Shown here in pieces: positions 1-64,000 of a stretch of 64,000 nucleotides of DNA (position 1 is its first letter; each line of letters starts with the position of its first letter). Below the pieces are notes generated by a model that had not been told where the DNA came from, made no database searches, and saw nothing but the letters and a program-made list of their open reading frames with translations. The translations under genes and the position numbers were made by a program. The DNA is taken from assembly GCA_031082205.1 (NCBI GenBank), contig JAVHLJ010000003.1, forward strand, positions 64,890 through 128,889, given 5' to 3'. Source of the DNA: Elusimicrobiales bacterium. Lineage in GTDB: Bacteria > Elusimicrobiota > Elusimicrobia > Elusimicrobiales > UBA9959.

Positions 1-464
1 GCCTTCTTGTCCTTCTCGAAAACGTCCACCTTGTAGCCCAGCTGCGCCAGCGTGCCGGCGGCAGAGAGCCCGGCGGGGCCGGCGCCTATAACGGCGACCT
101 TTTTCCCGTTGGGCTTCGCCTTTTTGAACTCCGGCATCACTCCCAGTTCCTTGGCGCGCTGGACGATGGCGGCCTGCATGGGAGGTATCTTTATCGGGTT
201 ATCGAAGATCCTGCGGGAGCAGGCCTTCACGCAGAACCAGTCCGGGCAGACCGCGCCGCAGACGCCGCCGAAGGTGTTGTGGCCCATGATGAGCGCCGCG
301 CTGCGCTTGAAATCGGAGCTCTCCATCTGGCGCACGGCCATGATGAAATCGGCGGGCGAGCAGTCGGCCGGGCAGGCCTTCTGGCAGGGCTTGTCCTCGC
401 AGTAGAGGCAGCGCTCGGCCTCGGTCCTGAGCTGGGCGTCGGTAAGGAACTGGATCTTTTTCAT
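1..464 (-). CDS. NAD(P)-binding flavoprotein, glutamate synthase small-subunit/PreT-like (N-terminal part only, runs off window)
   Basis: Minus-strand reading gives MKKIQFLTDAQLRTEAERCLYCEDKPCQKACPADC...NTFGGVCGAVCP...KKVAVIGAGPAGLSAAGTLAQLGYKVDVFEKDKKA: 4Fe-4S Cys motifs followed by a GxGxxG FAD-binding motif. Confidence 0.8.
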   Translation of the reverse strand, partial: MKKIQFLTDAQLRTEAERCLYCEDKPCQKACPADCSPADFIMAVRQMESSDFKRSAALIMGHNTFGGVCGAVCPDWFCVKACSRRIFDNPIKIPPMQAAIVQRAKELGVMPEFKKAKPNGKKVAVIGAGPAGLSAAGTLAQLGYKVDVFEKDKK

Positions 465-501
465 GTCTGCACCTCGCGTGAAGATACTAGATTCTATAAA
501 T

Positions 502-3078
502 TTAAGCGCTTTTGTGTTTTATCCTGGCCTTCAGCCGGAAATGATCGTAGTCGAAGAAGAAGCGGCTATAGACCAGGAAGCGCCAGCCCGCGCGCTTGGT
601 CTCCTCGTCCGCGCGGGCCGAGAGATCGGCTATCTCCGAATCTTCCGGCACGGCCAGTATATGGCAGCGGTGGCCCGAGCCGTTATGCGCCTCGTCGAGG
701 CGCAGATCTATGACTCCGCCCTGGCGGCGGGCCCAGAGATGTTCCATGTCCAGCCGGGCTTCGACCGGGGCTATTTCGTGCAGCTTGAGCGGCGCGGCGT
801 AGGCGACGGAGGCGATGTATCTGCCGTACTCCGCCTGTACACGGGAGAAATCGGCCCGAAGCGCGTTGCCCCTGGCGTCCAGGAACGAGGAGAGGGGGAG
901 ATGCTGCATGAAGAGCCTCGTCCTGGCCGGCGCGGCCAGGGATATTTCGTTGAAGAACATCCAGGTCCGCAGGGCCGAAGGCCCGGCCTCCGGGTCGAAG
1001 ACGTATATCGTGGAAGCCGCAGGGGCGGGGTTGCGCCTGGCCGAGAGGGTGTTGTCCAGCAGCGATCGTTTCGCCCTCGAGTAATTAATTTCCTGGCAGA
1101 CGGCCGGAATATCCGCGAAATGAGCGCGGTGTTCCACCGAGCCTTCCGCCAGCGCCTTGAGTTCCGCGCCCGTCTTGAAACTGTGGCCGGGCGACAGCGT
1201 GCGCGCTATTTCCAGGTGGCGCAGCGATTCCTTCCTGTCGCCGCGCAGCGCGTATATCTTGCTGAGGCGGTAATAGCCCTCGGCTATATCCTCCTCCTGC
1301 CCTTCGCTCATTGTCTTGCGCAGCTCGACGCAGGCCTTTTTGTATTCGCCGCGCAGCAGCGCAAGGTCCGCCCTCATGAAAGGGAGATAGGCCTGGGCCG
1401 GAGCGATAGCCGCGGTTTCATCCAGGACGACTTCAGCCTCGTCCAGCCGGCCGGCCTGTATCTGGCCTTCGGCCAGCGCCAGCAGAAGCATGACATTGCC
1501 GGGGTGATTGCGTATCTCCTCGGTAGTTATTCTGAGCCATTCTTCGAACCGGCCCATCCCGGCGTGGTGATAGGCGGAGACGAACCAGGTGAAGAGCGAA
1601 GGTCCCGGGATGGCCGCGTCTATCCGTTCGGCGTATTCCATGGCCCTGTCGTAGTCGCCCGAGCTCATACGGGCCCTGGCGCAGAGGGCCATCAGCGCGG
1701 GATCTTCCGAGCCGCCGCGCAGATAATACTCTATGTTGCGCAGCCAGTCTCCCGCCCCTTCGAAATAGTCGGCCAGCAGGGCGGCATGCAGGCGCTCCTC
1801 CGGGTCCGGCGAGGTCCTGGCCGCCTGCCGCATCCTGGCGCCCGCCTTGCGCAGGGCGGGGGAATCTCCGATATGCGTGCGCAGCACGGCCAGCATGGCG
1901 TTGGCTTCCGTCGAGAGCGGGTCCAGCTTGACGGCTTTCAGTATCAGTTCCTGGGCCTGGTCCACTTCGAAGTCGGTGAAATAGGTGAGCACGGCCTCGC
2001 TGGTCAGCCGGGAGGCCTCGCGGCGCGCTTGTCCCTCGGCACGGCTCTCCCTCTTTTCTGCCCGGTCTTCCGGCCCGGTTCCCGGGGCCGGCCGAAGAAG
2101 GCCGAGCAGTCCGGCGAAGATCTGGGTCCTGAGCCCCTTCGGCCTGGCGGCGAGACGAATGGCGTCGGCCAGTTCGCGCGCGTTGCGGTAGCGGCGGCCC
2201 GGTTCCTTTTCGAGGCATTTCATTATCACCAGCGCCAGCGCCGGCGACAGCAGCCTGTTGAGCTTCCCAGGGGGCCGCGGCCTGGACTGGGTGACCGCTT
2301 TGATGAAGGCCGCGGTATTGTCCTCGCTGAAAGGGTGGGAGAGCGTCATCAGTTCGTAGAAAACAGTCCCCAGGCCGTAGATGTCGGAGGCGGCCGAGAG
2401 CGCGCCGCCCGAGAAACTTTCGGGGGACATGTACCGCAGCGTGCCCAGCATCGGCTGTCCCGTGGTTATGTCCGACGAATCGGAGAATTTGGCGAGCCCG
2501 AAATCGGCGAGCTTGGCCGGGCCCTTGCGGCCGAGCAGTATGTTGGAGGGTTTGATGTCCCGGTGCAGTATGCCCAGGGAATGGGCCTCGTAGAGCGCGT
2601 CGGCCACGCCGGCCATCAGCGCGGCGGCGCGGTTCTCATAGTCCGGGTCGGCCAGCGGCGGCCCGGCCGGAGTGCGCAGGAAATAGGGCAGGGCCTCGTC
2701 CTCGGGCGAAGGCTCCTTGATATAGCCGTAGCGGCGCAGGTCCTCAATATCGCCCGCCGAGTTGATGGCGCGCGCCAGCTCCAGGAAGGACAGCAGCGGC
2801 TTGCCGTCCACGTACTCCATTACCATGTAGGGGAGGCCGCCGTGCTCGCCGAAGGAATAGACCTTGATTATGCCGGGATGGTCGCACCTGGCTATGGCCG
2901 CGGCCTCGCGCAGGAAGCGCCGCCGGCTGTTCGGTGTCGCCTGGCCGGGGAGGACCATCTTCAGCGCGGCGTCGCGCTGCAGCGCCTTGTCATGCGCGCG
3001 GTATACCGCGCCCATGCCGCCTCGGCCGATCTCGCCGGTTATCCTGTAGCCGCCTATTTCGTCGCCAGTCTTGAGCAT
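502..3078 (-). CDS. Serine/threonine protein kinase with C-terminal TPR region
   Basis: [44 protein letters not shown] kinase motifs; helical TPR-like repeats after about residue 330; uncharacterised C-terminal ~170 aa. Confidence 0.9.
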
Positions 3079-3097
3079 GCCTTCATTTTGATTTTAC

Positions 3098-3103
3098 TAT
3101 AAT
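3098..3103 (+). promoter_or_regulatory. Putative -10 element (TATAAT) in the divergent kinase/amidohydrolase intergenic region
   Basis: AT-rich stretch ATTTTACTATAATATTAATT between divergent genes. Confidence 0.5.
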
Positions 3104-3134
3104 ATTAATTACACCTCTGAGCCCGGAGACCGAC

Positions 3135-4508
3135 ATGAAACAGAAATCACTACTCATAAAGAACGCCCTCGTCCTGGCCACCATGGACGGCGAACGCCGC
3201 GAGATAAAGGGCGGCGACGTCTATATCGAGGGGCCGGAAATAAAAAAAGTCGGCAAAGGCCTCAAGGTGAAGGCCGACGCGGTCATCGACGCCTCCGGCT
3301 GCGTCGTCATGCCGGGCATGGTCAACACGCATCACCATCTCTACCAGACGCTGACCCGCAACCTGCCCAAAGTCCAGGACGCCGAGCTCTTCGACTGGCT
3401 CGTCTATCTCTACGATATCTGGAAGCATGTCGATCCCGAGGCCATCTACGCCAGCACGCAGGCGGGCCTGGGCGAGCTGCTGCTGACCGGCTGCACCACC
3501 AGCTCCGACCACCTTTACCTTTTTCCCGAGAAGAACAGCGGTTTCTTTATAGACACGCAGATAGCCGCCGCCCGCGACCTGGGCATGCGCTTCACCGCCA
3601 CCCGCGGCTCCATGTCGCGCGGCCGCTCCAAGGGCGGCCTGCCGCCGGATTCCGTGGTGCAGAAGGAGGATTTCATCCTCAAGGACTGCGAGCGGCTGAT
3701 AAACAAGTTCCACGGCCGCGAAAAGTTCGCCATGACCAACGTGGCGATGGCGCCGTGCTCGCCTTTCTCGGTCACCACGGAGCTGCTCAAGCTCACCGCC
3801 GAGATGGCCAAAAAATGGGGCGTGCGCATGCACACCCACCTCGCAGAGACGAAAGACGAAGAGGCCTTCTGCAAGAAGCTTTTTAAAATGCGCCCGCTCG
3901 AATACATGGAAAGCGTCGGCTGGGTGGAGGAAGGCAACGCCTGGTTCGCCCACTGCGTCTACATAAACGAGAAAGAAGCCAAAAAGATGGGACATACCAA
4001 TACCGGCGTCGCCCATTGCCCCTGCTCCAACCTGCGGCTGGGCTCCGGCATAGCCCCGGTGCCGATGTTCCTGCGGCACAAAGTGCCCGTCGGCCTGGGC
4101 GTGGACGGCTCCGCCTCCAACGATTCTTCCGACATGCTGGGCGAGGCGCGCCAGTGCATGCTGGTGCACCGCCTCGACAATGTTAAGGCCATGCCGGCGC
4201 GCACCGCGCTGGAACTGGCCACCCGCGGCGGCGCCGCCGTGCTGGGCCGCAAGGATATCGGCTCCATCGAGCCCGGCAAGGCCGCCGACATAGCCGTCTT
4301 CGACGTGAGCGGTATAGATTTCGTCGGCTCGCAGAGCGACCCGCTGGCCTCGCTGCTTTTCTGCGGCGCCTCGCACCGCACGAAATACACGATAGTCAAC
4401 GGCGAGGTAGTGGTGAAGAACGGCCGCCTGACCAAAGTGGACGAGCGGGCGGTGACGGAGCGCGCCAACAAGGCCGCCGCCCGCCTCTACCGCCGCGCCG
4501 GGGTATAG
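3135..4508 (+). CDS. Amidohydrolase, 8-oxoguanine deaminase/SsnA-like (ATZ/TRZ family)
   Basis: MPGMVNTHHHLYQTLTR metal motif, MHTHLAETKDEE, FAHCVYI, GLGVDGSASNDSSDML; typical of the cytosine deaminase-like/8-oxoguanine deaminase family. Confidence 0.85.
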   Translation: MKQKSLLIKNALVLATMDGERREIKGGDVYIEGPEIKKVGKGLKVKADAVIDASGCVVMPGMVNTHHHLYQTLTRNLPKVQDAELFDWLVYLYDIWKHVDPEAIYASTQAGLGELLLTGCTTSSDHLYLFPEKNSGFFIDTQIAAARDLGMRFTATRGSMSRGRSKGGLPPDSVVQKEDFILKDCERLINKFHGREKFAMTNVAMAPCSPFSVTTELLKLTAEMAKKWGVRMHTHLAETKDEEAFCKKLFKMRPLEYMESVGWVEEGNAWFAHCVYINEKEAKKMGHTNTGVAHCPCSNLRLGSGIAPVPMFLRHKVPVGLGVDGSASNDSSDMLGEARQCMLVHRLDNVKAMPARTALELATRGGAAVLGRKDIGSIEPGKAADIAVFDVSGIDFVGSQSDPLASLLFCGASHRTKYTIVNGEVVVKNGRLTKVDERAVTERANKAAARLYRRAGV

Positions 4509-4524
4509 AACAACGGGGGGGGGA

Positions 4525-5619
4525 ATGAAAAAAATAGCGATAAATACCGGCGGGGGGGACGCGCCGGGTCTTAACGCCGTGATACGGGCGATAGTGGTGT
4601 CGGCGCTCAACAAGGGCTACGAGGTTTTCGGCATACGCGACGGCTATAACGGCCTGCTCAAGCCGGAGGATTACCCGGAGGGCGGGCTGATACCGATGAA
4701 CCGCCGCACGGTGCGCGGCATCACGCACCTGGGCGGCACGATACTGGGCACGACCAACAAGGGCAATCCGACCAAGTACCCGACGATGGGGCCCGACGGC
4801 AAGATGTACGAGAAGGACCGTACCGACGAACTGGTGGCGGCTTTCAAAAAGAACGGGATAGAGGCGCTGGTCGCGCTGGGCGGCGACGGCTCGCTGGGCA
4901 TAGCCAATGTGCTGGCGCAGAAAGGCCTGCGCGTGGTGGGCGTGCCCAAGACCATAGACAACGACCTGGACAAGACGGTGGCGACCTTCGGCTTCGACAC
5001 GGCGGTCTCTTTCGCGACCGAGTGCCTGGACCGGCTGCACGCGACGGCGGAGTCGCATTGCCGGGTCATGGTCGTAGAGGTGATGGGCCGCTACGCCGGA
5101 TGGATAGCCCTTAATTCCGGCGTCTCCGGCAACGCCGACGCCATACTTCTTCCCGAGATCCCTTACGACATAAACAAGGTCGCCGCGGCGCTGCGGGAGC
5201 GGCCCAAGCGCGGCAAGAATTACTGCATAGTCGTGGTCGCGGAGGGCGCCAGGCCCGTCGGCGGCGGCGTTTCCGTGGTCGGCAGGGAGCTGGGCCGCCA
5301 GGAGAAGCTGGGCGGCGCCGGCGAGCGCGTGGCCAAAGAACTGGAGCCGCTGCTCGGCAAGGAATGCCGCACCGTGGTGCTGGGGCACCTGCTGCGCGGC
5401 GGCACCCCGACCACTTTCGACAGGCTTATCTCGCTGCGTTTCGGCGCGGCGGCTGTCCGCGCGCTGGAGGAGGGCAGGAGCGGCGTCATGGTCGCGCTGG
5501 ACCCGCCTACGGTGCGCTATGTGCCGCTCTCCGAGGCGACCAGCCGCATGAAGACCGTGCCGCAGGACTGCGATACCATAAAGACCGCGCGCGACCTGGG
5601 CATCTGCCTGGGAGACTGA
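4525..5619 (+). CDS. 6-phosphofructokinase (phosphoryl donor uncertain)
   Basis: GGGDAPGLNAVIRAIV, ALGGDGSLGIA, GVPKTIDNDL, VEVMGRYAGWIAL, GHLLRGGTPTTFDR. Confidence 0.93.
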   Translation: MKKIAINTGGGDAPGLNAVIRAIVVSALNKGYEVFGIRDGYNGLLKPEDYPEGGLIPMNRRTVRGITHLGGTILGTTNKGNPTKYPTMGPDGKMYEKDRTDELVAAFKKNGIEALVALGGDGSLGIANVLAQKGLRVVGVPKTIDNDLDKTVATFGFDTAVSFATECLDRLHATAESHCRVMVVEVMGRYAGWIALNSGVSGNADAILLPEIPYDINKVAAALRERPKRGKNYCIVVVAEGARPVGGGVSVVGRELGRQEKLGGAGERVAKELEPLLGKECRTVVLGHLLRGGTPTTFDRLISLRFGAAAVRALEEGRSGVMVALDPPTVRYVPLSEATSRMKTVPQDCDTIKTARDLGICLGD

Positions 5620-6221
5620 TGATATCGGCGATCGTACTGGCCGCCGGGGAGTCGTCCCGCATGGGGCGTCCCAAGGCCCTGCTCGAGTGGCGCGGCCTGC
5701 CTTTTATAGAGCATGTCTGCGCAGCGCTGCGCGGCGCCGGCGTCGAGGACCGGGTCGTGGTTCTGGGGCGGGCTTCGTCGGAGATCCTGTCCGGTTGGAC
5801 GCCGTCCGGCGAGAAGACGGTGGTGAATCCCAGGCCCGAGGACGGTCAGCTGTCCTCGCTGCGCGTCGGGCTGGAAGCGGCGGACCCGGACGCGGAGGCT
5901 TTCATGGTCTGTCTTGCGGACCAGCCTACGATAGCGCCGGATAGTTACAAGGCCGTGATATCCCGCTGGCGGGAGGCTCCGGACCATATCGTCATACCCC
6001 GGACTTTCAGGGCCGCGGACGCGCGGATGAAGCGCGGCCACCCCATCATTATCCCGGCGGCCCGTCGCGGGCTCTGCTTCGAAGGCCCGCTGGACAAGGG
6101 CCTGCACTGGGTCACGCATCATCCGTCGGTGAAGATAGCGGACCTCGACCTGGACGACAAGGAGATAATCAGGGATTTCGACACGCCGGAGGATTACGAC
6201 GGCCTCGCGGGCGGACGGTAA
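5619..6221 (+). CDS. Nucleotidyltransferase family protein (MocA/MobA-like molybdenum cofactor cytidylyltransferase)
   Basis: MISAIVLAAGESSRMGRPKALLEWRG signature; start overlaps the PFK stop (ATGA); adjacent to molybdenum hydroxylase genes. Confidence 0.85.
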   Translation: MISAIVLAAGESSRMGRPKALLEWRGLPFIEHVCAALRGAGVEDRVVVLGRASSEILSGWTPSGEKTVVNPRPEDGQLSSLRVGLEAADPDAEAFMVCLADQPTIAPDSYKAVISRWREAPDHIVIPRTFRAADARMKRGHPIIIPAARRGLCFEGPLDKGLHWVTHHPSVKIADLDLDDKEIIRDFDTPEDYDGLAGGR

Positions 6222-6233
6222 GGAGATAACACC

Positions 6234-7760
6234 ATGTTTTCCGACAAGCAGAAGGCAGAGAGAAAAAAAGAGATGAACGAGTTCTTCGCGCTTATGGGCG
6301 TTCCGTTCATCCTTTCCGTCATAGGTTCCGTGTTCTACAGGTTCGCCTTCGCTGCCCTGACCGGGGCCGCCGCCGCGCGCCCCGGCGGTGTTCGCGCGGG
6401 AGGGGGCGCGGGGGATATGTTCCTGGGAACCGATTTCGGTTTCAGTATGGGCATAATGGCGGCGCTGGTCTATCTGTGGGGGCGGCCGGCGCATCTTTAT
6501 ATCAGGAACCCTTCGCCTGAACTAAAGGATAAGATACGCCGTCGGCTGGCCGGCGTCTATCAGCACGGCTTCGCGATGCTCTTCATAGCGCAGGGCCTTG
6601 CGCTGGCGGTGTCCTCGGCGGCGCCAGGGCGTCTATCCGGGGCCCATTTCGCCTCCGCCGCTTTCGCGTTCCTGGCGCAGGCCGCCATGCTGGTGGTCTA
6701 CATAGACGCCCAGCTTTCAAAGCAGAAGACGCTGATGGCCAATCTCTACCCGGGAGAGGAGATATTCTCCCTCCGGCCGGGTTTCTCCATCCCGATATAC
6801 CTTAAGATAACCACGCTTATATCCGGCTTCGCGCTCATCCCGTTCCTGCTCATATACCTGGCGTTCTTCAACAGGGTCCCGTGGGATTCCATGTCGGGGG
6901 ACTTCGTTGCGATGCTTTTTGTTTCAGGCGCCATACTGCTGCACGGCATCGGCAGCGTTTACAACGGGATACAGAAGCCGCTGGACGGCCTGGTGGGGCG
7001 CATGCGGCGCGTCGCGGAGGGGGACTATTCCCGGACCCGCATCTATTTCTCCGACGAAGTGGCGTATCTGAAGGCCGGCTACAACGAGATGGTGGCGGGC
7101 CTGAGGGAGCGCGAGGAACTGCACGACACTTTCGGCAAGTACCTCTCGATAGAGATAGCGCGCGAGCTCATCAAGAACAAGAAGGTCAACCTGGGCGGCG
7201 AGGCCATAGAGGCCGCGGTCATGTTCTGCGATATACGCAACTTCACGCCGCTCAGCGAAAAGCTCTCGGCCACGGAGATGGTCTCCTTCCTCAACGACTA
7301 TTTCCACTATGTCACGCCGCCGATAACGGCTCATAACGGCGTCATAAGCAAGTTCATGGGCGACGCCGTGATGGCCATATACGCGCCGCTGCTGGGTTCC
7401 AACGACTACGCCTCGGACGCGGTCAGTTCGGCGGCGGAGATGCGCGCGGCCCTGGAGAAGTTCAACGCCTCCGGCAAGGCTCCCGGCAGGGTCGAGTTCG
7501 GCGTGGGAATACACTGCGGCCGCCTGGTGGCGGGAAACATCGGCACCGCCGCCCGGCTCGAATATACTTTCATCGGCGATACGGTCAACGCGGCCTCGAG
7601 GATAGAGTCCAGGACCAAGGACCTCGGCACCGACATACTTGTGAGCCCGCAGGTCCTGGCCGCCCTCGGCCCGGACCGCGCCGGCTTCAGGTTCGAGAGC
7701 GTCGGCGCCATAGCGCTGAAGGGCAAGGCCGAGCCGATGGAACTGCACAAACTTCTCTGA
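6234..7760 (+). CDS. Membrane-bound class III adenylate/guanylate cyclase with HAMP-like region
   Basis: Hydrophobic N-terminal segments, IQKPLDGLVGRMRRVAEGDYS (HAMP-like), AAVMFCDIRNFTPLSEKL, KFMGDAVMAIYAP, EYTFIGDTVNAASRIE. Confidence 0.9.
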   Translation: MFSDKQKAERKKEMNEFFALMGVPFILSVIGSVFYRFAFAALTGAAAARPGGVRAGGGAGDMFLGTDFGFSMGIMAALVYLWGRPAHLYIRNPSPELKDKIRRRLAGVYQHGFAMLFIAQGLALAVSSAAPGRLSGAHFASAAFAFLAQAAMLVVYIDAQLSKQKTLMANLYPGEEIFSLRPGFSIPIYLKITTLISGFALIPFLLIYLAFFNRVPWDSMSGDFVAMLFVSGAILLHGIGSVYNGIQKPLDGLVGRMRRVAEGDYSRTRIYFSDEVAYLKAGYNEMVAGLREREELHDTFGKYLSIEIARELIKNKKVNLGGEAIEAAVMFCDIRNFTPLSEKLSATEMVSFLNDYFHYVTPPITAHNGVISKFMGDAVMAIYAPLLGSNDYASDAVSSAAEMRAALEKFNASGKAPGRVEFGVGIHCGRLVAGNIGTAARLEYTFIGDTVNAASRIESRTKDLGTDILVSPQVLAALGPDRAGFRFESVGAIALKGKAEPMELHKLL

Positions 7761-7772
7761 TCCTCCCGTAAA

Positions 7773-9011
7773 ATGTTCGAGCTCCTCGTCCTCGCGGCCG
7801 TCTTCCTGCTGATAGCGGTCAGGCAGGTGGGCGGCCTGCGGCTCGGGATCTGGCAGGCCATGTGCGGCGGGGCTGCCGCGGTGCTGCTGGCCGGGCGGAT
7901 AAGCCCGGCCGAGGCCGTGGCGGCGATAGACGCCGACGTGATGGTCTTTCTTTTCGGCATGTTCGCGGCCGGTCAGACGCTGGAACTCAGCGGCTGGCTG
8001 GCCCACGCCGAGTACGAGGTCTTCAAACGCGCCGGGACCGCCCAGGGCCTGCTGCTGGGATTCGTGTTCTTCATGGGGCTGGCCTCGGCGCTGCTGATGA
8101 ACGACACGCTGGCCATAGCCGGCACGCCGGTGGCGCTGCTGCTGGCGCGCAAGCACGGCCTGGCCCCCAGGGCGCTGCTGCTGGCGCTGGCCTTTTCGGT
8201 GACCGTCGGCAGCGTGATGAGCCCCATAGGCAATCCGCAGAACCTGCTCATAGCCGTGCGGGGGGAGGTGGCCGCGCCTTTCCTGACCTTCCTGAAATAC
8301 CTGGCCGTTCCGACGCTTATAAATCTCTGGGCGGTTTTCCTGCTGGTGAGGTACTTCTATCCCGAGGAGTTCACGCTCTGCCCGCTGCGTCATTCGCAGG
8401 AGCCGGTGCGGGACAGGGCGCTGGCCCGGCTCGCCCGCGTCACCGTGGGCGTCCTGGCGGCCGCCATCGCGGCAAAGATCGCGCTGGTCTCGCTGAACCC
8501 GGCCTGGGATTTCCGGCTGACCTGGATAGCTCTGGCGGCGGCCGCGCCCGGGCTGCTGTTCAGCCCGCGCCGCCTCGAAATACTGAAGAAGACCGACTGG
8601 AGCACGCTGGCCTTCTTCGCCGCTATGTTCGTGCTGATGCGGGCGGTGTGGAATACCGGGTTTTTCCAGGGGCTGATAGCGGCCAGCGGAGCCGACGTTG
8701 CCGGCCTGGTGCCGATAATGGCCGTCAGCGCGGCGCTTAGCCAGCTGATATCGAACGTGCCGCTCGTCGCGCTTTACCTGCCGCTTCTGGAGCACGCGGG
8801 GGCGGGGACGGAGGCGCTCATGGCGCTGGCGGCGGCCTCGACCGTGGCCGGGAACCTGCTGATACTGGGCGCGGCCAGCAATGTCATCGTCATACAGGCC
8901 GCGGAGAAGCGCGGCGGCCAGACCATAACCTTCCCCGAGTTCGCCCGCGTCGGCGTGCCGCTCACCGCCGTCAACCTCCTCGTCTACTGGCTCTTCCTCC
9001 GGTTCTTCTGA
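7773..9011 (+). CDS. SLC13/ArsB-type anion permease family protein
   Basis: Multi-TM protein; FLFGMFAAGQTLELSG, SVMSPIGNPQNLLIA, ISNVPLVALYLPLL, AAASTVAGNLLILGAASNVIVI typical of ion transporter superfamily. Confidence 0.8.
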   Translation: MFELLVLAAVFLLIAVRQVGGLRLGIWQAMCGGAAAVLLAGRISPAEAVAAIDADVMVFLFGMFAAGQTLELSGWLAHAEYEVFKRAGTAQGLLLGFVFFMGLASALLMNDTLAIAGTPVALLLARKHGLAPRALLLALAFSVTVGSVMSPIGNPQNLLIAVRGEVAAPFLTFLKYLAVPTLINLWAVFLLVRYFYPEEFTLCPLRHSQEPVRDRALARLARVTVGVLAAAIAAKIALVSLNPAWDFRLTWIALAAAAPGLLFSPRRLEILKKTDWSTLAFFAAMFVLMRAVWNTGFFQGLIAASGADVAGLVPIMAVSAALSQLISNVPLVALYLPLLEHAGAGTEALMALAAASTVAGNLLILGAASNVIVIQAAEKRGGQTITFPEFARVGVPLTAVNLLVYWLFLRFF

Positions 9012-9020
9012 GTAAGGAAT

Positions 9021-9332
9021 AACTATTCCGGGGGCCGGCCCCCTGCCTCCCCCGGCTGTCTACTTATGGGACGCTGAACGGGGACGGTTCCCGCGCCGTG
9101 CCTTCCGAAGCCACATGAGGAGCCGCCGCCCCGAGCGGAGCGCGGGTACCGGCACTGCCGGACGACCGAGAATGTCTGAGCCCGGAGCGCTATGCGCGAT
9201 GGGCGAGTTCTCGGTCGGCCGCGCGCAGCGAAGGGTGGGTTCAGCGGCGGCGAACCGTGGCGGAGCGAAGGCACGGCACGGGAGCCTGCGGCGTTTTTTC
9301 GTGGTGAGCCGGCCCCGGCACCCGGAATAGTT
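9021..9332. repeat. ~312-bp imperfect long palindrome with several collinear inverted-repeat arms
   Basis: AACTATTCCGGG (9021-9032) vs CCCGGAATAGTT (9321-9332), 12/12; GGTTCCCGCGCCGTGCCTTC (9086-9105) vs GAAGGCACGGCACGGGAGCC (9267-9286), 18/20 plus one G:U; GCCGCCGC (9122-9129) vs GCGGCGGC (9244-9251); GACCGAGAA (9164-9172) vs TTCTCGGTC (9208-9216). Confidence 0.8.
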
Positions 9333-9382
9333 TTCCTGAGCGGGGCCCAGGGGCGCGGAATTTATGTAAAATCGTAATTGAT

Positions 9383-10219
9383 ATGAAAGAATCCAAAAAC
9401 CTGATCAAACTCCTTTCCGAGGCCATAGACTCAGGCCGCGGCGCCGCCTTCGTCACCGTCATAAGCGTCGCCGGCTCCACCCCGCGCGAGGCCGGCGCCA
9501 AGATGCTGGTCTACGCCGACGGCTCCATAGAGGGCACCGTCGGCGGCGGCGCCGTCGAATCGCTGGTCATCAAGAAGGCCGTCGAATGCGTCGCCAAAGG
9601 CGAGGGCGGCAAGTTCGTCTTCGGCCTCAAGCCCGGCGGCAATACCGGCATGATCTGCATGGGCGACATGGAAGTCTTCATAGACGTTTACAAGAACCCT
9701 TTCAGGGTGCTCATACTCGGCGGCGGCCATGTCGGCGTGAAGATAGCCGAGGCCTGCCGGCTGGCCGGCTATCCCTACCTGGTCGCCGACGACCGCAAGG
9801 AGTTCGCCAACCCGGAGCGGTTCCCCGAGGCCCTGGCCATAATAAACGAGAAGCCCCACGAGGCCGTCGCGGCCGCCGGAGCGGACGCCGACACCTACGC
9901 CGTCATCGTCACCCGCGGCCACGCGCTGGACAAGGAATGCCTGGAGGCGCTGCTGCGGACGAAGGCCCCCTATATCGGCATGATAGGCAGCGCCGACAAG
10001 GTGATGGCGATCTTCAAGTCGCTCGGATCCAAAAAGCTTTACCCGCTCAAGGACGGGCGGGTGCATTCCCCGATAGGCCTCAACCTGGGCGGCAAGACGC
10101 CGGGCGAGATAGCCGTCTCGGTGCTGGCCGAGATCATGAAGGTCCACTACAAGCGCGACGGCCTCCACATGCGCGAGGCCGCGGCCGGCAGAAAGGCCGC
10201 CGCCGGGAATAAGGGGTAA
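9383..10219 (+). CDS. xdhC: XdhC/CoxI family molybdenum hydroxylase maturation protein
   Basis: VISVAGSTPREAGAKMLVYADGSIEGTVGGGAVE and VLILGGGHVGVKIAEACRLAGY; directly upstream of xdh genes. Confidence 0.9.
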   Translation: MKESKNLIKLLSEAIDSGRGAAFVTVISVAGSTPREAGAKMLVYADGSIEGTVGGGAVESLVIKKAVECVAKGEGGKFVFGLKPGGNTGMICMGDMEVFIDVYKNPFRVLILGGGHVGVKIAEACRLAGYPYLVADDRKEFANPERFPEALAIINEKPHEAVAAAGADADTYAVIVTRGHALDKECLEALLRTKAPYIGMIGSADKVMAIFKSLGSKKLYPLKDGRVHSPIGLNLGGKTPGEIAVSVLAEIMKVHYKRDGLHMREAAAGRKAAAGNKG

Positions 10220-10220
10220 C

Positions 10221-12527
10221 ATGGAAAAGCTCTCTTTCGTGGGTAAATCGCTGCCGCGCAAGGACGCGGAGATAAAGGCGACGGGCAAGGCCCTCTACTC
10301 GGCCGACCTGGACTTCCCCGGCATGCTTCACGCCGCCGCCGTGCGCAATCCCAGGCCCCGCATAAAGATAAACGGCGTCTCCGACGCGGCCGCGAAAAAG
10401 ATCGCCGGCTACCGCGCGCTGGTGACCTATAAGGACCTGCGCGGCCCCAACAAGTGGCCGCTGGTCGACACCGATTACCCTTTCCTCCCCGAAGGGGAGG
10501 CCCGCTTCGAGGGCGAGACCGTGGCGCTCGTCGTCGCCGACAGCCACCGCGCCGCCCGCGCGGCCGCCGCGGCCGTGGAGATAAAGTACAAGGAGCTGCC
10601 TTTCGAGACAGATCCGCTCAAGTCGCTGGAGAAGGGCGCGGTCAAGCTCTACGGACAGGACAATGTCTTTTCCAAATTCTTCATCAAGAAGGGCGACGCC
10701 AGGAAGGCGCTGGCCGAGGCCGCCTACACCGTCGAAGGCGAGTTCACGACCAACTACCAGGTCCACGCCTACCTCGAGACGCAGGGCGCCATCGCCGTGC
10801 CCCAGCCCGACGGCGGCCTGGTCGTATATACCACAACGCAATGCCCGTTCTACGTCCTCGACGCCGTGGCGGCGGCCTGCGGGCTCCCGTACAACAAGGT
10901 CAAGATAATCCAGACCGTTACCGGCGGCGGCTTCGGCGGCAAGGAGGACGTGCCGGCGCTGGTGGCCTCGCACGCCGCGCTCTGCGCGCTCAAGACCGGC
11001 CGGCCCGTGCGCCTGATCTACGACCGCACCGAGGACTTCCGCTCCATGTCCAAGCGCCACCCGTCCTGGTCGCGCGTGACCTACGGCGCCGACAAGAACG
11101 GCCGCATCACCTCCTGCGTGGTGAAGTACGTGCTCGACGCCGGCGCCTATTCGACGCTCTCGCCGATAGTGCTCTGGCGCGGCACCGTGCACGCCGCCGG
11201 CCCGTACGAGATAGACAATGTCCTCATCGAGACTTACGCCGCGGCCACCAACAAGGTGCCGGCCGGCGCCTTCCGCGGCTTCGGCCAGCCGCAGATAAGC
11301 TTCGCCCAGGAGTCGCTCATCGACGAACTGGCGGCCAAGGCCGGCAGGGACCCGATGGATTTCCGTCTCCATAACCTCCTCGATCCCGGCGACATCACGG
11401 CCACCGGCCAGGAACTCACCTCGTCCTGCGGCCTGCGCGAGCTGGTCGAAGCCGTGAGGGAGAAGTCGGGCTGGGACAAGTGGGCGGAGAACGGCTTCCG
11501 CCGGGTGGAGGGGAACAAAGCCCGGGGCCTGGGAGTGTCGGCCGCCTATTACGGCGTCGGCCTGGGCGCCAAGGGGCGCTACCTCGACCGGGCCGGCGCG
11601 CTGGTCAATATCTACAAGGACGCCAGCGTGACGGTCAACGTGGGCAATACCGAGATGGGCCAGGGCGCGCTGACCGTGCTGGCGCAGATAGCCGCCGAGA
11701 CCCTCAACGCTCCGTATGGGAGCGTGCGCGTGGAGGAAGTCGACTCCACCAAGGTCCCCGACTCAGGCCCCACGGTGGCCAGCCGCACCACGCTGATGAG
11801 CGGCAACGCGATAATCGAGGCGGCCAAGCCGATACGCGACAACCTCTTCAAGACCGCGCTGGACATGCTCAAGGCCAAAGGCGCCGACATCGCCGGCATG
11901 ATGGAGGCCTCCGAAGGCGTCTTTTCCATCGCCGATCACAAAGTGACCTTCGGTGAAGTGGTGAAGGAGTGCTGGAACAGGCGGCTCAAGATGTGCGAGG
12001 AGGGCTGGTACGCCGCTCCCCGCACCACCTACGACATGAAGGACGGCCAGGGCGACGCCTATGTGACCTACTCCTATTCGGCGGACGTGGCCGAGGTGGA
12101 AGTGGACCTGGAGACCGGCGTGCTCAGGGTCGTAAAGCTCTGGGGAGCCTTCGACGTGGGCAAGATCATCAACCCGCGGCTGGCCGAGGGCCAGGCGCAG
12201 GGGGGGATGCTGCAGGGGATGAGCTGGGCGGTATATGAGAACCTGGTCTACAGGAACGGCATCATGGCAAATCCCAACTTCACCGACTATGTAATCGCCA
12301 CTACCGCGGATAAACCCGAATATGATATAACTTTCATAGAGAAAGATTACGAGGACGGGCCTTACAAAGCGAAGGGAATGGGGGAAGTGCCGCTCATAGG
12401 AGTGGCCGCCGCCGTGGCCAACGCGGTGAAGGCCGCCTCGGGCGCGCGCGTGACCTCGGTCCCGCTGCTGCCCGAAAAGATATGGAAGGGTCTCGAAGAG
12501 CGGAAAGCCGCCGGAGGAAAAAAATGA
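10221..12527 (+). CDS. Xanthine dehydrogenase family protein, molybdopterin-binding (large) subunit, copy 1
   Basis: GGGFGGKED, VPAGAFRGFGQPQ, TEMGQGALTVLAQIAAE, C-terminal KGMGEVPLIG with the conserved active-site Glu. Confidence 0.93.
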   Translation: MEKLSFVGKSLPRKDAEIKATGKALYSADLDFPGMLHAAAVRNPRPRIKINGVSDAAAKKIAGYRALVTYKDLRGPNKWPLVDTDYPFLPEGEARFEGETVALVVADSHRAARAAAAAVEIKYKELPFETDPLKSLEKGAVKLYGQDNVFSKFFIKKGDARKALAEAAYTVEGEFTTNYQVHAYLETQGAIAVPQPDGGLVVYTTTQCPFYVLDAVAAACGLPYNKVKIIQTVTGGGFGGKEDVPALVASHAALCALKTGRPVRLIYDRTEDFRSMSKRHPSWSRVTYGADKNGRITSCVVKYVLDAGAYSTLSPIVLWRGTVHAAGPYEIDNVLIETYAAATNKVPAGAFRGFGQPQISFAQESLIDELAAKAGRDPMDFRLHNLLDPGDITATGQELTSSCGLRELVEAVREKSGWDKWAENGFRRVEGNKARGLGVSAAYYGVGLGAKGRYLDRAGALVNIYKDASVTVNVGNTEMGQGALTVLAQIAAETLNAPYGSVRVEEVDSTKVPDSGPTVASRTTLMSGNAIIEAAKPIRDNLFKTALDMLKAKGADIAGMMEASEGVFSIADHKVTFGEVVKECWNRRLKMCEEGWYAAPRTTYDMKDGQGDAYVTYSYSADVAEVEVDLETGVLRVVKLWGAFDVGKIINPRLAEGQAQGGMLQGMSWAVYENLVYRNGIMANPNFTDYVIATTADKPEYDITFIEKDYEDGPYKAKGMGEVPLIGVAAAVANAVKAASGARVTSVPLLPEKIWKGLEERKAAGGKK

Positions 12528-13789
12528 AAGCCGTCAGGATATTCGCAGCGCTGCTGGGCGTGGCCATGCTGGCCGGGGGTGCCGCGGCGCAGGACAATTA
12601 CGAGAGACTGGCCAGGGAACTGACCGAGGCCGGCGCTTCGCTCGAGAACAAGAAAATAGCCATCATCCCGTTCGCTCACGCCGACGGGAGGGCCGTCACA
12701 AAGGACGGAGCCGTGGTATCCGAGCGGCTGACCATCAAGATGATCAACACGCGCAAGTTCGAGATCATCGAGCGCAGCGTGCTCGACAAGGTCATGGACG
12801 AGCTCAAGCTGCAGAACACCGGCGCCATAGACGCCACCAGCGCCAAGGAGCTCGGCAAGGTGCTCGGCGTGGAGGCGATAATCACCGGCACGCTGGTGGA
12901 GACTTCCAGCGGGAAAATAGAGGTGAACGCCCGTCTCATCAAGACCGAGACCGCGCAGGCCATAGGCGCCTCGCAGGTCACGGTGGAGAAGGACTGGATA
13001 GGCGACGCCCCGACCCAGATGCCGGCGCAGCAGCAGGCCCAGCAGCCGCAGGTCTACCAGCCGCAGCAGGCGGCAAAGCCGGCGGCCCCCCGACAGCGCC
13101 ATCCCAACGAATACGGTTATTTCGATATCTTCCTCGGCGGCGGCAGCCGGAACATCGACATAACCTACGAGAACACGAACGCCAACCTGTCTTCCGCGTG
13201 GCTCGGGATCTCAGCACCGTCGTTTACCGGTGCCCGGGAGGTCAAGTTAGAGCAGGCGGAAGGTTCAGGGGTGGGTCCTATAGGTATGCGCGTCGGCGGC
13301 TTCGGAAAGGGCGCCATAGGAGGCGCTTTTGAGTTCTCGGCCAATAGTCACATAGTGGAGCCGCAGACCGTTTCCGGCACCAGGAACGGGCTTACTTCCA
13401 CTTTTGTCCTGAGTCCGACCGCCAACCACCTGGAGATGACATCCTTCGGTTTCGTCGGGAATCTTTTTGTCAGGCACGCCGGCAAGACGGTGGATCCGTA
13501 TTTCGGCATCGGTCTTGGGTTATCCCTTAACAGGGTTTATATGCCCACGGTTACCGGCTATACGGGGACCACCTCTTCGCCTACCCGCCCTGTGGACCAG
13601 ATGGGAGTGGGCCTGATATTCAATATGCCCATAGGCGTCCGCATCAAACTGGACCCCAAGACCCAGATCGTGGCCGAAATGCGCTATGAGCTCAACAGCG
13701 TCAGTTTCGACCGTGACATCGCCGGTGAAAGCGACTCCATAAACTCCGACGGCGTCCGCTTCCTTGTCGGCATGGGTTTCGGCTTCTGA
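12524..13789 (+). CDS. Exported FlgO/LpoB-like domain plus C-terminal outer-membrane beta-barrel-like domain
   Basis: Signal peptide MKAVRIFAALLGVAMLAGGAAA; NKKIAIIPFAHADGRAVTKDGAVVSERLTIKMINTRKFEIIERSVLDKVMDEL...EAIITGTLVE; Q/P/A-rich linker; amphipathic strands ending in VRFLVGMGFGF. Start overlaps XDH stop (ATGA). Confidence 0.75.
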   Translation: MKAVRIFAALLGVAMLAGGAAAQDNYERLARELTEAGASLENKKIAIIPFAHADGRAVTKDGAVVSERLTIKMINTRKFEIIERSVLDKVMDELKLQNTGAIDATSAKELGKVLGVEAIITGTLVETSSGKIEVNARLIKTETAQAIGASQVTVEKDWIGDAPTQMPAQQQAQQPQVYQPQQAAKPAAPRQRHPNEYGYFDIFLGGGSRNIDITYENTNANLSSAWLGISAPSFTGAREVKLEQAEGSGVGPIGMRVGGFGKGAIGGAFEFSANSHIVEPQTVSGTRNGLTSTFVLSPTANHLEMTSFGFVGNLFVRHAGKTVDPYFGIGLGLSLNRVYMPTVTGYTGTTSSPTRPVDQMGVGLIFNMPIGVRIKLDPKTQIVAEMRYELNSVSFDRDIAGESDSINSDGVRFLVGMGFGF

Positions 13790-13803
13790 ACGGACGGTTA
13801 ACG

Positions 13804-14307
13804 GTGAAGAAAAAGGCCGCCGGTAAATTCCAGCTCGACTGCTCCGTGAACGGCGCCAGGGTGCGCCGCGAAATAGCGGCCTCGCGCACGATGCTGGAGT
13901 TCCTGCGCGAGGACCTGGGACTGAAGGGCACCAAAGAAGGCTGCGGCGAGGGGGAATGCGGCGCCTGCCTTATCCTGCTCGACGGGCGCGCGGTCAATTC
14001 CTGCCTGATGATGGCCGCCCAGGCCCACGGCAGGGAGATAGTCACAATAGAAGGCATCAAGGGCCGCGACGGCGGCCTGCATCCCATACAGAAGACTTTC
14101 ATGGAAGAAGGGGCCGTGCAGTGCGGCTTCTGCATTCCAGGCATCATAGTGGCGGCCGAGGCGCTGCTGCGCCGCAAGCCGGACGCGACCCTCGAGGACA
14201 TAAAGCTCGAACTGACCGGCAATCTCTGCCGCTGCACCGGCTACGAGAAGATACTCTCCGCCGTCGAGCTCTCCCGCGACGAACTGAAGAAAAAGGGGAA
14301 GCGATGA
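13804..14307 (+). CDS. XDH family 2Fe-2S (small) subunit, copy 1
   Basis: GCGEGECGACLILLDG...QCGFCIPGI...LTGNLCRCTGYEKI; GTG start. Confidence 0.93.
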   Translation: MKKKAAGKFQLDCSVNGARVRREIAASRTMLEFLREDLGLKGTKEGCGEGECGACLILLDGRAVNSCLMMAAQAHGREIVTIEGIKGRDGGLHPIQKTFMEEGAVQCGFCIPGIIVAAEALLRRKPDATLEDIKLELTGNLCRCTGYEKILSAVELSRDELKKKGKR

Positions 14308-15146
14308 GGCCCGAGCTGCTGGTAAGGCCGGCCTCTCTGGCGGACCTGTGGAAGGCCCTCCCCGCGCTGCCGCGCGACCGGCGCTACCTGGCCGGCGGCA
14401 CCGACCTGATGATAGCCGCGGGCCACGGGCACGCCGGCGACTGCTGGGTGGACATCAGCGGGCTTAAAGAGCTCAAGTCTTTCCGCGAAACCTCCTCCTC
14501 GATATTCATAGGGTCCGGCCTTACCATAGCCGAGTTGGCGGAGAAGCCGGCGGTGAAGAAATGGCTGCCGGCGCTGGCGCTGTGCGCCCCGCATTACGCC
14601 AGCCCCAGCCTGCGCAACATGGCGACCATCGGCGGCAACGCGGCCAACGGCAGCCCCTGCGCCGACGGCGTCTGCGCCCTGCTCTCGGAGAAGGCGGAGA
14701 TCGTTCTGGGCCTGAAGGGCGCGAAACGGAAGATGCCGCTCCATTCCTTTTTCCTCGCCCCCAAGCGCACCGCGCTCAAAAAAGACGAGCTGATACTGGG
14801 TTTCGAAGTCCCCAAATGGCGGCATGTCTCCGCCTACGAGAAACTGGGCCCGCGCTCCTATTTCGGGATCTCCAAGGTCACCGTCTGCGTTTCGGCGGAG
14901 ATCTCGGGCGGCCTGGTGAAAGAGGCGGTCATAGCCTGCGCCTCGGTGGCCCCGGTGCCGCTGCTGGCCCGCAAGGCCGCCGAGTTCCTCTACGGCCGCC
15001 GGCTGGACGAGGGGACCGTCAGCGAAGCCGCCGCGCTGGCCGAAAGCGAGGCCTCGCCGATAACCGATACGCGCTCGGAAGCCGGCTACCGCAAGGCCAT
15101 GGTGCGCGTCCTGGCCTCCCGCGCGCTTTCGAAACTGGCCGCCTGA
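14304..15146 (+). CDS. XDH family FAD-binding (medium) subunit, copy 1
   Basis: YLAGGTDLMIA, LRNMATIGGNAANGSPCADG; ATGA overlap with the upstream 2Fe-2S subunit. Confidence 0.92.
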   Translation: MRPELLVRPASLADLWKALPALPRDRRYLAGGTDLMIAAGHGHAGDCWVDISGLKELKSFRETSSSIFIGSGLTIAELAEKPAVKKWLPALALCAPHYASPSLRNMATIGGNAANGSPCADGVCALLSEKAEIVLGLKGAKRKMPLHSFFLAPKRTALKKDELILGFEVPKWRHVSAYEKLGPRSYFGISKVTVCVSAEISGGLVKEAVIACASVAPVPLLARKAAEFLYGRRLDEGTVSEAAALAESEASPITDTRSEAGYRKAMVRVLASRALSKLAA

Positions 15147-15200
15147 AGAGCCGCCGGGGACGCCACTCCGCGCCGTGTCCCCCGAAGAACGGAGAACATC

Positions 15201-16898
15201 ATGCTGCGAACCCTGACCCTGCTTGCCGCCCTTTCCCTGCCGGTTTCAGCCCTCCCCGCCGATCAAGACCCGCTGCTGAAGGCCCTTAAGACGGAACTGG
15301 ACAGGTCCTTCTCAAAGCTCAAGGACGCCGAAAAAGTCCCGCTCTATTTCCTGCATTACGGCGCCACCGACACCGACTATCACCAGGTCGGGGCGACGCT
15401 GGGCGCCCTTTCGTACGAAAACTCCGGACGGGAGCGCAGGCTCGACGCGGACGCGCGGTTCGGCTCGCCCGCGCTGGACAACACCCACGAACTAAAGGGG
15501 GCGCAGGCCCGCCAGAACACCAGGGAGCAGGCAGCCATAGACCTGCCGCTCGGCGACGACGAGGCCGCCATCAGGGCGCGGGCCTGGGAACTTACCGACG
15601 CCGCCTACAAGGCCGCGCTGGACCGCTACGCCAAGGTGAGGACCAATATCGGCGTCACGGCGGAAGAAAAGGACAAGTCCGGGGATTTCTCTCCGGCCAG
15701 CGCCGAAACTTTCTATTCCCCGGTCCGGCTGCCGGAACTCGACAAGGCCGGCTACCGCGGGATGGCCCGGCGGCTGTCGGCTAAGTTCAAAAAGCACGGC
15801 TTCATCATCCGCTCCGGCGTCTCGCTCAACGCCAGCGCCGTGAACCGTTACATGGTCAACTCGGAAGGGTCGGCCGTGGTCACAGGCAACAACTACCTCT
15901 ACCTTTCCTACTATCTGACCGCCCGGACGAAGGACGGGATGGACCTTTCGCGCGGCAAATTCTACCACTCCGACGGCCCCGCCGGGATCCCTGGCGAGGC
16001 GGAGATAGCCGCCGATATCGACAGGTCCGTCTCCGAGCTGGCGGCCCTTCTCGGGTCCGAGCCCAGCGAGCCTTTGAGCGTACCGGCCATACTGGACGGC
16101 CCCGCGGCCGGCCTCTTTTTCCACGAGATCTTCGGCCACCGGATAGAAGGCCACCGCCAGAAGAGCGAGAGCGAGGGCCAGACCTTCGCCAAGATGATCG
16201 GGCAGCGCATCATGCCCGAATTCCTGCGGGTTTACGACGACCCCTCGGTGCGCGAAGTCCGCGGGCAGTTCCTGCGCGGTTATTACACGCACGACGACGA
16301 GGCCGTGAAGGCCGCGCGGGCCTCCCTGGTGGAGAACGGCGTGCTCAAGGGCTTCCTGATGGGCCGCACGCCGATAGAAGGCTTCCCTTCCTCCAACGGC
16401 CACGGCCGCCGCTCGGCCGGAAAGGGGGCCGTAGCCCGGCAGGGGAACCTGATCGTCGAGGCTTCCGCGACCGTCCCGTACCCCGAATTGCGAGGGATGC
16501 TGCTCGAAGAGATAAAGAAGTCGGGCAAGCCCTACGGCCTGCTAATAAAGGACATTTACGGCGGTTTTACCATCACGCAGCGCGTGCTGCCGCAGAGCTT
16601 TACCGTGCAGGTGCTGCTGGCCTACAAGGTCTACGCCGACGGCCGGCCAGACGAGGCCGTGCGCGGCCTGAACCTCATCGGCACCCCCATACAGACCTTC
16701 TCCAGGATAAAGGCCGCGGCGGACGACGCCGGCGTCTTTAACGGGGATTGCGGCGCCGAGTCCGGCTGGGTGCCGGTCTCCGCCGTTTCGCCCAGCCTGC
16801 TTTTCAGCGAGATAGAGACCGAGAAGGTCTCAAAGTCCAACAATAAGCCGCCGCTGCTGCCGCCGCCTTACGCCGAAGGCCAAGGGGGGAAGATATGA
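15201..16898 (+). CDS. TldD/PmbA family metallopeptidase with N-terminal signal peptide (HExxxH present)
   Basis: MLRTLTLLAALSLPVSALPA signal peptide; DGPAAGLFFHEIFGHRIEGHRQK; FPSSNGHGRRSAGKGAVARQGNL. Confidence 0.88.
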   Translation: MLRTLTLLAALSLPVSALPADQDPLLKALKTELDRSFSKLKDAEKVPLYFLHYGATDTDYHQVGATLGALSYENSGRERRLDADARFGSPALDNTHELKGAQARQNTREQAAIDLPLGDDEAAIRARAWELTDAAYKAALDRYAKVRTNIGVTAEEKDKSGDFSPASAETFYSPVRLPELDKAGYRGMARRLSAKFKKHGFIIRSGVSLNASAVNRYMVNSEGSAVVTGNNYLYLSYYLTARTKDGMDLSRGKFYHSDGPAGIPGEAEIAADIDRSVSELAALLGSEPSEPLSVPAILDGPAAGLFFHEIFGHRIEGHRQKSESEGQTFAKMIGQRIMPEFLRVYDDPSVREVRGQFLRGYYTHDDEAVKAARASLVENGVLKGFLMGRTPIEGFPSSNGHGRRSAGKGAVARQGNLIVEASATVPYPELRGMLLEEIKKSGKPYGLLIKDIYGGFTITQRVLPQSFTVQVLLAYKVYADGRPDEAVRGLNLIGTPIQTFSRIKAAADDAGVFNGDCGAESGWVPVSAVSPSLLFSEIETEKVSKSNNKPPLLPPPYAEGQGGKI

Positions 16899-18601
16899 AA
16901 GCGCGCCTCTGCGTCCTCCTGACGCTGCTCCTGGCGACGCCGGCCGCCGCGGACCGGACGCTCGACGCCATGCGCGACGAACTGGAACGCACCATGTCGC
17001 GCCTGGCCATGCCCGGGATGCAGAAAGCTTATTTCGCCTCCTACCTACTTTCCGATTCCACCGACTACGCGGTCTCGGCCTCGTTCGGTGAGCTCGTGGA
17101 TTCCGGCACCCCCGTCTCGCGCGGCGCGGCGGCGGAGATACGGATAGGAGGGCGCTCATTCGACAGCTCCGGCTACGCGGGCTCGGATTTCCGCTCCTTC
17201 CGGCCCGTCACGGGCGGGGCGGTCATAGAGGACGACTATGACGCGGTCCGCGCCGCCCTCTGGGCGCTGAGCGATCACGCCTACAAGACCGCCCTGGAGA
17301 AACACGCCCAGAAGAAGGCTTACAGCGAGAAGAAAGGCATAAAGGAACTTTACGGCGACCTCTCCGTGGAGAAGAAGGTCTCGGTCCTGGAGAAGGTGCG
17401 CCCCGCCCCGGAATTCCCGAAGGAAAGCTGGGAGTCCCGCGTCAAAGAACTTTCCTCCGTATTCCGCGGTTATCCCGGCGTCCAGTCCTCGGAGGTGCGC
17501 GTCGAATGCACCAGGCGGGTGAACCGTTTCGTCAACAGCGAGGGTACGCGGTACCGCGTCAACGCCGATAAGGCGCATTTCTACGTTTACGCGGAGGTGC
17601 AGACCCCGGAGGGGCTCAAGGTTTCGGACCGCAGGGAACTGCACTGGCCTTCCTGCGCCGACATCCCCGACCAGAAGGAGCTCCTGGCGGAGGTCGGCGG
17701 CTTCGCCCGGCTGATGGACGGCCTCTCCCGCTCGCCGGCCGGCGAGGTCTATCTCGGCCCCGTTCTTTTCGAAGGCGGCGCGGCGGCCGAGTTCATCGCC
17801 CAGCTTTTCGTAAGGGGGATATCCTTCCCGCGGCGGGCCTGGGCGGACAATGAGGACTATCTCAAGTACTATATCGACAAGGGCGGGTTGACGGAGCGCG
17901 TCGGCATGCGGGTGCTGCCCGGCTTCATCAGCGTCCACGACGACCCCGCCGAGACCGCGGCCGCCGGCAAACCTCTCGCCGGGCATTACAGCGTGGATTC
18001 GGAAGGCGTACGGCCCGGGCGGCTGGAACTGGTGAAGAGCGGCCGGCTGGCCAATGTCTACATGTCCAGGGGCCCCGTCAAAGATTTTTCCTCTTCCAAC
18101 GGCCACGGCCGCGCGGCCCTGAACGAGTTCCCTTCCGGCCGGCCCGGCAACGTCTTCGTCACTTCCCGGAAGACTGCCCCGGCGGCGGAACTGAAAAAGC
18201 GCCTCCTGGAGCTGGCGGCCGAGCAGGAGCTCGACTACGCCGTGATAGTGCGGCGCCTGGCCTCGGAGACCACCCTCGACCTGGAGAACATACTGGCGGC
18301 CCCGGTGCTGGCCTGGAAAGTCTACCGGGACGGGCGGGAGGAACTGATCAACGGCGTCGAGTTCACCGGCGTGACCTACAGGGCCCTGCGCGACATCGTT
18401 TTGACCTCGGACGAGCCTTATATCTACAATTACTACCAGCCCGGGCCTTACGCCATGTCCCGGGGCTCGGTCGCGGCTTCCATCGTGTCGCCTTCGGCCG
18501 TGCTGGTGCAGGAGATGGAACTGAAGCGCACCGACCGCAAGCCGGACCGCGCCCCGTACATCGGGCACCCGTTTTTCGCTGATAACGGAGGTAAAAAGTG
18601 A
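16895..18601 (+). CDS. TldD/PmbA-like protein lacking the HExxxH motif, with signal peptide
   Basis: MKARLCVLLTLLLATPAAA signal peptide; homologous layout to the preceding protein (FSSSNGHGRAALNEFPSGRPGNV) but the motif position reads EGGAAAEFIAQLFVRGISF. Confidence 0.82.
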   Translation: MKARLCVLLTLLLATPAAADRTLDAMRDELERTMSRLAMPGMQKAYFASYLLSDSTDYAVSASFGELVDSGTPVSRGAAAEIRIGGRSFDSSGYAGSDFRSFRPVTGGAVIEDDYDAVRAALWALSDHAYKTALEKHAQKKAYSEKKGIKELYGDLSVEKKVSVLEKVRPAPEFPKESWESRVKELSSVFRGYPGVQSSEVRVECTRRVNRFVNSEGTRYRVNADKAHFYVYAEVQTPEGLKVSDRRELHWPSCADIPDQKELLAEVGGFARLMDGLSRSPAGEVYLGPVLFEGGAAAEFIAQLFVRGISFPRRAWADNEDYLKYYIDKGGLTERVGMRVLPGFISVHDDPAETAAAGKPLAGHYSVDSEGVRPGRLELVKSGRLANVYMSRGPVKDFSSSNGHGRAALNEFPSGRPGNVFVTSRKTAPAAELKKRLLELAAEQELDYAVIVRRLASETTLDLENILAAPVLAWKVYRDGREELINGVEFTGVTYRALRDIVLTSDEPYIYNYYQPGPYAMSRGSVAASIVSPSAVLVQEMELKRTDRKPDRAPYIGHPFFADNGGKK

Positions 18602-19440
18602 ACGACCTTAAGAAATGCGTATTCCCCGCCGATCTGAATTCCGCGCTCGCCGCGCTGTCGGACCGCAAGTCCTCGCCTTTCGCGCTGGCGGGAGGGACTC
18701 TCTCCGGCAAGAACATAGGCCCGGAGACGGGCTCGCTCGTGGACCTCAAGCGCCTGCCGCTGTCCGCGATAAAGGCGACGGCCTCCGGGCTTTCCATAGG
18801 CGCCCTGGCCACCTTCGACGAGATAGAGAACTCCAAGGCCGTGAAGTCCTGGGCCGGCGGAGTCCTCTGCGCCGCCGCCGCCAAATGCTCCAGCCAGCTG
18901 GTGCGCAACATGGCCACGATAGGCGGCAATATCGCGCGCCCCAACGCCTTCAACGTGTTCCCGCCCCTGCTGCTGGCCCTCGACGCCAAAGTGAAGGTCG
19001 CCTGGAAAGGCGGGTCCAGGACCCTGCCGCTGGCCGGTCTCTACGACGGGACGCTGAAGCGGACCCCCGGCCGCGACTGCCTGATAACCGAGGTGATACT
19101 GCCGGCCTCCTCGAAGGGCCTTAAATGCGCTTTCGAGAAGTTCGCCAGGACCGAGTCCAGCTGGGAGTCTTACATAACCCTGGCGATGTGCGCCGAGGTG
19201 AAGAAAGGCGTCATAAAGTCGGCCAGGATAGGGATAGGCGCCCTTTCCGCCGTGCCCGCCCTGGCCCCCAAGGCCGCCGCCGCCCTGGCCGGCGGGTCGC
19301 CCGGCGAAGCCGCCGGCAAGACCGCCGCCGCCGCGCTGGCGGGCGACCTGGCCGGGATGAGGATCTCGCCCAAGTCCATGGAATTCAAGAAAGAGGTGGC
19401 CGCGGCGCTGCTCAGGCGCTTCGTCGCCTCGCTCGCCTAA
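18598..19440 (+). CDS. XDH family FAD-binding (medium) subunit, copy 2
   Basis: FALAGGTLSGKNIG, LVRNMATIGGNIARPNAFNVFPPLLLALDA; GTG start overlapping upstream stop. Confidence 0.9.
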   Translation: MNDLKKCVFPADLNSALAALSDRKSSPFALAGGTLSGKNIGPETGSLVDLKRLPLSAIKATASGLSIGALATFDEIENSKAVKSWAGGVLCAAAAKCSSQLVRNMATIGGNIARPNAFNVFPPLLLALDAKVKVAWKGGSRTLPLAGLYDGTLKRTPGRDCLITEVILPASSKGLKCAFEKFARTESSWESYITLAMCAEVKKGVIKSARIGIGALSAVPALAPKAAAALAGGSPGEAAGKTAAAALAGDLAGMRISPKSMEFKKEVAAALLRRFVASLA

Positions 19441-19455
19441 GTACCGGGAGAAAAA

Positions 19456-19977
19456 ATGAAAAAGAACAAGACCGAGTCCCTGGCCGCGGAAAAAGGCCTC
19501 TTCGTAATTTCCCTCACCCTCAACGGCCGCCCGGCCGAGTTCAGGGTAAAGCCCGGCGATTTCCTGCTGGACGCGCTGCGCGCCCACGGCTGGAAAGGCA
19601 CCAAGAAAGGCTGCGACACCGGCGACTGCGGCTCCTGCGCCGTGATGTTCAACGGCAAGCCGCGCCTGGCCTGCATGATCCCGGCCGTCACCGCCCACGG
19701 CGCCGTCGTAGGGACCATCGAGGGCGTAGGCACGGTGGACAAGCCCCACCCGGTGCAGGAGGCCTTCGTCGAGGCCGGCGCCGTGCAGTGCGGTTTCTGC
19801 ATACCGGGCATGGTCATCACCTCGAAGCACCTGCTCGAGAACGTCCCGGACCCGTCCGAGGCGCAGATAAAGAAGGCGCTCGACGGCAACCTCTGCCGCT
19901 GCACCGGCTACGTCAAGCAGATAGAGGCGGTAAAGATCGCCTCCAAGAAGCTCAGGACGAAGCGAGCCGCGAAATAA
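19456..19977 (+). CDS. XDH family 2Fe-2S (small) subunit, copy 2
   Basis: GCDTGDCGSCAVMFNG...QCGFCIPGMVI...LDGNLCRCTGYVKQIE. Confidence 0.93.
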   Translation: MKKNKTESLAAEKGLFVISLTLNGRPAEFRVKPGDFLLDALRAHGWKGTKKGCDTGDCGSCAVMFNGKPRLACMIPAVTAHGAVVGTIEGVGTVDKPHPVQEAFVEAGAVQCGFCIPGMVITSKHLLENVPDPSEAQIKKALDGNLCRCTGYVKQIEAVKIASKKLRTKRAAK

Positions 19978-20002
19978 GACCGGGCCATAACGGAGAACGA
20001 TC

Positions 20003-22318
20003 ATGGAAAAGAAAGATTTCAAGGTAGTCAATCAGCGCGTCGACAAGCAGGACGCCCTGGGCCTGGCCTGCGGCCACCCCGTCTTCGCCGACGACATGGA
20101 TTTCGCCGGCATGCTCTACGGCCGTCTGCTCTGGAGCCCCCACGCCCACGCCAGGATAAAGAAGATAGACGTCTCGGCCGCGATGAAAGTGCCCGGCGTC
20201 AAGGCCGTCCTGACCTGGAAGGACGTGCCGCGCGTGCTGCGCACCACGGCCGGCCAGGGCTATCCCGAGCCGTCCCCTTACGACACCTGCACGCTCGACA
20301 ACAAGGTGCGCTTCGTGGGCGACCGCGTCGCCGCCGTCGCCGCCGAGACGCCCGAGGCCGCGCAGGAGGCCCTGGGTCTCATAAAGGTGGATTACGAAGT
20401 GCTGCCCGCCCTGTTCGACCCGCTGCTGGCCGACAAGCCCGGCGCTCCGGTCATCCACGACGAGCCCGACGCCAAGAACATCCCCGACGCCAAAAAGAAC
20501 ATAGCCGCCAAGTTCGAGTTCGAAGTGAAGAACGGCGAATGGTTCAAGGACGCCGACTTCGTCTTCGAGAAGACCTACTCGATGCCGTACCTGCAGCATT
20601 GCGCCATCGAGAACCACACCGTCATCACCAGCCTCGACCATCACGGCCGCCTCGTGATACGCACCTCCACCCAGGTGCCGTTCCACGTGCGCCGCATAGT
20701 CGCCCAGGCCCTGCAGATCCCGGTCAAGAAGATACGCGTCATAAAGCCCCGCATAGGCGGCGGCTTCGGCTCCAAGCAGGAGGTGCTGCTCGAGGACATC
20801 TGCTCGGCGCTGACGCTCAAGACCGGCAAGCCGGTCAGGATAGAGTACAACCGAAAGGAGACCTTCGTCTCGTCGCGCACCCGCCATCCCGCGGTGGTGC
20901 GGCTCAAGACCGGCGTGAAGAAGGACGGCACCATCACCGACGCCGAGATGGATATCACGCTCAATACCGGCGCCTACGGCTCCCACGCGCTGACCGTCAT
21001 GATGTGCTCGGGCTCCCACACCATACCGATGTACAAGGTCGCCAATAACATAAAGTTCATCGGCAAGAGCGTCTACACCAACCTGCCGGTGGCCGGCGCC
21101 TACCGCGGCTACGGCGCGACCCAGGGCTTCTTCGCCTGGGAATCGCAGATGGACATCATGGCCGACGCCGTCGGCATGGACCGGATCGAGTTCCGCAAGC
21201 GCAACTATATCCGCCTCGGCGAGGGTTCGCCGGTCTTCAAGGCCATGGGCGAGGGGCGCGAGGGCGTCGAGCAGGTCATCACCTCCACCGGACTCTACGA
21301 ATGCATCGAAGAGGGCATGAAGGCCATCAAGTGGAAGGAAAAGAAGGAAAAGTACCGCCACCAGACGGGGCCGGTACGCCGCGGCCTGGGCATGTGCGGC
21401 CTGATGCAGGGCTCCGGCATCCCGGAAGTGGACATGGGCTGCGCCACCATCAAGATGAACGAGGACGGCTCTTTCAACCTGCTGATGGGCGCGGCCGACC
21501 TGGGCACCGGCTCGGACACGATACTGTCGCAGATAGCGGCCGAGGTGCTGGGCGTCAAGGTGACGGATATCATCGCCCATTCCTCGGACACCGACATCAC
21601 GCCTTTCGACGTGGGCGCCTACGCCTCGTCGACGACCTTCATCTCCGGCGGCGCGGTCAAGAAGGCCGCCGAGCGGGTGCGCGAGATGATAATCGAGGTC
21701 GGCGCGAAGATACTTGAGAAGAAGAAAGAGGACCTGAGGCTGGAAGGGGGGAAGGTCGTCGCCAGGGACGGGGCCTCCTGCTCCCTGTCCGAGGTGGCCA
21801 ACACCTCGCTGTACTATTACAACCAGCACCAGATAACGGCCTCCGCCTCGCATTTCGGCCACACCTCGCCGCCGCCCTTCGCGGCGCATTTCGCCGAGGT
21901 GGAAGTGGACACCGAGACGGGCAAGGTGAGGATACTGGACTATGTCTCCTGCGTGGACTGCGGCACCGCCATCAACCCGACGCTGGCCGAGGGCCAGAAC
22001 GACGGCGCCACGCTCAACGGCATAGGGCATACGCTCAGCGAGGAGATGGAGTTCTCGTCGGCCGGCACGCCGCTCAACGCCAGCTTCAGGCGCTACAAGA
22101 TCCCCAGCACCGAGGACCTGCCGCCGATGAAGACGATAATCATCCCGACCTTCGAGCCCAACGGCCCTTTCGGCGCCAAGTCGGTCTCGGAGATAGGCAT
22201 CAACGGCCCGCTGCCGGCCGTCGCCAACGCGATAGCCGACGCGACCGGCGCCCGCCTCTACGACGGCCCGTTCACGCCTGACAAGGTCCTGCGGGCCGTG
22301 AAGAACAGGGCGTCCTGA
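20003..22318 (+). CDS. Xanthine dehydrogenase family protein, molybdopterin-binding (large) subunit, copy 2
   Basis: RIGGGFGSKQEV, VAGAYRGYGATQGFFAWESQMD, AADLGTGSDTILSQIAAEVL, FGAKSVSEIGINGPLPAVANAI (conserved Glu). Confidence 0.93.
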   Translation: MEKKDFKVVNQRVDKQDALGLACGHPVFADDMDFAGMLYGRLLWSPHAHARIKKIDVSAAMKVPGVKAVLTWKDVPRVLRTTAGQGYPEPSPYDTCTLDNKVRFVGDRVAAVAAETPEAAQEALGLIKVDYEVLPALFDPLLADKPGAPVIHDEPDAKNIPDAKKNIAAKFEFEVKNGEWFKDADFVFEKTYSMPYLQHCAIENHTVITSLDHHGRLVIRTSTQVPFHVRRIVAQALQIPVKKIRVIKPRIGGGFGSKQEVLLEDICSALTLKTGKPVRIEYNRKETFVSSRTRHPAVVRLKTGVKKDGTITDAEMDITLNTGAYGSHALTVMMCSGSHTIPMYKVANNIKFIGKSVYTNLPVAGAYRGYGATQGFFAWESQMDIMADAVGMDRIEFRKRNYIRLGEGSPVFKAMGEGREGVEQVITSTGLYECIEEGMKAIKWKEKKEKYRHQTGPVRRGLGMCGLMQGSGIPEVDMGCATIKMNEDGSFNLLMGAADLGTGSDTILSQIAAEVLGVKVTDIIAHSSDTDITPFDVGAYASSTTFISGGAVKKAAERVREMIIEVGAKILEKKKEDLRLEGGKVVARDGASCSLSEVANTSLYYYNQHQITASASHFGHTSPPPFAAHFAEVEVDTETGKVRILDYVSCVDCGTAINPTLAEGQNDGATLNGIGHTLSEEMEFSSAGTPLNASFRRYKIPSTEDLPPMKTIIIPTFEPNGPFGAKSVSEIGINGPLPAVANAIADATGARLYDGPFTPDKVLRAVKNRAS

Positions 22319-22325
22319 CCCCGGC

Positions 22326-23627
22326 ATGAGGATCCCGTCCTGCGCCCTCTTCCTGACGCTGTGCTGCGCCGCCGCATCCGCGCAGGAGGGGGGCGCAGCT
22401 TTTACGCCCAGGGCCTATATCTCCGCCGTCCTCGAGGCCTCGCCGGCCATGGCCAGGGCGGAACTGACCCTGGCCCGGGCCAGGAACGAGTACAGGGCCG
22501 CCGTGCTGGACGCGGCGCTGCCTTCCTTCTCGCTCTCGCTCTCGGGCAGCCTCTATGACGACGCCGACACGCGCCTTCGCCTGGAGCGGGGGGATTTTAC
22601 CTCGTCGCTGTCGGCCGCCTGGAACCTTTACGATTCGGCCTCCGGGCCGGTGCGCAGGATAAGGACGGCCCGGCTGGACTACGGGCAGGCTGAACTCACC
22701 TACCTGATAGCCAGGCAGGAGGAAGCCCTCAAGGCCCTCAGCCGGTTCTATGCCCTCTATTCCGCCCGCGGGAGGGTGGCCGCCGCCAAAGCCAATCTGT
22801 CCTCCCGCGAGCGCCAGTACAAGGATACCAACGACCAGTACCAGTCGGGCACGCGCAGCCGCATCGAGGTGATGCAGAGCGAGGGCGACAAGCTGCAGAG
22901 CGAGCTCTCGCTGGCCCAGGCGGAGACGGCGGGGATAAAGGCGCTGATGGCCTTCAACGAGCTGATCAACGCGGACCCCGTCGCCCCGGCGGAGGTGGAG
23001 GTCAGCACCGCCGTTCCCGACATAACCCTGCCCCTGCCGCCCTCGGACGCCGTAAAAGCGCTGGAGAGCAATTTCAGCCTGCGCCGCCGCAGGCTGGCCC
23101 TGGAAAAGACCAAGATCACCACCCGCAACGCCGTGGCGGCGGAACTGCCGCGCCTGCGGCTGGACGCCTCGTGGCAGAAGTCCGGCCTGGGGGTGATCGG
23201 AGAGCCCGCCTACGGCGGAGCCGGCAATCCGGACTACGGCCTTCGCGCCTCCCTGTCGTTCCCATTCGGTTTCTTCTGGGCGCAGAACGCGCTTGAAATA
23301 AGCCGTACTCGCGACTCGCTCAGTTCGGCCGAAGCCGACCTCCGGGACGCCGAGCGCGCCCTCCGCACCGAGGTGCTGACTGCGCAGAAGGAGATAGAGC
23401 TCCAGGTCAGGTCGCGCGACCTGCTCGAATTCCAGGTGAAGACGCAGAAGGAGTCCACCGACAACCTGCTTTCGGAATATTCGCTGGGAGGAGCCAACAT
23501 GCTGCAGCTCGACACCGCCCAGACCAAACTGCTCGATTCCACGAACGGCCGCATAGCGGCCATAAACGCCCTGGATATAGCCCTGGCCGGGTACAGGGCC
23601 CTGCTCGGGGAAAGGATATGGGAATGA
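22326..23627 (+). CDS. TolC family outer membrane efflux protein
   Basis: Signal peptide; long helical segments (LTLARARNEYRAAVLDAALPSFSLSLS...; QYQSGTRSRIEVMQSEGDKLQSELSLAQAE; SEYSLGGANMLQLDTAQTKLLD). Confidence 0.88.
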   Translation: MRIPSCALFLTLCCAAASAQEGGAAFTPRAYISAVLEASPAMARAELTLARARNEYRAAVLDAALPSFSLSLSGSLYDDADTRLRLERGDFTSSLSAAWNLYDSASGPVRRIRTARLDYGQAELTYLIARQEEALKALSRFYALYSARGRVAAAKANLSSRERQYKDTNDQYQSGTRSRIEVMQSEGDKLQSELSLAQAETAGIKALMAFNELINADPVAPAEVEVSTAVPDITLPLPPSDAVKALESNFSLRRRRLALEKTKITTRNAVAAELPRLRLDASWQKSGLGVIGEPAYGGAGNPDYGLRASLSFPFGFFWAQNALEISRTRDSLSSAEADLRDAERALRTEVLTAQKEIELQVRSRDLLEFQVKTQKESTDNLLSEYSLGGANMLQLDTAQTKLLDSTNGRIAAINALDIALAGYRALLGERIWE

Positions 23628-24541
23628 AAAAGACGCTCAAGACCGCTTTTTGGGCCGTGCTCCTTCTCCTGGCCCTGTCGGCCGCTTTCTACGGATATGG
23701 CCGCTACAGCCGCATGCTGGTCAGGCCGGACATAGAGGACTTCCTGCGTACCGTAGAACAAGGGGAGCTCAAGCTGGATATGCAGGAATCCGGGGAGCTG
23801 GTCTCGCGCGACAGCGTGGACGTATTCCCTCCCGGCCGCGGCTTCATAGTCGAGATAACGAAGAAGGAAGGGGAGTACGTCGGGAAAGGCGAGAAGATAA
23901 TGATGTTCAAGGGCGGCGAGCGCATAGACTCGGACCAGTACGTCCCCGTGCCCGTCACCGCCCCCCGCGAGGGCCTGCTGACCAGGTGCGTCGGCATGAG
24001 GGGGTCGAGCGACGCCGAGATAAGGGAGGGGAACCGCGTCTCGGGGCCGACCAACTGCGTGGCCCGCGTGGTGGACATGGGGACGCTGGCCGTCAACCTC
24101 CAGATCAGCGAGATAGACATCTACAAGCTCAGGCCCGGCATGCCGGTGACCATAACCTTCACCGCCATCCCCGGCGAGAAGTTCGCCGGGAGGGTGGACG
24201 TCATCTCGCCGATGGCCGAAGTCCGCTCCGGCACCTGGGGCAGCACCACCAAGGTGTTCCGGGTGGTCATAAGCATCGACCGCCCCACCCAGAAGATGCG
24301 CGTCGGCATGAGCGCGGTGGTCACCGCCAATCTCAAGGCCAAGCGGGACGCCGTCAAGGCGCCCATCGAGGTCCTTTTCCAGGAAGGCCTGAATTACTAC
24401 GTTTACCGCCGAAAACAGGGCTACGAGTACGACAAGGTCCAGGTTTTTCCGGGGCTCAGGTCGGAATCGGAAGTGGAACTCAAAGGCGAGGTTAAACCGG
24501 GCGACGTGCTCTTCACCGCCCGGCCGGAGACCCTCAGATAG
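23618..24541 (+). CDS. HlyD-type periplasmic adaptor (membrane fusion protein)
   Basis: Single N-terminal TM, GFIVEITKKEGEYVGKGEKIMMF (lipoyl-like), VTAPREGLLT, LRPGMPVTITFTAIPGEKFAGRVDVISPMAE. Confidence 0.82.
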   Translation: MGMKKTLKTAFWAVLLLLALSAAFYGYGRYSRMLVRPDIEDFLRTVEQGELKLDMQESGELVSRDSVDVFPPGRGFIVEITKKEGEYVGKGEKIMMFKGGERIDSDQYVPVPVTAPREGLLTRCVGMRGSSDAEIREGNRVSGPTNCVARVVDMGTLAVNLQISEIDIYKLRPGMPVTITFTAIPGEKFAGRVDVISPMAEVRSGTWGSTTKVFRVVISIDRPTQKMRVGMSAVVTANLKAKRDAVKAPIEVLFQEGLNYYVYRRKQGYEYDKVQVFPGLRSESEVELKGEVKPGDVLFTARPETLR

Positions 24542-25222
24542 ATGATACTCTGCCGCGGCCTCGAGAAGATATACGAGGGCGGAAAGTCCGGCTGGCCGGC
24601 GCTCCGCGGAGTCTCTTTTTCAATAGAGCCGGGCGAGTTCGTGGCGGTGACCGGCCCTTCCGGCTGCGGCAAGTCCACGCTGCTCAACATACTCGGGCTG
24701 CTCGACGAGCCGAGCGGCGGCGCCTACGAGCTCGGCGGGCTGGACGCCTCGCGCATGTCCGACGGCGAGCGCTCCCGCGCGCGCCTTCACCGGATCGGTT
24801 TCGTTTTCCAGGCCTTCCATCTTCTCAACCGGCTATCCGCGCTGGAGAACGTCTGCCTGCCCATGATGTACGCGGGCGAGACCTCCGACGGCATGCGCCG
24901 CAGGGCGCACGAACTGCTGGCGCGCGTCGGCCTCAAAGGGAAGGAGCGCAAGACCCCGCTGGAACTCTCCGGAGGCGAGCGCCAGCGCGTGGCCATAGCC
25001 AGGGCCCTGGCCAATTCCCCGAAGCTGCTGCTGGCGGACGAGCCCACGGGCAACCTCGACTCCGCCTCCAGCCGGGAGATAATGGACATACTCTTCGAAC
25101 TGGGCCGCGGGGGGATGACCGTCATCATGGTGACCCACGACCGGGAACTGGCGGCCCGGGCCGGCAGGGATATCCGCATGCGCGACGGGAAAATAGAAGC
25201 CCACAGGGGCGGGGATAAATGA
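24542..25222 (+). CDS. ABC transporter ATP-binding protein (MacB/LolD type)
   Basis: VTGPSGCGKSTLLNILGLLD, LSGGERQRVAIARALANSPKLLLADEPTGNLDS. Confidence 0.95.
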   Translation: MILCRGLEKIYEGGKSGWPALRGVSFSIEPGEFVAVTGPSGCGKSTLLNILGLLDEPSGGAYELGGLDASRMSDGERSRARLHRIGFVFQAFHLLNRLSALENVCLPMMYAGETSDGMRRRAHELLARVGLKGKERKTPLELSGGERQRVAIARALANSPKLLLADEPTGNLDSASSREIMDILFELGRGGMTVIMVTHDRELAARAGRDIRMRDGKIEAHRGGDK

Positions 25223-26517
25223 CCCGCGCCCTCTATAACGCCGCCCGCACGGGGCTCGCCGAGATACTGGCCCACAAGACCCGCTCCACGCTGAGCTTCC
25301 TGGCCATCGCGGCCGGCTCCGTGGTCTTCATAGACGCTTTTTCCGCCATAGTCGCCACCTACGCCCGCCTGGAGAGCCAGAAAGAGGTCTCGGGCATGGC
25401 AAGGATGAAGATCTCTCAGAACAACAGCCGCAGCGTCGCCGACGTGGACGATTACCAGCCTCCGCCAGTGATAACTTACGACGACGTGCTGCGCCTGAAG
25501 GAGAGGGTCCCGGGTCTTTACATGGTCTCCCCGGAGGGGACCAACTGGCGGAACGTCCTGGAGTACGACGGGCAGCGGGTCCTGACCCGCGTGGCGGGGA
25601 TAACCCCGGAGTGGCGGAAACGCGACTTCGTATACGACCTCAAGGGCCGCTTCATCGACTGGCACGACGTGGACCAGAAGCTGCGCGTCTGCGTCCTTGT
25701 GCGGCCGGCTCCGCCGGAGCCCTCCAACGCCTTCTTCAAGACCATGCGGCAGAAATACAACTACATGGGCGGCTACGACATGCTGGTCACCCATAACGAC
25801 CTGCTGGGCCGCGTTATAAAGATAGACGGGATCAATTTCACCGTCATAGGCGTCCTCGACGAACTGCCGCCCTCCCGCAAGCCGCCCCGCATCTGGTGGT
25901 CCGGCGGGGACTACAAGGCCCTGGCTCCGGTCACGACGCTCATGCATTACGGCGTACTGCGCTCCCATAATTCGCTTGACGTGAGCATAGACGCCGGGGA
26001 CGAAAAGGGTTTCGACGAGGCCATGCGGCTGGTGCGCAACTTCCTCAAGGTCCGTTTCGGCGACGAGGATTTCTTCGTGGTCGAGAACCAGATGGACGCG
26101 ATAAAGGAGAGCATGTCCCGGAACATAAGTTCCTCGCTGGTCACCATCTCCCTCGGGATGCTGGCCTTCATCGCGGGCGGTATAGGCATAATGAACGTGA
26201 CTCTGGCGACCGTTTTCGCCCGCACCAAAGAGATAGGCGTGCGCAGGGCCATCGGCGCCGGCCGCGGGGACATCATGCTCCAGTTCATAGTGGAGGCCGT
26301 GATGCTGGGGCTTATCGGCGGGCTCCTGGGAACCGCCCTGGGCTGGTTCTGGGGCGTTCCGGCCAAGGTCATGCTGGGCATGCCCCCCAGCCCCATAAAG
26401 GTATGGATGCCGCTGGTCTCGGTCTTCATAGCGGCGCTGACGGCTTTCGTCTTCGCCATCTATCCCGCCTGGGTGGCCGCCGGCCTCAAACCCGCCGAGG
26501 CGCTGAGGGCCGAATGA
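25219..26517 (+). CDS. ABC transporter permease (MacB/FtsX type)
   Basis: N-terminal TM, large periplasmic domain, C-terminal FtsX: IGIMNVTLATVFARTKEIGVRRAIGAGRGDIMLQFIVEAVMLGLIGG. Confidence 0.93.
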   Translation: MTRALYNAARTGLAEILAHKTRSTLSFLAIAAGSVVFIDAFSAIVATYARLESQKEVSGMARMKISQNNSRSVADVDDYQPPPVITYDDVLRLKERVPGLYMVSPEGTNWRNVLEYDGQRVLTRVAGITPEWRKRDFVYDLKGRFIDWHDVDQKLRVCVLVRPAPPEPSNAFFKTMRQKYNYMGGYDMLVTHNDLLGRVIKIDGINFTVIGVLDELPPSRKPPRIWWSGGDYKALAPVTTLMHYGVLRSHNSLDVSIDAGDEKGFDEAMRLVRNFLKVRFGDEDFFVVENQMDAIKESMSRNISSSLVTISLGMLAFIAGGIGIMNVTLATVFARTKEIGVRRAIGAGRGDIMLQFIVEAVMLGLIGGLLGTALGWFWGVPAKVMLGMPPSPIKVWMPLVSVFIAALTAFVFAIYPAWVAAGLKPAEALRAE

Positions 26518-28241
26518 CAGGGGAACCCGGCCGGACCCGCCTCCTGGCCCTGGCCGCCGCCGCGGGGCTGCTTTTCCACCTCTGGGCCGGCTTCTCTTTC
26601 ATAAAGTCCGCCGCCCCCACATACGACGAGCCGGTGCACCTGGCCAGCGGGTATTCGTACATCAAGACCGGGCGCTACGCCCTCAATATCATGGACCACC
26701 CGCCTTTCTCGGAGATGCTCTCGGCGCTGCCGCTGCTTTTCAGGTCCCCGGAAACTTTCCTCACGCATCCCTATTTCGACCGCAGGATGCCGTACCATTA
26801 TTCCGATTATTTCCTCTACAACAACACCGTGTCGCCGGAGGGTCTCCTGGGCCCGGCGCGGGCCTTCGGTTTCCTCGTATGGACCGCCGGGTTCTCCGCC
26901 GTCATCTTCCTGTTCTGCCTTAAACTCCATTCGCCGGCGGCCGGCTTCGCGGCCCTGGCCGTATACTATTTCCTGCCGGTGTTCATCTCAAATAACGCCC
27001 TCGTGACCACGGACTCGGCCGCGGCCCTGTTCTACGCGGCCTCGCTGCTGGCGGGGCTGCTCTTCGCGCTCAAGGCCTACGGCCGGGAGGCGCTCTTCCC
27101 CCGCCGCGAGATGCTGCTGGCCGCCGCCTGCTCCGGGCTGGCCATGGCTTCAAAGTTCAGCATGTTCGTCGTGCCGCCGCTCGTCTCCGGCCTCTGGATC
27201 CTGCACATGCTCTTCTTCAGCCCCCGGCGGGAGGGAGGGAGGGTATTCCTCCACGCGCTGCTTTATTGCGGACTCTCCCTGGCCGCCCTCGCCCTGGTCT
27301 ACAGGGGGGACCTGCCGCTTTACTTCGAGGGGCTCAACGCCACCATAGAGCGCCTGGGGGCGGGACGCCCCTCCTTTTCCATGGGCGTGCAGTCGATGGA
27401 GGGGGTCTGGTGGTACTTCCCGGCCGTATTCCTGCTCAAGAACCCGGCCGCTTTCCTGATGTTCCTCGCCGCCGGCCTGGCGGCCGCTTTCCGCGGCCGC
27501 GGACCGGCGCTGCTCTGGCTGGTACTGCCCTTTGTTTTCTATTTCGCCTCCTCCTTCGCTTCGAAGGTGCAGATCGGAGTCAGGCATCTGCTGCCGGCCA
27601 TGCCGCTGGCGGCGGCCCTGGCTGGCTTCGGCCTGGCCGCGCTGCTGTCGCGCCGCCGGGCGGCGCTTCTGACCCTGCCGGCCGCGGCTTTTTCCGTCTT
27701 CTTCGTGATCTCGTCCCATCCTTCCTACCTGGCCTATTTCAGCGAGGCGGCGGGGGGGAAGAAGAACGGCTGGAAGTATTTCACGGACTCCAATCTCGAC
27801 TGGGGTCAGGACCTGAAGACGCTGGGGGAGAAGCTGCGGTCGGAGGGTTCGCCGCCCGTGGTATTCTCCTATTTCGGCGTAGGCCGGCCGGAACATTACG
27901 GCATGAAATACCTGCCGCTGGGAGTCGTGACGAACGTTAACGAGATAGGCGAGACCTCCCACGCCGGGGACCTGTGCGCCTCTGAGCGGCGCCTGCTGGC
28001 CGTTTCGGCCACCAACCTGATGGGCACGTATTATCCCGATCAGGACAGGTTCGGCTGGCTCTGGGGCCGCGAACCCTATTTTTCCGCCGGGGATTCCATC
28101 TTTCTCTACGATCTGGCCGGGGACGCCGCGGCGCTGGAGAAGGCCGCCGGCCTCCTGCTCAGGTCCGGCCATCCCCGCGAAGCGGCCTGTTGGCGGGACG
28201 GGGGCAGGCCTTTACTTTTGACGTCAAAAGTAAAGACCTGA
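26514..28241 (+). CDS. Multi-pass membrane glycosyltransferase-like protein (GT39/PMT-like)
   Basis: TYDEPVHLASGYSYIKTGRYALNIMDHPPFSEML plus many TM segments; ATGA overlap with the permease. Confidence 0.7.
   Translation: MTGEPGRTRLLALAAAAGLLFHLWAGFSFIKSAAPTYDEPVHLASGYSYIKTGRYALNIMDHPPFSEMLSALPLLFRSPETFLTHPYFDRRMPYHYSDYFLYNNTVSPEGLLGPARAFGFLVWTAGFSAVIFLFCLKLHSPAAGFAALAVYYFLPVFISNNALVTTDSAAALFYAASLLAGLLFALKAYGREALFPRREMLLAAACSGLAMASKFSMFVVPPLVSGLWILHMLFFSPRREGGRVFLHALLYCGLSLAALALVYRGDLPLYFEGLNATIERLGAGRPSFSMGVQSMEGVWWYFPAVFLLKNPAAFLMFLAAGLAAAFRGRGPALLWLVLPFVFYFASSFASKVQIGVRHLLPAMPLAAALAGFGLAALLSRRRAALLTLPAAAFSVFFVISSHPSYLAYFSEAAGGKKNGWKYFTDSNLDWGQDLKTLGEKLRSEGSPPVVFSYFGVGRPEHYGMKYLPLGVVTNVNEIGETSHAGDLCASERRLLAVSATNLMGTYYPDQDRFGWLWGREPYFSAGDSIFLYDLAGDAAALEKAAGLLLRSGHPREAACWRDGGRPLLLTSKVKT
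28211..28234. repeat. Perfect 24-nt palindrome TTTACTTTTGACGTCAAAAGTAAA (REP-like)
   Basis: Read directly; flanked by AGGCC/GACCT, giving near symmetry over ~34 nt, followed by GACCTGACCCC. Confidence 0.85.
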
Positions 28242-28267
28242 CCCCTTCGGCGCGGTCCCTCCGCCGC

Positions 28268-28305
28268 AAAAAGAAAAGGCCGGGTCTCCCCGGCCTTTCT
28301 TTTTG
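28268..28305. terminator. Bidirectional rho-independent terminator between convergent genes
   Basis: AAAGAAAAGGCCGGG-TCTC-CCCGGCCTTTCTTTTT: GC stem with A-run/T-run on both sides. Confidence 0.85.
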
Positions 28306-28319
28306 AACGGACCAAGGTC

Positions 28320-28481
28320 TCAGCTTTCGGGCTGGAACTCGTCCTTGCCCACCGCGCAGACGGGGCAGACCCAGCCCTCCGGGACTTTCTCCCAAGGCGT
28401 GCCGGGGGGAACGCCGTTGTCCGGATCGCCCGCCTCGGGGTCGTAGATATAGCCGCAGACCTTGCATACGTACTTTTTCAT
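28320..28481 (-). CDS. Rubredoxin
   Basis: [53 protein letters not shown] (two CxxC motifs); not listed in the ORF track because short. Confidence 0.96.
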
Positions 28482-28504
28482 GACAGCTCCTTCGCCCCGA
28501 GGGG

Positions 28505-28957
28505 CTATTTTTTCTTGAGCAGGGCGGACAGGGCGGAGATATGGCTCATCTCCTCCCGTATTATCCGCCCTACGCCGTCGGCCCCGGCGGGGTCGTTGAC
28601 GGCTTCCTTGAGTCCCAGGTAGAACAGCACGGAGTCCTTTTCGAAGCCTATGGCCAGCTTGAGCGCCTCCGCGGGCGAGGCCGGGACGTCCTCCGGCTTC
28701 TCCGGGAATACCGCCGAGTCCGCCAGGGCGATGAGCTCGCCCGCCAGCGGGCTGGGCTCGAAGTCCGGGAATTGGGCGTCCAGCAGCGACAGGAAATATT
28801 TCCCGTGCTCCGTCTCGTATTCCGCCAGTTTTATGAAAAGGGCGGCGGTCTCCGGGTCCCGGGACCCGGCGGCGGCCGCCCTGTAGAAATCGGCGCCCCT
28901 GTCCTCCATGCGGACGGCCAGCTGCAGCGCCTCTTCCTGCGAATAGTACAGCTTCAT
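28505..28957 (-). CDS. Ferritin-like/rubrerythrin-type diiron domain protein
   Basis: [20 protein letters not shown]...[12 protein letters not shown]...[18 protein letters not shown]...[14 protein letters not shown]. Confidence 0.85.
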
Positions 28958-28964
28958 CGCGGGC

Positions 28965-29339
28965 TCAGGCCTTCCAGAGTCCGTGGAGATTGCAGTATTC
29001 GCGCGCCGAGACCTTGCCGGCCTTGACGCAGAACTCGGCCTCGGGAGCCATGCCGGGCTTAAGGAAGGTCCTGTAGGACTTCCCGTCCGCGACCAGCTCG
29101 ATCCACTCTATGTAATGCTTCTCTTCCATCGGGTGCGCTACCGAGCCGACCCTGACCTTGTAGCCGTCCGCGGTCTTCTCGATCACGGGCACGTGCTTCT
29201 CCTTGGCCGCGTCCACCGTGTTCTCCTTCATCAGGTCCATCGGCTTGCCGCAGCAGACCAGCTCGCCGCCGCCGGCGTGGACCGCCGCCACGATATTGCC
29301 GCATATCCCGCACTTGTAGATGCCGTTCATTTCAGCCAT
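28965..29339 (-). CDS. Desulfoferrodoxin/superoxide reductase
   Basis: [10 protein letters not shown]...[10 protein letters not shown]...EKHVPVIE...[19 protein letters not shown]...[10 protein letters not shown]. Confidence 0.96.
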
Positions 29340-29367
29340 TTCTTCCTCCCTGTATTTCCGGAGTTCC

Positions 29368-29919
29368 CTACCCCGCGATATTCTTAAGGGCCGCCAGCGC
29401 CTCGTCGTAGTCCGGCTCCTGTCCGATCTCGGGCACCAGCTGCGCGTATCTGACCACGCCTTCCCTGTCCACTATGAAGACGGCCCTGGCAAGCAGGCGC
29501 AGGTCCTTCATCAGGACGCCCCACGCCTTGCCGAAATCGGCTTTCTGGTAGTCGGAGAAGGTCTGCACCCGGGTCACGCCGGCCGTCCCGCACCAGCGTT
29601 TCTGGGCGAAAGGCAGGTCCATGCTTATGGTGATGACATGGATGTCGGGGTCCAGCGACTCGGCTTCCTTGTTGAACCGCCTGGTTTCGATGTCGCAGAC
29701 CGAGGTGTCCAGGGAAGTGACAGAAGATATCACTACGACCTTGCCCTTGTAGGTGCGAAGGAACTTCATGGGCGTCATGTTGTTGTCGACGACCTTGAAG
29801 TCCGGGGCCGGCGTGCCGGGCTTTATCCCGTCGCCGGCCAGCGACATCGGCCGGCCTTTCATCGTCACCGTGCGCTTGGCCGCCTCTTTCGAGGCCTCTT
29901 CGTTGATCTGTTCGTCCAT
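29368..29919 (-). CDS. tpx: Thiol peroxidase (Tpx-type peroxiredoxin)
   Basis: [31 protein letters not shown]...[25 protein letters not shown]...[15 protein letters not shown]; start chosen at MDEQINEE. Confidence 0.93.
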
Positions 29920-29936
29920 CGTTCCTCCGGGTAGTT

Positions 29937-30509
29937 TTACCAGTTCTCGGCCAGCAGCTCGAAATAGGCCTTGGGATGGGCGCAGGCCGGGCAGCTCTCG
30001 GGAGCCTCGGGGCCGTCGTGGCGGTAACCGCAGTTGATGCAGCGCCAGGCGACGGCTTTGTCCTTCCTGAAGGCGGTGCCCTTCTCCACGTTCCTGAGCA
30101 GGCCGCGGTAGCGCGCTTCGTGCTGCTTCTCGGCCACGGAAATATAGTCGAAGGTCTTGGCGACGGCCTCGAAGCCTTCCTCGCGGGCTATCCGGGCGAA
30201 GTCGGGGTACATCGTTCCCCATTCGTGGTTCTCGCCGTCGGCGGCGGCCTTGAGGTTCTGCGCCGTGGTCCCGATGACGCCGGCGGGGAAGGTCGCCGTT
30301 ATCTCCACCTCTCCGCCTTCCAGGAATTTGAAGAAGCGCTTGGCGTGCTCCTTCTCCTGCTCGGCGGTCTCTTCGAAAACATGGGCTATCTGCACATAGC
30401 CTTCTTTCTTGGCCTGCCCCGCGAAATAGGTGTAGCGGGTCCTGGCCTGCGACTCGCCCGCGAAAGCGGCCAGCAGGTTCTTCTCGGTCTTGGTGCCTTT
30501 TATTCCCAT
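29937..30509 (-). CDS. Rubrerythrin
   Basis: AFAGESQARTRYTYFAGQAKKEGYVQIAHVFEETAEQEKEHAKRFFK plus C-terminal rubredoxin-like CINCGYRHDGPEAPESCPACAHPKAYFE. Confidence 0.96.
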   Translation of the reverse strand: MGIKGTKTEKNLLAAFAGESQARTRYTYFAGQAKKEGYVQIAHVFEETAEQEKEHAKRFFKFLEGGEVEITATFPAGVIGTTAQNLKAAADGENHEWGTMYPDFARIAREEGFEAVAKTFDYISVAEKQHEARYRGLLRNVEKGTAFRKDKAVAWRCINCGYRHDGPEAPESCPACAHPKAYFELLAENW

Positions 30510-30549
30510 CTTGTACCCTCCCGTGTTCGGTTTTCGAGGTTATATTCTA

Positions 30550-31323
30550 CTAAATAGAGGGCTCCGGCTTTTCCTTCCTTATCCCGGCCCGCGTGAGGCA
30601 GAAATCGTACTTGACCGGGTCGGCCGGCTCCAGCCGCGCGAAGAACGCCGTTATCTCCGCCGCCGTCCGCATCGAGGTGTCCTTGCGGCGGGTGACTCCC
30701 ATCTCGCGCGAGACCCTGTGCATGTGGGTGTCGAGCGGTATTATGAGGCCCGAGGCGGGCACTCCTTTCCAGGGGCCCGGGTCCACGCTGTCGCGGCGCA
30801 CCATCCAGCGCAGGAAAAGGTTGAGGCGTTTGAAGGAGCTCTTATGCGCCGGGCACGGGATAAGCGTCGGCGTGCAGAGGCCGGGGAACACCAGGCTGAC
30901 GAAGCGGTATATGGCCTCTTCGTAATTGGGCGCGCCCGGGGTCATGACGGAGACGAAGGCTTTATTGAGCGAGCCGTGCTTCGCCAGCGCCGCCTTCAGG
31001 GCCAGCAGGAAAACGATCATCTCGCGCCCGGCGGTGAAGCGGTGCTTGAAGCCGGAATAAAGACGCTCCAGGTCCTTTGCCCGGGCGGCAAGGAGGAAAG
31101 CGCGGGGGGAACGGCCCATGGGGCCGAGGACTTTCTCCACGCTTTTGAGTATCTGCTTCACATTGCCGTAGGCCAGCGAGGCGGCGACGATGCCCGCTAT
31201 CTCCATGTCGCCGGGTTTCTTATACCGCCACACGAACTCCAGCGGGTCCGGGTGTATGAACTCCGGCCTGTTGCGGCGCCGGTAGAGGTCCTCGAAATAT
31301 TTTTTGGCCGGAGGCATGCTCAT
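30550..31323 (-). CDS. TIGR02757/DUF2400 family protein
   Basis: DPLEFVWRYKKPGDMEIAGIVAASLAYGNVKQILKSVEKVL...RLNLFLRWMVRRDSVDPGPWKGVPASGLIIPLDTHMHRVSR; start at 31323 or 31317. Confidence 0.88.
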   Translation of the reverse strand: MSMPPAKKYFEDLYRRRNRPEFIHPDPLEFVWRYKKPGDMEIAGIVAASLAYGNVKQILKSVEKVLGPMGRSPRAFLLAARAKDLERLYSGFKHRFTAGREMIVFLLALKAALAKHGSLNKAFVSVMTPGAPNYEEAIYRFVSLVFPGLCTPTLIPCPAHKSSFKRLNLFLRWMVRRDSVDPGPWKGVPASGLIIPLDTHMHRVSREMGVTRRKDTSMRTAAEITAFFARLEPADPVKYDFCLTRAGIRKEKPEPSI

Positions 31324-31324
31324 A

Positions 31325-32320
31325 TTATACCCCGGGATGACCGAGGGTGTCATGCAGCGGGACCAGCCGCCGGTATTCTTCCGGCGGGACGCGGCTCTCC
31401 CAGTTCCCCGCGGCCATCGCAAGCCATATGACCAGGAAGAATACCAGGGCGGTCAGCAGGGGCAGGAAGGCCGGCCTCACCCGCAGTCGTCCCCCGCGGT
31501 CGCGGAATTCGAGGGCGCCGGGGGCCGGGCAGGCGTCCAGGCAGCGCGCGCAGGAGACGCAGTTCTCGGAGCGGACGGCGGTCGCGCGGTCCACGGCTAT
31601 TCCCTGCGGGCAGGCGCGGGCGCAGCGCCCGCAGGCCGCGCAGGCCGCCGGATCACGCCTTATCCGAAGGGGCCCGGCCAGCGAGACGGGGACCAGCAGC
31701 GCGCCGTAGGGGCAGAGGTAGCGGCACCAGAAAAAGGGCACGGCGAAACTGAGCGCCAGCAGGGCCGCTATCACGCCCGCGGCCAGCGGAGTTATATCCG
31801 CGAAGAAGAAGTACATCTTGGCGTCGGCGATGAGATTGTAGTCCCCGTCCAGGAAGTCCCGCAGCGAGCCCAGGTCCATGGAGGCGAATATGGCCCAGGC
31901 GAAGAAGCCCAGCAGCAGGTACTTGAGCGCGGAGAGGGGATAGTGCAGCCAGGCCGGCGGGTAGCGGAAAGAGGGGGTGAGCCGCCGGCGCAGGCCGTGA
32001 ACGACTTCGGAGAGGAAGCCGAACGGGCACAGCCAGCCGCAGAAGGATTTAGGGGCCGTGAAGGACATGGCCAGCGCCCCCAGGAGGATGAAAAGGCCGG
32101 CGGGATGGGCCGGGTGCACCTCGCCGGTCTGCGCCAGGAGGCGCAGGCTCATCAGCGAGCTTATGGGCAGGAACCCTTCGACGCCGGGCGGCCGCCGCGG
32201 CAGGGCCCCTCCGTCCAGCAGGGCCTGGACGAAGAAATGGAACTCCAGCCCTATGAGAAGCACAAGGGCCAGGAAGGCGGATTGGACAAGGACGCGTATC
32301 CTTCGGGTTCCGGCGGTCAT
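31325..32320 (-). CDS. Membrane polyferredoxin, NapH/CcoG-like 4Fe-4S protein
   Basis: FCGWLCPFGFLSEV, CRYLCPYGALL, CAACGRCARACPQGI, CVSCARCLDACPAPGAL plus TM segments. Confidence 0.88.
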   Translation of the reverse strand: MTAGTRRIRVLVQSAFLALVLLIGLEFHFFVQALLDGGALPRRPPGVEGFLPISSLMSLRLLAQTGEVHPAHPAGLFILLGALAMSFTAPKSFCGWLCPFGFLSEVVHGLRRRLTPSFRYPPAWLHYPLSALKYLLLGFFAWAIFASMDLGSLRDFLDGDYNLIADAKMYFFFADITPLAAGVIAALLALSFAVPFFWCRYLCPYGALLVPVSLAGPLRIRRDPAACAACGRCARACPQGIAVDRATAVRSENCVSCARCLDACPAPGALEFRDRGGRLRVRPAFLPLLTALVFFLVIWLAMAAGNWESRVPPEEYRRLVPLHDTLGHPGV

Positions 32321-32334
32321 CGTATCGCAATAGG

Positions 32335-32373
32335 CGGGCCGGGCGGAGGGGGCTTCACCCTCCGCCCGGCCCG
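32335..32373. terminator. Strong intergenic hairpin between hcp and the polyferredoxin gene (terminator/attenuator-like, no T-run)
   Basis: CGGGCCGGGCGGAGGG-GGCTTCA-CCCTCCGCCCGGCCCG: 16-bp perfect stem, 7-nt loop. Confidence 0.5.
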
Positions 32374-32384
32374 GGAGAAACGCG

Positions 32385-34028
32385 TCAGGCGCGCGCTTTA
32401 GCCCCGAGGATGGCTTCCAGGTCCTTCTCCGGGGTGGTTATCGGCATTATGTTGAACTTCTCCACCAGCACCTTGAGCACGGCCGGGGTGACGAAGGCCG
32501 GCAGCGTCGGGCCGAGGCGTATGTTCTTTATGCCGAGATTGAGCAGCGTCAGCAGTATGCAGACGGCTTTCTGCTCGTACCAGCTCAGGACCATCGACAG
32601 GGGCAGTTCGTTGACGCCCACGCCGAAGGCCTTGGACAGCGCCACGGCCACCTGTATGGCCGAGTAGGCGTCGTTGCACTGGCCCATGTCGAGCAGGCGC
32701 GGTATGCCGCCGATGTCGCCGAACTCCGCCTTGTTGAAGCGGAACTTGCCGCAGGCCAGCGTCAGCACGACGGTGTCCTTGGGCGCCTTCTCGGTGAACT
32801 CGGTGTAGTAGTTGCGGCCGGGCTTGGCGCCGTCGCAGCCGCCGACGAGGAAGAAGTGCTTTATCTGCCCCGCCTTGACCGCGTCTATCACCTTGCCCGC
32901 CACTCCCATCACGGTATTGTGGCCGAAGCCGACCAGGATGGTCTTCGGATCGCCGTCCTTGTCGAAGCCGGGGGCCGCCAGGGCAGCCTCTACCGCCGGG
33001 CCGAAGTCGCCGTTCTTAAGATGCGTAACGCCGGGCCACTCGACGAGGCCGGTGGTGAAGATGCGGGCCTTGTAGCCGTTGAGCGGTTTCTGTATGCAGT
33101 TGGTCGTCATCACGATGGAGCCGGGGAACTTGTCGAACTCCTTCTGCTGGTCCTGCCAGGCGCCGCCGTAATTGCCGGCCAGGTGCTTGTACTTCTTGAG
33201 CCCGGGGTAGCCGTGGGCGGGCAGCATCTCGCCGTGGGTGTAGACGTTTATCCCTTTGCCCTCGGTCTGTTTGAGGATGTTCTCGAGGTCCTTGAGGTCG
33301 TGGCCGCTGACCAGCAGCGCCTTGCCCTTGAGAGGGTTTATCCTCACCGGGGTGGGGACCGGGTGGCCGTAGGCGGTGGTATTGGCCTTGTCGAGCAGCT
33401 CCATGACGCGCAGGTTAACTTCGCCGCACTTCATGTTGTAGCCGACCAGCTCGTCCACCGTCGGGTTCTCCTTCGCCAGGAAATCCAGGGCCTCGTGGAA
33501 GAAGGCGTAGACTTTCTCGTCCTCCTGGCCGAGTATCAGGGCGTGGTCGGCGTAGGCCGCGGTGCCCTTGAGGCCGTAGGCCAGCAGCTCCTGCAGGCCG
33601 GCCGCGTCGTCGCCGAGCGCTTTCTTGCGGGCCGTTATGCCCCTTTCGGGGGCCTCGGCCAGCAGGGCCTTGTAGTCGGAGGGGGCGGTCCAGGCCGCGG
33701 GGCCTTTGAGCTCCGCCCCGCCGGCCAGCGCGCGGGCCTTCGCCTTTACCGCGTTGCCCCTGATAACGCGCTCCGCTATGTTCTTCGCGTCGAAATTAAC
33801 ATTGGTGACCGTGGTGAAGAGGGCCTCGACGACATAGAGGTCTATCCCGCGGTCGCGCTTGCCGGCCTTGGCGGCCGCGTGCGCGTACTGGGCCACGCCC
33901 TTGGCCTGCCAGAACAGCAGGTCCTGCATCTTGGCCGTTTCCGGGTCCTTGCCGCATACCCCCTGGACGGTGCAGCCCTTGCCGCCCGCCGCCTGCTCGC
34001 ACTGGTAACAGAACATATCGTCGCTCAT
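32385..34028 (-). CDS. hcp: Hydroxylamine reductase (hybrid-cluster protein)
   Basis: MFCYQCEQAAGGKGCTVQGVCGKDPETAKMQD, SGHDLKDLENILKQTEGKGINVYTHGEMLPAHGYP, LACGKFRFN. Confidence 0.97.
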   Translation of the reverse strand: MSDDMFCYQCEQAAGGKGCTVQGVCGKDPETAKMQDLLFWQAKGVAQYAHAAAKAGKRDRGIDLYVVEALFTTVTNVNFDAKNIAERVIRGNAVKAKARALAGGAELKGPAAWTAPSDYKALLAEAPERGITARKKALGDDAAGLQELLAYGLKGTAAYADHALILGQEDEKVYAFFHEALDFLAKENPTVDELVGYNMKCGEVNLRVMELLDKANTTAYGHPVPTPVRINPLKGKALLVSGHDLKDLENILKQTEGKGINVYTHGEMLPAHGYPGLKKYKHLAGNYGGAWQDQQKEFDKFPGSIVMTTNCIQKPLNGYKARIFTTGLVEWPGVTHLKNGDFGPAVEAALAAPGFDKDGDPKTILVGFGHNTVMGVAGKVIDAVKAGQIKHFFLVGGCDGAKPGRNYYTEFTEKAPKDTVVLTLACGKFRFNKAEFGDIGGIPRLLDMGQCNDAYSAIQVAVALSKAFGVGVNELPLSMVLSWYEQKAVCILLTLLNLGIKNIRLGPTLPAFVTPAVLKVLVEKFNIMPITTPEKDLEAILGAKARA

Positions 34029-34060
34029 TATTATTCTCCTTATTGTCCTTAGAATATCGA

Positions 34061-34465
34061 CTAAGCCCGCTTGGAAAACTCCGAAATTCTGCTTTCGAGG
34101 ACCCTCTCGAAGCGCCGGTTGGTCTCCTCCAGGAACCTGCCGAAGACGCAGGTCCGGTGCCGGCAGACCTTGTGGCCCATCAGGCAGGAATGCAGCCGCA
34201 CCGGGCCGTCTATGGCGGTCATCAGGTCGCGCACGGAGGCCCGGCGGCCGGAGGGGGAAAGGGTGAATCCTCCCTTGGGGCCCCTGACCGGGGACACCAG
34301 GCCCGCCCGCGTGAGCGCCTGAAGCACCTTGGAGAGATGGTTATAGGAGACGCCGAGGGCCCGCGCTATGTCGTGCGCGGAGCAGAGCTCCCCGCGGCCC
34401 GCCATGTAGTCGGCCGCGTGCAGGGCTATCGCCGCGGCTTCCGAGATCTTGAGTATGGTCTGCAT
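34061..34465 (-). CDS. Rrf2 family transcriptional regulator
   Basis: ISEAAAIALHAADYMA...SAHDIARALGVSYNHLSKVLQALTRAGLVSPVRGPKGGFTLS; three Cys SCLMGHKVCRHRTC. Confidence 0.93.
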   Translation of the reverse strand: MQTILKISEAAAIALHAADYMAGRGELCSAHDIARALGVSYNHLSKVLQALTRAGLVSPVRGPKGGFTLSPSGRRASVRDLMTAIDGPVRLHSCLMGHKVCRHRTCVFGRFLEETNRRFERVLESRISEFSKRA

Positions 34466-34486
34466 TCCGCCGTCCTTTGTGGTAAT

Positions 34487-34523
34487 CTGGTATTAGTATA
34501 CCAGTATGCGCGGGTTTTGTCAA
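34487..34523 (-). promoter_or_regulatory. Sigma70-type promoter TTGACA-N17-TATACT of the Rrf2 regulator with overlapping palindromic operator CTGGTATTAGTATACCAG
   Basis: -35 TTGACA (plus 34518-34523), -10 TATACT (plus 34495-34500), 17-nt spacer; CTGGTAT-N4-ATACCAG (34487-34504) covers the -10. Confidence 0.8.
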
Positions 34524-34550
34524 GGGCCCGGTGTGCCGTTGCGGAGGATA

Positions 34551-35657
34551 TTATTTGGAGCGGGGGAAGAAGAGCCGGAAGGAGGTGCCCTTGCCGGGGG
34601 CGCTGTCCACCAGGACCTCGCCCTTGTGCTGCTTCACTATGCCGTAGACGATGGAGAGGCCGAGGCCGGTGCCTTTGCCCTTGGGCTTGGTGGTGAAGAA
34701 AGGGTCGAAGACCCTGTCGAGTATCTCCCGCGGTATGCCGGTGCCGGTGTCCTTGAGCTCCACCAGCACGTAGTCCCCCGGGGGGATCGGCCAGGGGGAG
34801 TCCTCGCCCGCGGTCACGTTGCCGGTGGCCAGCCTCATCGCCCCGCCGTCCGGCATGGCGTCCTGGGCGTTGATGGCCAGGTTCATTATTACCTGCTGGA
34901 ACTGCGTGGCCTCCAGGTCGGCGTCCCAGAGGTCCCGCTGCAGCTCCATGCGGAAGTCTATGTTCTTGGCCAGCAGGCGCTTGAGTATCAGCTCCGCTTC
35001 CTTGATGAGGTCGTTGGCGCAGGACTTCTTGGGCCTGGTCTCCTGGCGCCGGGCGAAGACCAGCAGCTGCTTGGTGAGTTCGGCGGTGTGGCGCGCGGTC
35101 TTGAGGGTCTCGCTGAGGAGCTTGTGGCTGATCGTGCCTTCCTTGGTGTCCTCGAGCACCAGCTCGACGGAGCCCAGGATGATGGTCAGCATATTGTTGA
35201 AGTCGTGGGCTATCTGCCCGGCCAGCAGGCCCAGAGATTCCAGCTTCTGGCTCTCGATGAGCTGTTTCTCCAGCTGCAGCTCGCGCGTTATGTCCCTGCG
35301 CACGGAGATGAAATGGGTTATCGTCCCGTCCGGTTCCTTTACCGGGGTGATGTCCGTGTCCAGCGTGTATAACGTCCCGTCCTTGCGGCGGTTGAGCAGG
35401 CGTCCGTGCCACTTGCGGCCGGCCTTCACGGTCGACCAGAGTTCCCTGTAGAAATCGGGGGCGTGCGAGCCCTCGTTCTTGAGCACGCCTGGCTTTTTGC
35501 CTTTCAGGTATTCGGCGGAGTAGCCGCTGACCTCTTCCATGGCCTTGTTGGCGTAGACTATGGTGCCGGAGGAGTCGGTTATCAGTATGGCCTCGGAGGT
35601 CTGCTCCACGGCCTTGAGCACGAGCTTCTCGATGTCCCCGCAAACCCTCTTTTCCAT
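34551..35657 (-). CDS. PAS domain sensor histidine kinase
   Basis: PAS-like [36 protein letters not shown]-box [69 protein letters not shown]. Confidence 0.93.
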
Positions 35658-35744
35658 CGGTTATATTCTACCATAATCGGCCGCGTAGCCCCGTCGGGCC
35701 TTCTTGTATCGCGCCGCCAAAATTGATTTAATATGCCGTCAGCA

Positions 35745-35816
35745 GCCGCGGTAGCTCAGTGGTAGAGCACCGGTCTGAAAAACCGGGTGTCGCTGGTTCG
35801 ATCCCAGCCCGCGGCA
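35745..35816 (+). tRNA. tRNA-Phe (anticodon GAA), CCA not encoded
   Basis: GCCGCGG acceptor pairing CCGCGGC; D-arm GCTCAGTGGTAGAGC; anticodon arm CCGGT-CTGAAAA-ACCGG; T-arm GCTGGTTCGATCCCAGC; discriminator A. Confidence 0.93.
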
Positions 35817-35844
35817 AAATTCATTTCCACTCACCGGAGCCCCT

Positions 35845-36213
35845 ATGCCGATGACCAAGAAGATACTCCTGGCGGACGACGACGCGGCCATGCAGGACAG
35901 CCTGGCCGCGCTCCTGGAGGCGGAGGGTTACCGGGTCATAAAGGCCGCCAACGGCGAAGAGGCGGTGGAGCTGGCCAAAAAAGAGCTCCCTTCCCTCATA
36001 ATGCTGGACATCCACATGCCGCGGATGGACGGTCTCACCGCCTGCCACGCGATAAAGACCGACAAGGTCGTAAAGTCGATCCCGGTGGTGATGCTTACCG
36101 TCGAGGGCAGCGTGCGCGAGATACAGCAGGCGATCGATTACGGAGCCAAGACCTATATCACCAAGCCTTCCAGCAAAGAGGAGATACTCAAGGTCGTCAG
36201 AAGCGTGATCTGA
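35845..36213 (+). CDS. Response regulator (receiver domain only)
   Basis: KILLADDDAAMQDSLAALLEAEGY, LPSLIMLDIHMPRMDG, VVMLTVEGS, KTYITKPSSKEEIL. Confidence 0.92.
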   Translation: MPMTKKILLADDDAAMQDSLAALLEAEGYRVIKAANGEEAVELAKKELPSLIMLDIHMPRMDGLTACHAIKTDKVVKSIPVVMLTVEGSVREIQQAIDYGAKTYITKPSSKEEILKVVRSVI

Positions 36214-36230
36214 TACCGGCCCCGCGTAAA

Positions 36231-36272
36231 GAAGAGAGGCCCCGGGACTTCCCGGGGCCTCTCTTCTTTTTA
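36231..36272. terminator. Bidirectional rho-independent terminator between response regulator and methyltransferase gene
   Basis: GAAGAGAGGCCCCGGGA-CTT-CCCGGGGCCTCTCTTCTTTTT. Confidence 0.88.
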
Positions 36273-36285
36273 TCGCCGTCCCTGC

Positions 36286-37482
36286 TCAGAAGACTTTCAG
36301 CAGGGCGAAGTGCAGGTACTCGGTCTCGGGCATCACCGGCAGTACCGGGTGGTCCTTGGCCTGTCCCCGCAGTTCCAGCATGACTACGCGGCGGCGGCTC
36401 CTGCCGCAGGCCTCCCGGACTATCCCCACGAAGGTTTCCCTGTTGATGTGGTGGGAGCAGGTGGAGGTGGCCAGCAGGCCTCCCGCGGGCAGCGCGGCTA
36501 TCGCCGAAGCGTTGAGCTTGACGTAGAGCTTGCGGGCCTGGGGCAGGTTCTTGCGGTTGCGCACCAGGTTCGGCGGGTCCAGGAGAACGAAGTCCGGCTT
36601 CTCGGGGAGTTCGCCCGAGCCCATCGCGGCTATGAGCCGCTCGGCGTTCTCCTTCCTGAAGAACACCTTCTCCGACATGCCGTTGAGGGCTGCGTTCTTT
36701 TCGGCGGTCTCCACGGCGGACTGGGAGGAATCGACCCCCCAGACCATCCGGGCGCCGGAACGCGCGGCGTTGAGCGCGAAGGCCCCGGTATAGGTGTAGA
36801 GGTCCAGCACCTTGCGGTCCTGGAAATAAGGGGCCAGGAAGGCGCGGTTCTCGCGCTGGTCGAAGAACCAGCCCGTTTTCTGGCCCTCTTTGAGCGAGAC
36901 CAGGAACCTGAGGCCGTTCTCCTCTATCTCCGCCTCTTCCGGAAGCTCGCCGAAGGCGGCTTCCGCGTACCGGGGCAGGCCCTCCAGTTCCCTTATGGCG
37001 TGTGTGTTCTTGAAGTACAGGCACGAGGGGGAGAGAAGCTTCTTCACGGCCGCCGTTATCTCGGGCTTGAGCCGTTCCGCCCCGGCGGAAAGTATCTCGG
37101 CCACCACGGTGTCCCCGTACTTGTCCAGGACGAGGCCCCCGATGCCGTCGGATTCCCCGAAGAACACGCGGAAGCTCCCGGTCAGGCCCAGGTCGCGCCG
37201 GTGCTCCAGCGCGAGACCGATGGTCTTTTCCGTGAAATCCTTCTCGAGCGGGGCGGCGCCGGTCTTGAGCATGCGCACCGCGATAAGGCTGCGCGGGTTG
37301 AAGAAGCCGGTGCCGGCCGTCTTGCCGTCGGGCAGCAGCACTTTGACCAGGCAGCCGGGCTCGGCGGCCGTATCCACGCTCTCGAGCTCGTTGGAGAATA
37401 TCCAGGGGTGGCCGGCCTGCAGCCGCTCGTCGTGGCCCTTCTTGAGCTTGACCGTTCTTGTTTCCGGTTCAGATCTGTTCAT
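36286..37482 (-). CDS. Class I SAM-dependent rRNA large-subunit methyltransferase (RlmI-like, PUA + MTase)
   Basis: GHDERLQAGHPWIFSNELES (PUA), VLDLYTYTGAFALNAARSGARMVWGVDSSQSAVETAEKNAALNG, FVLLDPPNLVRNRKNL, STCSHHINRETF. Confidence 0.9.
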   Translation of the reverse strand: MNRSEPETRTVKLKKGHDERLQAGHPWIFSNELESVDTAAEPGCLVKVLLPDGKTAGTGFFNPRSLIAVRMLKTGAAPLEKDFTEKTIGLALEHRRDLGLTGSFRVFFGESDGIGGLVLDKYGDTVVAEILSAGAERLKPEITAAVKKLLSPSCLYFKNTHAIRELEGLPRYAEAAFGELPEEAEIEENGLRFLVSLKEGQKTGWFFDQRENRAFLAPYFQDRKVLDLYTYTGAFALNAARSGARMVWGVDSSQSAVETAEKNAALNGMSEKVFFRKENAERLIAAMGSGELPEKPDFVLLDPPNLVRNRKNLPQARKLYVKLNASAIAALPAGGLLATSTCSHHINRETFVGIVREACGRSRRRVVMLELRGQAKDHPVLPVMPETEYLHFALLKVF

Positions 37483-38260
37483 CGATAGATACTATGGCCT
37501 CCACCTTGTCCCCGATCTTGACGTTGAAAGCGCGCGCGAAGCTGCCGTTGCGCACGGAGAATTCCAGGTAGCCGAAGGACCCTATCAGGGCCAGCGGCTC
37601 TCCCTCCGGGACGGACGCGTAGGTGAGCTTGAGGCCCTTTAGCACGCGCCCGGATACGGTGAAGATGGATCTGGCGTTTATCTGCTGCTGCCTGATATTC
37701 GTTATCGCGTTGCCGAAATTGTCCACCGCTATGACCTGGCCGTTGACCCGGGTGCCGGCGCGCTCGGGCGCGGGCAGGGGGAAGCGGCGGTAGCCTTTGA
37801 AGACGGGGCCGAGTTTCTTCTCCGGCAGGCCCTTGGCCACGGCCGCCGCGACCGGCGCCATTATGTCGCGCCCGTGGAAGGTCGAGCTGATCTTTGGGAG
37901 GAAAAGGCTGGAGTTGTTTATGAAGCGGGAGTCCGTTATGGCCTCTTTCTCCTCGACCCAGCTTATGATCCCGTTGTCGGGGCAGATGAACTGGTAGTTG
38001 GCGGTCCTGGCCCAGATTATGCCGCGGCCCGTGCCCACGTGCGGGTCCACTACGACCAGGAAAAGGGTGCCCTTGGGCATGTATCCCATCGAGGACATGA
38101 GGTAGAACGAGGCGGTCTGTATGTCCTGCGGCGGGATCTGGTGCGTGATATCGATTATCTGCGTCCCCGGAGCGGAGGAGAGTATGACCCCCTTCATCGC
38201 GCCCACGAAGGGGTCGTTGATCCCGAAATCCGAGATGAGGGCTATGTGCTTCGTCTTCAT
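37469..38260 (-). CDS. SAM hydroxide adenosyltransferase/hydrolase (DUF62) family protein
   Basis: ISDFGINDPFVGAMKGVILSSAPGTQIIDITHQIPPQDIQTASF, VVDPHVGTGRGIIWART, VIAVDNFGNAITNI. Confidence 0.9.
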   Translation of the reverse strand: MKTKHIALISDFGINDPFVGAMKGVILSSAPGTQIIDITHQIPPQDIQTASFYLMSSMGYMPKGTLFLVVVDPHVGTGRGIIWARTANYQFICPDNGIISWVEEKEAITDSRFINNSSLFLPKISSTFHGRDIMAPVAAAVAKGLPEKKLGPVFKGYRRFPLPAPERAGTRVNGQVIAVDNFGNAITNIRQQQINARSIFTVSGRVLKGLKLTYASVPEGEPLALIGSFGYLEFSVRNGSFARAFNVKIGDKVEAIVSIDEQI

Positions 38261-38267
38261 CCGCCCC

Positions 38268-38864
38268 TTATTCCTGGCCGTGCGCGTGGTGTACGGTGGA
38301 GCCGGGAACCGTCAGCGGCAGCTTCTGCCGGCAGAGGGGGCAGTTGTCGGGCGGGAAGAGCTGCAGGGGATAGGAGATGAGCGCCCGCACGGGGACGTTG
38401 AGCGGCAGGTCGCTGGTGGAGCGGTCCACTATCGCGACCACGCCGACCACCTTGGCGCCGTAGCCGCGGGCCAGCGTGACCGCCTCGCCGGTAAGGCGGC
38501 CGGTGTTGAGAACGTCGTCGACGACCAGGACGCGCTCACCCTCCGATATCTTGAAGTCGCGCTTGAGCATCATCACGCCGTTGACCCGCTCGGTGAAGAT
38601 GGAGCGCGCCTTCTTCTGCCGCGCCACCTCCTGGCCGACCACGACGGAGCCCAGGGAGTGGGAGAGGACTATGTTTATCTCCTGGGGGAACTTGGAGGCC
38701 ATCTCCCTGGCTATTTTCTGCGCGAGATGCGGGTACTGCAGGGCCAGAGAGGGCTGTATGTAGGTCTGAGTGTGGAAGCCCGAGGGCAGCTGGAAATGGC
38801 CGTTGAGTATGGCTCCGTGCTCCTGCAGCAGTCCGACTACGTCGAGTTTTCCCAGTTTTGACAT
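38268..38864 (-). CDS. pyrE: Orotate phosphoribosyltransferase
   Basis: LQEHGAILNGHFQLPSGFHTQTYIQPSLALQYP; PRTase motif RVLVVDDVLNTGRLTGEAV. Confidence 0.88.
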   Translation of the reverse strand: MSKLGKLDVVGLLQEHGAILNGHFQLPSGFHTQTYIQPSLALQYPHLAQKIAREMASKFPQEINIVLSHSLGSVVVGQEVARQKKARSIFTERVNGVMMLKRDFKISEGERVLVVDDVLNTGRLTGEAVTLARGYGAKVVGVVAIVDRSTSDLPLNVPVRALISYPLQLFPPDNCPLCRQKLPLTVPGSTVHHAHGQE

Positions 38865-38930
38865 TTCGCTCTCCTGATCCGTTCGCTAGTCTGCGCCCGC
38901 GCCGCAAGGACTCCGTGCGTCCCGGACGGC

Positions 38931-41123
38931 CTAGGGCTTAAGCTTGCCGAATTTCTCCGGGTCAAGCCCGGCTCCCCGCTTTATGGCCGCGTCTATTATC
39001 TTTCCGCTTTCACGGGGGTTTATCGCCCTTATCTTCGGGTCGTTGGCGTTGCCCGTGACCGTGAAAGCGAGGGCAGGCTTGCCGCTGGCGTCGGTCATCG
39101 TCTCCGGCATGCCGCCCATCGAATGGTACTTATCCGATATTGTATAAACTTTTAGGTCCATTGTTTCATTGACCAGGTCCATCTGCCCCGCGACATAGGC
39201 AGAGAACTCCTTGCCGTCTATGTAGAAGTTGTCTATCAGGAGCTTCCCCGAATCGAAGCCGTATTCGCCGCCGGTGCCGCGGAAGTTTATGTCCGAGAGC
39301 TTTGTGCCGAACCTGAGCGCCCCGACGCGGTTCATCTTGTAGATGATGAGTATCGGCATCGAGATTATGTAATAAACCTTGTCCCGTTCCGCGTTCCTCT
39401 GCACCTGGTAGAAAGTCCCTTCCCCGGTCTGCAGGGCTATGCGCCCGTTCAGTTTCCTGATCCCGCCGGTCATGTTCTTCATCTCCGAAGACAGGAGCAG
39501 GTCGGCCGCCCCCATGTAGGGGGTGTTGACGCGGCCGGACCGGTACAGGGCGGAGAACGAGCCCATTCCGCTGGGGGCCGCGGCCCGCAGGTGCCTCATC
39601 CAGCCGCCGCTCTCTTCCCGGGCCGCCTTGTCCGCGGTCCCGCCGGGTCCGGGGCCGGAGAAGACGGCGGTCACCGCCCCGACGAAGGCGGAATCAAGTT
39701 CTCCGGAATAGCCGCTGAGTTCCACGCGCCGGGAGGGGGAGAGCGGGTTCCTGACCGAGGCTTTAAGGTTCAGCGGCTTGTCGTTAAGCCTGCCCGACAG
39801 GGTCCCCGCGAAGTTGCCGGAATCCAGTCTGGAGTCGAATTTTACGCGGGAGAGTATGTAGGGGCCGAGCCGCGCCTGGCCCGAAGTCGCCTTTAGGTAG
39901 CTGCCGTCCCAGCCTTCGCGTATCAGCAAGGAGGCGTCCACCCCGGAGAAAGCGACGCCCCTGTAGGAGAACCGGCTCTTCGTGGCCGATACGAAGGCGC
40001 GCGAAACCCTGTGGCGGCCGCCCTTGTTGGTGAAAGCCGTGGTGAACTGCAGCCTGCCGTAGAAGTCCCCGAGCGGGAGGCCCGTGATGAGGCGGTGTAT
40101 ATGGGAGATGTCAGTGGGGGGGGCGGAGGCGGTTATAGTGTATTCGGGCCCGCCGGGACGGAAGGCCACGTCGCCGCGGAAGCGCAGTCCCATGGATTCC
40201 ATCAGCGCCTCGAATTTTATTCCGCGGTCGTAGAGAGAGCCTTTGAGGGTCCAGGCGGAAGGAGGGAGGTTTATCCTGTTGGGCAGGCCCGCCAGCCACG
40301 GGAAATCGGACGAGCGGAGGGGGCCCATGTCGCCGCGGAGTTCCGCTTCCGGGGCCTTGAAGTTGAGAAGGGAACCGGTAAAGGCGAAGGCCTGTCCGCC
40401 CAGCGTCAGATTGAGGGACATGTTGCCGAAAGAGGCCTTCTCCCAGTCGAAGCCGGCCAGGTCAAGGAGCCCGTCGGCGTGGAAGCCGCCTCCGGCCGGC
40501 CTGCCGGCCTCGTCAAGCCTGAAGGCGGCGGAAAGCGAGATGGGGAAGGGCCTGGAGGCGGAGAGGTCCCTGAAAGATATGTTCACTTTTTCGGCCGAGT
40601 TGGTCTGGCGGCCGTCGGGGCCGAATATTTTAAGCACGCCGTCCTTGATCTCGGCGCCCTTTATGGCCAGCGCGCGGTCGGAGCGCTCTTTCTGCGCGTA
40701 GGAGTAGAGGATGTCGGCGAAGTTCCAGGAACCGTCGGGCAGGCGCCGCGCGTTTATCTCCGGCGAGACCAGTACGAGCCGGCGCAGCTCTATGGTGTTC
40801 CTGAGCAGGGCCTGCGGGGAATAAGAAGCGTAGATGTGGTCCGCTTTTATGAAGATGCCTTCCCCGTGCTTGGGGGAGCGGAATACCTTCAGCCCCTTTA
40901 TGTGTATGTCCCCCTTGTAGGAGAAACTGGCGCTTTCGATGGCGACCGGGCGGATGAAAGCTTCCTGAAGCTGGTTCAGGGCCAGGGCCCTGAGGTCGGC
41001 CGGCGTGAAGAGCATGCGGACGACGACGGTGCCGGCCAGGAAGAGGAATACGCCGGCTATGGCCAGCAGCAGCAGCATCCGGAGCAGGAACTTGATGGAG
41101 ACCTTGATGCCCTTGATTATCAT
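38931..41123 (-). CDS. AsmA-like family protein
   Basis: N-terminal TM then repeat-rich region (ALNQLQEAFIRPVAIESASFSYKGDIHIKGLKVFRSP...) and C-terminal AsmA-type segment DINFRGTGGEYGFDSGKLLIDNFYIDGKEFSAYVAGQMDLVNETMDLKV. Confidence 0.75.
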   Translation of the reverse strand: MIIKGIKVSIKFLLRMLLLLAIAGVFLFLAGTVVVRMLFTPADLRALALNQLQEAFIRPVAIESASFSYKGDIHIKGLKVFRSPKHGEGIFIKADHIYASYSPQALLRNTIELRRLVLVSPEINARRLPDGSWNFADILYSYAQKERSDRALAIKGAEIKDGVLKIFGPDGRQTNSAEKVNISFRDLSASRPFPISLSAAFRLDEAGRPAGGGFHADGLLDLAGFDWEKASFGNMSLNLTLGGQAFAFTGSLLNFKAPEAELRGDMGPLRSSDFPWLAGLPNRINLPPSAWTLKGSLYDRGIKFEALMESMGLRFRGDVAFRPGGPEYTITASAPPTDISHIHRLITGLPLGDFYGRLQFTTAFTNKGGRHRVSRAFVSATKSRFSYRGVAFSGVDASLLIREGWDGSYLKATSGQARLGPYILSRVKFDSRLDSGNFAGTLSGRLNDKPLNLKASVRNPLSPSRRVELSGYSGELDSAFVGAVTAVFSGPGPGGTADKAAREESGGWMRHLRAAAPSGMGSFSALYRSGRVNTPYMGAADLLLSSEMKNMTGGIRKLNGRIALQTGEGTFYQVQRNAERDKVYYIISMPILIIYKMNRVGALRFGTKLSDINFRGTGGEYGFDSGKLLIDNFYIDGKEFSAYVAGQMDLVNETMDLKVYTISDKYHSMGGMPETMTDASGKPALAFTVTGNANDPKIRAINPRESGKIIDAAIKRGAGLDPEKFGKLKP

Positions 41124-41809
41124 CCGGCGTATATTTTAGCAGTATTGACCGCGGCCTCCAAAAGACGCCGCAGCGCCGCGGTTATCCCGGCCGCGTTCGC
41201 CAGCGCCGAGGAGAAATAGGCTTTCAGCGAGAAGGCTTCCGGGTACAGGGCCTTGATGCAGAGGGCCAGGAAGAAAGCGTTGGCCAGCAGGGCCATCGAG
41301 AAGGAGAAGATGACGCCGCCGGCCTTGCGGAAGTCGCTCTGGACCGGCCCGGCCATGACCGCGGCGGTGTTCACCAGGTGGAAGGAGAGGAGGAACCCGG
41401 TCAGGGCGGTGAACCAGGCCCTCCAGGGACTCAGGTCGAAGAAATAGAGGGCCAGGCCGTAGGCCAGCGCCGCCGACAGGGCGTAGAGCGGCACGAAGTA
41501 GGGGGCGAGGTCCACGAAGGCGTTGCTTCCCGCGAGCGTGACGTGCCCCGCTCGCCTGCCCACCGAGATCTTTCCCACCTTTATGCCGCAGAGCGCGGCC
41601 GCGGCCGCGTGCGAAAGTTCGTGGGCCAGGATATAGGCCCTGCCCGAGCCGCGCGAAGCCAGGCCGAATGGCAGGTAGGCAGCCGCCCCCAGCAGGAACG
41701 GCCAGGTGGTCTCGGCGGAGCGCAGGAGCGCTCCGACGGGACCCAGCAGGGCCCAGAGCGCCCCCGCCGTCAGCGGGAGCAGCGCCAGGGCCGCTACTGT
41801 TCTCTTCAT
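41120..41809 (-). CDS. Site-2-protease-like (M50-type) integral membrane protein
   Basis: AYILAHELSHAAAAALCG (HExxH in a TM segment), multiple TMs; overlaps AsmA-like gene (ATGA). Confidence 0.6.
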   Translation of the reverse strand: MKRTVAALALLPLTAGALWALLGPVGALLRSAETTWPFLLGAAAYLPFGLASRGSGRAYILAHELSHAAAAALCGIKVGKISVGRRAGHVTLAGSNAFVDLAPYFVPLYALSAALAYGLALYFFDLSPWRAWFTALTGFLLSFHLVNTAAVMAGPVQSDFRKAGGVIFSFSMALLANAFFLALCIKALYPEAFSLKAYFSSALANAAGITAALRRLLEAAVNTAKIYAG

Positions 41810-41812
41810 CGA

Positions 41813-42235
41813 CTAGGGCTGGGGTTTCCTGGTGGGCTGCGTCTTCAGGATCTTGTGTATGAGGGCGGCCAGCACGGGCGGCCTTACGGGCTTCTCTATG
41901 AAGTCCTTGACGTTGGGCTCCTGCTTGATCATGTCGGAGGTGGAGCGGTCCGTGTAGCGCCCGGTGATGATCACTATCGGTATGTCGGAGGTTTCGTCCG
42001 TCTGGAGCTCGCGGAGTATCTCGAAGCCCCCGAAGCGCGGCAGCATCAGGTCCAGGAGTATCAGGTCCGGCGAGACCGAGCGGGCCTTCTCGAGCGCTTC
42101 CTCCCCGTCCGCGGCCTTCTCTACCTTGAACCCTTCCTTGCGGACTATGAACTCGAGCAGGTCCCTTACGCTGTCGTCGTCGTCGACTATGAGGACCTTC
42201 CTGTCCGCCGGATTGCCAAAACCTTGATTTTCCAT
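41813..42235 (-). CDS. Response regulator (receiver domain only)
   Basis: KVLIVDDDDSVRDLLEFIVRKEGF, PDLILLDLMLPRFGG, IVIITGRYTD, KDFIEKPVRPPVL. Confidence 0.93.
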   Translation of the reverse strand: MENQGFGNPADRKVLIVDDDDSVRDLLEFIVRKEGFKVEKAADGEEALEKARSVSPDLILLDLMLPRFGGFEILRELQTDETSDIPIVIITGRYTDRSTSDMIKQEPNVKDFIEKPVRPPVLAALIHKILKTQPTRKPQP

Positions 42236-42294
42236 TTTTTAGGCTCCGCTTTTCCCGGAATGCCCGGGACCTTGTTTTTTCCCGTGGAAACCGG

Positions 42295-42525
42295 TTACAG
42301 GTTGGTCGTGACCAGGGTTTCCGTGGTCTGGACGCCGTGTATGCCGCGTATCTCGCGCACTATGAGGCCGCTGAGCTTGTCGACGGTGTCGGACTCGGCC
42401 ACCAGTATGGCGTCCCAGCCGCCGAAGGTCAGGTAGACGTCCTTGACGCCGCGGATGTTCTTTATCTGGCCTATGGCCTTCTGTTCCAGGCCGGCTATGA
42501 GTTTGCAGAGCACGAAAGCTATCAT
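42295..42525 (-). CDS. Stand-alone Lrp/AsnC ligand-binding (RAM) domain protein
   Basis: MIAFVLCKLIAGLEQKAIGQIKNIRGVKDVYLTFGGWDAILVAESDTVDKLSGLIVREIRGIHGVQTTETLVTTNL. Confidence 0.85.
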   Translation of the reverse strand: MIAFVLCKLIAGLEQKAIGQIKNIRGVKDVYLTFGGWDAILVAESDTVDKLSGLIVREIRGIHGVQTTETLVTTNL

Positions 42526-42535
42526 GTCGGTTCTC

Positions 42536-43234
42536 CTATATCCTCTTTATCCATCCGTCCGAGCGGTACTTCTCCGCCGCCAGCGCCGCGGCCCTTTCTC
42601 CGGCGGCTTCCGCCAACGGGGCCTTTTCCCACGCCGCGCCCAGCTCGGCTTCCAGCCCCTCGGTTATCGCCGCCTCGTGCCGGGCCGCTCCCGTCCGGGC
42701 GTCCTCCGTCTGGAGGGAGGCCTGGTAGAGCATATGGCCGCCGAACTTCCTCAGGGCGCCGCCAAGCACTTTTTTGCCATTGTACAAAATATCCAGCGAG
42801 ACCGGCTTGGAGAAACAGTCCATGACGGGGGCGTTGACGGCGTAGCTCGCCGTCCTCGCGTTGGACAGTTCGAAGCCTGCGCCGCGCCTGGCGTAGGCGG
42901 AATTTATGGCCCTGTGCAGCCGGTCGTAGGTCTCCATCGGCCGGAAGTCGTCCCCGGAAGACGGGAAGATCAGCGAGAAGGTAAGGTCCGAGAGGTGGTA
43001 GACTATGCCTCCGCCCGTGGGCCTGCGGGTCATCGCCGTGCCGGCGAGGCCCCGCTCCGCCGCCGCGGCCTCCACCTCGCGCGCCCGCTGGGCGTAGCCG
43101 AAGGTTATGCCCGGCCCGCTCCAGCGGAAGAACCTCAGGATGAACGGCGCCGGCATGGTCTCGCATAGCGCCTCGTCCATGGCCATCTGGCCGTAGACGT
43201 CCGCCGCGGGCGAGTCTATCAGCAGCCCCTTCAT
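42536..43234 (-). CDS. Lipoate-protein ligase A family protein
   Basis: QMAMDEALCE, ILRFFRWSGPGITFGYAQ, RRPTGGGIVYHLSDLTFSLIFPS, KKVLGGALRKFGGHMLYQASL; ATGA overlap with gcvPB. Confidence 0.88.
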   Translation of the reverse strand: MKGLLIDSPAADVYGQMAMDEALCETMPAPFILRFFRWSGPGITFGYAQRAREVEAAAAERGLAGTAMTRRPTGGGIVYHLSDLTFSLIFPSSGDDFRPMETYDRLHRAINSAYARRGAGFELSNARTASYAVNAPVMDCFSKPVSLDILYNGKKVLGGALRKFGGHMLYQASLQTEDARTGAARHEAAITEGLEAELGAAWEKAPLAEAAGERAAALAAEKYRSDGWIKRI

Positions 43235-44682
43235 CACCACCTGAGGTTCGGCTGCCGCGCGGCCAGCACTTCGTCGAGGCGCTTGACCGGCATGGTATGC
43301 GGCGAATCCTTGAGCGCCTGCGGGTCGGAGACGCCCAGCGCGTGGATCTCCCGCATGGCGGCGACGAACTCGTCGAGCGTCTCTTTCGACTCGGTCTCGG
43401 TCGGCTCTATCATTATCGCCTCGTGGACGATGAGGGGGAAATACACCGTCGGAGCGTGGAAGCCCCGGTCGAGCAGGCCCTTGGCCACGTCGAGGGTCTT
43501 GAGCCCCTTGGCCGCCAGGTCCGGTCCGGGGGTCAGGACGCATTCGTGCATGCAGTATTCTTTCGAGTAGGACGGGTAGAGGTCCTGCAGGAGCGCCCGC
43601 ACGTAGTTGGCGTTGATTATGGAGCACCTGGCTATCTCGCCGAACTCCTTGACGGAATGGGCGAGCATGTAGGCGTAGGCCTTCACCAGCACCCCGGTAT
43701 TGCCGAAGAAGGACTTGACCTTGCCGATGCTGCGCCCGTCGCCGAAATCGGAGACGAAGCGCCCGCCCTCCTTCTTCACGGTGGGGACCGGCAGGAACGG
43801 GGCCAGGGCCTTGCGGCAGACTATGGCTCCGCCGCCGGGACCGCCTCCGCCGTGGGGCGTGGAGAAGGTCTTGTGGAAGTTGAGGTGCATCATGTCGATG
43901 CCCAGCTCACCGGGCTTCACCATGCCGATGAGGGCGTTGAGGTTGGCGCCGTCCATGTAGACCAGCGCGCCCGCCTCATGGGCGGCCCTGCATATCTCCT
44001 CTATCTGCGTCTCGAAGATGCCCAGCGTGTTGGGCACGGTCATCATCAGCACGGCGGTCCTGGGGCCGAGGTGTTTCTTGAGCGTCTCCAGGTCCAGGCG
44101 CCCGTCTGGGCGGGAGGCCAGGTTGACCGTGGTGAAGCCCATCATCGAGGCCGTGGCCGGGTTGGTGCCGTGCGCGGAGTCGGGCACGATTATCTCGTCG
44201 CGTTCCTCTCCGCGGGACTCGAAATAAGCCTTGGCCAGCAGCAGGCCGGTGAACTCGCTGTGCGCGCCGGCGGCCGGCTGCAGCGTTATGGCGTCGAGGC
44301 CGAGCAGCTCTTTGAGGCGCGAGCCCAGGTCGTGGAGCAGCTCCAGCGTGCCCTGTGCGCAATCGTCGTGGGCCAGCGGGTGCAGGCTTGCGAAACCCTC
44401 CAGGGCGGCCGCCTCTTCGTTGAACCGCGGATTGTACTTCATCGTGCAAGAGCCCAGCGGGTAGAAGTGGGTGTCCACGGAGAAGTTCAGCCGCGAGAGG
44501 CGGGTGAAATGCCTTATGACGTCGAACTCCGACATCTCGGGAAGCTTCGGGCGGTCCTTCCTGCGGAGTTCGGGCTTGAGGCAGGCCTTCTCCCGCAGGG
44601 GGTTCTTGATCTTCAGGCCGCGGCGGCCGGGGTCGGATTTCTCCACGCTGAGGCGGTTGTCTATGGCGGAGACGCAGATCAT
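43234..44682 (-). CDS. gcvPB: Glycine dehydrogenase (decarboxylating) subunit 2
   Basis: HFYPLGSCTMKYNPRFNEE, DSAHGTNPATASMMGF, MMHLNFHKTFSTPHGGGGPG (PLP Lys). Confidence 0.96.
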   Translation of the reverse strand: MICVSAIDNRLSVEKSDPGRRGLKIKNPLREKACLKPELRRKDRPKLPEMSEFDVIRHFTRLSRLNFSVDTHFYPLGSCTMKYNPRFNEEAAALEGFASLHPLAHDDCAQGTLELLHDLGSRLKELLGLDAITLQPAAGAHSEFTGLLLAKAYFESRGEERDEIIVPDSAHGTNPATASMMGFTTVNLASRPDGRLDLETLKKHLGPRTAVLMMTVPNTLGIFETQIEEICRAAHEAGALVYMDGANLNALIGMVKPGELGIDMMHLNFHKTFSTPHGGGGPGGGAIVCRKALAPFLPVPTVKKEGGRFVSDFGDGRSIGKVKSFFGNTGVLVKAYAYMLAHSVKEFGEIARCSIINANYVRALLQDLYPSYSKEYCMHECVLTPGPDLAAKGLKTLDVAKGLLDRGFHAPTVYFPLIVHEAIMIEPTETESKETLDEFVAAMREIHALGVSDPQALKDSPHTMPVKRLDEVLAARQPNLRW

Positions 44683-46007
44683 ATGGCCTCCTTCACGGCT
44701 TTTTCCAGCCGGGCTATGTCGGCCTCGGTCCTGGCCTCGGTGGCGCAGACCAGCAGGGTCTCGCCCAGCTCCGGGTAGAGCGGGGCCAGCGGCAGGCCTA
44801 TGTCAACTCCCTGGCCCAGCGCCCGCTCGCGCATCGCGGCGGCGCTGCCCGGCACGGCGAGGACGAACTCGTTGAAGAAAGGCCCTTTGAATTTGAGCGA
44901 GCAGCCTTTTATCGAGGAGAGGCGCCCGGCGGCGTGGGCCGCGGCGCCCATATTGGCCTCGGCCAGCTCGCGCATGCCCTCGGGGCCCAGCAGGGCGGTA
45001 TAGACCGTGGCGGCCAGGGCGCAGAGCGCTTCGTTGGAGCAGATATTGGAGGCGGCTTTGTCGCGGCGTATATGCTGCTCGCGGGCCTGCAGGGTCAGCA
45101 CGAAGCCGCGCTTGCCGTCCTTATCCTTCGTCATTCCGCAGATGCGGCCCGGCATCTGGCGCACATGCTCTTTTTTGCAGGAGAAAAGTCCCAGGTAGGG
45201 GCCGCCATAGGCCAGCGGCAGGCCCAGGCTCTGGCCTTCGCCGACGGCGAAATCCGCGCCGTACTCGCCCGGGGTCTTAAGCACGCCCAGGCTGACGGGG
45301 TCGGCGGCGGCCACCAGCAGCGCGCCGGCCTTTTTCGCCGCGTCGGCGACGCCATCCATGTCCTCTATGAGGCCCAGGAAATTCGGCGTCTGGACGGCCA
45401 GGCAGGCCGCGCCTTCGAGAAGGGCCGGCAGGGCGGCCTTGTCCATGACGCCGTCCTTCATCGGTACTTTCGCGTAAGTGTATTCCGGCGAGTGGGCGAA
45501 ATAGGTCCTGAGCGTGTCCATGTACTGCGGGTGCACGCCCGCCGCGTAGACTATCTTCCTGCGGCCGGTTATCCTGACCGCCGCGCGCACGGCCTCGGCG
45601 AAGGAGCTGGCCCCGTCGTACATGGAGGCGTTGGCGCAGTCCATGCCGTAGAGGGCGCAGACCGTGCTCTGGAACTCGTAGATGGCCTGCAGCGTGCCCT
45701 GGCTGGCCTCCGGCTGGTAAGGCGTGTAGGCGGTGAGGAACTCGGTGCGGGAGGTGATGGCCTTTACCGCCGCCGGGGTGTAGCGCTCATAGGCGCCGGC
45801 GCCGAGGAAACTGAGAGGCCGGCAGTTCTTCTTCGATAATTCCGTGAGCCTGGCCGCGGCCTGGGACTCGTCGAGGCTTTCCCGCGGGAGGTCGAATTCG
45901 GGCCAGAGAAACTTTGAGGGGACCTGCTTAACGAGGTCCTCTAAGGAGGCGGCGCCTATGGCCTTGAGCATCTCCTCCTTGTCTTTTTCCGTGTGAGGGA
46001 CGTACAT
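44679..46007 (-). CDS. gcvPA: Glycine dehydrogenase (decarboxylating) subunit 1
   Basis: MYVPHTEKDKEEMLKAIG, FLGAGAYERYTPAAVKAI, FLTAYTPYQPEASQGTLQAIYEFQS, NASMYDGASSFAEA. Confidence 0.95.
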   Translation of the reverse strand: MYVPHTEKDKEEMLKAIGAASLEDLVKQVPSKFLWPEFDLPRESLDESQAAARLTELSKKNCRPLSFLGAGAYERYTPAAVKAITSRTEFLTAYTPYQPEASQGTLQAIYEFQSTVCALYGMDCANASMYDGASSFAEAVRAAVRITGRRKIVYAAGVHPQYMDTLRTYFAHSPEYTYAKVPMKDGVMDKAALPALLEGAACLAVQTPNFLGLIEDMDGVADAAKKAGALLVAAADPVSLGVLKTPGEYGADFAVGEGQSLGLPLAYGGPYLGLFSCKKEHVRQMPGRICGMTKDKDGKRGFVLTLQAREQHIRRDKAASNICSNEALCALAATVYTALLGPEGMRELAEANMGAAAHAAGRLSSIKGCSLKFKGPFFNEFVLAVPGSAAAMRERALGQGVDIGLPLAPLYPELGETLLVCATEARTEADIARLEKAVKEAI

Positions 46008-46114
46008 TCGGGGGCTCCTGTCGGGGGGTTGTGGGGACACCATGCCGCAGGGTGTCCCCGCCGCCGGCGGGACCCGCTGGGGGGGCCGCCGGCGGAATAC
46101 CGCGGAACTGCTTC

Positions 46115-46504
46115 TTAATGCGCGTTCTGCTTGAGGAAGTCGCCGTAGGCGGCGAAGTCCATGAGGCCGCCGGCCTCGGCGGGGTTGTCGGCCTTGATCC
46201 TGAACAGCCAGCCGCCGTCGAGCGGCGACTGGTTGATCAGGGCCGGGTCGCCGGAGACGGCGTCATTGACGGCCGTAACCTCGCCGTTGAGCGGCGAGTA
46301 GATGTCGAAAGCGGACTTGACGCTCTCGACGACGGCGCAGGGCTTGTCCTTCTCCAGCCTGCGGCCGGGCTTGGGAAGCTCGACGAAAACTATGTCGCCC
46401 ATTTCTTTCTGGGCGTGCTCGGAGAGGCCGACCGTGGCTTCCGTTCCGGATAGGTGCAGCCATTCGTGGGTCTTGGTGTACTTTACTTCTTCCGCTTTAG
46501 GCAT
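46115..46504 (-). CDS. gcvH: Glycine cleavage system H protein
   Basis: YTKTHEWLHLSGTEATVGLSEHAQKEMGDIVFVELPKPG...CAVVESVKSAFDIYSPLNGEVTAVN (lipoyl Lys). Confidence 0.96.
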   Translation of the reverse strand: MPKAEEVKYTKTHEWLHLSGTEATVGLSEHAQKEMGDIVFVELPKPGRRLEKDKPCAVVESVKSAFDIYSPLNGEVTAVNDAVSGDPALINQSPLDGGWLFRIKADNPAEAGGLMDFAAYGDFLKQNAH

Positions 46505-46543
46505 GGTTTTCTCCTTGGACTGTACTCTGCGATCCTCGCCGGC

Positions 46544-47671
46544 TCAGGAGCCGGTGTAAAGCGTCTTGGCGAAGGCCGTGCCCCTGTGGAACGGGACCTT
46601 GGACACTTCCGCCGGCACGCGCCTGCCGTGCAGCTCCACTTCCAGGGCCGCGCCGGGCTTGAGGTCGGCCGGCGTCAGGTAGCCGACGCCTATGCCCTTC
46701 TTGAGGGTGGGGGAATAGGTGGCGCTGGCCAGCGTCCCTATCTCTTTCCCGTCCATGAACACCTTGCAGCCGGGGCGCGGCACGCCGCCGGAGAGGGTCA
46801 GGCCGGTCAGGCGGCGTTTAACGCCGTCTGTCTTCTGGGCGGCCAGTATATTGCGGCCGATGAAATCGCCCTTGTCCAGCGAGACCACCCAGCCGTAGTT
46901 GGACTCGTAGGTGGTGTGCTCGTCGTCCACGTCCTGGCCGTAGAGCAGGTACCCCGACTCCAGGCGCAGCGTGTCGCGCGCGCCCAGGCCGCAGGGGACG
47001 ATGCCGTAGGGCCTGCCCAGTTCCATCATCTTCTCCCATACCTGGACGATGACCTTGTGGGGCGCGGTCACCTCGAATCCGTCCTCGCCGGTGTAGCCGG
47101 TGCGGCTGACGAAGCAATGCTCGCCGAAAATTTCCTTCTCGACTATGCCGAAGCGGGGCAGCTTGAGGGCCTCGGGGGCGAACTGCTCGAACATCTTCGG
47201 GACATTGGGGCCCTGCACCGCGACCATGGAGTAATCGTCGCTCCTGTTCTCCACCTTAACGTGCATCTTCGCGCCGTGCGACCTGAACCATTCGTAGTCC
47301 TTCACGGCGGTGGTCGCGTTGACTATCACCAGGTAGCGGTCGGCGGCCAGGCAGAAGGCGATGATGTCGTCCACCAGGCCGGCCTTCTCGTTGGTGACGT
47401 GGGAGTAGACGCCCTTGCCGGGGGTCGCCTTGCGCAGGTCGTTGGCGTTGGTCTGCTGAAGCAGCTTGAAGGCGTCGGCGCCGGTGACGAAGACCTGGCC
47501 CATGTGGCTGACGTCGAATATGCCCGCGGAATTGCGGACGGCCTCGTGCTCCTTGAGTATGCCGGAGAACTGTATGGGTAGCTCCCAGCCGTGGAAGTCC
47601 ACCATCTTGCCGCCGTACTTCCTCATGGTCTCGTTGAGAGCGGTGCGGCGTAAGGTCTGCGTGGCGGACAT
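46544..47671 (-). CDS. gcvT: Aminomethyltransferase (glycine cleavage T protein)
   Basis: MRKYGGKMVDFHGWELPIQFSGILKEHEAVRNSAGIFDVSHMGQV, SRTGYTGEDGFEV, CGLGARDTLRLESGYLLYGQD. Confidence 0.97.
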   Translation of the reverse strand: MSATQTLRRTALNETMRKYGGKMVDFHGWELPIQFSGILKEHEAVRNSAGIFDVSHMGQVFVTGADAFKLLQQTNANDLRKATPGKGVYSHVTNEKAGLVDDIIAFCLAADRYLVIVNATTAVKDYEWFRSHGAKMHVKVENRSDDYSMVAVQGPNVPKMFEQFAPEALKLPRFGIVEKEIFGEHCFVSRTGYTGEDGFEVTAPHKVIVQVWEKMMELGRPYGIVPCGLGARDTLRLESGYLLYGQDVDDEHTTYESNYGWVVSLDKGDFIGRNILAAQKTDGVKRRLTGLTLSGGVPRPGCKVFMDGKEIGTLASATYSPTLKKGIGVGYLTPADLKPGAALEVELHGRRVPAEVSKVPFHRGTAFAKTLYTGS

Positions 47672-47778
47672 ATTACCTCCTGCGGAGTTATAGGGGAGAA
47701 CTTCTTTATTTTATAACAAATATGGAAATGGCGGGACAAGTGGGCCGCGGCGGCCCTCTTTTTGTATCATTAGGCCTT

Positions 47779-49503
47779 ATGAAAGAAATCCTCCCGCTTC
47801 TCCGCTCCAATAGGGCGGGGGTCCTGGTCTTCCTGGCGCCGCTGGCCGCCGCGGCCTGGTATCTGCGGGACAGGCCGGGCGGGGAGCTCTTCGTGAACCG
47901 CTACGCCTTCTATTTCATGGCCTTCATCTTCGCGGCCTGGGCGCTGGCCCTGGCCGGCGCGCTGAAGAAGGTTTTCGCGGAGGGTTCGCCGCTGCGCGAG
48001 TACGGCGCGGGACTGCTGTTCTCCCTGGCCGTGGCCGCCTCCGTCTTCATAAGCGTAAAACCGGAGTTCAGGGTGCTGGCCGACGAAGCCAACCTTCTGG
48101 GCGTCTCCAGGTCCATGGTCTACGACAGGCGGGCCGATATCGTCACGATGTCCAAGAACTACTACCACAACGCCCACCCTATCGCGCGCGAATCCGAGAA
48201 GCGCCCCCACATGTACCCCTTCTTCACCTCGCTGGTCCACGCCGTGAGCGGTTACCGCCCGGCCAACGCCTTCGCGGTCAACTTCATCCTGCTGGCCGCC
48301 CTGCTGGGGTGCGTTTTCGTCCTTTTCCGCGGCCTGTACGGGCCGCTGCCGGCCTATGCCGCCGTGCTGCTGACGGCCTCCCAGCCGCTGCTGGCGCTGA
48401 CGGCTTCGTCGGGCGGAATGGAGTTCATGTCCGCCGCCTTCATGTTCTTCTCTTTCCTGGCGCTGCGCCGTTTCCTTCGCGAGCCTTCCGCGGAGACTTT
48501 CGCCCTCTTCTGGTTCACGCTGGCCGTCATGGCCAATGTGCGCTACGAGGGCCCGGCCGTCATGGCCGCCGTCGCCCTGGCGCTGCTCGTGTCGGGACGC
48601 CTGAAAAGGGAGCAGTTCGCCTCCTGGCCTTTCCTGCTGACGCCGCTGATGCTCCTGCCCGCCTTCTGCCAGCGCTTCTGCATGGCCGCCAATTTTGAGA
48701 ATCCTCCCGGAGTGACGCCTTTTTCGATCGTTTCGGCTTTCGAACACTCCTGGCAATTCATCAAGGCGCAAGCCGCTTTCTCGCCTGCGCTGCCGTATTC
48801 TTCCGTGTCGGGCGTCCTGGGGCTATTGGCCATCCTGCTCTATGTTCCCAAGCTTTTTATGCGGGAGGAGGGCGGGTCCAGCTTCCGCGCCCCGCTTTAC
48901 GGATCGGCGGCTTTTTCACTTTTGGTGTACATGTCCATAACTGCCGCTTTCCATTTCTCCGATCCGTCCAGCCAGGCAGCGGCAAGATATTACGCTCCGG
49001 CGGCTTTGGTGCTGGCCCTATTGTCCGCCGCTCTCCTGGGCAGGATCGCCGCGCGCAAGCCGGCGGCCGCGCCGGCCCTGATCGCGCTGTCGGCCGCGCT
49101 TTTCATAACCCACATCCCGCCGGCGGCCGAGAACCGCTACATGAACCTGCTGATACTGACCCGCCAGCACAAGCACGAAGCCGCCTTCCTGGAGAGGCTG
49201 GGGGAGAGGAACGTGCTGGTGGTGTCGGACCGGCCGAGGCTGTTCACGGTGCGCGGCTACGGCGCGGTGAATTTCTGGTACGCGCGCGACAACGCCGGCG
49301 AACTGCTCAGCGACCTGGAAAGGAAGTTATACCCGGGGATGATCGTGATGCAGGAAGTGCTCTATTCGACCGGCAAGCCCACGCCTGAGACGGACCCGGG
49401 CCCCGCCTATTCCCTGACACCTCTCTACGAGGTCCAGAACACCGCGGATTCCTATATCCGCGTCGCCGAAGCCCGTCCGGCGTCCGGAAAAGCTAAACGC
49501 TGA
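47779..49503 (+). CDS. Multi-pass membrane glycosyltransferase-like protein
   Basis: FRVLADEANLLGVSRSMVYDRR and many TM segments typical of GT39/ArnT-like proteins; start chosen at MKEILPLL. Confidence 0.65.
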   Translation: MKEILPLLRSNRAGVLVFLAPLAAAAWYLRDRPGGELFVNRYAFYFMAFIFAAWALALAGALKKVFAEGSPLREYGAGLLFSLAVAASVFISVKPEFRVLADEANLLGVSRSMVYDRRADIVTMSKNYYHNAHPIARESEKRPHMYPFFTSLVHAVSGYRPANAFAVNFILLAALLGCVFVLFRGLYGPLPAYAAVLLTASQPLLALTASSGGMEFMSAAFMFFSFLALRRFLREPSAETFALFWFTLAVMANVRYEGPAVMAAVALALLVSGRLKREQFASWPFLLTPLMLLPAFCQRFCMAANFENPPGVTPFSIVSAFEHSWQFIKAQAAFSPALPYSSVSGVLGLLAILLYVPKLFMREEGGSSFRAPLYGSAAFSLLVYMSITAAFHFSDPSSQAAARYYAPAALVLALLSAALLGRIAARKPAAAPALIALSAALFITHIPPAAENRYMNLLILTRQHKHEAAFLERLGERNVLVVSDRPRLFTVRGYGAVNFWYARDNAGELLSDLERKLYPGMIVMQEVLYSTGKPTPETDPGPAYSLTPLYEVQNTADSYIRVAEARPASGKAKR

Positions 49504-50257
49504 GCTCTATTCCCAGCGGGCAGTGGTCGGAGCCCTGTACGGAGGGGAGTATGAAGGCGTCCTTCACCAGGGGCGCCTTCTCTTTGTTGACGAAGAAATA
49601 GTCTATGCGCCAGCCGACGTTCCGCTCTCGGGCGCGGGTCTTGTAATCCCACCAGGTGTACTGGCCGGGCTCCTTGTTGAACTCGCGGAAAGCGTCCACC
49701 CAGCCCTTCCCGACGATCTTGTCCAGCCAGGCCCGTTCCTCGGGCAGGAAGCCGGTGTTCTTCTCGTTCTCCTTCGGGCGGGCCAGGTCTATCTCCTTGT
49801 GGGCGGTGTTGACGTCGCCGCAGAACACGACGGCCTTGCCGGTCTTCCTCAGTTTCTCTATGTGCTTCAGGAACGCTTCGTAGAACTCGAGCTTGTACTT
49901 TATCCGCTCCGGCCCCTGGCCGCCGTTGGGGAAATAGACATTGAGCAGGTGGAACTCCGGGTATTCCAGCCAGAGGGTGCGGCCCTCATTGTCGAAGCGG
50001 GCCTCGCCGAAACCGGTCTTTATCGAGAGCGGCGCCTGCCGGAAAAAGACGCCGACGCCGCTGTAGCCCTTGCGCTCGGCGCAGCGCCAGGCCGGCGTAT
50101 AGCCGGGGAAGGCCGTGTCGGCGGGCGTGAGCTGGTCCTCGCAGACCTTGGTCTCCTGGAGGCAGAGGATATCGGGCTTCTCCGCGTTCAGGAAGTCCGC
50201 GAAGCCCTTTTTCAGGACGGCGCGGTAGCCGTTGACGTTCCAGGAAATGATCCTCAT
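49493..50257 (-). CDS. Exodeoxyribonuclease III / AP endonuclease
   Basis: MRIISWNVNGYRAVLKKGF, DILCLQETKV, VFCGDVNTAHKEIDLARPK, RIDYFFVNK, GSDHCPLGIEL. Confidence 0.96.
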   Translation of the reverse strand: MRIISWNVNGYRAVLKKGFADFLNAEKPDILCLQETKVCEDQLTPADTAFPGYTPAWRCAERKGYSGVGVFFRQAPLSIKTGFGEARFDNEGRTLWLEYPEFHLLNVYFPNGGQGPERIKYKLEFYEAFLKHIEKLRKTGKAVVFCGDVNTAHKEIDLARPKENEKNTGFLPEERAWLDKIVGKGWVDAFREFNKEPGQYTWWDYKTRARERNVGWRIDYFFVNKEKAPLVKDAFILPSVQGSDHCPLGIELSV

Positions 50258-51618
50258 TTATGCAGCGCCTCGTGTATGGCCTCGGCCATCGTCGGGTGCG
50301 CGTAAATTATCTCTTTGAGGTCCTTGCGTTTCAGCTTCAACTTCACCGCCAGCGCCAGAACATGGATGAGCTCGGTGGCCGGCCCGCCGACTATCTGCGC
50401 GCCCAGCACCGTGTCGTCGGCCGCGTCGAAGACCAGCTGGGCGAAGCCCTCGGTCTCGTCGGAGGCGACGGCGCGGCCTACGCCCAGGTGGAAGCTGCGC
50501 GAAGTCTTGACGGTGAAGCCTTTGGCCTCGGCCTGCGCCTTGTTGAGGCCGACCGAGCCGACCTCGGGCCAGGCGTAGACGCATTTTGGCACGATGGAAT
50601 CGTCGAACTCTTGCGAGCCGCCCATGATGTTCTCGGCGGCTATCTCGCCCTGCCGGCTGGCCGAATGCGCCAGCAGCGACAGGCCGTTGACGTCGCCGAC
50701 CGCGTAAATGTTCGCGACGGCCGTACGCATGCCGCCGTCCGCTTTGACGCCGCGGCGGTCCCACCCGAGGCCTATCTTCTCCAGGCCCATGCCCTCCAGG
50801 GCCGAAGCCCGGCCCGCGCCGACGAGTATCTCCTCCGCCTCCAGGCGCGTGCCGTCCTCCAGCACGGCGGTTTTCACGCCGCCCGATATCTCCACTTTGG
50901 CGGTCTTCTTTCCGAAATGGAACTTCACGCCGCGCTTCTCGAAGGACGAGCGCACCGCGCGCGTGACCTGCGGGTCCTCTCCGGCCAGTATGTCGGGCAG
51001 CAGCTCCAGCACCTCTACCTTCACGCCCATGGCGCTGAAGAAGCAGGCGAACTCGAGGCCGATGACGCCGCCGCCGACTATCAGCATGGATTTCGGCAGC
51101 CGCGGCAGGTCGAAGACCCGGTCGGAGTCGGTCAGCTGTTCCTTGAAAGCGTCGAAGGGAGGGGGGAAAGACGGTCGGGTGCCGGCCGCCAATACCGCCG
51201 CGTCGAAAGTCTTCTTCACTTCGCCCTGCGGGCCGGTCACCGTCACTTCGTTCGGGCCGGTGAAGACGGCCCGGCCGCGCAGCACCTCTATTTTCTTCGC
51301 CTGGAAGAGCTTTTCCAGCGAACCGCGTATTTTAGAGACCACATCGGCGCGGCGGGCCTTGACCTTCTCCCAGTCGAGCATGTCCGGCGAGAAGTTCGCG
51401 CCGGAGCCGTCTTTAAGCAGCCTGCGCAGGCCGTCGAAGGCGTGGACCCGGTGGCCGGTGTCGAGGAAGGCCTTGGACGGTATGCAGCCGCGGTTGAGGC
51501 AGGTGCCGCCGAAATCCCAGGACTCGGCTATGGAGACCTCCGCGCCGAGGTCCTTGAGCCGCAGCGCGGCGGGGTAGCCCCCGGGGCCCGATCCTATGAC
51601 TATGACCTTTTTCGGCAT
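50254..51618 (-). CDS. lpdA: Dihydrolipoyl dehydrogenase
   Basis: IGSGPGGYPAALRLKDLGA, GGTCLNRGCIPSKAFLDTG (redox CxxxxC), YAVGDVNG, IIYAHPTMAEAIHEAL. Confidence 0.95.
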   Translation of the reverse strand: MPKKVIVIGSGPGGYPAALRLKDLGAEVSIAESWDFGGTCLNRGCIPSKAFLDTGHRVHAFDGLRRLLKDGSGANFSPDMLDWEKVKARRADVVSKIRGSLEKLFQAKKIEVLRGRAVFTGPNEVTVTGPQGEVKKTFDAAVLAAGTRPSFPPPFDAFKEQLTDSDRVFDLPRLPKSMLIVGGGVIGLEFACFFSAMGVKVEVLELLPDILAGEDPQVTRAVRSSFEKRGVKFHFGKKTAKVEISGGVKTAVLEDGTRLEAEEILVGAGRASALEGMGLEKIGLGWDRRGVKADGGMRTAVANIYAVGDVNGLSLLAHSASRQGEIAAENIMGGSQEFDDSIVPKCVYAWPEVGSVGLNKAQAEAKGFTVKTSRSFHLGVGRAVASDETEGFAQLVFDAADDTVLGAQIVGGPATELIHVLALAVKLKLKRKDLKEIIYAHPTMAEAIHEALHK

Positions 51619-51628
51619 GCATTCCTCC

Positions 51629-52831
51629 TCAGAGCTTCAGCTTGGATATGAAAAATTCCTTCAGTCCCCGCCGGGACGCCAGCAGCGTTTCCCGCAGGGA
51701 CTCCGAGAGTTCCGGCTCCACCTTCGGGCGGGCGTCTGAGCCGGAAGCCCTGGCCCGGAACTTCTTCCCGGCGGCGTCCGCCTCTATCTCGAGTTCCGCT
51801 TCCGGGCCTGCCCCGGCGGCGAAGGCCGCGCGCAGGTTAGCGAAGTCGGCCTCGAGCCGGATCTCTTCCAAGTTCAGGCGGCCGCCTTTCAGCGAGGCCC
51901 GGGCGGAGAGCCGGTCGGCCCTGATATCGTCTATTTTCGGCGGCGCGGCGCCCAGGGCGGCGAAAAGCGACTTGAGCCCCTTGTCCACCGAGTCCCTGAA
52001 AGAGCTGCGGTAGCCCGGCGCGAAGAAACCGGAGGCTTTCACTTCCGCCGAATAGTTGCGCTCCGCGCCGCGGCCTATTTTAAACAGCTTCCACGCCGAC
52101 TCCAGCGAGCCGAGGCGCATATCGCCGAGTTCCAGCCCCGACATCCCGAGCGTACCGGCCGACGAATCCAGGCCCAGCGGCGTGAAGTTGAGGTCGGCCT
52201 TCGCCCGGTAGGCGCCGGTGAAGAGCCGGCCGCCGAAGGCCGAGCCGGCGCGTCCGGAAGCCCTGATGTTGAAATTGCCTCCGAAGGAGGAGTAATGCCT
52301 CACCTCGGCGTCGGTCTCCGTCATGTCCAGCGAGAGACCGGATGTCAGCAGGTCGGCCTGTATCCGCGCGCCGCGGAAAGTCAGCGCCCGCGCGTTCCAG
52401 GTCAGGTGCAGGCCTTTTACGGTGTCGGGCAGCAGCGCCAGCAGGTCCCTGAAATTCCACTCGCCTCCCTTTTCACGCGCTTTAAAGAAAGCCCCGTCGA
52501 ACTCCGCCGCCGAAAAAACGACGGAGCCGCGCAGGAGCGGGAGCAGCGGCATGGCCAGGCGCACCCTCTCTGCCGAGAAGAAGACGCCGTTCCTGAACGA
52601 AGGCCTTTCCGAGACCTCCACGCCGCGCAGGGTGACGCCGGACAGGGGGGAGAAAGAGAAGGACTTTATCCTGAGCTCGCGGCCTGCCTTCCGGGAGGCC
52701 GTCTCCGCCAGCGCGGCCGCCATGGCGCCGTCCAGGCCGCCGTATTTGCGTGCCAGGAAAGCGAAAGTTCCGCCGCCGGCCAGGACCAGCGCCGCCAGCG
52801 AAGCCGCGAGGATCTTTTTCTTCCTCTCCAC
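51629..52831 (-). CDS. AsmA-like/conserved hypothetical envelope protein (GTG start)
   Basis: N-terminal TM; ELRIKSFSFSPLSGVTLRGVEVSERPSFRNGVFFSAERVRLAMPLLPLLRGSVVFSAAEFDGAFF resembles AsmA N-terminal repeats. Confidence 0.65.
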   Translation of the reverse strand: MERKKKILAASLAALVLAGGGTFAFLARKYGGLDGAMAAALAETASRKAGRELRIKSFSFSPLSGVTLRGVEVSERPSFRNGVFFSAERVRLAMPLLPLLRGSVVFSAAEFDGAFFKAREKGGEWNFRDLLALLPDTVKGLHLTWNARALTFRGARIQADLLTSGLSLDMTETDAEVRHYSSFGGNFNIRASGRAGSAFGGRLFTGAYRAKADLNFTPLGLDSSAGTLGMSGLELGDMRLGSLESAWKLFKIGRGAERNYSAEVKASGFFAPGYRSSFRDSVDKGLKSLFAALGAAPPKIDDIRADRLSARASLKGGRLNLEEIRLEADFANLRAAFAAGAGPEAELEIEADAAGKKFRARASGSDARPKVEPELSESLRETLLASRRGLKEFFISKLKL

Positions 52832-52848
52832 GGCCCAATTATATTAAT

Positions 52849-53160
52849 TTAACGGGCGGCCAGGCGGGACAGGACCAGCGCGAGGTTCCTGCGCTGCATT
52901 TCGTCGGTGAAGGAGATCCCGTAGGTGAAGTATCCCTCGGCGTCGCGGCGGCGGGAGCGTACGCGGGACATTATGTCGGAGAACGATTCGTCACCCAGGT
53001 CGAACTCCAGCGCGGCGCCGGAACCCTCCTTGAGCTCGAAGCGGGTGACCAGCTCGCAGCCGGAAGGGTCCACGCGGGACAACCGGCCCCAGGCTGGCGG
53101 CGCGCCGTGCGGCAGCCTTATCCCGGCCGGGATATAGTCCTTCGAGTTAAAATCTGGCAT
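52849..53160 (-). CDS. PilZ-like domain protein (tentative)
   Basis: RLSRVDPSGCELVTRFELKEGSGAALEFDLG...YFTYGISFTDEMQRRNLALVLSRL; small beta-rich layout. Confidence 0.45.
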   Translation of the reverse strand: MPDFNSKDYIPAGIRLPHGAPPAWGRLSRVDPSGCELVTRFELKEGSGAALEFDLGDESFSDIMSRVRSRRRDAEGYFTYGISFTDEMQRRNLALVLSRLAAR

Positions 53161-54280
53161 TTTTCTTTATCAGCAGGCCCTTGCCGCCGCGCTCCCCGGT
53201 CAGCCAGACATGCGAGCCGTCGGTGCCCAGCGCCGTGGCCCGGAAAGTCCTGTCGGACAGTTCCGCGACGGGCATGGCCGCCGCGGATCTCTCCGGGTTG
53301 TCGAGGGGGAACTTGATTATTTCCCCGGACTTCGAGTCCGCGGCCCAGAGGAAATCCCGGTCGCAGGTGAAGGCGGCCAGCTCGCCGCGGTAGGGATATT
53401 CTCCCAGGACCCGCATGTCGTCGTTGTTCATGCGCTTCTGGAAGACGCCCTTTTTCCCGTCCGCCGTCCAGACATACAGGCCGTCGAAACATACGCCGGT
53501 CAGCGACGACATTCCGTGCTTCGCCGAGGCCGTCCTGGTCAGCCGCCGGTCGCGGGAGCGGCGCTCTATGACGCCGTCGGCCGTCGCCAGCCAGAGATTG
53601 TCGGCGGAATGGCCCAGCCCGACCGGCGTCAGGTCGGGGAAACTGGTCACGCCGTTTATCTTGTAGTCGGTCCCGGAGTGGCGGTAAAGCGACTGTGTGT
53701 ACCAGTCGGCCACCAGCACCTCCCCGTCGGCGAAGGCGACGCCGGCGGGGTGCGAGTAAGGAAGTTCCACCTCGTCCGGGGGGCGCGCCGCTTCGGCCTT
53801 GCGGTACTGGGATAGGCCGTAGCCCAGGGCGAAAATGAAGAGGCCGGCGGCCAGAGCGCCGGCGGCCAGCACCGCCTTGCGCGCGGCGTCGGGCGGCGGG
53901 GGGGCGACGGCCAGGGCCGTGCCGCTCAGTTTCAGGGCCTTTTTAAGGAGCGGGCGCAGTTCCTCGGGCGTCCAGGGGGCCTGGGCGCAGTCGAAGGCGC
54001 CCAGCTTCATCAGCGCCACGGCGCGGGCGGCGTCGCGGCGCTTGAGCATCACCACGACGGGCATGAAGGGGGCTATCCTCAATATCTCCCTTATCTTTAT
54101 CTCCGAGGGCGGGTCTTCGCCGTCCGCGATGAACACGGCGCGCGGGCGCACGCGCTCGAATATCGCCAGCGCGTCGTTGAGGTCCAGCGAGAAGATAGTC
54201 TCGGCCCCCAGATCGGCGAAGGCCCCCTGGAGTATGTTCTTGTCCTTTTCGGACGAGGAAATTATCTGTACCGTGGGCAT
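53147..54280 (-). CDS. Degenerate receiver-like domain + TM + beta-propeller-like extracytoplasmic domain
   Basis: N-term VQIISSSEKDKNILQGAFADLGAETIFSLDLNDALAIFERVRPRAVFIADGEDP...MLKRRDAARAVALMKLGAFDCAQAPWTPEEL; TM AVLAAGALAAGLFIFALGYGL; repeats LWLATADGVIERR / VWTADGKKGVFQKR / FLWAADSKSGEIIKF / VWLTGERGGKGLL. Confidence 0.7.
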   Translation of the reverse strand: MPTVQIISSSEKDKNILQGAFADLGAETIFSLDLNDALAIFERVRPRAVFIADGEDPPSEIKIREILRIAPFMPVVVMLKRRDAARAVALMKLGAFDCAQAPWTPEELRPLLKKALKLSGTALAVAPPPPDAARKAVLAAGALAAGLFIFALGYGLSQYRKAEAARPPDEVELPYSHPAGVAFADGEVLVADWYTQSLYRHSGTDYKINGVTSFPDLTPVGLGHSADNLWLATADGVIERRSRDRRLTRTASAKHGMSSLTGVCFDGLYVWTADGKKGVFQKRMNNDDMRVLGEYPYRGELAAFTCDRDFLWAADSKSGEIIKFPLDNPERSAAAMPVAELSDRTFRATALGTDGSHVWLTGERGGKGLLIKKNARF

Positions 54281-54283
54281 AAT

Positions 54284-55615
54284 TTATTTGGCGGGGGGAG
54301 GCGGTATCTCCAGTACCGAGCCTTCGCGCGGCAGGCCGCGGAAGATCAGCTTCTCGTTGGCCTGGTAGATGCGCTCCCAGAGGTTGGGATTGCCGTAGTA
54401 TTTGGACGAGATCGATCGCAGCGTCTCGCCGGGCTGCACGGTGTGGCGCCTGGGCCATTTCTCCGGCGGCTTCGCCCTGGGCGCGGGCGGCGGCGGGGGA
54501 GGGGGATTGTCCAGGCGGAACTGCGCGTCGAGGACGGAAACCTCGGTCTCTTTCAGCCTGTCCTCGAGGTCGCGCAGGCGCGACTGGCTCTGCGCCAGCT
54601 CCGACTCCATTACTCCCTTGTTTACGCGCAGCGTCATGACCGAGTTCTCAAGGGCCAGGCGCTGCTGGCGCAGGCCGTCTATCTGTTCCCGCAGCTCCCG
54701 CGCGCGGCCGGCGGCGTCCCCCACGAAGCGTTCGCTGAACGTGGGCGCGCCGAAGCGGTGGACCACGCTGACCTCGTACACCCCGCCCTGCACGTGGAAT
54801 CCCTTCCATGGCAGCGAGGCCGTTATGTCTATGACCCACGGCAGCAGGTTTATCCCGAGTCCCGCGGCCAGGTAGTCGACGCCGCCCAGCTTGACGCCCC
54901 GCCCGGCCCTGAGGCGCAGCAGGTCGTTGAAGAGCGGGCGCTCCAGGCCGGGAAAGAATTCGGCGTGGCCGCCGCGGACGCGAAGGTCCGCCGCGAAGAG
55001 GGTCCCCTTGAGCCTTATGGAATTGGCCAGCGTGACGGCGGCCAGGGACTTGCCCAGGCCGAGGTTGACGTCGGAAAGGACAAGGCCGGTGCGCAGTCCG
55101 TTATTGGCCGAGAGAAGAACGCCCGCGTCGCCGCCCAGGCCGAAATGGCTCCTGCCGCTGTTGCCGCCGTCGGGGCTGCCCGCGGGATAGCGCAGGCTCG
55201 TTATCCGGAAATTGTAGCCCCACCAGACCGGCTGCTGGAAATATTTCAGCGTGAAGCGCTGGCCCTGGCCGAAAAGAAAAGTGTCCTTGTCGCCCTGCCC
55301 GCCCTGGCGCAGCGCGTGGTAGCCGAAGCCCGCGGCCTTCTCCTCTATATCGGGGTTGGGGCGTACATAGACCAGGTTCGCCTCTCCCACGGGACGCGCG
55401 GGGTCGAGCCGCCTGGCGAACCCTCCTCCCGCCTCCAGGTAGGACATCCCCGACAGGCCGGCCGGGTTGTAGAATATCCCATAGGCGTCGTCGGCCACCG
55501 AGCTGAAGGCCGTGCCCATTCCATTGGCCCTGCCCCCGGGGTTGAGGGCGGTGAAGTCCGCCGCTTGGGACGCCGGGCAGAGCAGCAGTGTCAGCAGTAG
55601 AGCGATATTCTTCAT
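54284..55615 (-). CDS. Outer-membrane PorV/UPF0164-like barrel protein with coiled coil and C-terminal LysM domain
   Basis: Signal peptide; ALNPGGRANGMGTAFSSVADDAYGIFYNPAGLSGM; coiled coil ARELREQIDGLRQQRLALENSVMTLRVNKGVMESELAQSQSRLRDLEDRLKETE; LysM HTVQPGETLRSISSKYYGNPNLWERIYQANE. Confidence 0.85.
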   Translation of the reverse strand: MKNIALLLTLLLCPASQAADFTALNPGGRANGMGTAFSSVADDAYGIFYNPAGLSGMSYLEAGGGFARRLDPARPVGEANLVYVRPNPDIEEKAAGFGYHALRQGGQGDKDTFLFGQGQRFTLKYFQQPVWWGYNFRITSLRYPAGSPDGGNSGRSHFGLGGDAGVLLSANNGLRTGLVLSDVNLGLGKSLAAVTLANSIRLKGTLFAADLRVRGGHAEFFPGLERPLFNDLLRLRAGRGVKLGGVDYLAAGLGINLLPWVIDITASLPWKGFHVQGGVYEVSVVHRFGAPTFSERFVGDAAGRARELREQIDGLRQQRLALENSVMTLRVNKGVMESELAQSQSRLRDLEDRLKETEVSVLDAQFRLDNPPPPPPPAPRAKPPEKWPRRHTVQPGETLRSISSKYYGNPNLWERIYQANEKLIFRGLPREGSVLEIPPPPAK

Positions 55616-55678
55616 ACGGACGATATATATTATAATAAGCGAAACCTGTTAACTTTGTGTTGCCTAAACTTTAACAAA

Positions 55679-57526
55679 ATGAACCACTCCACGATACTGA
55701 GCCTCCTACTGCTGGCGCCGGCGCTGGCCGCCCCCCTGCGGGCGGGAGAGATAAAGGTCTCCTATCCGCGCGAGAACCAGCAGCTGCCGCTGGTCTCCAG
55801 GACCTTCATTTTCGGCACCGTCAGCCCGGCCACGGCGCCTTTCTTCATAAACGGAGAGCGCGTCAGGCCCCATACCAACGGCGGCTTCATAGCCTACCTG
55901 CCGGTAAAGCCGGGCGAGTTTTCCTTCAACTGCGAACTGCGCGAGGGCGCCACCGACTACGCCACCACCTTCCTGGCCCGCAAGGTGAGGATAGGGCCGG
56001 CCGCGCAGAACGGCGCGGAGAAGCCGCGCCCGGCCCTCGAGCTGGTATCTCCTTCTTCGGACCTGGAACTCTCGCCGGGCGACTATCTCAACGTGCACGC
56101 GGCGGGCGAGGCCGGCAGGGAAGTGACCTTTTCCCTGGGGAGCGTGGCCGAGGACGAGAACATGGTCGAGATCCCCGCCGGTTCGGGCCGATATTACGGC
56201 AGCTACCGGGTCCGCGAGGGCGACCGTGGCCGCGGTCTGAAACTGACGGCCAGGTTCGGCGGCATGCTCCGCCACAGCGGGAAGTCCTCCCGCGACGTGA
56301 AGGTGGACATACTCGACAAGTTCACGCTCGTGGAGATCTCCACGGACTCGGTCAACCTCCGCAGCGCCGAGGACGGGGGCTATGTCCTGTTCCTGTCCAG
56401 CGGCGTGAAACTGGCTTCCGACGGCCGGTCCGGCGGCATGCGCCGCGTCTGGCTGACGCCCTCGGAACACGCCTGGGTGGAAGAGAGCAAGGTCTCCGCG
56501 GTCGGCCGCGGGGCCGCGCCCCGGACGAAGACGGGCGCCATAAGGCTCAAGGCCCAGGGCGCCGGGTCCTCGGCCCTGGTGACGGTCTACGAGAAGGTCC
56601 CGTATTCCGTGGAGCACGACGGCGACGTTCTCCGCCTCAAGCTCTACTATACGCGCCTGCACACCAACTGGGTGGTCTACGATTCGTCCGACACTCTCGT
56701 CGACAGGGTGGAGATGAGGCAGGGAGCGGGCTACGCCGAGATAAATTTCAGGCTGGCGCGCGCCCTCTGGGGCTACAATGTCTCCTACGGCCCGCGCGGG
56801 CTGCAGGTGGACCTGAAAGGCCCGCCGGCCTTCGCGCTGAAATGGCCCAAGCCGCTGGCGGGGCTGAAGGTGGTCCTGGACCCCGGCCATTCCCGGTTCT
56901 ACAGGTGCCGCGACAACGGCCGCGTCCCGATGAAGGACGTTCCCTACGAAGCCATGCCCGAGGGATGCTGGCTCGACGGGGCGGTCGGCCCCATGGCCAC
57001 TTTCGAGGTGGACGTCAACCTGGCCCTGGCCGGCAGGCTCAAGTCACGCCTGGAATCCCTGGGCGCTTCAGTCTACATGACAAGGACAGGCGAGGAGAAC
57101 GTCGATCTGACCGACAGGCCCCGGCTGGCCGTGGAGAACGCCGGCGACCTGTTCATAAGCCTGCACAATAACGCCATCGCCGACGGCGAGGACCCGTTCG
57201 GCTCGCCGCGCGGCTTCTCGGTCTATCATTACCACCCGCACAGCTTCGCGCTGGCCCGCGCGGTCCACCGTTCCTTCCTCGGCTCTATAAAACTGCCCGA
57301 CGAGGGCCTGCGCTTCGGCGACTATCACGTGGTGCGCATGACCCAGATGCCGTCGATACTTATAGAGCACGCGCACATGATAATCCCCGAGCAGGAGGAA
57401 CTGCTTAATTCGCCCGCTTTTCAGGAGAAGCTGGCCGAAACGGTCGCCGCCGGCCTGCTGGATTTCGCCGGCGCGCCGCCGCAGCCGGTGGCCAGGGCCG
57501 AAGGGAAAAAGAGGAGCAAGCGATGA
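55679..57526 (+). CDS. N-acetylmuramoyl-L-alanine amidase (Amidase_3) with N-terminal extracytoplasmic domains
   Basis: LKVVLDPGHSRF, EVDVNLALAGRLKSRLESLGASVYMTRTGEENVDLTDRPRLA, DLFISLHNNAIAD, PSILIEHAHMIIPEQE; signal peptide. Confidence 0.9.
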   Translation: MNHSTILSLLLLAPALAAPLRAGEIKVSYPRENQQLPLVSRTFIFGTVSPATAPFFINGERVRPHTNGGFIAYLPVKPGEFSFNCELREGATDYATTFLARKVRIGPAAQNGAEKPRPALELVSPSSDLELSPGDYLNVHAAGEAGREVTFSLGSVAEDENMVEIPAGSGRYYGSYRVREGDRGRGLKLTARFGGMLRHSGKSSRDVKVDILDKFTLVEISTDSVNLRSAEDGGYVLFLSSGVKLASDGRSGGMRRVWLTPSEHAWVEESKVSAVGRGAAPRTKTGAIRLKAQGAGSSALVTVYEKVPYSVEHDGDVLRLKLYYTRLHTNWVVYDSSDTLVDRVEMRQGAGYAEINFRLARALWGYNVSYGPRGLQVDLKGPPAFALKWPKPLAGLKVVLDPGHSRFYRCRDNGRVPMKDVPYEAMPEGCWLDGAVGPMATFEVDVNLALAGRLKSRLESLGASVYMTRTGEENVDLTDRPRLAVENAGDLFISLHNNAIADGEDPFGSPRGFSVYHYHPHSFALARAVHRSFLGSIKLPDEGLRFGDYHVVRMTQMPSILIEHAHMIIPEQEELLNSPAFQEKLAETVAAGLLDFAGAPPQPVARAEGKKRSKR

Positions 57527-58374
57527 GCGAGAGACTGATACACCTTTCGGCCCTGCTCAGGGACCTGGACGCCCCGTTCGCCTCCGAGGAGGAGGCATGG
57601 GATAATTTCGTCCGCAAGAGCGCCTCGTACATGGGCTGCCACTCGGTCAGTTATTTCGAGGCCGACCCCGAAAAGAAGACCCTGACCTTCAAAAAAGCCA
57701 TAGGGCCCGTGGGGGCCGACCTGGTGGGGCTGAGTTTCGGCTACCAGGGGATAGTCGGCTTCTGCGCGGAGAGCGGCGAGACCCTGATCGTCAACGACGC
57801 CCTCAACGACCCCCGCTTCACGAAGAAGGTGGACAAAGGCAGCGGCTTCGTGACCAAGGCCGCCCTGGCGCTCCCCTGTTTCTTCGGCGGAAAGCTCGGC
57901 GGCGTGCTGGAATACATAAACCCCATGCAGGGGACTTTCTCTCCGGAGGACGCCGCCTTCGCCGAAGCCGCGCTGCGCCATTTCTGCCAGCGCCTTTACG
58001 TCGCCAGGCTCGAGGCCACTGTCTCGCAGCTCAACGCCCGGGGCGAGAGCACCATAAACAACCTTTCCGGCGGTTTCATCGGCGTCGACCAGGAAGCGAA
58101 GATCATCTTCTTCAATCCCAAGGCGCGCGACATCCTGGGCACGTCCGAGGAGTTCGTCGGCCGGAAGATAATAGAGCTCTTCAACCTCTGTCCGGACCTG
58201 GTCAACGCGCTGGGCGACGTGCTCAAGACCGGAAGGACGGTGAGGCGCCAGGAATTCAAGTGCCAGGTCAACGGCTCCGGCCGGGTCATCGGCTACAGTT
58301 CCATCAACATGAAGGGTCCCGACGGCGGCATAGTGGGGGCCGGCGTCATCTTCCAGGATATAACCGACCTCTGA
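57523..58374 (+). CDS. GAF + PAS domain protein without recognisable output domain
   Basis: GAF-like YQGIVGFCAESGETLIVNDALNDPRF...GVLEYINPMQGTFSPEDAAFAEAALRHF; PAS-like LSGGFIGVDQEAKIIFFNPKARDILGTSEEFVGRKIIELF. Confidence 0.8.
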   Translation: MSERLIHLSALLRDLDAPFASEEEAWDNFVRKSASYMGCHSVSYFEADPEKKTLTFKKAIGPVGADLVGLSFGYQGIVGFCAESGETLIVNDALNDPRFTKKVDKGSGFVTKAALALPCFFGGKLGGVLEYINPMQGTFSPEDAAFAEAALRHFCQRLYVARLEATVSQLNARGESTINNLSGGFIGVDQEAKIIFFNPKARDILGTSEEFVGRKIIELFNLCPDLVNALGDVLKTGRTVRRQEFKCQVNGSGRVIGYSSINMKGPDGGIVGAGVIFQDITDL

Positions 58375-58434
58375 GCCGTGCCGCCCCCGGGGGGGCGACA
58401 CCACGCTGTCGGCCCCCCGTTCTACCATATCGCG

Positions 58435-60015
58435 ATGCCCGGACACATAGAAATGAACCCTGAGTTCAGGCGCGCCCTGGACCTGCTGGAAGGCCCGTCC
58501 CGCTGCGTGTTCATAACGGGCCGGGCCGGCACCGGCAAATCCACGCTGCTGCGCCTCTTCAAGGAAAGCTCCCGCCGCGCCCAGGCCGTGCTGGCCCCCA
58601 CCGGCGTGGCAGCCCTCAATGTCGGCGGCCAGACCATACACTCCTTCTTCGGTTTCAAGCCGGGCGTCACGCCGGACAAGGCGGCCCGGCTGGCCCGCGC
58701 CGCAGCGAAACGGGGCAAGGGAGCCCTCTACCGCGCGCTGGAGATACTCGTGATCGACGAGGTCTCGATGGTCCGCCCCGACCTGCTCGACTGCGCCGAC
58801 ATTTTCCTGCGCTCCGTGCGGGAGGACCATCACAGCCCCTTCGGCGGCGTCAAGGCCGTGCTGATAGGCGACCTGCACCAGCTGCCGCCGGTGCTCAAGA
58901 GCACCGAGCGGGAAGCCTTCTCCCGGGCCTACGCCGGGAACTATTTCTTCGACTCCCGCGTCCTTCGCGGGCTGGCCCTGGACGTGGTCGAGCTGAAGAA
59001 GGTCTACCGGCAGAGCGACGGCGGTTTCATCGGCCTGCTCAACGCCGTTCGCGACGCCGAGGCCACCCCGGCGCAGCTGGCGGCCCTCAACGGCCGCCAC
59101 CTGCCCCGCTTCGAGCCGCCGCAGGGCGAGCTCTGGGTGCAGCTGACCACCACCAACCAGCGGGCCGCGGACCTCAACGCCGAGCGCCTCTCCGGCCTGC
59201 GCTCCCCGTCCGGTTTCTACGAAGGTTTCCTGGACGGCGAGTTCGACGAATCTTCCCTGCCCACCGCCGAGAGCCTGGAACTCAAGGCCGGCGCGCAGGT
59301 CATGATGCTCAACAACGACCCCGGCGGACGCTGGGTCAACGGCACCATGGGCGTGGTGACTGCGCTGGAGCCCGGCGCGGCCAGGGTGCGCCTGGAGACG
59401 GGTCCCGTGGTGGCCGTGGGTCCGCATACCTGGGAACTGCTGCGCTACGCCTACGACGAGCGCTCCGGCCGTCTGAAGACCGAGACCGCCGGCACATTCA
59501 TGCAGCTGCCGCTGAGGCTGGCCTGGGCCGTCACCATACACAAGAGCCAGGGCAAGACCTTCGACAGGATGGTGCTGGACCTGGAGGGGGGGATCTTCGC
59601 CAGCGGCCAGCTCTACGTCGCGCTGAGCCGCTGCCGCACGCTGGAGGGCATAGTCCTGCGCCATCCCGTGCGCCCCTGGCACGCCCGCACCGACGCCCGC
59701 GTGGCCGAGTTCATGAGGAAGATATGCTCCCCCGCCTGTCCCCCGCGGCCGGCCGCGCCCGCGGTATCCGCCGCCGCGCCTCGCCACTCCCCGGTATCCG
59801 AAGGCCTGCGCCGCGCCATAAAGGAGGGCCGCAGCGTCGAGATAGTCTACCGGAGCGCTGATTCGGAGACCACGCGGCGGGTGGTAAAGCCCGTATTCAT
59901 CGGGCGCTTCGGCCGGGCCGGCGACACTTACGAGGGCTTCAAGGCCGTCTGCTCCCTGCGGCGGCAGGAGCGCCTTTTCCGCGTTGACCGCGTTCTGGAA
60001 CTCAACGAGGTCTGA
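58435..60015 (+). CDS. PIF1-like DNA helicase with C-terminal WYL-like domain
   Basis: VFITGRAGTGKSTLLRLF, LAPTGVAALNVGGQTIHSFFGF, LVIDEVSMVRPDLLD, GDLHQLPPV, AVTIHKSQGKTFDRMVLDL...LYVALSRCRTLEGIVL; C-term AIKEGRSVEIVYRSADSETTRRVVKPVF...FKAVCSLRRQERLFRVDRVLEL. Confidence 0.87.
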   Translation: MPGHIEMNPEFRRALDLLEGPSRCVFITGRAGTGKSTLLRLFKESSRRAQAVLAPTGVAALNVGGQTIHSFFGFKPGVTPDKAARLARAAAKRGKGALYRALEILVIDEVSMVRPDLLDCADIFLRSVREDHHSPFGGVKAVLIGDLHQLPPVLKSTEREAFSRAYAGNYFFDSRVLRGLALDVVELKKVYRQSDGGFIGLLNAVRDAEATPAQLAALNGRHLPRFEPPQGELWVQLTTTNQRAADLNAERLSGLRSPSGFYEGFLDGEFDESSLPTAESLELKAGAQVMMLNNDPGGRWVNGTMGVVTALEPGAARVRLETGPVVAVGPHTWELLRYAYDERSGRLKTETAGTFMQLPLRLAWAVTIHKSQGKTFDRMVLDLEGGIFASGQLYVALSRCRTLEGIVLRHPVRPWHARTDARVAEFMRKICSPACPPRPAAPAVSAAAPRHSPVSEGLRRAIKEGRSVEIVYRSADSETTRRVVKPVFIGRFGRAGDTYEGFKAVCSLRRQERLFRVDRVLELNEV

Positions 60016-60018
60016 GCC

Positions 60019-60044
60019 TGTAATACCCTTTTCGGGGTATTACA
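60019..60044. terminator. Hairpin TGTAATACCC-TTTTCG-GGGTATTACA downstream of the helicase gene
   Basis: 10-bp perfect stem just after the stop codon; lacks a following T-run. Confidence 0.5.
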
Positions 60045-60098
60045 TGTCCGTACCGCTAATGTTAGAATAGGTGCGCGCCAGGTTTCCGGGGGGACGAG

Positions 60099-60245
60099 AT
60101 GAAATTCGGACAATGCCCTTACTGCGTCGTCAGGTACGACGGCGACTTCTTCTACTACTGCCTGCTCAACAGGCGGCAGGTCGATAAGTCGCACCGCTGC
60201 CTCAACCCTTCGATGCGCCGCGCCCGCAGCGGCGGAAAAGTCTAA
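60099..60245 (+). CDS. Small Cys-rich protein, 48 aa (putative zinc-binding)
   Basis: MKFGQCPYCVVRYDGDFFYYCLLNRRQVDKSHRCLNPSMRRARSGGKV; preceded by G-rich GGGGGGACGAG and an upstream TTAGAATAGG -10-like element; not in the ORF track. Confidence 0.55.
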   Translation: MKFGQCPYCVVRYDGDFFYYCLLNRRQVDKSHRCLNPSMRRARSGGKV

Positions 60246-60877
60246 GCCACGCCTTTCTTCGGACAAAATTCCGACAGCGGGCACTCCCCGCAGCGCGGCT
60301 TGCGCGCCTCGCATACGGCGCGGCCGTGCAGCACCAGGGAATGCGCGAACCAGATCCAGTGTTCTTTCGGCAGGGCTTTCATCAGGTCCCGCTCTATCTT
60401 TTCCGGGTCCGCGTGCCGCGTCAGGCCCAGCCGGAAAGCCAGCCTCTTAACGTGCGTGTCCACCACCACGCCTTCCGCTATCCCGTAAGCCGTCCCCAGC
60501 AATACATTGGCCGTTTTGCGGGCCACGCCGCGCAGCGTGAGCAGTTCGTCCATCGTCCGCGGGACCTCGCCGCCGAAGCGCTCCGCTATGGCTTTTGACG
60601 CCTCTTTCAAGGACAGGGCCTTGTTCCTGTAGAAGCCCGTCGAGCGCACCAGCCGCTCCAGGTCCGGCAGCGGGGCGGCGGCCATGGCGGCCGGCGTCGG
60701 GTACTTTTTGAAAAGGGCCGGCGTGGTCATGTTGACCCGCTCGTCCGTGCACTGGGCCGACAGTATCGTGGCCATCAGGAGCTGGTAAGGGCTCTTATGG
60801 TCCAGCGAGCAGGTGGCGTCCGGGTAGGCCTTCTTCAGCCCCTTTATTATCCCCGCCAGGCGCGCCCCCTCCGTCAT
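60242..60877 (-). CDS. nth: Endonuclease III
   Basis: LLMATILSAQCTDERVNMTTPALFKKYPT, LLTLRGVARKTANVLLGTAYG, VVDTHVKRLAFRLGLT, C-terminal CEARKPRCGECPLSEFC 4Fe-4S loop. Confidence 0.97.
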   Translation of the reverse strand: MTEGARLAGIIKGLKKAYPDATCSLDHKSPYQLLMATILSAQCTDERVNMTTPALFKKYPTPAAMAAAPLPDLERLVRSTGFYRNKALSLKEASKAIAERFGGEVPRTMDELLTLRGVARKTANVLLGTAYGIAEGVVVDTHVKRLAFRLGLTRHADPEKIERDLMKALPKEHWIWFAHSLVLHGRAVCEARKPRCGECPLSEFCPKKGVA

Positions 60878-62799
60878 GATGCCGGGCCTTTCCGGGAGGC
60901 CCGCACCCCGATGCCCCGCGGGTCACTAAGCCCGGCGAAGTATACGGTCTTGCCCCCGAATACGGACTTGACGACGCCGCCCGGCGGCCGCGCGCCGAAC
61001 TTCTTTTCGAAAGGGATCTCCCTGACGTCGCCGGATTCGCGGGTCGCCTCCAGCAAACGGCCGCCCCCGGTATAGAACATTACATGGTCTATGTCGCGCG
61101 GTCTTCCCGGCGCGGAGGAGAATATCAGGTCTCCCGGCAGCAGGTCCTTCCAGCGCCGCGGCGGCGAGAGACGCCACTGGTCATCGGCGTTGCGCGGCAA
61201 GTCCAGGCCGTTCACCCGGCAGGCCAGTCCGACGAGGCCGGAGCAGTCCGGGCCGTGATGCGAGCGGCCCCCCCAGAAGTAGTCGTCGCCCAGGAACTGC
61301 CGGGCGGCGGAGAGTATGGAACGCCGCAGGGCGGCTTCGCTCTTCACGGCGGGAGGGAACGGAACGCAATCGGACCTCTTTGCCAGCGCCAGCCTTCCGC
61401 CGGCCAGCCAGGCGCGCAGCCTCCCTTTGCCGGCCGGCGCGGCGTAGAAACGCGTGCCGGCGGAGATAGCCAGTTTCTTCCCGCCGTATTCCGCGGCGGC
61501 GGACTTGGAGGCCACGCAGTAATTTGGCGGCGGGAGGGGGTCCGCCCGCAGGGCGTCCGACCTCAGGAAACCGGCGTAGCAGCCCGACGGTCCGCGGTGG
61601 GAGCCCGACTTGTGGGGCTGCTCCAAAGCCTCGACCCTGGCCCAGCCGCGCGCGAACTTGAGCGGCGCGGCGGACTCGTTCATCAGCAGCTGGGATTCTA
61701 TGAGCTTCCGTTTGCGCTCCGCGGTCCCGGCCGGGGCCGAGTAGAGCGAGGCCACGGGGTCGCCCACGGCGGTGAAAACGCCGGGGTCGCGGACTATTAT
61801 ATAGGCCGCGCCGTACTTGTTGCGGAACCAGGCCCGGGCGAATTCTTCCCGGCGGTATATCCTTTCCGCCCTGCCGGTCTTGACCGCCGGCTCGTTGCAG
61901 ACGGGGTTGCCCCGGGCGTCGAAACCTTTGAGGAGCACGAAGTGTCCGCGCGTTCCCTTTTTAAGAGGCGAACCGCGCAGCTCGCCAGGCCCGAAGGTCA
62001 GGCTGACGGCCAGCGGCAGGCCGCGGCGCAGGACGGCCTCGGCCTCGGCGAAAGTGTTGAAGCGCGTGTACCAGGCCGCCGCTCCCCGCAGCGAGGCCGC
62101 GCGGGCGTTGAGCGTCCAGTTGCCGTATATGCCGGCCGCACCGTCCAGGGCCGCGGCGGCCTGGCGGAGCGGTTCCGTCGGCAGGCCTATGGCCGAGAGC
62201 GCCATCGAGGCGGAGACCGGGCTGCACATGTCCTTGCAGCGCGGATGGGGCAGGCGCATCTGTGAAACGGGACGAATCTTGAGCGAAAAAGCGCCGGCGT
62301 AAGGCCCCCGGTCCGCGGCGGCGGCGGAATAGGGCAGGGAGGAATCAGTCAGGCATACGGCGGCCAGTTCGATTTCCGCCCGCGCGCCGGCCGTGCCGGA
62401 GAGGAGGAGGCGCAGCCTGAAGGAGGACGCTTTCCGGGCCAGCTTGAGCAGGTCCTGTCCCACTTCGCCCTGCGGCAGAGGCTTCGACGGCACGCTGGAG
62501 CCCCCGGCGCCGCGCAGTTCGGCCATGGCGAACCACGGGGACCATCCTTTCTGCAGGACGGAGACTTCCGCGCGCAGCGCCCCGCCGCCCTTCACCGCGG
62601 CGTTGACAGAGAGTATCAGCTGGTCGAAGGGGAGAGGTGCGCTCACGACCGGAGAAACCAGCGCTGAGCCGGAGGAGCCTCCCCTTAAAACGGGGAATCC
62701 GCCGGCCGGTATCGAGGCGCGCCCGGCCTTGCGCCAGTCCGCGAAATCGGGGGGCAGGGCGAATAGAACGGTGCGCGAGCGCGTCGGGTCTTTGGTCAT
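60874..62799 (-). CDS. C39-like peptidase domain + NlpC/P60 domain protein
   Basis: CKDMCSPVSASMALSAIG...GHFVLLKGFDARGNPVCNEPAV (C39_2-like) and FLGDDYFWGGRSHHGPDCSGLVGLACRVNGLDLPRNADDQW...DIDHVMFYTGGGRLLEATRESGDV (NlpC/P60). Confidence 0.85.
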   Translation of the reverse strand: MTKDPTRSRTVLFALPPDFADWRKAGRASIPAGGFPVLRGGSSGSALVSPVVSAPLPFDQLILSVNAAVKGGGALRAEVSVLQKGWSPWFAMAELRGAGGSSVPSKPLPQGEVGQDLLKLARKASSFRLRLLLSGTAGARAEIELAAVCLTDSSLPYSAAAADRGPYAGAFSLKIRPVSQMRLPHPRCKDMCSPVSASMALSAIGLPTEPLRQAAAALDGAAGIYGNWTLNARAASLRGAAAWYTRFNTFAEAEAVLRRGLPLAVSLTFGPGELRGSPLKKGTRGHFVLLKGFDARGNPVCNEPAVKTGRAERIYRREEFARAWFRNKYGAAYIIVRDPGVFTAVGDPVASLYSAPAGTAERKRKLIESQLLMNESAAPLKFARGWARVEALEQPHKSGSHRGPSGCYAGFLRSDALRADPLPPPNYCVASKSAAAEYGGKKLAISAGTRFYAAPAGKGRLRAWLAGGRLALAKRSDCVPFPPAVKSEAALRRSILSAARQFLGDDYFWGGRSHHGPDCSGLVGLACRVNGLDLPRNADDQWRLSPPRRWKDLLPGDLIFSSAPGRPRDIDHVMFYTGGGRLLEATRESGDVREIPFEKKFGARPPGGVVKSVFGGKTVYFAGLSDPRGIGVRASRKGPAS

Positions 62800-62892
62800 A
62801 TGCTCTCCCGGGGAAATATTATCAAATAATACGGGCGGGGGCCGCCACGCTCTCTCTTATGTTAGAATTTAATCCGCGATAACGGAGGAAAG

Positions 62893-63474
62893 ATGAAAAA
62901 AACCATTTTGGCGCTGTCGCTCGCGCTGGCGCCAGCCGCCGCTTCAGCCCTGTCTCCCGTCGAGATGTTCATGACCCCGCCTATAGCCGGCGTTTCATTC
63001 AGGCAGACGGCCGAGCTGGACGGCAAAAAGCTCGCGATCAACGGGCGTGGACTGCGCGTCAAGGTCGTTTTCAAGGTCTACGCCGCGGCCCTCTACTCGG
63101 AGAAAACTTCCAGCGACCCGGAGCACTTTTTCGCCCTGCCCGGCCCGATGCTGGTCGAACTGCGCTTCCTCCGCGATGTGAGCGGCGAGGACGTCGCCGG
63201 CGCCATCGGCGACGGTTTCGCCAAAAATTTATCCGCCGCCGGGATGGAGAAGCTGTCGGCGCGCCTGGCCGATTTCACCGCCCTGATCCCCGACGTTAAA
63301 AAAGGGGGGGAACTCTCTTTCCTTTTCAGGCCGGGCCGCGGCGTGGAAGTCCTCGCCGGTGACAAGTCCCTCGGGGAGATAAAAGGCGACGATTTCTCCG
63401 AAGGACTTCTGCGGGTATGGCTGGGCGAGGTCCCTGCCGACCCGAAGCTCAAGAAGGGGCTGCTGGGCCTATGA
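62893..63474 (+). CDS. Chalcone isomerase-like family protein (exported)
   Basis: Signal peptide; KKLAINGRGLRVKVVFKVYAAALYSEKTSSDPEHFFALPGPMLVELRFLRDVSGEDVAGAIGDGF. Confidence 0.85.
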   Translation: MKKTILALSLALAPAAASALSPVEMFMTPPIAGVSFRQTAELDGKKLAINGRGLRVKVVFKVYAAALYSEKTSSDPEHFFALPGPMLVELRFLRDVSGEDVAGAIGDGFAKNLSAAGMEKLSARLADFTALIPDVKKGGELSFLFRPGRGVEVLAGDKSLGEIKGDDFSEGLLRVWLGEVPADPKLKKGLLGL

Positions 63475-63794
63475 ATCCCTGGTTCTACCTGGCGGCGGCG
63501 GGCGTAATGGAAATAGCCTGGGCCGTCGGACTCAAGTTCACCCACGGTTTCACGCGGCTCTGGCCCAGTCTCTGGACGATCGGGGCGATGGCGGTGAGCT
63601 TCTACCTGCTCTCGCTGGCCGTGCGCTCGCTGCCCATCGGCACGGCCTACGCGGTCTGGACCGGCATAGGCGCCGCGGGCACGGCGGCCGCCGGGATGCT
63701 TTTCCTCGGCGAGACGCGCGAGTGGATAAAGGTCTTCTGCATCTTCCTCATACTCGCCGGCATAGCCGGCCTCAGGCTCTTCTCAAGGTCATGA
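63471..63794 (+). CDS. Small multidrug resistance family transporter, SugE/Gdx-like
   Basis: MNPWFYLAAAGVMEIAWAVGLKFTHGFTRLWPSLWTIGAMAVSFYLLSLAVRSLPIGTAYAVWTGIGAAGTAAAGMLFLGE; four TM segments. Confidence 0.92.
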   Translation: MNPWFYLAAAGVMEIAWAVGLKFTHGFTRLWPSLWTIGAMAVSFYLLSLAVRSLPIGTAYAVWTGIGAAGTAAAGMLFLGETREWIKVFCIFLILAGIAGLRLFSRS

Positions 63795-64000
63795 GAGGGT
63801 TATTCCTCCTGCCGCTGTTCCTGGCGCCGGCCGCTTTCGCCGGTACTCCGGTGGTCGTTTTCCAGCCATCGCATCAGACCGATACCGGCGAGGACTTCAA
63901 CGAGGCCGAGGTCTGCGGGGACATCGTCGACCAGGCCATGCTGGCCCGCCCCCGCTACCGGGAGCGCAAGGTGTGGAGTTACCGGGAGGAAGGGCTGCAC
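63791..64000 (+). CDS. Exported protein of unknown function (5' part, runs off window)
   Basis: MRGLFLLPLFLAPAAFAGTPVVVFQPSHQTDTGEDFNEAEVCGDIVDQAMLARPRYRERKVWSYREEGLH; signal peptide; ATGA overlap with the SMR gene. Confidence 0.6.
   Translation, partial: MRGLFLLPLFLAPAAFAGTPVVVFQPSHQTDTGEDFNEAEVCGDIVDQAMLARPRYRERKVWSYREEGLH

Follow-up and report, generated by a model that had tools for sequence, protein, structure and literature searches.

The closest described counterpart of the protease pair at the center of the locus analyzed here is TldD/TldE (PmbA) of Escherichia coli (MEROPS M103), likewise a heterodimer-type pair in which the HExxxH motif and the Cys are found in one partner only, and which removes the leaders of RiPPs and trims unfolded N-termini (PMC10885120). 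In Gluconobacter, tldD/tldE influence PQQ-dependent acidification (PMC8602642). The enzymes on either side of the pair resemble three described types of molybdenum hydroxylases, namely, the purine xanthine dehydrogenases (XDH; Rhodobacter capsulatus XdhAB, 1jro, and Bacillus PucCDE), the branch of E. coli-type XdhABC and 4-hydroxybenzoyl-CoA reductase, and the selenium-dependent clusters, in which, as here, maturation genes of the MocA and XdhC types accompany two hydroxylases. In the window, that is, the entire 64,000-nucleotide stretch of an Elusimicrobiales genome that we analyzed, two such enzymes flank a TldD/TldE pair with the same predicted fold as that of E. coli TldD/TldE; unlike the E. 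coli proteins, however, both partners (~565 aa) carry N-terminal signal peptides, and PF01523 is not detected. The open-access literature that we searched, which omits most subscription papers, contains neither a precedent for this arrangement, in agreement with the sequence-only reading that first drew attention to it, nor a description of the function of an exported TldD/TldE pair.

The nine genes proposed in that reading are all present as open reading frames in the order, place, and plus-strand orientation it gave, and Pfam and NCBIfam models back their identities. The molybdenum-binding large subunit L1 (10221-12527; Pfam, alignment to 1jro chain B), of the purine XDH type, is followed by an exported outer membrane (OM) protein (12524-13789), the small subunit S1 with two [2Fe-2S] clusters (13804-14307; PF01799, PF00111), the FAD-binding medium subunit M1 (14304-15146; PF00941, PF03450), the exported TldD-type metalloprotease (15201-16898; PF19289), its exported TldE-like partner (16895-18601; PF19289), the FAD-binding M2 (18598-19440; PF00941, PF03450), the 2x[2Fe-2S] S2 (19456-19977; PF01799, PF00111), and the large subunit L2 (20003-22318; NF043082, 1rm6), which carries the GGGFGSKQ motif and belongs to the E. 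coli XdhA/HCR-like branch. The protein described simply as a barrel is indeed an OM beta-barrel, with an additional N-terminal CsgG/FlgO/LpoB-like domain (PF03783, PF17680); its AF2 model (pLDDT 82) retrieves OmpA/OmpW-type barrels and the LpoB C-domain in Foldseek. The reported translational overlaps are in place, ATGA at the L1-barrel, S1-M1, and TldD-TldE junctions and GTGA at TldE-M2, and the remaining gaps among the nine genes are 14-54 bp, the M1-TldD gap being 54 bp.

The proposal of a single transcription unit is likely correct, although the run is longer than claimed. It extends from an XdhC/CoxI-family chaperone of molybdenum hydroxylases (9383-10219, plus strand; PF13478, PF02625) through the nine genes and a set of MacAB-TolC-type efflux genes (TolC, HlyD-like, ABC ATPase, MacB; 22326-26517, plus strand; Pfam) to a 612-aa protein (26403-28241, plus strand), and ends at a strong bidirectional terminator-like hairpin (28275-28298, plus strand), with no convincing plus-strand terminator between the genes of the run 5' of this hairpin. 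The packed run is apparently one long operon, and the pair is probably co-transcribed with the hydroxylase cluster, judging from gene spacing and overlaps. The 612-aa protein, which has no Pfam or NCBIfam match, recurs close to the XDH cluster in relatives. Farther 5', the same strand encodes an 8-oxoguanine deaminase (3135-4508; NF006055, 639.8 bits against a cut-off of 532), which recurs 5' of the XDH core in relatives, a MocA-like molybdenum cofactor cytidylyltransferase (5622-6221, start approximate; PF12804, with TIGR03310 at 129.7 bits, below its cut-off of 186), a phosphofructokinase, a cyclase, and a CitMHS transporter; a putative gene of 879 aa (463-3102), 5' of the deaminase, has no Pfam or NCBIfam match.

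The two hydroxylases, each with a complete L, M, and S set and the catalytic Glu in L, are enzymes of different subfamilies; the sequence-only reading had suggested different substrates from their active-site loops. L1 and L2 are only 30% identical (paired subunits, 30-42%) and, therefore, are not products of a recent in-locus duplication, a possibility that the subunit identities together with the different best NCBIfam models rule out. The loop motifs, GAFRGFG in L1 and GAYRGYG in L2, are as originally quoted and are kept in the orthologues save for F/Y swaps at one position. In L1, E242, R320, and E722 align with E232, R310, and E730 of R. capsulatus XDH chain B, the purine-binding and catalytic residues of that enzyme, and are invariant across the 38-39 orthologues that have a residue there. 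At the level of sequence, L1 thus carries the complete purine XDH active-site signature, and L1-S1-M1, which has the same subunit set as the purine enzymes, with XdhC nearby, is most likely a (hypo)xanthine dehydrogenase; it differs from them in that each of its three subunits has a gene of its own, arranged L-barrel-S-M, and in that its scores fall under all NCBIfam equivalog cut-offs (best for L1, 531.3 against 783.65). L2 is nearest to the E. coli-type XdhABC/4-hydroxybenzoyl-CoA reductase branch by both its best NCBIfam model (NF043082, E. coli-type XdhA; 694.7 bits, also under its cut-off of 780) and its best PDB match (1rm6, 4-hydroxybenzoyl-CoA reductase), but Q259 replaces the usual XDH glutamate and there is no substrate Arg near 337-338 (33 orthologues), with the catalytic Glu, E730, kept. 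The best NCBIfam models for S2 and M2 are those of glyceraldehyde dehydrogenase. M2-S2-L2 would, then, be a second, exchangeable hydroxylase acting on a heterocyclic substrate that is possibly related, and at least one of the two molybdenum enzymes is likely purine-oxidizing. L2 also matches TIGR03313 in part, but a selenium-dependent hydroxylase cluster is unlikely: in this genome, the maturation gene YqeB has no match and YgfK has none above the cut-off.

The central pair is exported, as proposed, but its two members are not alike: the first is of the TldD type, and the second, 28% identical to it and lacking both HExxxH and the zinc Cys, is, by these features, a putative TldE-type partner. 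Aligned to E. coli TldD, the zinc-site residues of the first protein, the H308-E309-xxx-H313 motif and C517, are invariant in 53 sequences, and 116 of 120 partner genes in the +1 position lack HExxxH. The AF2 model of TldD (pLDDT 93.2) finds E. coli TldD/E as its best PDB matches (5nj5, TM 0.65/0.76), and all 16 Foldseek matches with E <0.001 are TldD/PmbA entries, so that a TldD-type fold with its zinc site is supported by the model. PF01523 escapes detection in the exported TldD by sequence, although the structural alignment spans 542 columns; canonical PF01523 is present in another, separate pair of the host genome. By a crude signal-peptide score, 126 of 140 TldD proteins and 110 of 120 partners rank high, yet 182 of 292 controls also pass, so the case for export comes mainly from the visible leader sequences. 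Single-chain TldD-TldE fusions with one HExxxH occur in two other phyla (L042:9965-13330 and L049:4384-7842, from Eisenbacteria and a Gemmatimonadetes MAG) and support a working heterodimer.

The arrangement is old and real. The nearest named relatives of the window's genome are Elusimicrobia/Elusimicrobiota MAGs. Among the relatives, all represented by MAGs, with several loci cut by contig ends, the pair occupies the M1|M2 junction in 23 genomes from ~10 genera and two families (the second family being that of G095), and possibly in a 24th, G012, whose locus shows the M1 side only; the linkage is kept despite TldD identities down to ~50%. Relatives share the mirrored core, L1-(barrel)-S1-M1 | M2-S2-L2, and among them are 12 genomes that have no pair at the junction (G009, G014, G017, G019, G020, G026, G027, G029, G034, G040, G048, and G049) and that bear, elsewhere, a pair of another lineage, separated from the first by a deep split; one of these, G014, has ~5 kb of other sequence between S1 and M1. 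Conversely, in G006, G031, G032, and G036, L1-S1-M1 was not found at the locus, and barrel-TldD-TldE adjoins a different M2'-S2'-L2', and in G041 and G052, the M2'-S2'-L2' cassette lies upstream of the pair in divergent orientation. Altogether, the pair is present in 98 of 101 relatives, typically once per genome, including small, reduced gut relatives in which XDH is absent. In other phyla, only 2 of 75 pair loci have XDH within ~10 kb, and in neither case do XDH and the pair share an operon (in L036, the genes are divergent with two genes between them; in L108, they are separated by a Ppx-like gene), and an XDH-TldD association there looks like chance.

In trees of TldD and of TldD+TldE for the window's family, obtained with quick searches, the linked pairs (clade I) split from the unlinked pairs (clade II) with 99-100% SH-aLRT support. 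This split cuts across genera g3, g4, and g9, whereas sequences in the L1 and L2 trees group by genus, with both states intermixed. Among the 59 genomes of this family, clade I alone is present in 29 and clade II alone in 23; 3 carry both, and 4 carry neither. This near-mutual exclusivity (Fisher p ~2e-9, with kinship among genomes ignored) has its few exceptions in genomes with 3-5% estimated contamination (both lineages) and in incomplete or fragmented assemblies (neither lineage). Clade I pairs also occur outside any XDH cluster (G013, G021, and G010). Three clade I genomes show the address of the other lineage: G031 and G032 have the clade II neighborhood, with its upstream genes and polysaccharide deacetylase, and ~0.5 kb in place of the pair, and G035 has this neighborhood in part. 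The simplest reading is that the two pairs are functionally equivalent and that one is kept per genome, although pair-free sites could be ancestral rather than products of loss. In the L1-S1-M1 tree, pair presence, the root-most state, changes 6 times, and the well supported branches require the pair-free state to have been gained or lost 4 times or more. Repeated independent insertion at M1|M2 need not be invoked: clade I is one lineage, and a single origin of the linked pairs, with G095 among them, withstands the AU test (p 0.287).

The genes beside the pair at its other addresses are of a different kind. An exported polysaccharide deacetylase (PF01522) follows the unlinked pairs at 16 of 24 clade II loci (for example, L121:6594-7445), and an LptF/LptG-type permease fusion follows the exported pair at 18 of 75 loci in other phyla, with representatives in Bryobacterales (L079:6338-8665) and Terriglobia (L108), a possible link to the envelope.

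The second enzyme slot has a history of its own. In G001, a member of the window's genus, a different cassette takes the place of M2-S2-L2 (L151, 12680-16680; compared with L162, L168, L169, L155, and L164). Over 4 kb, its DNA is 89% identical to the cassette of genus g4; its edges fall right behind TldE and right behind L2, and the flanks are mostly 72-83% identical to those of g4. By this contrast in identity, M2'-S2'-L2' in G001 appears to be a recent horizontal exchange into the same slot; the second slot can therefore receive another enzyme with the pair remaining in place.

How, then, is the position of a protease pair between two hydroxylases to be explained? A recent chance insertion or an assembly artefact might be suspected in a draft MAG of 98 contigs with 3.4% contamination, but the same junctions recur in 23-24 independent MAGs of several genera and two families, which refutes this explanation and leaves it with practically no probability. 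Functional coupling, whereby the exported TldD/E would serve the XDH operon (it might, for instance, trim or remove envelope polypeptides made along with the operon, such as the barrel, or take part in one response that scavenges purines and peptides from dead biomass), would account for the stable linkage, the translational coupling in the window, and the exported barrel within the same operon. However, at least 4 losses of the pair from XDH clusters can be inferred (gains of the pair are also possible on the tree), the pair persists where L1-S1-M1 was not found beside it and where XDH is absent, and the XDH subunits have no signal peptide obvious by eye, so that the protease and the enzymes would occupy different compartments. 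Furthermore, synteny alone says little about function because the housekeeping phosphofructokinase is equally syntenic in the region; on balance, we regard such coupling as unlikely. An entirely neutral arrangement would perhaps have been disrupted more often over ~10 genera and a second family, which counts against full independence of the two systems. The linked pair could also be a dedicated operon component acting in the envelope on the barrel or on an unseen MacAB-TolC-exported peptide, with the second lineage substituting in trans in the pair-free relatives; this, too, we consider distinctly unlikely. By analogy with the maturation of microcin B17 and PQQ, and given the results on E. coli and Gluconobacter cited at the outset and the MacAB-TolC-type genes directly 3' of the hydroxylase genes, TldD/E and the exporter might, alternatively, process and expel a small peptide, either a RiPP or a peptide-derived cofactor. 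Such a cassette is highly improbable, considering that no RiPP-modifying enzyme or precursor gene was recognized among the annotated genes, that the M1-TldD gap is just 54 bp, and that the unlinked pairs adjoin different genes (deacetylase, LptF/G).

The explanation that we favor, and consider probable, is that a purine-type two-hydroxylase cluster coexists with an independent, single-copy periplasmic TldD/E protease that has two alternative addresses. Under this explanation, the pair would have arrived at the M1|M2 junction a single time, early in the group's history, with each genome retaining essentially a single copy at one address or the other; the hydroxylases would be cytoplasmic enzymes with purines or related heterocycles as substrates, and the pair, as a TldD/E-type metalloprotease, would trim or clear unfolded exported polypeptides in the periplasm. 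Co-transcription would tie the expression of the pair to that of the hydroxylases, with their functions remaining independent. We infer this location, activity, range of substrates, shared transcript, and lack of functional coupling from the sequences and their distribution. The view that the pair is a part that the XDH system needs is not supported: the 12 relatives keep the homologous locus without the pair, an outcome that the sequence-only reading had itself named as grounds for refutation; linked pairs and unlinked ones behave like substitutes for each other, one copy per genome; and the pair occurs without XDH in gut relatives and in many phyla. Because relatives keep the enzymes without the pair and have an equivalent pair elsewhere, the pair and the XDH systems are probably only neighbors.

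Taken together, these observations portray the locus as a two-slot molybdenum-hydroxylase operon whose second cassette has passed between genera. The exported TldD/TldE pair that it harbors is widespread across bacterial phyla, and the maintenance of essentially one copy per genome at either address, reduced gut genomes included, points to an envelope function that is nearly indispensable, so that the pair is best read as a putative exported protease that these bacteria can hardly do without. With its two addresses, the pair offers natural replicates in which this envelope function may be tested.
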